From contig NZXU01000054.1 in NCBI GenBank assembly GCA_002698425.1, forward strand, positions 1-21,261: a stretch of DNA of 21,261 nt. The letters run 5' to 3'. This document shows, one piece after another, positions 1 through 21,261 of the stretch (position 1 is its first letter; each line of letters starts with the position of its first letter). The notes below the pieces were generated by a model, which was given only the letters and a program-made list of their open reading frames with translations, made no database searches and had not been told where the DNA came from. The stretch comes from Ahrensia sp. (GTDB lineage: Bacteria; Pseudomonadota; Alphaproteobacteria; Rhizobiales; Rhizobiaceae). The position numbers and the translations under genes were made by a program.

Positions 1-806
1 CCCATCGAACCACCAAAAGCGTCGCCGTCCGGTTGGATGCCTGTTTTCAGCGCATAAGCCAGATTGGACACAGTCCAGCCCTTTTCCTTCAGCACATCCC
101 TCCTGATCGAAGGGGACTTGCCGCCATCGGGCAGACTGTCTGATCCATGCAGGCGCAATTCCGCCTGTCGGGCACCCGCGAAGTTCCGTGGCGTGTGGCA
201 GGCACCGCAATGCGCCGGCCCTTCAACGATATATTTGCCGCGGTTCCATGCATCCGATCTCGCCGGATCAGGTTCGAATGTCTTGTTTTCCAGGAATGCG
301 GCGCGCCAAAGCTTCAGACCCTCGCGGAAGTTGAAGGGGACCGCCGTCTCCTGTGGTTTTGATGGCTCATCCACCGGCGGGACGGTCTGGAAAGCCGCCC
401 AGAGATCGGCGATGTCCTGGTCTGTCAGCCGGGAATAAAACGGGTAGGGAAATGCCGGATAGTAAGGCTTGCCTTCCCGGGAAACGCCCTGCCGGACCGC
501 CTTGGCGAAGTCTTCAACCGACCACGCACCTATCCCGTAGGTCGTGTCTGTCGTGAGGTTGGGCGAGTGGAAGGTGCCGAACTGGGTCGGCAATGCCAGG
601 CCGCCAGCAAGCGGAGCGCCGCCGTTCTCGGCATCTGTGTGGCAGGCTATGCACCCGGCCATGCGCGCCAGATAGGCACCACGGTTCGCGTCACCCAGTT
701 CTGCGTTCAAGGTGACGGTTTTTCCGATAGGCCACCAATATAGGCCGGCAACCGCCACGCCGGCCAATGCCAGCGCAGCAGCTCCCAGGAGGAGCAACGT
801 TTTCAT
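1..806 (-). CDS. Diheme c-type cytochrome (partial, runs off left edge)
   Basis: Open frame on the minus strand starting at 806 and still open at base 1, so at least 268 codons with the C-terminus missing. The N-terminus is a signal peptide or anchor of about 22 residues (MKTLLLLGAAALALAGVAVA). Two heme-binding CXXCH motifs are visible, CIACH at residues 52-56 and CGACH about 140 residues later. Each is followed by the usual Gly/Pro-rich stretch, with PFPYFYSRLTD-like text between them (here PAFPYPFYSRLTD). This is the layout of membrane-attached di- or triheme cytochrome subunits of periplasmic dehydrogenases, and of related stand-alone electron carriers. A third heme could lie beyond the edge. 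It begins 3 bases after the c556-like gene and is the last visible gene of a minus-strand cytochrome operon. The partner dehydrogenase cannot be named from this window. Confidence 0.9.
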   Translation of the reverse strand, partial: MKTLLLLGAAALALAGVAVAGLYWWPIGKTVTLNAELGDANRGAYLARMAGCIACHTDAENGGAPLAGGLALPTQFGTFHSPNLTTDTTYGIGAWSVEDFAKAVRQGVSREGKPYYPAFPYPFYSRLTDQDIADLWAAFQTVPPVDEPSKPQETAVPFNFREGLKLWRAAFLENKTFEPDPARSDAWNRGKYIVEGPAHCGACHTPRNFAGARQAELRLHGSDSLPDGGKSPSIRRDVLKEKGWTVSNLAYALKTGIQPDGDAFGGSM

Positions 807-809
807 GTG

Positions 810-1409
810 TTACTTCTTCTCCAGCCGGAATTTGGTATGGCAGGAAGAACACGTCTGGGCCACCATGTTGAAGACGCTGTCGGCGGGCATGGTTGCCAAT
901 TGCTCGGCGGTCATCATCGGTTGTGTCGAGCCCATCATGCCCGATCCGCCACCCATCATTCCGTTTTGGCTGCCCATCATCATGGAGTTGTTGTTGTCCA
1001 TCATCGAGCCTTGCGCGTCGCCCGACATGGCAAGGCCGTTGTCAGCGGCGCTTTCCAGCCCGGTTGCATAGGTTTCCAGCTGACTGGCCAGTGCTTCAAA
1101 GGCCTCCCAGTCAGTCCAGATTTCTGCCCGGGCTTCGGAAGGTGCCTCGGTCGTTCCTTCCGGAAACAGCGAGGTCATGGCTTTGCCGGCGTGGGATTTG
1201 ATGATCAGCGCCCCCGCCTGCACCGACGCTGCATCGTAATCGACCTCGCCGCGCATCATCGCCGAAAGGGATTTGACGACCTTGCTCATGTCCATCATGG
1301 CATCCATGCGCTGCTTGTATATTCCGGTGGCGCCGCCATGGGCATATGCCGCGACGCCACCTGCAAGGATGATGAATGCTGCCGCGGCAGCTGCAATTCT
1401 TGTTCTCAC
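810..1409 (-). CDS. Cytochrome c556-like (class II) protein with Met-rich insert
   Basis: 199 residues from a GTG start, chosen because an AGGAGAG ribosome binding site lies 7 bases upstream. There is a signal peptide (about residues 1-23), then a helical region. The single heme motif CSSCH lies near the C-terminus (residues 187-191), followed by TKFR, which is diagnostic of class II cytochromes (c-prime/c556). M35 in the first helix (KQRMDAM) is a candidate sixth heme ligand. Between the third and fourth helices there is an extra, low-complexity segment (residues 128-166) with 12 Met in 39 positions, mostly as MM pairs spaced by Gly, Ser and Asn. Ordinary family members are about 150 residues and lack this. 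Met pairs in periplasmic proteins commonly bind Cu(I), so a metal-binding role is possible, but that is inference. It sits 3 bases before the diheme cytochrome gene. Confidence 0.88.
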   Translation of the reverse strand: MRTRIAAAAAAFIILAGGVAAYAHGGATGIYKQRMDAMMDMSKVVKSLSAMMRGEVDYDAASVQAGALIIKSHAGKAMTSLFPEGTTEAPSEARAEIWTDWEAFEALASQLETYATGLESAADNGLAMSGDAQGSMMDNNNSMMMGSQNGMMGGGSGMMGSTQPMMTAEQLATMPADSVFNMVAQTCSSCHTKFRLEKK

Positions 1410-1460
1410 GATTTCTCTCCTGAATGATCTCTTCGATGGCCAGGAATGCTGGCTGTTTCG

Positions 1461-1823
1461 TCAGAAGAGGATCCGCGGAGGTGGCGGGTCGAAACCGGAC
1501 GTGACGCCCGCATAGTTCATGGCACCTGCCGGTCCATGCAGTTCCGTGCGACAGCGGCTTTTGATTTCGATGGATTCGACCGGCAGAAGGATAGGCGCAC
1601 CACAATGCATTGCGCGCGTCCCGTCCGACTGGTTTTGCGAAGTCCGCTCCGTGTGATCATGTGAGCCGTCGGCGAGAACGGCCTGGATCGGCCCGGCGTG
1701 TTCATGCGGCATCATATCAAAATGCGTGAACCTGCCGCCGGCAAGGACAAGCATGAAGACGGCCAGTACAGTGACCGGCCACTTCATCCACACAATCTTG
1801 CCCTCGATGTCATATCCCCTCAT
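1461..1823 (-). CDS. Small envelope protein with His/Met and single HC motif
   Basis: No named family is recognised. The 120-residue frame begins at an ATG that shares one base with the stop of the cytochrome gene at 1823-2272 (TGATG), which suggests translational coupling. An internal ATG at residue 13 (MKWPVTVLAVFMLVLAGG) gives a cleaner signal peptide and may be the true start (1461-1787). After the hydrophobic segment there is an HFDMMPHEH stretch (residues 34-42) and another HDH (55-57). These are followed by the HCGAPIL motif (Cys74), a second Cys at 91, and a C-terminus of FDPPPPRILF. The His/Met content suggests periplasmic metal contact, without proof. The layout resembles the protein at 16426-16785 (HC followed by PAIL, and a Pro-rich FxPP end), so the two may be distant paralogues. 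Confidence 0.65.
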   Translation of the reverse strand: MRGYDIEGKIVWMKWPVTVLAVFMLVLAGGRFTHFDMMPHEHAGPIQAVLADGSHDHTERTSQNQSDGTRAMHCGAPILLPVESIEIKSRCRTELHGPAGAMNYAGVTSGFDPPPPRILF

Positions 1824-2272
1824 CAGAATATTCCGTTCGCCTTTTGCAAGGCTCGGACGTAGGCGATAATCTTGTCAACGTCTTGTTCGCTGACACCCGG
1901 TACCGGCGGCATGTTCCCAAAACGCCAGTGATGGGCGCGCACTCCGTTTTTTGCCGCAAGCTGAAAAGCTGCATCGCCATGGTGGTTGGGCTCATAGATC
2001 CTGTGAACGAGGGGCGGAGCCGTACCATCCTGCCCGGCCGCATTAACACCGTGGCAAGTGGCACAATTCGCTTCAAACGCTATTCGTCCCGCTTCCGCTT
2101 TGGGCGAAAGCCCGGGAACTGCAACCGTGGCAAGAGCCGCACCAGCCTCCCCGGGTGTCACCTGTACCGAATGAGGATTCTGCTCCCGAGGAGAGCCTGT
2201 CCAAACATTTTCATAGACAACTACAAATATTCCGAGGCTAAAAACCCCAACAACGATGTATTTTGGGTTCAT
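1823..2272 (-). CDS. Monoheme class I cytochrome c
   Basis: 149 residues. The N-terminal hydrophobic segment (residues 4-20) without an obvious cleavage site suggests a membrane-anchored cytochrome facing the periplasm. The heme motif is CATCH at residues 70-74, preceded by GRIAFEAN. The likely sixth ligand is Met121 in GNMPPVPG, and the C-terminal helix DVDKIIAYVRALQ is typical of class I cytochromes c. It is the first gene of the minus-strand cytochrome group, with an AGAAGGGAA ribosome binding site just before the ATG. It overlaps the next gene by one base. It probably shuttles electrons between an inner-membrane complex and a periplasmic enzyme, but the partner is not visible. Its maturation requires the Ccm system, part of which is encoded at 6200-10391. 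Confidence 0.92.
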   Translation of the reverse strand: MNPKYIVVGVFSLGIFVVVYENVWTGSPREQNPHSVQVTPGEAGAALATVAVPGLSPKAEAGRIAFEANCATCHGVNAAGQDGTAPPLVHRIYEPNHHGDAAFQLAAKNGVRAHHWRFGNMPPVPGVSEQDVDKIIAYVRALQKANGIF

Positions 2273-2322
2273 AATTCCCTTCTGTCGAAAGACTTATTTT
2301 AAATCGGCAATCTGTAGACTTG

Positions 2323-2339
2323 GCATTGCTTATCAATGC
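2323..2339. promoter_or_regulatory. Perfect 6-bp inverted repeat upstream of the cytochrome operon
   Basis: GCATTG at 2323-2328 and CAATGC at 2334-2339 form a perfect inverted repeat with a 5-base spacer, 51 bases before the ATG of the first cytochrome gene. The position suits an operator or regulator half-site pair. No matching regulator is identified. A second, smaller dyad (AGCGC, 3 bases, GCGCT at 2355-2367) lies nearer the end of the scsC-like gene and could be part of its terminator. Confidence 0.35.
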
Positions 2340-2404
2340 AACAACTCGGAGTTCAGCGCTCTGCGCTTCTGATGTGCTCCGTCAGAAATTGCGAACGAGA
2401 TTGA

Positions 2405-3142
2405 TCATTTCTTATCGTCTCTCGCTCGTGCATTATCTACAAGGCCTGCCAGTTTCTCCTTCTCCACGAACCCGGCCACTAGCTCATCACCAATAACAAA
2501 CGACGGCGTACCATTGAAACCGAGCTGCTGGGTAAGACGCATTGAAGTAGAAATGTGCTGCTCGATCGACGGGTCGTTCATGTCATTACTCAATTGCTCC
2601 AGATCGAGGCCGACCTGCTTCGCCACCCGGAGGACAGATGCTTCTTCGGCGCGCTCCTGGAGTGCCATCAATGCCCAGTGGAACTCCGCATACTTGCCCT
2701 GCTCCCGAGCAGCAAGCGCCGCTCGAGCCGCAAATACCGACCCCTCACCCAGTATCGGCCACTCCCGATAAACGAGCCGTATATTTGCGTCTTCTTTCAG
2801 GAGAGCTTGAATTTCGGGCTTCACACGCCGGCAATAGGGACAATTGTAGTCAAAGAACTCTACAATTGTTACATCACCATTCGGGTTTCCAAGTACAGGT
2901 GCATTTGAATCCCGCTCCAACATATCGCGTTGACTTGTAAGCACTTCCGTCTGGGCAACGGCCTGCGCCTCCGCTTCACGCTTTCTCAAAATTTCCACCG
3001 CTTCCATCACGATTTCCGGTTTTTCCCGGATCGCTTCAAGGACAAGCGCTTTTACGCGCGCTTCATCCAAATCATCCGCAGCGGCACCGAACGGAAACGC
3101 AGTCAGCACCACTGCTGCAAACGACCAAGACTTGAAATTCAT
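2405..3142 (-). CDS. ScsC-like DsbA-family thiol:disulfide protein
   Basis: 245 residues from the ATG at 3142, chosen because GAGG lies just upstream and a signal peptide follows (MNFKSWSFAAVVLTAFPFGAAA). The frame stays open further upstream but without protein-like content. After the signal comes an Ala/Glu-rich helical stretch (residues 24-75, EARVKALVLEAIREKPEIV), like the N-terminal oligomerisation stalk of ScsC and Com1-type proteins. Next is a DsbA-like thioredoxin fold with active site CPYC (Cys101, Cys104, in FFDYNCPYCRR) and the cis-Pro loop GTPSFVIG. In the Scs system ScsC is a periplasmic disulfide isomerase kept reduced by ScsB and protective against copper. The ScsB-like gene lies at 3895-6009 on the other strand, which supports that pairing. 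It is transcribed divergently from the DUF2933 gene. Confidence 0.9.
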   Translation of the reverse strand: MNFKSWSFAAVVLTAFPFGAAADDLDEARVKALVLEAIREKPEIVMEAVEILRKREAEAQAVAQTEVLTSQRDMLERDSNAPVLGNPNGDVTIVEFFDYNCPYCRRVKPEIQALLKEDANIRLVYREWPILGEGSVFAARAALAAREQGKYAEFHWALMALQERAEEASVLRVAKQVGLDLEQLSNDMNDPSIEQHISTSMRLTQQLGFNGTPSFVIGDELVAGFVEKEKLAGLVDNARARDDKK

Positions 3143-3266
3143 GCGCAACCTCAAAACCCGACAAAAAGGCCCCCGCCTTTCAATCGACAATTCTCTGGAA
3201 ATCAATTCCATCAGAATATCATTCTGAAAATGCCCGAACCGGTTTTTTTTGTAACCAAATGTATCC

Positions 3267-3297
3267 TTGACCTTTCCCTGCGGAAGGGCTGCAAATA
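3267..3297 (+). promoter_or_regulatory. Candidate MerR/CueR-type promoter-operator
   Basis: A -35 element TTGACC (3267-3272) is separated by an unusually long 19-base spacer from a weak -10 (CAAATA, 3292-3297). Within the spacer lies an imperfect dyad, CCTTTCC at 3271-3277 and GGAAGGG at 3282-3288, with one mismatched pair. Long spacers with an internal CCTTCC/GGAAGG dyad are the hallmark of promoters controlled by MerR-family metal regulators such as CueR and HmrR. The half-sites here are about 2 bp closer than in the classic copA promoter, so the match is not exact. It would drive the DUF2933 gene starting at 3329. No MerR-family gene is in the window. Confidence 0.5.
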
Positions 3298-3328
3298 CGG
3301 AAAATCGCTTAGGAAAAAAGAAAATCCG

Positions 3329-3619
3329 ATGCCTACCAAATCCCAAGTTAGAATGAATACCCAGTCGAACCTGATGCGCTTTGGGATGATGGCCTGTTGT
3401 GTCGTCATGCTGTTGCCCATAGCCGGGTTTTTCGTGGCTGGCGGCAGCTTGGCCGGTCTTTGGACTAAAGCAGGATTGTTCGCGCCGCTTCTGCTTTGCG
3501 TAGGCGCTCATCTCGTCATGCACAAACTGATGGGTAGATCATGCCATGCGGCAAAGAGTGAAAAGGAACTTCAGGCGGTACCAGTCCTTACGGATCAGCG
3601 AGCAGAAAATAGACAGTAA
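3329..3619 (+). CDS. DUF2933-like small membrane protein
   Basis: 96 residues from the ATG at 3329, chosen for an AGGA ribosome binding site at 3311-3314 and its place just after the MerR-like promoter. A second ATG at residue 9 is possible. Two hydrophobic segments are seen, about residues 17-40 and 48-66. The end of the second reads LLLCVGAHLVMHKLMGRSCH, giving His61, Met64, His65, Met68, Cys72 and His73 as possible metal ligands. The LLLC-x3-H-x2-MH pattern fits the DUF2933 family, small proteins often found in copper and other heavy-metal gene clusters; no biochemical role is established. It is divergent from the scsC-like gene. The assignment rests on pattern recognition only. Confidence 0.75.
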   Translation: MPTKSQVRMNTQSNLMRFGMMACCVVMLLPIAGFFVAGGSLAGLWTKAGLFAPLLLCVGAHLVMHKLMGRSCHAAKSEKELQAVPVLTDQRAENRQ

Positions 3620-3894
3620 TTAGGTTCCGTGTAGATCTTCGCCCCGGCTTTCCGAAACCTGCGAAGCAGGCCTCGACAGCAACGTACCCCGTCTCAAGGC
3701 ATCATCTACCCGACTGCGTGCGGGATTGATCCTGTGGCATAGTTCGTGACCGCTCCTTGTGGCCACCGACGATATGTACCAAAAGGTGAGCAGGCAGCAT
3801 TGTGATAGCTGAAAGAAATCCGAACACTCGGCAGCTTGGCGCGGTCAAGCGATACATTGTGGTCGCCGTTCTGAACACGTCGTATTGAGCAAAG
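3620..3894. other. Intergenic region before the scsB-like gene
   Basis: No gene is supported here. A short perfect hairpin, CCTGC (3658-3662), 3-base loop, GCAGG (3666-3670), lies 39 bases after the DUF2933 stop. It could end that transcript, although no T-run follows. No convincing -35/-10 pair is seen ahead of the scsB-like start. The ribosome binding site at 3888-3894 is weak (GAGCAAAG). Confidence 0.4.
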
Positions 3895-6009
3895 ATGTCG
3901 AAGCTTACGGGAACCTTGATTGGCGCACTCGGGCTGGTGCTGCTTTCAACTTATCTGGCAGTTGCGAAATCATCGATCCCGTTCACTTCTCCTGCCGTGA
4001 CAGCAAAACTTGTCACTGCCCAGAATGGTGTGCCACCGGGCGCGGAATCCCTGTCAGCAGGCCTCGACCTGGATCTTGGTGAAGGATGGAAAACATATTG
4101 GCGGTCACCAGGCGAGGTCGGCATCCCGCCACGGGTCGATTGGTCAAGATCGCGAAATGTTGAACGGGTGGATTTCCTCTGGCCCGCGCCTGCACGCTTC
4201 GCTGCCTTTGGCATAGAAAACTTCGGCTACAAAGACGAGGTCTTGTTTCCGCTTCGCATTATTCTGAAGCGCGCCGGTGAGCCGGTCCATCTTTCGGCAA
4301 CAGTGAACCTGCTGACCTGTTCCGAGGTCTGCGTACCCCAAAACTTCGATTTGGAGTTATCTTTAAGCCAAGGGTCATCGATCGACCAGATATCGGCTGA
4401 CAGAATTGGCGCCTATCTCAAACGAATTCCGGACGAAGAGGAAAAGGCGGGCATTACCTCTTCCGAAGCACACCTCGACGAGAAGCGCACAAAGCTGACC
4501 GTCGAACTGGAAAGCGACATCCCCTTCAAGACACCGGACATCTTTCCTGAACTGGGCGACGGAAGTGCGTTAGGAAAACCTGATATTCGCCTTAGCGGGA
4601 ATCGCCGCCTCCTGTGGGCATCTTTTCCCGTGTTGGCCATCTACAAAAACGGTTTGATACCCCCTCGGATCACCGTGACCGACGGATCCGCTCGGTCACT
4701 GACCGTGGTCCCGAATTTGATAAAGTCCGCCCCTCCCCCTCCAACTTCGATCGAAGAACAGGCTCCCGCACTGGGTGAACTTCTTTGGATCGCGTCGATC
4801 GCGTTTATCGGCGGACTTATCCTCAACGTCATGCCCTGTGTTCTTCCGGTCTTGTCGGTAAAACTATACTCGGCAACGAAACAGCAAGGACGGACGGCAT
4901 GGGCGACGCGCGCCGGTTTCCTCGTGGCAGCCGCAGGGACAATGACATTCATGTGGGCGCTTGCCTCGGCCCTATTCGGTCTTCGGTGGATCGGCGTGAC
5001 CATCGGCTGGGGATTGCAATTCCAGAATCCCGCTTTTCTCACCCTTATGTTCGTGATCCTTGTCGTGTTCGCAACAAACCTTTTTGGTTTTTTTGAGATT
5101 ACTCTGCCTACCGCCATCCAGAATCGCCTGTCGAGGTCTGGGGGCAACAATGGCTACTTATCCGACTTCTTTACCGGATTGTTTGGGGCGGTCCTGGCGA
5201 CCCCGTGCTCTGCACCTTTCCTGGGCACCGCGGTCGCATTTGCACTCGCCGGGCGCGGAATCGATATTTTTATAGTATTTACAAGCCTTGGACTTGGTCT
5301 CGCACTCCCCTATCTCGCTATCGCCTCTGCGCCCCGACTGGTGAATGTTCTCCCAAAGCCGGGGGTATGGATGACGACGCTACGGTTTGTCTTGGGCGCT
5401 TTGTTGCTCGCTACCACGGCTTGGCTGCTGACGGTTTTAATCGGAGTAGCCGGTAAGTATGCAGCTTTTACTGTCCTGATGTCGACGACAGCTCTAGTAA
5501 CTGTACTGGTTTGGCGGCGGCTTGGGGCAGCCCTGCGCTGGAGCAGTATCACCATCTTCGCGATCCTCCCCCTGTTCGCCGCAGAGGTTCTCACGGAGGA
5601 TGAGGTAACTTCAGCAAGCAATGGAGAGAGCTTGAGCTGGGTTTCTTTTGACCGTGCGCAAATCCCGCGCCTTGTGTCGCGAGGTCAGACCGTATTCGTC
5701 GATGTAACTGCCGATTGGTGCCTGACCTGCAAGGCGAACAAAGCTCTGGTCCTGGATCGCGATCCTGTTGCATCGCGGTTGGACACGGAGGGCGTGACGC
5801 TCATGCGTGCGGATTGGACCAAACCTGACGAGCGCATTTCGAAATTTCTTGAGAGCTACGGCCGCTATGGCATTCCGTTCAATGCGGTCTTTGGCCCCGG
5901 CGCCCCGGACGGCATCGTGCTATCAGAGATTTTATCAAGCGCCAAGGTTATCGAGTCCCTGGATATGGCAACAAAAAAAGCTGATGATACTATGGCCGGA
6001 AGACGGTAG
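3895..6009 (+). CDS. ScsB/DsbD-like transmembrane thiol:disulfide reductase
   Basis: 704 residues with the full three-part layout of ScsB/DsbD proteins. There is a signal peptide (about 1-24), then a periplasmic N-terminal region (25-290) carrying TCSEVCVP with Cys142 and Cys146. The membrane domain follows, of about eight helices (295-565), with NVMPCVLPVLSVK (Cys315) and LATPCSAPFLG (Cys438) as the electron-relay cysteines. Last is a C-terminal thioredoxin domain with ADWCLTCK (Cys609, Cys612). Such proteins carry electrons from cytoplasmic thioredoxin across the inner membrane to periplasmic partners. The long N-terminal domain and the nearby ScsC-like gene favour ScsB over a plain DsbD, but CcmG is another possible client because ccmFGHI follow convergently. 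All six cysteines are kept, so the protein should be active. Confidence 0.92.
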   Translation: MSKLTGTLIGALGLVLLSTYLAVAKSSIPFTSPAVTAKLVTAQNGVPPGAESLSAGLDLDLGEGWKTYWRSPGEVGIPPRVDWSRSRNVERVDFLWPAPARFAAFGIENFGYKDEVLFPLRIILKRAGEPVHLSATVNLLTCSEVCVPQNFDLELSLSQGSSIDQISADRIGAYLKRIPDEEEKAGITSSEAHLDEKRTKLTVELESDIPFKTPDIFPELGDGSALGKPDIRLSGNRRLLWASFPVLAIYKNGLIPPRITVTDGSARSLTVVPNLIKSAPPPPTSIEEQAPALGELLWIASIAFIGGLILNVMPCVLPVLSVKLYSATKQQGRTAWATRAGFLVAAAGTMTFMWALASALFGLRWIGVTIGWGLQFQNPAFLTLMFVILVVFATNLFGFFEITLPTAIQNRLSRSGGNNGYLSDFFTGLFGAVLATPCSAPFLGTAVAFALAGRGIDIFIVFTSLGLGLALPYLAIASAPRLVNVLPKPGVWMTTLRFVLGALLLATTAWLLTVLIGVAGKYAAFTVLMSTTALVTVLVWRRLGAALRWSSITIFAILPLFAAEVLTEDEVTSASNGESLSWVSFDRAQIPRLVSRGQTVFVDVTADWCLTCKANKALVLDRDPVASRLDTEGVTLMRADWTKPDERISKFLESYGRYGIPFNAVFGPGAPDGIVLSEILSSAKVIESLDMATKKADDTMAGRR

Positions 6010-6149
6010 CTCTTCGAGTTTTGTCTTTACATTTGTCCGGGGTTTCCGGCGATTGATGAGCTCGCGCATCCGTAAAGGCCAACCGACAGGGCAATTAAGT
6101 TTGCCACAGCGAAACCCGCGGTTTTCTTCTATCAGGACGAGAAAATAAG

Positions 6150-6175
6150 ACCCGGTTATCGGAGTTGTACCGGGT
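6150..6175. terminator. Hairpin between convergent scsB-like and ccmI genes
   Basis: ACCCGGT at 6150-6156 and ACCGGGT at 6169-6175 form a perfect 7-bp stem with a 12-base loop, placed between the two converging genes. It could act as a terminator in both directions. No T-rich tract follows, so termination would be weak or factor-dependent. Confidence 0.45.
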
Positions 6176-6199
6176 GCCCCTGCAATTCGCCGTGCCGAT

Positions 6200-7354
6200 C
6201 TAATTCCCGAGTTTTTTCAAGCCATTCTCAATCTGAACGCGCCGCGAGTCGTTTTCGGGCACGTCGCCCAGAAGTGCCCGTGCTTTCACATAGGCAGCAA
6301 TTGCCTTATTACGCTCTCCGATGACGCTGTAAGCATTGGCAAGGCGAAGCCATCCGTCAAGATCTTCCGGCTGGCTCTCGAGCCTCGAAGCTAAGCGCTC
6401 CACCATTGAACGGATGAACGCCGCCCGATCTTCGCCGCTCATTGCCTGGGCGGCTGCAATATCCGCCGCTGTCGGACCACCTCTCCCCCCTGAAGCGTAG
6501 TCGGACATTCGCACCTCCGGCTTTCCGATACTTTCGCTGATGCGATTAGCTTCGCCCACGAATGCTTCCATCCACGGCGCAAAATCATCGGCGGTCTCCA
6601 ACCGCCCGATCAGCAGATCATATGCCGCACTGGCATCACCGATCTGCTGCAGCGAAACAGCTTTGTAGAAGATGGCAGCGGGATTTCTCGCATCGAGTTC
6701 GATAGCCTTTTCTATCGCGATTTGCGCATTCGGCGTCACTATTCCGGCTTCCGCATTGATCAAAGCTTCGGCGAGCAACGACCATATAGCCGAGTTTGCG
6801 TCATCGCGCTGTACAACTACCTCAAACGCGTTGGCCGCATCTGCAAACAGTCTCAATCGCATGTAAGACTGCCCCAGAAGCATCCACCCATCGGTAGCTC
6901 CACCATTCGGGTCCGCCAGCAAACGTCCCCTCAATGTTTCGGTAAGTTCGGCAATTCGCTGTTCCTCTGCGCGTTGGAAGCGGCGTTCCGCGTAAGTTTG
7001 ACTGGCGAGACCGGGTGAGCCGTTGACTGCATAGAAACCGAATGCGAAGGCGGGCGCTATAAAAGCTAAGGCGATAATAGCCAGGCGGCCCTCGCCGGCC
7101 CTCATGGCCGCTGGTTCGGCTATTCGTCTCGACCGGGCCAGAATACGCCTTTTTATTTCCAACTGCGCAGCCGAAGCCTCCTCCGAGGCAATCAGGCCCC
7201 GATCTAGATCTCTTTGCACTTCGTCGAGCTGATCCACCAGGATCAACGGCACAGAATCGTCATCCGTCAAAACGGGAGAGTTGCGCATTGCAAGCGGCAA
7301 GAGTACCAGCCCTGCCGCCAAAAGCGCCAGAGCGCCAAAACCAATCCAGATCAT
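6200..7354 (-). CDS. ccmI: Cytochrome c maturation protein CcmI
   Basis: 384 residues. Two transmembrane helices (about 1-23 and 91-110) flank a cytoplasmic loop carrying DQLDEVQRDLDRGLIASEEA, the conserved N-terminal CcmI signature. The rest (about 120-384) is a periplasmic helical region with TPR-like repeats (GWMLLGQSYMRLRLFADAANAFE; GWLRLANAYSVIGERNKAIAAY). In Ccm system I, CcmI holds the C-terminus of apocytochrome c and passes it to CcmF/CcmH for heme attachment. Its ATG overlaps the ccmH stop by 4 bases, and it is the last gene of the operon that starts at 12898. It faces the scsB-like gene across a short convergent gap. The length is normal for the alphaproteobacterial family. Confidence 0.93.
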   Translation of the reverse strand: MIWIGFGALALLAAGLVLLPLAMRNSPVLTDDDSVPLILVDQLDEVQRDLDRGLIASEEASAAQLEIKRRILARSRRIAEPAAMRAGEGRLAIIALAFIAPAFAFGFYAVNGSPGLASQTYAERRFQRAEEQRIAELTETLRGRLLADPNGGATDGWMLLGQSYMRLRLFADAANAFEVVVQRDDANSAIWSLLAEALINAEAGIVTPNAQIAIEKAIELDARNPAAIFYKAVSLQQIGDASAAYDLLIGRLETADDFAPWMEAFVGEANRISESIGKPEVRMSDYASGGRGGPTAADIAAAQAMSGEDRAAFIRSMVERLASRLESQPEDLDGWLRLANAYSVIGERNKAIAAYVKARALLGDVPENDSRRVQIENGLKKLGN

Positions 7355-7836
7355 GTCCGATTCCCAGCCTGTTGCGCTTTTACGAACTCCCGGACCTCTG
7401 CCTCTTCCTCCGCGCTCAACACGTCCGCGCCGGGCTTGCTTCGGTGCCGAACAAGGATGATGGCACCCGCCAATAGTACCACTACTGCGAACGCTGCCGG
7501 CGTAAGCCAGAGCACAGCGGTCTTTGGCTGGAACGGCGGGTTGAGCAAAACGAAATCTCCGTAGCGCGCCCGAATGAAATCAAGGACTTCCTTGTCATTG
7601 TCACCCTCGATAAGCCGTTCCCGAACCATCAGCCGCAGATCGCGCGCAACACCTGCATTCGAACTGTCGATGTCCTGGTTCTGGCAGACGACACACCGCA
7701 ACTTTTTCGAAATATCGCGTGCGCGCGCTTCCAACACCGGATCCGGCAGTATTTCGTCGGGTTCCACTGCATATGCCGATACTGGCGGCAACAGCAGTAC
7801 AACCATGATGACCAATATCCTGAACATTCTCATCAC
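7351..7836 (-). CDS. ccmH: Cytochrome c maturation protein CcmH (thiol reductase subunit)
   Basis: 161 residues. A signal peptide (1-23) is followed by the CcmH domain with LRCVVCQNQDIDSSNA (Cys48, Cys51) and the family motif DLRLMVRERLIEGDND. Next comes YGDFVLLNPPF, and then a C-terminal transmembrane helix (about 106-127) and a short cytoplasmic tail. CcmH reduces the CXXCH thiols of apocytochrome c, taking electrons from CcmG, before CcmF attaches heme. It overlaps ccmG upstream and ccmI downstream by 4 bases each (ATGA type), so the three are translationally coupled. It is also called CycL or CcmL in rhizobia. Confidence 0.95.
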   Translation of the reverse strand: MMRMFRILVIMVVLLLPPVSAYAVEPDEILPDPVLEARARDISKKLRCVVCQNQDIDSSNAGVARDLRLMVRERLIEGDNDKEVLDFIRARYGDFVLLNPPFQPKTAVLWLTPAAFAVVVLLAGAIILVRHRSKPGADVLSAEEEAEVREFVKAQQAGNRT

Positions 7837-8390
7837 TCGCTCGCGAACGCGCCGGCTTGTTTAAGCACCGTTCCGATTTTCCTCACGGCCTCGTCGCCAA
7901 TGATGGGACCGACATAGCGATAAAGCACGGTGCCGGTTTCCCCGACTATGAAGGTTTCGGGCACGCCGGAAATCCCCCATTCGATTCCGGCGCGGCCAGT
8001 CAGATCGGACCCGATACGCTCATAAGGATTCCCAAGTTCAGATAGCCAGCGCACGGCATCTGCAGGCTGGTCCTTGTAGTTGATTCCGAACAGGCGAATG
8101 CCTTCCCTCTCGACAAGATCCGTGAGCACCCGGTGTTCGGCGCGGCATGGCACGCACCACGACGCGAAAACATTCACGACGATAGGCTGGCTAGCGTTCA
8201 CCAAATCCGATCGCGCGAGCCCCGGAACGGATAAGCCTTCAATGGCTTCAAGTTGAAACTCTGGGACGGGTTGCGCAATCAGTACCGAGGGTATTTCGTT
8301 CGGATCACGGTCTGGATTGAGGCCCCAGAGGAAAAAGATCCCGAGAAAAAGCGCTATGAAAAAGGGCAATGATGCAAGCAATCGTGCCAT
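7833..8390 (-). CDS. ccmG: CcmG/DsbE membrane-anchored thioredoxin
   Basis: 185 residues. One N-terminal transmembrane anchor (about 5-23) precedes a periplasmic thioredoxin fold. The active site is FASWCVPCRAEH (Cys79, Cys82), and the CcmG-specific GINYKDQPADAVRWL insert and cis-Pro loop GVPETFIV (Pro143) are present. CcmG keeps CcmH and apocytochrome c reduced and is itself reduced by a DsbD/CcdA-type protein; the ScsB-like protein at 3895-6009 is a candidate donor. It starts 3 bases after ccmF and overlaps ccmH by 4 bases. Confidence 0.95.
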   Translation of the reverse strand: MARLLASLPFFIALFLGIFFLWGLNPDRDPNEIPSVLIAQPVPEFQLEAIEGLSVPGLARSDLVNASQPIVVNVFASWCVPCRAEHRVLTDLVEREGIRLFGINYKDQPADAVRWLSELGNPYERIGSDLTGRAGIEWGISGVPETFIVGETGTVLYRYVGPIIGDEAVRKIGTVLKQAGAFASE

Positions 8391-8393
8391 GAC

Positions 8394-10391
8394 TTATTCC
8401 GCTGGAACCGCCTGTGCATCTTTTACGGCGGGCCGTGGCGCCCCAACGCGCAAACGTCTGTCCGATAGCGACACCCCCCCTCCTAAAAATAATATTAGCG
8501 ACCCTACCCAGATCAGATTTACTAGAGGTTCGTAGAGAATGCGCAAAGTCCATTGACCGCTTTCTCGCGCCTTCTTTGACGAGGGCTCTGATATCGACGC
8601 ATATAAGTCTCCGGCCAAGGTCGAACGTATCGCTGACTCTGTAGTCGAACTTTGTGCGACGGGGTAGTTACGGCGTTCCGGGAAGAGTGTGGTGACAAGT
8701 TTTCCGTCTTTCTTAACCGATAACGAACCACGCTCGGCGAAGTAGTTTGGGCCTCTCACCCTCTCGACACCGTTAAAGGTTACCTCAAATCCCGCGATGG
8801 AAACAACGGAGCCCGGTTCAACGAAAGCGATTTCTTCGGACTTCCATATGCTCGAGCCGATGAAGCCGAACATCGCAATGGACAGGCCGACATGCGCCAA
8901 TGTCATCCCGTGAGCGGCGCGCGGGAGACCTTTCGCTCGGCGCAACGCTGTCGCCATCGGCAGCTCGAAAAGACGAATTCTCAATGCCCATTCTCTGACC
9001 GTTGCCAGGAACAGCCAAACTGAGAAAAAGATTGAGACATAACCCAGTACAGGTCCACCGCTGATAAAGTACCAAGCGGCAAGCGTGGCTAGCACGGTTA
9101 GCACTGCGACGAACTTCAAACGCTGCAGCACGCCTTTGAAGTCCGATCGCTTCCAAGACAAAAACGGCCCTATCCCCATGATGAATATGAGAGGCAGCAT
9201 AATGGGAACGAAGGTTATATTGAAAAAAGGCGGACCTACCGAGACTTTTTCACCCGTGACTGCTTCGAGAAACAACGGGTAGAGCGTGCCAACAAGCACA
9301 CTACCGGTTGCAGCCGCGAGAATCAGATTGTTAAGCATAAGACCGGACTCACGACTGATAGGCTTGAATAGTCCACCGCCTTCCATCATCGGCGCCCGCC
9401 ACGCGTAGAGAGCAAGCGAGCCACAAATGGAAATGCCGAGTAACATGAGGATATACAGACCGCGTTCCGGATCGACCGCGAATGCATGGACCGAGGTCAA
9501 CAGACCGGAGCGAACTATGAACGTTCCTAACAGCGAAAGAGAAAACGTGAGGATTGCCAGCAAGATTGTCCAGCTTTTGAAAGCATCACGCTTTTCCGTC
9601 ACGATGGCCGAATGCAACAAGGCGGTTCCCAATAGCCACGGCATGAAACTCACATTCTCGACTGGATCCCAAAACCACCATCCGCCCCAACCGAGTTCAT
9701 AGTAAGCCCACCACGATCCGAGCGCGATCCCGGCGGTAAGACTCATCCAGGCCGCCAAGGTCCATGGTCGGACCCATCGAGCCCAAGCGGCATCGATGCG
9801 GCCTTCGAGAAGCGCGGCGACAGCAAAAGAAAAAACAATCGAAAACCCGACATAACCAAAATATAGGAGTGGCGGATGCATGGCGAGACCGACATCCTGC
9901 AGAAGCGGATTAAGGTCACGTCCATCTGGCGGCGGCGGAAAGACGCGTTCAAACGGATTTGAAGTAAGCAATAGAAACGACAAGAAACCTACGCTGATCC
10001 ATGCCTGCACAGACAATGTACGCGCCTTGACGGCTTCGGGAATGTTTGAGCCAAACAGGGAAACACTGGCACCAAATACGACAAGGATAAGCACCCAAAG
10101 CAGCAGCGACCCTTCGTGACTACCCCAAGTACCGGCCACTTTGAACAACAGCGGCTTTAGTGAATGAGAATTCTCCGCGACATTCAAAACGGTGAAATCG
10201 CTAACTACAAACGACCACATGAGACTGGCGAAGGCGAGCGCGACGAACAGCAACTGGCCGACCGATGTCGCTCGGGTTGACCCCATCCAGAGAAGGTTCT
10301 TCTTCGCAACTCCGATCAGCGGAAGTACGCTTTGCACGAGGGCAAGAGCGAGCGCCAAGGCTAGCGCGAAATGACCCATTTCAGGTACCAT
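8394..10391 (-). CDS. ccmF: Cytochrome c heme lyase subunit CcmF
   Basis: 665 residues, full length, with many transmembrane helices. MVPEMGHFALALAL is the usual CcmF start. The heme-handling tryptophan-rich motif reads GWGGWWFWDPVENVSFMPW (about residues 234-252). Conserved flanking His positions include SHEG (residues 91-94), MHPPLLY (171-177), LLHSAI (258-263) and a later TSVHAF. CcmF is the inner-membrane core that takes heme from holo-CcmE and joins it to reduced apocytochrome with CcmH/I. GAGG lies just upstream of the start. A 64-base gap separates it from the SHOCT gene. No ccmE, ccmA, ccmB, ccmC or ccmD is in the window, so it must depend on a CcmE made elsewhere. Confidence 0.96.
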   Translation of the reverse strand: MVPEMGHFALALALALALVQSVLPLIGVAKKNLLWMGSTRATSVGQLLFVALAFASLMWSFVVSDFTVLNVAENSHSLKPLLFKVAGTWGSHEGSLLLWVLILVVFGASVSLFGSNIPEAVKARTLSVQAWISVGFLSFLLLTSNPFERVFPPPPDGRDLNPLLQDVGLAMHPPLLYFGYVGFSIVFSFAVAALLEGRIDAAWARWVRPWTLAAWMSLTAGIALGSWWAYYELGWGGWWFWDPVENVSFMPWLLGTALLHSAIVTEKRDAFKSWTILLAILTFSLSLLGTFIVRSGLLTSVHAFAVDPERGLYILMLLGISICGSLALYAWRAPMMEGGGLFKPISRESGLMLNNLILAAATGSVLVGTLYPLFLEAVTGEKVSVGPPFFNITFVPIMLPLIFIMGIGPFLSWKRSDFKGVLQRLKFVAVLTVLATLAAWYFISGGPVLGYVSIFFSVWLFLATVREWALRIRLFELPMATALRRAKGLPRAAHGMTLAHVGLSIAMFGFIGSSIWKSEEIAFVEPGSVVSIAGFEVTFNGVERVRGPNYFAERGSLSVKKDGKLVTTLFPERRNYPVAQSSTTESAIRSTLAGDLYASISEPSSKKARESGQWTLRILYEPLVNLIWVGSLILFLGGGVSLSDRRLRVGAPRPAVKDAQAVPAE

Positions 10392-10455
10392 GTTTCAACC
10401 TCGCTGCAATGCAATGCTGTTCACTTCTGAAAGGCTGTCGTGCGAGAAAGCGCGA

Positions 10456-10773
10456 TCATTCTTCGAGAGCGGCTTTCCGCTTGCGATACTCGTCCTCATC
10501 GATTTCGCCTTTGGCAAATCTGTCTTTAAGAACATCGATCGCCTTGGAGGTGTGCGCACCGGATTTGTTATCGGTGAGCCAGCGAACTGCGAAAAAAACG
10601 AGTACGATTACAACTCCCCAGAACACCAACATCATGAGACCGCCCAGCATCCCATATCCTCCGCCCCACGCCATATGGGTATAGTCACGGATCCAGGGCC
10701 CTTCCGGATCTGCCTTTGCACCCGAAGTCACAAACAAAGTCGCCAGTCCCATAGCTACTGATCTTAGTCTCAT
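10456..10773 (-). CDS. SHOCT-domain small membrane protein
   Basis: 105 residues from the ATG at 10773, chosen because AAGAGG lies just upstream and a signal-like segment follows (MRLRSVAMGLATLFVTSGAKA). A Gly/Met-rich linker (HMAWGGGYGMLGGLMM) leads into one transmembrane helix (about 44-66). It ends with a SHOCT domain (about 77-104, IDVLKDRFAKGEIDEDEYRKRKAALEE). SHOCT is a short C-terminal helix pair found at the end of many membrane proteins, and this protein type is frequent in metal-resistance and respiratory clusters; its function is unknown. It lies 23 bases after the sensor kinase gene and ahead of ccmF on the same strand, so it probably shares the operon. Confidence 0.85.
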   Translation of the reverse strand: MRLRSVAMGLATLFVTSGAKADPEGPWIRDYTHMAWGGGYGMLGGLMMLVFWGVVIVLVFFAVRWLTDNKSGAHTSKAIDVLKDRFAKGEIDEDEYRKRKAALEE

Positions 10774-10796
10774 CTCAGTGCCTCTTCTTGAGTGAA

Positions 10797-12179
10797 TTAT
10801 GCCGAGATTGGTATTGTAATAGTGACGCACAGGCCGCCTTGTTCCCGGTTCTGAAGCGCTATGTCTCCGCCGTGCCCGCGAATGATTGTGCGTGCGATTG
10901 CCAATCCCAAGCCGTAGCCTCCTGTCTCCAGCGATCTCGAAGTTTCCAGCCGGAAAAATGGCTCGAACACCCGTTGGAGTTCAGCTTCTGGAATGCCGGG
11001 GCCATCATCATGGACTGTGATGACCAATTCATCTCCGCGCGTGAAATATCGAACATGCGCGGAACCACCATAGCGAATTGCGTTCTTGATGACGTTGCGC
11101 AATGCCCTCCGCAAAGCGGTAGGCCGGAACCGCGCCAAGACTTCTGGACCGGTTTCCAAGGAGAACGAGGAATTAGGTTCCAATTTCAATCCGAGGAAGA
11201 ACTCTTGGACATTAACTTCCTCCGTATCCTCGATAGCGCTCATTCCGCGTGCGAAGACCAGCGTAGACTCCACCATAGTTTGCATTTCTTCGATTGAAGC
11301 GATCAGACTCTCGCGGGTTTCCTGGTCATCAACCATCTCGCTTCGTACTCGCATGGCGGTGAGCGGAGACCTCAGATCGTGCCCCAGAGCTGCCAGCAAA
11401 AGCGTGCGATCGGAAATGAAGCGCGTGAGCCTATTGTGCATCTGGTTAAAAGCGAACGTGAGTTGCCGGATTTCGCTTGGACCAGACATCTTGAGGTTGG
11501 CGACACCCTCGCCCCGGCCTAGTTTCTCGGCAGCTACAGCGAGGCGCCGCAACGGCCCTGTTAACTGAGTAAGGAGAAACCAAAAGACGGCGACAAGTAT
11601 CGCAGCTGCTGTAAGCGCAAAAGTCACCATCGAATAGACCGGCCATTGAAGCGGCGGTCGCTCAAATCGTGTACCGACATTCAGCCATTGGCCGCCCGAT
11701 AACGCGATCGATAGGTTCATCTCAACGGCGGAAAGCTCACCGCGCATCATCGCAATATGCATTTCAGCCATGTCGGGCGACAAATGGGGCAACGGTAGTA
11801 TCCGGCCCTCGATTTGGTGCAGCTCAACACGGATATCACGACTGTAGGTGTCGCCCAACAAGGTTCGAATACGGGATTCGACCACGCCCCCGCCGGCGGG
11901 ATCATTATGATCAACAGCCGCGTGTTCACCTATCTCAAATCTCACCAAAGGCGAATTTGCTGCTCTTAGTATTGATTCTCGAAGATCCGGCGATGCTTCT
12001 TCTATTAATTTTGCCACATTTGCGGCACGTCCTGCTGCTTCGAATCCGAGTGCGGCCCTGACCGCTAAACTTCGCTCGTCGGCGAAAAACCACAAACTAA
12101 ACAACTGCGCAATTATCAGAGCAGCAATTACTAGCAGCACTAATTGCAATCGCAGGCTATTAAGAGAAACCCGGATCAT
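10797..12179 (-). CDS. Membrane sensor histidine kinase
   Basis: 460 residues. TM1 (about 10-32), a periplasmic sensor region (33-180) and TM2 (about 183-205) come first. A HAMP domain follows (206-258), then the dimerisation/phosphoacceptor box ALGHDLRSPLTAMR with His267. The ATP-binding boxes are N (NVIKNAIRYGG, 362-372), G1 (DDGPGIP, 391-397), F (FEPFFR) and G2 (GYGLGL, 421-426). This is the EnvZ/QseC-like orthodox kinase layout and all catalytic residues are present. The sensor region holds a Met/His-rich stretch (His132, Met137, Met140, His141, Met144, Met145, Met154) that could bind a metal; this is inference. Its start overlaps the response regulator stop by 4 bases, so the two form a cognate pair. 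Confidence 0.95.
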   Translation of the reverse strand: MIRVSLNSLRLQLVLLVIAALIIAQLFSLWFFADERSLAVRAALGFEAAGRAANVAKLIEEASPDLRESILRAANSPLVRFEIGEHAAVDHNDPAGGGVVESRIRTLLGDTYSRDIRVELHQIEGRILPLPHLSPDMAEMHIAMMRGELSAVEMNLSIALSGGQWLNVGTRFERPPLQWPVYSMVTFALTAAAILVAVFWFLLTQLTGPLRRLAVAAEKLGRGEGVANLKMSGPSEIRQLTFAFNQMHNRLTRFISDRTLLLAALGHDLRSPLTAMRVRSEMVDDQETRESLIASIEEMQTMVESTLVFARGMSAIEDTEEVNVQEFFLGLKLEPNSSFSLETGPEVLARFRPTALRRALRNVIKNAIRYGGSAHVRYFTRGDELVITVHDDGPGIPEAELQRVFEPFFRLETSRSLETGGYGLGLAIARTIIRGHGGDIALQNREQGGLCVTITIPISA

Positions 12180-12898
12180 TCCAGAACCTCTATATTCACC
12201 GCAAGGCAGTACCCTTCATTCCGAACGGTCTTGATGATTTTCGGTCGCAGGACATCAACCTCTATCTTCCGCCTGAGACGACTGATTTGGTTATCGATGG
12301 TACGGTCGAGTGGCCCCGCCGACCTTCCGGCGGTGAATTCGAGTAACTGCTCGCGGCTCAACACCAAACGCGCTCGTTTGAGAAGTATGATTAGAAGCTT
12401 GAAGTCCGAGGACGTGAGACGGATTTCATTATTCGCCTCATCGACAAGCACATGCTTGTCAACATCGAAAACCAAATGCCCGAAGCGTATGCGCTTCCCG
12501 GCGAAATCGCCTGCGTGCTTCTCCATCTGTCGCGAACGACGTAAAATTGCCTTTATGCGCGCCAATAGTTCGCGAGGATTGAACGGTTTCGCCAGATAAT
12601 CATCGGCTCCGGTCTCAAGGCCGACAATTCGATCGGTTTCCTCGCCCAATGCCGTTAGCATTAAGATTGGAAGATCGCGCTCAATTGAAAGCCGACGACA
12701 CAGGGACAATCCACTCTCGCCAGGCATCATCACATCGAGGACCAAGAGGTCGAAATGGCCGGTCGAGAGCCTCTCGTCCGCCTCGCGGGCGTCCTTTGCA
12801 CATGTCGCCTGCATCCCGCTTTTTTCGAGAAATCGCTTAACGCTTTCCCGAATCTCTTTGTGATCGTCAACGACGAGTATGTGCGGAACAACAGACAC
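12176..12898 (-). CDS. OmpR/PhoB-family response regulator
   Basis: 240 residues from a GTG start preceded by AGAAGAGAA. The receiver domain has the acidic pair D11-D12 (VVDDHKE), phosphoacceptor D55 (LLVLDVMMPG), T82 (LTAL) and K104 (LAKPF), all intact. A winged-helix DNA-binding domain follows (about 135-235), ending in RTIDNQISRLRRKIE and TVRNEGYCL. It is the first gene of the minus-strand operon and is coupled to the kinase gene by a 4-base overlap. It probably controls this operon and perhaps the neighbouring cytochrome, scs-like and DUF2933 genes, but no binding site could be assigned. No clear promoter was recognised in the 130 bases upstream. Confidence 0.95.
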   Translation of the reverse strand: MSVVPHILVVDDHKEIRESVKRFLEKSGMQATCAKDAREADERLSTGHFDLLVLDVMMPGESGLSLCRRLSIERDLPILMLTALGEETDRIVGLETGADDYLAKPFNPRELLARIKAILRRSRQMEKHAGDFAGKRIRFGHLVFDVDKHVLVDEANNEIRLTSSDFKLLIILLKRARLVLSREQLLEFTAGRSAGPLDRTIDNQISRLRRKIEVDVLRPKIIKTVRNEGYCLAVNIEVLE

Positions 12899-13380
12899 TT
12901 CATTCTCTTCTAGTTAAAGAAATCACAGTTGGTCAGAGGAAAAATTGTCACCATTTGTATCAGAAGGCATTTGACGCGGACCACAGACCTGTTTCCCGCT
13001 AATCCCAACCTCTTTGGCAATCCTGGATTAACCCGCCCAAACGTCCAGTAAGGTCATCATCCCCATCGCGATGCGCGCCATATGATGGCGGTACGACATC
13101 AACGGCGCTTCCTCGCCCGCGTCAAAGGCAATCATAACTTATTAGATCGGCCGGGACATGTACCGGGTCGCGCATAGCTCCGATGAACCGATTGCCCGTC
13201 ACACCACCCAACTTGAAACCGTGCCTGAACAATTGTATCAGATGGTCATCATAAACATGTCTGGAATATTGTAACGTGATGGATCTTGCGAGAGAAAAGT
13301 CGGCTTGATCATAGATGTTCGCGCAGCGCTTCGTAATGCGTTTTCCATTTAAGGCGCCGTACGCTCTTGCTAGCTTATGG
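12899..13380. other. Region between response regulator and IS3 remnant
   Basis: About 480 bases without an intact gene. The first 130 bases should hold the promoter of the regulator-kinase-ccm operon, but no convincing -35/-10 pair was found. From 13028 on, the minus strand carries protein-like text, listed separately as a possible gene remnant. Confidence 0.5.
13028..13380 (-). pseudogene. Possible remnant of an unidentified gene, C-terminal part
   Basis: The minus strand is open from the IS3 element to a stop at 13122 and reads like real protein (for example DQADFSLARSITLQYSRHVY, then GGVTGNRFIGAM). Near 13125-13135 a shift to another frame continues for 35 codons (MIAFDAGEEAPLMSYRHHMA) to a stop at 13028. 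The picture fits the C-terminal end of a gene cut by the IS3 insertion and later frameshifted. No family is recognised. Because the same minus frame is also open across the IS3 orfA by chance, coding status is uncertain. Confidence 0.28.
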
Positions 13381-13466
13381 TGTCCGGGTTCAGCGCCAAT
13401 GAGACAATTTCGGCTTAACGGATAGAGGAGGATTTCTGGCTCATCGTAGCCCTTCAACGAGCGAAG

Positions 13467-13841
13467 ATGAGACGGAAATCCGGGACACAGAAAGAGCCGG
13501 CAGAGAAGGTCATCAAGGACATCCGCCGCGCCACCCGCAAACAGTATTCGGCGGAGGAGAAGATCCGCATCGTGCTGGAAGGCCTGCGTGGCGAGGAGAG
13601 CATTGCCGCGCTGTGCCGGCGTTAGGGCATTGCCGAGAGCCTCTATTACAATTGGTCGAAGGAGTTCCGCGAGGCCGTCAAGAAGCGGTCGGCGGGCGAC
13701 ACCGCGCGTGCAGCCACCACCGACGAGGTGAAGGTGCTGCGCAAGGAGGCCCGCGACCTGAAAGAGGTCGTCGCTGAGCAGGCGCTGGAACTGCGGTTGG
13801 TCAAAAAAAGCATGATCGCGGATGGGGGCGACGACGCATGA
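13467..13841 (+). pseudogene. IS3-family transposase OrfA with internal stop
   Basis: Starting at the ATG at 13467 the frame reads as OrfA of an IS3-family element: a helix-turn-helix region (YSAEEKIRIVLEGLRGEESI, then AALCRR) and a leucine-rich coiled-coil end (TDEVKVLRKEARDLKEVVAE). A TAG at 13623-13625 interrupts it after AALCRR, where relatives have Glu (GAG), so a single base change explains the stop. After the stop the frame continues GIAESLYYNWSKEF to a TGA at 13839-13841. The ATGA at 13838 begins orfB, the usual IS3 overlap. Confidence 0.85.
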
Positions 13842-14118
13842 GATACCCCGCATCCGAGAAGCTGGAGATCATCCGGCTCGTCGAGCAGTCGCATCTTCCG
13901 GCCAAGCGCACGCTGGACAAGCTCGGCATTCCGCGCGCGACTTTCAATCGTGGTATGACCGCTTCCTGACAGGTGGCGTCGATGCACTGGAAGACCGCAA
14001 GCCTCAACCCAAGCGGGTCTGGAACCGCATTCCCGACGAGGTGCGCCAGAAGGTTATCGATCTAGCCCTCGATGAACCGGAGCTATCACCACGGGAACTG
14101 GCTGTGACATTCACGGAC
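13838..14118 (+). pseudogene. IS3-family transposase OrfB, N-terminal part, frameshifted and truncated
   Basis: From the ATG at 13838 the frame reads MRYPASEKLEIIRLVEQSHL and on to IPRATFNR, then stops after a few wrong residues. Losing one base near 13951 (NRWYDRF becomes NRGMTAS) explains this. The neighbouring frame continues WYDRFLTGGVDALEDRKPQP and later ELSPRELAVTFTD up to about 14118. There the IS3 text ends and IS5-type transposase begins. The DDE catalytic core of OrfB is missing. Confidence 0.85.
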
Positions 14119-14568
14119 ATTCCCGCCTTCGGCTACAAGAACCACGCGGCAATCGACCGGCACCATGGCTTCATCCGCGGCTGGAACGTGACGAGTGCGG
14201 CCGCCTGGGACGGTGCGCAGCTCCGCAATTTCCTGGACCGGAGCAATACAGGCTCGACGGTGTGGGCAGACACGGCCTACCGTTCGAAGGCGAATGAAGC
14301 CCGGCTCGAACGGCACGGCTTCATCTCCGACATCCATTCGAAGAAGCCAAAAGGGCGACCACTGGGCGAGGCGACGTCTTGCGCCAGGGTGCGGCGTCCA
14401 CGGATCCGGTCATGCATCGAGCATGTCTTTGCGCGGCAGAAGGCGCAGATGAACCACGTCGTGCGCACCATCGGCATGAAGCGGGCGCGGGTGAAGATCG
14501 GCATGTCCAACCTCGCTTACAACATGCTGCGTCTCGTCTGGCACGAGGGGCAACGTGCGCCCGCATGA
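14119..14568 (+). pseudogene. IS5-family transposase, C-terminal fragment
   Basis: The frame reads IPAFGYKNHAAIDRHHGFIR, then TVWADTAYRSKANEARLERH, a KKPKGRPLGE stretch, and RSCIEHVFARQKAQMNHVVR with a final NLAYNMLRLVW. These are the DDE transposase C-terminal motifs of IS5-family elements (Asp of WADTAY, Glu of IEHVFARQK). The N-terminal half with the first catalytic Asp is absent. It is fused in frame to IS3 OrfB text, so gene callers will report one 248-residue ORF (13822-14568); that ORF is an artefact of two elements. The right end of the fragment lies somewhere in 14569-14712. Confidence 0.85.
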
Positions 14569-14712
14569 CGCCGAAATGGCCCGAGCCGACAGCGCGCCGG
14601 CCCAAATCACACCTCGGAAGGTCAGAAAACCTCTGTAATCACAGCCGGCATCCAGCCAATCTGCGCATCTCGACCATTTCCGGGCCGCAAACGTCGGTCA
14701 TTAGAAGCGTCC

Positions 14713-14820
14713 GATTGGTTCCACAATCGTCGCTTGCTGAATTTCATCGGCAACACTCCGCCAGCAGAGGCCGAAGAAAAATTCAACGTAGCTCTGGAAA
14801 CTTCAGAAATGGCCACGTAA
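14713..14820 (+). pseudogene. IS3-family OrfB C-terminal tail
   Basis: 36 codons ending at TAA 14818-14820 read DWFHNRRLLNFIGNTPPAEA followed by EEKFNVALETSEMAT. This is the characteristic C-terminus of IS3-type OrfB proteins (WF-x-RRLL, then IGN-x-PPAEAE). It lies beyond the IS5 fragment, so the IS5 sequence probably landed in orfB and the middle was lost. The C-terminal end of IS3 may come from the same copy as the orfA above, but that is inference. Confidence 0.75.
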
Positions 14821-14857
14821 GTTATTGATCGGCCTCCGTCACACGCGGGGCGGTTCA

Positions 14858-15045
14858 GTTGCGATGGTTGGCTAGGCCTAAACATCTGCGTGACGCAATC
14901 GGCCAAATGGCGGAGCGGAGCTCCAAAGGAGCCTATGCACGATAGGCAAAAATAAAAATTGATCCATACAATCGGCAACGATCTGGGCTTAGGCTGACGC
15001 AGGCCGAGCTAAACCGTGCCGCATCGTTTTGGTCAGGATTCGCAA
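14858..15045. other. Intergenic region before the L,D-transpeptidase
   Basis: No gene is seen. A short hairpin GCTCC, 3-base loop, GGAGC occurs near 14919-14931. An A-rich stretch (14946-14958) precedes the gene by about 90 bases and may be part of its promoter, but no clear -35/-10 pair could be fixed. Confidence 0.35.
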
Positions 15046-16059
15046 ATGCCCCGGACAATCCTTATGTCGTCGCTTGTTTTCCTTTTTTCGCTTCTGGTGT
15101 CCGGCTGCGTCACCGTACTGGAAACGGTGAAGAAAGCCGATCAACCGATTCCCACTGAGCTCGTGGCGTCGATGCGGTCAAAGGGGATGACGTCTGCGGA
15201 CCCGGTTCTCATTCGGCTGTTCAAGGAAGAAAGCGAGCTTGAGGTCTGGAAGCGAGATAAATCGGGTCGGTATGCGCTCTTGAAGACGTTTCCGATCTGC
15301 AGGTGGTCGGGTCAACTCGGCCCGAAAACGCGTGAAGGCGATCGTCAGGCTCCGGAAGGCTTCTATCAAGTAATTCCCGCAGGACTGAATCCGAACTCGA
15401 ACTACTACCTCTCCTTCAATATTGGCTATCCGAACAAGCTTGAGCGCGCGCTCGGCTACACAGGCAGTGCAATCATGGTGCACGGGGCATGCTCGTCATC
15501 CGGCTGCTATGCGCTTACAGACCGCGGCATGGCCGAAATCTATCCCCTGTTGCGCGAAGCCGTAACGGCCGGGCAGAAATCCATACAGGTGCAAATCTTT
15601 CCGTTCCGCATGTCTGTCGCCAAGATGCTGGAACACGAAGGCAATCCAAATTCCCAGTTTTGGAAGAACCTCAAGGTCGGCTATGACAGCTTCGAACTGA
15701 GCAGGAAGCCCCCCTTGGTCGGCAGTTGCGGCGGACGCTACGTGTTCGCGTCCGCAACCGGCACGGAACTCCCGAACAATCCTTTGGGAGACTGTCCGGG
15801 AGGCGCGAGCAAGTCTATATTCGAGGTCGCGGCAAATGGGTCGCTCGACGGCGAGAGGTCTCCGCAGATTAATGGAAATCCACAGGCACCGGGAGCGCAC
15901 GCCTATTCGGACGGGAGCATGAACCCGTATTTCAGGAGGATCCTAGAGCAGAAAGGCGCCGCAAAGCTGGCGGAGATGACTTCACTTACTAACGTTCCGG
16001 TGAGCCGTCCACAGGCCGCCCTTTTCGAGCCACATTTGGCCGCCCCGATGACCGATTGA
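15046..16059 (+). CDS. L,D-transpeptidase (YafK/YkuD-type) lipoprotein
   Basis: 337 residues from the ATG at 15046; an ATG at 15016 is in frame, but 15046 gives the better signal peptide. MPRTILMSSLVFLFSLLVSGC ends in a lipobox (VSG-Cys21), so the protein should be lipidated by Lgt and anchored in the envelope. The catalytic domain carries GAIMVHG-like text (GSAIMVHGACSSSGCYALTD) with the expected His146 and Cys154 of the YkuD fold, preceded by the family's TREGDRQAPEGFY. Such enzymes cut or form links on peptidoglycan meso-DAP; YafK/DpaA removes lipoprotein anchored to peptidoglycan. The C-terminal 130 residues are longer than in YafK, with no recognised domain. An lgt gene lies 950 bases downstream on the same strand. 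Confidence 0.88.
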   Translation: MPRTILMSSLVFLFSLLVSGCVTVLETVKKADQPIPTELVASMRSKGMTSADPVLIRLFKEESELEVWKRDKSGRYALLKTFPICRWSGQLGPKTREGDRQAPEGFYQVIPAGLNPNSNYYLSFNIGYPNKLERALGYTGSAIMVHGACSSSGCYALTDRGMAEIYPLLREAVTAGQKSIQVQIFPFRMSVAKMLEHEGNPNSQFWKNLKVGYDSFELSRKPPLVGSCGGRYVFASATGTELPNNPLGDCPGGASKSIFEVAANGSLDGERSPQINGNPQAPGAHAYSDGSMNPYFRRILEQKGAAKLAEMTSLTNVPVSRPQAALFEPHLAAPMTD

Positions 16060-16425
16060 CCGCGCTGCACGGCGAACAAGCCCGAATTATGAGACCAGAC
16101 TACGAGTATTCGCGCGATCTTCGGCGATTGCGAAGCTTGAGCATTGTTGCACGAAGGGAGGTGGCCCTGCCACGATCTGATGACAAATCGTCGCCTTCGT
16201 TATTATGTGGCGAATTGACCTTTGGTTCCTCAGGAGCGGAAATTGTTGGGATCGTCCCCGTGAAAAAAACTCTCGCTCGAAACGGACAGATCCGAAAAAC
16301 CTCGGAGCAATTGACAAACGTTTCAGGACCGCTTGTCTGATCAGGTCCGGGCAAGTATCCATCGGGCTGCAAATTCTTACCGGCGGACGTTGGCAATATG
16401 AGCAGATATGCGCTAGTTCTTGGTC
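16060..16425. other. 366-base region without a supported gene
   Basis: Open frames here look non-coding in composition. Possible promoter-like elements are TTGACC at 16215-16220 (19-base spacer to AAATTG, but no MerR-type dyad) and TTGACA at 16311-16316. The latter sits inside a GACAA to TTGTC inverted repeat (16312-16336). Either could drive the small Cys protein and lgt. None is certain. Confidence 0.35.
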
Positions 16426-16785
16426 ATGCTTAGGTTCCCGGCATCTGTGTTTTTCGCCCTGATTCTGCTAATGCACGCTTCTGCAATTGTGCCCGCTGCG
16501 CACTGGGACGGAGCCCGCGATACCGGAGAAGTCCTGACCGAATCTGTCATCTCCGTGCCGACAGCCAAGGCTGCAGCGGATACTGTGCACCTACCCCCGA
16601 CCGTCCTTGCCACTGGCACGCCGGTTTCGCACTGCGCGTCGACCTGCCCAGCTATCCTTGGCGATGAATTTTCAGTTCTCGGTCCAAGTGGCGATCGGCC
16701 AACCTTGCGGCCAGGCAGACGATTGCATGCGGCGGTCGTTGCCGTGCATTTCCGGCCGCCCATCGGTACGCGTGTCCTTTCATAG
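16426..16785 (+). CDS. Small secreted protein with HC-x3-C motif
   Basis: 119 residues from the ATG at 16426; a TTG two codons earlier is a less likely start. A signal peptide or anchor (MLRFPASVFFALILLMHASA) is followed by a variable region, then VSHCASTCPAILG (Cys70, Cys74), and a C-terminus reading HFRPPIGTRVLS. No named family is recognised. Layout and motif order match the protein at 1461-1823: hydrophobic N-terminus, HC followed by PIL/AIL, and a Pro-rich FxPP end near the C-terminus. Its place before lgt suggests an envelope role. The two Cys could form a disulfide or bind a metal. The gene is short and its coding status rests on the signal peptide and the motif match. Confidence 0.6.
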   Translation: MLRFPASVFFALILLMHASAIVPAAHWDGARDTGEVLTESVISVPTAKAAADTVHLPPTVLATGTPVSHCASTCPAILGDEFSVLGPSGDRPTLRPGRRLHAAVVAVHFRPPIGTRVLS

Positions 16786-16828
16786 AGCGCGCTGACTGCG
16801 CCTGGCCTGTCAAACCGACCGATGGAAT

Positions 16829-16861
16829 GGGTCATTCGGTTTACCGAAACGGGTATGACCC
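16829..16861. promoter_or_regulatory. Nested dyad upstream of lgt
   Basis: GGGTCAT (16829-16835) and ATGACCC (16855-16861) form a perfect 7-bp outer repeat. Inside lies a palindrome, TTCGGT (16835-16840), 2 bases, ACCGAA (16843-16848). The arrangement could be a regulator operator, or a weak terminator of the small gene ending at 16785. No T-run follows. Confidence 0.35.
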
Positions 16862-16964
16862 CATATTCCCCGAATTCAGCCCGCCGTAATAGGCGCTGAA
16901 CCTGCCCATGTGGGGCGGCGATGCGTCTGAAATCGGCGGCCATCGCAGTCAGTTGGTACCTGAC

Positions 16965-16984
16965 GCGCGGATTGAATTCCGCGC
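16965..16984 (+). promoter_or_regulatory. GC-rich hairpin just upstream of the lgt start
   Basis: GCGCGGA (16965-16971), a 6-base loop and TCCGCGC (16978-16984) form a perfect, GC-rich 7-bp stem ending 20 bases before the lgt ATG. If in the transcript it would sit beside the only weak ribosome binding site (GGAAAT), so it might modulate lgt translation or end upstream transcription. Evidence is structural only. Confidence 0.4.
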
Positions 16985-17004
16985 CCAACTGGAAATCTTA
17001 AAAC

Positions 17005-17883
17005 ATGAATTATGTTTTGTTGCAGTCGGCCTTGCTGGCCTACCCTGCGATCGATCCGGTGATTGTGTCTGTCGGCCCGCTCGACATCAGGTGGTACGGA
17101 GCCGCTTATGTGGCGGGAATTCTGCTCGGCTGGCTTTACGCCCGCGCCCTCGTGAGAAACCGCAGGCTCTGGGGAAGCCGACCGGCCCCCCTCGCTCGCT
17201 CTGATCTCGACGACTTCATTGTATGGGCCGCCATCGGCATCGTGCTCGGCGGCCGCGTCGGATACATCCTCTTCTATGATCTCGCGCCTGTGCTCGCACA
17301 TCCGATACGGGCCATCGAAATCTGGCGTGGCGGCATGTCGTTCCATGGCGGCCTCGCCGGCGTGACCATCGCAATGGTGCTGTTTGCCCGCTCGCGCGGC
17401 ATCGGCGTCTGGCGCCTTGCCGACATCATTTCCGCCTGCGCACCGATCGGCCTGTTTTTCGGGCGAATCGCGAATTTCATCAACGGTGAACTCTGGGGGC
17501 GAGAGACAGACGTGCCATGGGCGATGATATTCCCGGGCGCGGGTCCGCTACCGCGTCACCCGAGCCAGATTTACGAAGCCGGTCTTGAGGGCCTCGTTCT
17601 CTTCGCGGTCCTGCGCCTCCTCACCTATCACTCGGTCAGCTTGGCATTGCCGGGGCTTACGACCGGGGCGTTTCTTACCGGATATGCATTGACCCGCATG
17701 TTCGCGGAATTCTTCCGCCAGCCCGATGTTCAACTGGGATTTCTGTTTGAGGGTTGGCTGACCATGGGCATGGTGCTCTCGGCTCCAATGTTTCTGGCGG
17801 GACTCTTCCTGCTTTTGAGAGCCCGTCTTCTCCGACAGCGGCAGTCCGAGACCGAACCGACGACTGGAGGGCAAGGGGCATGA
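17005..17883 (+). CDS. lgt: Prolipoprotein diacylglyceryl transferase
   Basis: 292 residues, about seven transmembrane helices. Family signatures are complete: MSFHGGLAG (His114), FFGRIANFINGELWGR (Arg154, Asn157, Asn160, Glu162) and PRHPSQIYEAGLEG (184-196). Lgt moves a diacylglyceryl group from phosphatidylglycerol to the lipobox Cys of prelipoproteins in the inner membrane. Because lgt is an essential housekeeping gene, a copy in an IS-rich accessory region is probably an extra paralogue; the chromosomal copy is not visible here. The lipoprotein L,D-transpeptidase upstream is an obvious possible substrate. The stop overlaps the next small ORF (ATGA). Confidence 0.96.
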   Translation: MNYVLLQSALLAYPAIDPVIVSVGPLDIRWYGAAYVAGILLGWLYARALVRNRRLWGSRPAPLARSDLDDFIVWAAIGIVLGGRVGYILFYDLAPVLAHPIRAIEIWRGGMSFHGGLAGVTIAMVLFARSRGIGVWRLADIISACAPIGLFFGRIANFINGELWGRETDVPWAMIFPGAGPLPRHPSQIYEAGLEGLVLFAVLRLLTYHSVSLALPGLTTGAFLTGYALTRMFAEFFRQPDVQLGFLFEGWLTMGMVLSAPMFLAGLFLLLRARLLRQRQSETEPTTGGQGA

Positions 17884-18080
17884 CATGCACCGACAGCGTG
17901 TTCCGCAGCCCTCTTGGAGGGACAAACGACCTGATCGGTCATCAACACTGCCGCGCCAAAGTTCTGCATGGCGCGAAGCAACGCCTTCGAAAGATCGACC
18001 ACGCACGGCTTCGTCGACGCACAATCTCCCATTTTATCGGCTCGATTTCGACGTCGAGGATACAAGGAGGGCAAAGATGA
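17880..18080 (+). CDS. Small ORF coupled to lgt, 66 residues
   Basis: The ATG at 17880 overlaps the lgt stop (ATGA), with a strong GGAGGG ribosome binding site 8 bases upstream (17866-17871). The stop at 18078-18080 overlaps the ATG of the next gene, again ATGA. Overlaps at both ends plus the strong site are the main evidence. The product is basic, has no transmembrane segment, and contains Cys3, a GHQHC stretch and the Arg-rich KIDHARLRRRTISHFIG. No family is recognised. It may be a real small protein, or a leader whose translation couples lgt to the membrane protein genes behind it. Confidence 0.45.
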   Translation: MTCTDSVFRSPLGGTNDLIGHQHCRAKVLHGAKQRLRKIDHARLRRRTISHFIGSISTSRIQGGQR

Positions 18081-18421
18081 AAAGGGTCCTCAGAACCGTC
18101 AAGGCTCTGTTTCTCCTCGATATCGTCGGCGGATTGACCTATTCGATTTGGGCATTTTCCGTTTTGACCATAAGGAATTGCGGCATCTTTCTCGACTGTC
18201 CGGCATCAAACGCAAAATTCGCCAGCGTGCTGGCCGTTCTCTCCAGGTTCGTGCCGGACTTTTACCTGTACGCGCTCACCGTGTCCGTTGGTCACGGCAT
18301 CATGTGGATGCCGAACTTCCTTCTTTCGCTCTCCTGCTACCGTGACATCTGCTTTCCCGAATGGCTGCTCGTAAATGACACACCGTCTTTCGAGGCATTC
18401 GTTCACCTGGTTTCGAGATGA
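18077..18421 (+). CDS. Unknown small membrane protein with four cysteines
   Basis: 114 residues from the ATG at 18077, fixed by an AAGGAGG ribosome binding site at 18064-18070. Hydrophobic segments lie at about 9-31, 48-76 and possibly 77-90. Four Cys fall in two pairs, CGIFLDC (Cys35, Cys41) and CYRDIC (Cys87, Cys92), at the ends of hydrophobic segments and thus perhaps on the same membrane face. No family is recognised. The stop overlaps the next start (ATGA), so it is part of the lgt operon. The paired cysteines invite a redox or metal role, which is inference. Confidence 0.7.
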   Translation: MKRVLRTVKALFLLDIVGGLTYSIWAFSVLTIRNCGIFLDCPASNAKFASVLAVLSRFVPDFYLYALTVSVGHGIMWMPNFLLSLSCYRDICFPEWLLVNDTPSFEAFVHLVSR

Positions 18422-19203
18422 TGAACTACCGCGCAGATACCGCCCGCTCCGCGCTAATGGCAAAAAACGTCTATGACAAAGCCCCGATCTCCCGGATCGA
18501 ATTGCTGGACGCATGGAAGGGCCTCGCAATCATTGGCGTCGTTGTCTTCCATTTCGCCTGGGACCTCGAAGCATTCGGACTGGCGCCCGCGGGAATGACG
18601 TTGCGGTCGGAATGGATATATTTTGCCAGAAGCCTCGCGGGCAGCTTCATGTTGATCGTCGGCATCAACCTCTACCTCGCCCACGGCAGGGTGATCAGAT
18701 GGCTGGCGTTTGTCCGCCGTCTTTTGCTCATCCTCATCGCTGCTTTCGCCATAACGGCATTTACCTATATGATGACACCGCGAAGCTTCATCTATTTCGG
18801 CATTCTGCATTCCATCGCGATCTCTAGCGTATTGGCGCTGATCTTCCTGAAGGCACCGGCGCTGCTGACGGCAGCGTTCGGCGTGTTCTTTCTTGTCGCA
18901 GGTCGACTGCTGTCGTCCGCCTTTTTCGACACGCCGTATTTGTACTGGACCGGCCTTTCGACCTTCGTCCCTCCCTCAAATGACTTCGAGCCAATATTCC
19001 CCTGGTTCGGCCTTGTGCTGATTGGCATGGCGATCGCCAAGTCCGCTGCCATGGGCGGCGCGCTCCAGACCGTATCCGAATTGACACCACGGGGGCAGCC
19101 GTTCTCCTTTCTCCGCTGGACGGGCCGCCACACACTAGCGATCTACCTTGTGCATCAGCCGATCCTTTTCGGCGGGCTTTATGTCGCATTCGTCGGCGTG
19201 TGA
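18418..19203 (+). CDS. DUF1624/HGSNAT-like membrane acyltransferase
   Basis: 261 residues with about seven transmembrane helices. ELLDAWKGLAIIGVVVFHFAWD near the start (His and Asp in VFHFAWD) is the signature of DUF1624, the bacterial relatives of heparan-alpha-glucosaminide N-acetyltransferase. GSFMLIVGINLYL, the FGILHSIA loop and RHTLAIYLVHQPI near the C-terminus also fit. These proteins are thought to move acyl groups across the inner membrane; the substrate here is unknown. The ATG at 18418 overlaps the previous stop (ATGA); ATGs at 18421 and 18457 are also in frame, the last giving MAKNVYDKAP. It belongs to the lgt operon. Confidence 0.85.
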   Translation: MMNYRADTARSALMAKNVYDKAPISRIELLDAWKGLAIIGVVVFHFAWDLEAFGLAPAGMTLRSEWIYFARSLAGSFMLIVGINLYLAHGRVIRWLAFVRRLLLILIAAFAITAFTYMMTPRSFIYFGILHSIAISSVLALIFLKAPALLTAAFGVFFLVAGRLLSSAFFDTPYLYWTGLSTFVPPSNDFEPIFPWFGLVLIGMAIAKSAAMGGALQTVSELTPRGQPFSFLRWTGRHTLAIYLVHQPILFGGLYVAFVGV

Positions 19204-19221
19204 ACAATTCGAAGGTCAGGC

Positions 19222-19905
19222 ATGACGAAACCTCGAATCCTGATAGTTTGCAGCAATCGAGAGTTTGCCCCCACCATCGGCGCGCAGCTTGCCGACCGGG
19301 AATTCGCGCCGACGGTAGTACGGTGCGAGTCGAAAGCCACCGAGATGATCCTGTCGCAGGTTCCAGATGCCGTCCTGATAAGCCATGGCGCAACAGGAGA
19401 CATCGACACAACGGAAATGATCATACGTCTGAGATGCAAAGGATATCATCGCCCCCTTGTTGTCATCAACGCGAGGACATCTACGAGTGAAGAAGTCCTA
19501 TTATTCGAATTGGGCGCCAACGATGTAATCGCAGACACGGAATCATTTCCCGTCTTGGTGGCGCGGATTCGGGCCCGCCTGAGACAGTTTTCCGACACCC
19601 GGCACATCGCCATCCAAATAGAACGTTTTGTTTTCCGTCCGGACTTCCGACTTCTCGTCTCGCCCAATGGTTCACGCATCAGGCTGAGCGAGAAGGAAAC
19701 CGAATTGCTTCAGCGCCTCGTGCAGGCAGACGGCGCCCCCGTTTCTCGTAGAATTCTTCTTGGCGAGGTATGGGGCGATCCCGATAGTCTATCTCACACG
19801 CTGGAGACACATATCTATCGGCTGAGGCAGAAATTGAGTGATTCCGGCTCGACACCACGTCTCATAATGACCACTGATCGCGGGTACAGATTGCTTCGGC
19901 TATAA
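19222..19905 (+). CDS. Atypical OmpR-like regulator with degenerate receiver
   Basis: 227 residues. The C-terminal winged helix is good (about 125-225: RLSEKETELLQRLVQADG, LGEVWG, HTLETHIYRLRQKL, TDRGYRLLRL). The N-terminal domain has the receiver fold but its active site is gone. The acidic pair is Cys10-Ser11 (LIVCSN), the phosphoacceptor position is Ser54 (DAVLISHG), and the conserved Lys position is Asp105. So it is likely phosphorylation-independent, as in known atypical receivers. No kinase gene accompanies it. It starts 18 bases after the acyltransferase gene (AAGG upstream of the ATG) and may regulate the lgt operon. It is immediately followed by the IS110 remnant, which did not damage it. 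Confidence 0.9.
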   Translation: MTKPRILIVCSNREFAPTIGAQLADREFAPTVVRCESKATEMILSQVPDAVLISHGATGDIDTTEMIIRLRCKGYHRPLVVINARTSTSEEVLLFELGANDVIADTESFPVLVARIRARLRQFSDTRHIAIQIERFVFRPDFRLLVSPNGSRIRLSEKETELLQRLVQADGAPVSRRILLGEVWGDPDSLSHTLETHIYRLRQKLSDSGSTPRLIMTTDRGYRLLRL

Positions 19906-21163
19906 TATGGTGACGTCAAGCATCGAGAATCGGTTGCTTTCGAGCGGCTGAACAATATCTCTGCGCCCGACAAGCGATTGGTGACCTAATGGGATGAACT
20001 GCCTTCCCACCTCGAACGCGGCTATCGTCGCGGGCAAATGGTGGAGCAGAAGGAGCATCCTGATGGTTGTCGCGGTTCTTGGCATAGATCTCGGGAAGAC
20101 GATTTTCAGTGTCGCCGGTCTGGACGAAGGAGGCGCCGTGGTGTTGAGCAGGCGCATTCCAGCGCTTCCGACTGCTGGACTTTCTTTCTGCGTTACCGCC
20201 TTGCGTTGTTGCAATGGAGGCGTGCGGCGGTGCCCGTCACATCGGCCGCTTCTGCGTCGAGCATGGCCATGAGCCACGATTGATGTCGCCGCTTTATGTG
20301 CGTCCCTATGTGAAGGTGCACAAGAACGACGACCGGGATGCTGAGGCAATCGCAGAAGCGGCCACACATCCAACCATGTCATTTGTCGCGGTGAAGTCCG
20401 AAGAACAGCTCGACTTACAAGCTGTGCACCGGGCCAGAGAGCGCCAGTTGCACAACCGGACCCGACTGATCAATCAGGCACGTGGATTCCTGACAGAGCG
20501 CGGCGTTCGTATTGGGACCAGTCGGCAAGTGTTCCAGCGCGCTCTCGGCGAGTTGATCGGCGATCCTTCGAAGCAGCTGTCATCGGCGATGACAGCAATC
20601 CTCTCGGACATGGCGGAGGAACTGAGTGCGATCAACAACAGGGTCGCGGAACTCGACAGGGAGATTGCCGCGCATGCCCGCCGCAATGCGGACATGCGGC
20701 GCTTGATGGAGATATCTGGTATCGGTCCGACTATTGCGAGCGCACTTGTCGCCGCTGTCGGTGACGGTGGATGCTTCGCAAGAGCAAGGGATCTGTCCGC
20801 CTAGCTCGGCCTCGTGCCGCGTCAGATCACGACTGGTGGCAAACCCAGGCTGATTGGAATCTCGAAACACGGCAACAGCTACCTGAGAAAGCTGTTCATC
20901 CATGGTGCGCGAACGGTCCTCCATCCCGTGAAGGGCAGAACGTCACCCATTACCCAATGGTCCGATGGCTTGAAGGAAAGAGCATACGTAAACGTTGCTG
21001 CCGTGGCGATGGCAAACAAACTCGCACGCATCGCATGGGCCGTCCTGACGAAAGGCGATCGATACCGTCACAGTGCACTCGCCGGCGCATGATGGTGACG
21101 ATGTGAACACGATAGGCTGAAAAGGAATCTGCGAGCGGAGTGAAGATGGACCAACGGCCAATC
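19906..21163 (+). mobile_element. IS110-family element, inactivated
   Basis: The element lies between the regulator stop and an IS21-type end. It holds a broken transposase gene (20063-21092) preceded by about 150 bases of non-coding sequence. In IS110-group elements that left non-coding end encodes the bridge RNA, so a vestige may lie in 19910-20062. Exact ends could not be set, because IS110 elements lack clear terminal repeats. Confidence 0.6.
20063..21092 (+). pseudogene. IS110-family transposase, frameshift plus nonsense
   Basis: From the ATG at 20063, MVVAVLGIDLGKTIFSVAGL is the start of the DEDD RuvC-like domain of IS110 transposases. Near 20160-20180 the protein text shifts from frame 2 to frame 3 (one-base indel). 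It continues VAMEACGGARHIGRFCVEHG, then RPYVKVHKNDDRDAEAIAEA. The C-terminal Tnp domain (MRRLMEISGIGPTIASALVA, then LGLVPRQITTGGKPRLIGIS with the catalytic-Ser region HGNSYLRKLFIHGA) is present, but a TAG at 20802-20804 replaces the usual Trp codon in LSAWLGLVPRQ. With two lesions it is not expected to be active. Confidence 0.88.
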
Positions 21164-21261
21164 TGTCAATCGGCATTGAATCGGGACCCCCGATCGGCGT
21201 CCAAAAGGGACCCCTTTGAAGGGCCCGGCGGTGAGCGCCCGACCGGGTGGAGCTGGTCGGG
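21164..21261. mobile_element. Left end of an IS21-family element (partial)
   Basis: The last 98 bases begin TGTCAATCGGC, followed by two 23-base direct repeats at 21168-21190 and 21192-21214. These share 17 of 23 positions and each ends in GGGACCCC. Multiple terminal repeats of this form, starting TGT and containing ATCGGC and GGGACCCC, are typical of IS21-family ends. The end of the window (VELVG frame from a GTG near 21247) could be the start of istA, but is too short to judge. Confidence 0.65.

Follow-up and report, generated by a model that had tools for sequence, protein, structure and literature searches.

What is a run of paired methionines doing in a heme protein encoded among copper-tolerance genes? 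The question is raised by a gene near one end of the window, by which we mean the whole 21,261-nucleotide stretch of Ahrensia sp. DNA that was analysed. Among the open-licence PMC papers listed, none names a cytochrome c556 that is Met-rich and has a part in copper tolerance. The gene and the relevant parts of its product are:

810..1409, minus strand: class II cytochrome c (c'/c556-like, PF01322), 199 aa, GTG start.
1341..1409, minus strand: predicted signal peptide, residues 1-23; A21 and A23 nearly invariant, H24 invariant.
1296..1298, minus strand: Met38, candidate sixth heme ligand of the c556 type, invariant in the alignment.
912..1028, minus strand: Met-rich loop, residues 128-166; 12 Met, with MM runs at 136, 143, 151, 158 and 165.
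837..851, minus strand: heme-binding CSSCH, residues 187-191 of 199; a C-terminal CXXCH, as in class II cytochrome c.

The product of this open reading frame matches PF01322 (cytochrome c') with 83.9 bits against a curated cut-off of 26.5; this is its sole Pfam family, and none of the NCBIfam profiles matches it. The fold predicted for it is that of cytochrome c', an antiparallel four-helix bundle, which places it in class II, and the original prediction of a c556-like heme protein is supported. We aligned 91 of 121 proteins (the best 120 of 706 homologues and the window protein). Within this alignment C187, C190 and H191 are invariant, as are both M35 and M38, and Met38 would presumably be the sixth ligand, giving the Met/His heme ligation of the c556 subtype, whose six-coordinate low-spin heme takes its Met ligand from helix 1. 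The protein is probably exported to the periplasm; with the cleavage site read by eye from the AxA motif, the mature chain would start at the invariant His24. His24 and His73 are both invariant in the 91 proteins. A copper site formed by the N-terminal His24 of the mature protein with His73 was considered and rejected: 12 of the 60 Met-poor family members described below share both residues, so the pair does not set the copper branch apart. It may form a metal site or play a structural role.

The MM-pair insert with its 12 Met at residues 128-166 corresponds exactly to minus-strand positions 912-1028. It had been placed directly before the heme site, which is not the case: residues 167-186, 20 in all, separate it from CSSCH, and the heme helix is predicted at 176-194. 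The 39 residues comprise one single Met (128), four pairs (136, 151, 158, 165) and one triplet (143-145), spaced by Gly, Ser, Asn, Gln, Asp and Thr. Against a background of 2.27% Met (101 of 4447 residues in 13 other window ORFs) the binomial chance of at least 12 Met is about 4e-11. Its Gly and Ser residues are encoded by a mixture of codons, and the loop is therefore no simple repeat at the DNA level. In the predicted structure the loop replaces the turn between helices 3 and 4, and it is predicted to be disordered, with pLDDT below 50 at residues 132-145, 147-152 and 154-162.

Among the best 120 of 706 homologues, 119 have a CXXCH motif (P0020 lacks it) and every one of these 119 has at least 7 Met among the 60 residues that precede the motif; the insert is thus conserved, the first point on which homologues were to be checked. 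A fixed 45-residue stretch holds 6-15 Met, with a mean of 10.75, in 120 proteins among the best listed (window protein included, P0020 excluded). In the same 120 proteins successive MM runs are separated by 418 gaps of 2-19 residues. Of these, 336 are 6, 7 or 8 residues long, against about 89 after a shuffling that kept Met runs whole, and gaps of 3 or 4 residues do not occur. The length of the loop and its spacers vary, as might be expected of low-complexity drift in which a Gly/Met repeat is tolerated without function, and a Rhizobial branch without the MM-pair loop remains in copper clusters (see below). However, the Met positions are kept while the spacers vary (M137, M144, M151, M152, M158 and M159 are each retained in at least 90% of the 91 aligned proteins), the MM spacing is far from the shuffled expectation, and the Met-rich composition persists down to about 47% identity among the best 120 of the 706 homologues. 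Drift therefore seems to us very improbable, and Cu(I) binding by the loop is likely.

The genes around the c556 gene in the window are:

1..806, minus strand: diheme cytochrome c (PF00034), truncated by the window end; its start codon is 3 bp past the c556 stop.
1461..1823, minus strand: 120-aa protein containing His and Met, between two cytochrome genes; no Pfam match up to E 1.
1823..2272, minus strand: monoheme cytochrome c (PF00034, 51.8 bits), upstream of c556.
2405..3523, minus strand: DsbA-like thioredoxin (PF01323, 89.7 bits) with a ScsC_N-like segment.
3320..3619, plus strand: DUF2933 protein (PF11666, 35.9 bits), which recurs in these islands.
3895..6009, plus strand: DsbD-like thiol:disulfide reductase (PF11412, PF02683, PF13899).
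6200..10391, minus strand: cytochrome c maturation set (PF23914, PF03918, PF08534, PF16327/PF01578), comprising CcmI (6200-7354), CcmH (7351-7836), a CcmG-like protein (7833-8390) and CcmF (8394-10391).
10456..10830, minus strand: SHOCT-domain protein (PF09851, 32.9 bits), in the same place in loci L009, L010 and L159.
10797..12898, minus strand: histidine kinase and OmpR-type response regulator.

The ScsC_N-like segment of the DsbA-like protein scores 23.8 bits for PF18312, under the cut-off of 25.8, and the true start of this gene probably lies inside the ORF. Several of these neighbours recur beside c556 elsewhere (loci compared with the window carry L numbers): a cytochrome c gene is likewise upstream of it in L009, L012 and L159, and ccm genes are present in L009 (the same set), L010, L012, L159 and L164. 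Cytochrome c maturation is a major copper target according to PMC8456105, so the presence of ccm genes in these islands fits. Response regulator and ATP-binding (kinase) neighbours are found in L010, L012 and L163. A Cu-sensing role had been suggested for the c556 protein itself, and we found nothing further in its favour; with CueR or two-component regulators encoded in the same islands, and with cytochrome c' the only Pfam family and zero signalling domains in the protein, a copper sensor is scarcely credible.

Three loci (L001-L003) are near-identical to the window, at 97.0-97.6% over window positions 1-2080. The identity ends at 2080, inside the cytochrome c gene 1823-2272, and since similarity breaks within a gene a recombination mosaic in the island is suggested. 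Pieces of a DDE transposase (PF01609) and of an IS110-type transposase (PF01548/PF02371) lie at window positions 13822-14568 and 20214-21092. A Phycisphaerae MAG contig and Oricola indica (L001, L002) share 14.4 kb at 99%, which would reflect either mis-binning or recent transfer. In L003 the diheme cytochrome is complete, with 297 aa, two CXXCH motifs and one PF00034 stretch, and the genes after it, which stand in for the part of the island beyond the window end, encode a multicopper oxidase of 461 aa, two L,D-transpeptidases, DUF411, a putative cytochrome-c-like protein and a second multicopper oxidase. The L,D-transpeptidase genes (L003:13310-13867 and 14648-15313) recur in copper islands L012, L155 and L163; we know of no link between L,D-transpeptidases and copper.

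The second point to be checked was whether the insert tracks with copper genes. We surveyed 80 genome regions, each of at most 19.8 kb and hand-picked among the matches listed, sorting them by the number of Met in the 60 residues before CXXCH. At least 7 Met counted as Met-rich, a rule that admits L089 (7 Met, zero MM pairs), and three rows without CXXCH in the ORF were scored as Met-poor. The copper-gene probes were drawn from Met-rich clusters, so the survey favours the Met-rich group; on this footing 15 of the 16 Met-rich regions, but 5 of the 60 Met-poor ones, have at least one copper gene (Fisher p 8e-11, intermediates excluded), and at least two are present in 11/16 against 0/60 (p 8e-10). 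Intermediate regions (4-6 Met) have at least one in 1/4 and at least two in 0/4. The 16 Met-rich regions came from query-similar genomes (8, six of which repeat loci from another search), the PF01322 sample (5) and the query search (3). Removing one of the nearly identical loci L071 and L074 gives p 3e-10. The tracking with copper genes recurs in the PF01322-sample rows alone, with a copper gene in 5/5 Met-rich against 3/35 Met-poor, and in the nine genomes with Met-rich as well as Met-poor copies, where the figures are 11/11 and 2/15. P-type ATPase, CueR and multicopper oxidase occur in the same islands as Met-rich c556. In L070, L080, L081 and L082, four of the 15 Met-rich regions with a copper gene, the oxidase is the only one. 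In the remaining Met-rich region, L076, no copper gene was found within its 19.8 kb.

A match at E 1e-3 was present in 118 plasmid records, 59 of them typed as conjugative (loop-less Rhizobial copies included). All 14 examined plasmid regions with the c556-diheme pair hold a multicopper oxidase or another copper-annotated gene; for L161 the oxidase is the only copper-related gene. This last region lies on a Dysgonomonadaceae plasmid, which is assigned to Bacteroidota and bears a copy of the cytochrome-oxidase island; the c556 frame there has two stops as translated and is unannotated. The gene tables of these regions also bear on whether the Met pairs act as an antioxidant sink. Copper promotes oxidative damage, and in the Met-rich MrpX system Met residues absorb reactive oxygen and are repaired by Met sulfoxide reductases. 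Surface Met pairs could take up copper-made reactive oxygen in the same way, and two copies (L011, L155) have an annotated ferric-reductase-like membrane protein nearby. Against this, the gene tables of the 14 plasmid regions name no Met sulfoxide reductase (incomplete tables, names only), and the regular MM pairing would be better accounted for by metal binding, so we consider an antioxidant role improbable.

The loop is not a fixture of the copper context. Six Rhizobial plasmid copies (L150-L154, L156; hosts Agrobacterium, Sinorhizobium, Phyllobacterium, Shinella and Mesorhizobium) sit in copper clusters without an MM-pair loop. They have a short insert; the 60 residues ahead of CXXCH contain 4-7 Met and either one MM pair or none, and the lone MM pair of L150 and L154 falls in the heme helix; the diheme gene is absent from all six regions. 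In the copy from Gemmobacter (L155), also in a copper cluster, the insert is long and the counted stretch contains 3 Met, and L096 holds c556, diheme cytochrome and multicopper oxidase without a Met loop. The original prediction had regarded close homologues without the insert in the same copper clusters as telling against it. This objection holds in part: loop-less homologues do occur there, but the six Rhizobial copies and L155 are not close, at 26-34% identity. Genes for DUF305 (6/6) and for a four-helix bundle copper-binding protein (5/6) are found in the Rhizobial copper-cluster regions.

We placed these copies in an unrooted tree of 61 rows, drawn without L078, L085, L093, L106, rows under 60 bits and L157-L164. 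The six Rhizobial copies and L077 form a branch (100/99), 6/7 of which are in copper clusters, and this joins the loop-bearing L081 and L082 and the intermediate L084 (96/93). With rich defined as at least 7 Met and at least one MM pair, which excludes L089 and counts L154 as rich, a test for correlated change on the tree gave 3 well-supported independent pairs (sign test p 1), and with only 3 such pairs correlated evolution of loop and copper context is not demonstrable. From the loop-less copies in copper clusters (Rhizobial, L155, L096) it follows that the copper context belongs to the clade; the loop is usual, not obligatory.

A same-strand diheme gene begins about 0-16 bp past the c556 stop in 30/30 regions (16 Met-rich genome regions and 14 plasmid regions, which include L155 with its Met-poor loop and L161 with its interrupted frame; gene starts were estimated from alignments). 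An MCO1-type multicopper oxidase then follows in 19/30 (10 genome and 9 plasmid regions). Met-poor and intermediate regions have a same-strand diheme gene downstream in 26 of 64 cases, at 35-54% identity to the probe and within about 150 bp of c556 in 25 of the 26; two of these regions (L096, L146) also hold an oxidase. The pair therefore seems older than the loop. Its conservation is the best hint that c556 still passes electrons, and the earlier suggestion of an electron carrier gains from the tandem diheme gene.

The same observations bear on whether the protein might be a pure Cu(I) sponge, in which Cu(I) in the periplasm is buffered by the loop, as by other Met-rich copper proteins, while the heme protein serves as a mere exported scaffold with no copper redox role. 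The predicted disorder of the loop and its variable length would suit such a sponge, and so would the O2-independent copper resistance conferred by R. capsulatus CutO, for which the authors invoke sequestration (PMC8456105). However, the heme motif and M38 are invariant in the 91 proteins, and the adjacent diheme gene in 30/30 regions, and in 26/64 of the Met-poor and intermediate ones, suggests that a redox pairing is kept. A sponge alone is thus possible but rather doubtful.

The Met content of the neighbouring oxidases is uneven (the annotated oxidase piece of L164 was omitted from the count). The oxidase directly after the pair has at most 5 Met in any 45-residue stretch in 17 of 18 distinct cases, the exception being L079 (10), whereas the oxidases examined in the clusters of the six Rhizobial copies and L155 have 9-11 Met in 6/6 (L150, L151, L153-L156; L152 lists none). 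This raises the idea of a split cuprous oxidase, in which the Cu(I)-capturing Met segment that CueO and CutO have in their own chain would sit on the cytochrome, with none on the partner oxidase, and electrons from Cu(I) would pass to the c556 heme and on to the diheme cytochrome. If true, copper would be detoxified without O2 at the oxidase. We consider it unlikely, since L096 and L146, whose c556 is loop-less too, have Met-poor oxidases (5 and 3) and nine loop-bearing islands have a Met-rich oxidase (7-14 Met), as a second oxidase in L070, L071, L074 and L080 and as the sole one examined in L010, L086, L087, L158 and L162.

The reading we favour, and hold to be slightly better than an even bet, is that a periplasmic electron-transfer cytochrome of the c556 type, partner of the diheme cytochrome encoded just downstream, has gained a Cu(I)-binding loop with which it buffers Cu(I) and probably aids its oxidation. 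An old c556-diheme electron-transfer pair would have been recruited into mobile copper-tolerance islands, where the c556 would have acquired its long, disordered MM-pair loop, able to bind several Cu(I) ions. One and the same chain would then capture periplasmic Cu(I) and bear a redox-active heme, so that Cu(I) is buffered, and its oxidation would probably be helped in one of two ways: either the adjacent multicopper oxidase takes over the Cu(I), or c556 passes electrons on to the diheme cytochrome and the respiratory chain. That electrons flow, and which way, is an inference, and so, though a reasoned one, is redox coupling between Cu(I) and the c556 heme. Met-only sites favour Cu(I), so its oxidation by the c556 heme may be uphill.

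Protection by R. capsulatus CutO even under anaerobic growth and with its T1 copper ligand removed (PMC8456105) raises the question of how bacteria render periplasmic Cu(I) harmless in the absence of O2. One candidate route that can be tested is cytochrome-linked, through a plasmid-borne c556 that has a possible Cu(I) loop and is paired with a diheme cytochrome and often with an oxidase. Such a route, if true, would help to explain the cytochrome c maturation genes in these islands.

The listed solved cytochromes c' and c556 (PF01322; among them R. palustris c', 1a7v, and c556, 1s05) have 123-135 residues. Unlike them, the cytochrome described here has about 45 MM-rich residues between helices 3 and 4, and its gene sits in copper islands. 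The Rhizobial copper-cluster branch belongs to the same c556 family but has no long MM loop, and its six plasmid copies have no diheme partner. PcoE, SilE and CopM are Met-rich, exported, copper-binding periplasmic proteins, to our knowledge without heme; they share with c556 the occurrence of a Met-rich exported protein in copper clusters, and c556 differs in having a redox cofactor on the same chain. The likeness to CueO and CutO is of another kind, a Met-dense and here presumably periplasmic segment (12/39 Met in the window protein) tied to a redox protein in copper-tolerance clusters (PMC8456105). According to that paper, R. capsulatus CutO, which has its own Met-rich segment, protects from copper even anaerobically and without its T1 copper ligand, the O2-independent protection being put down by its authors to sequestration. 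Deletion of the CutO segment does not abolish copper resistance there (PMC8456105), so a Met-rich segment need not be decisive. Unlike CueO and CutO, to which it is unrelated, the carrier of the Met-rich segment here is a heme cytochrome and not a multicopper oxidase.
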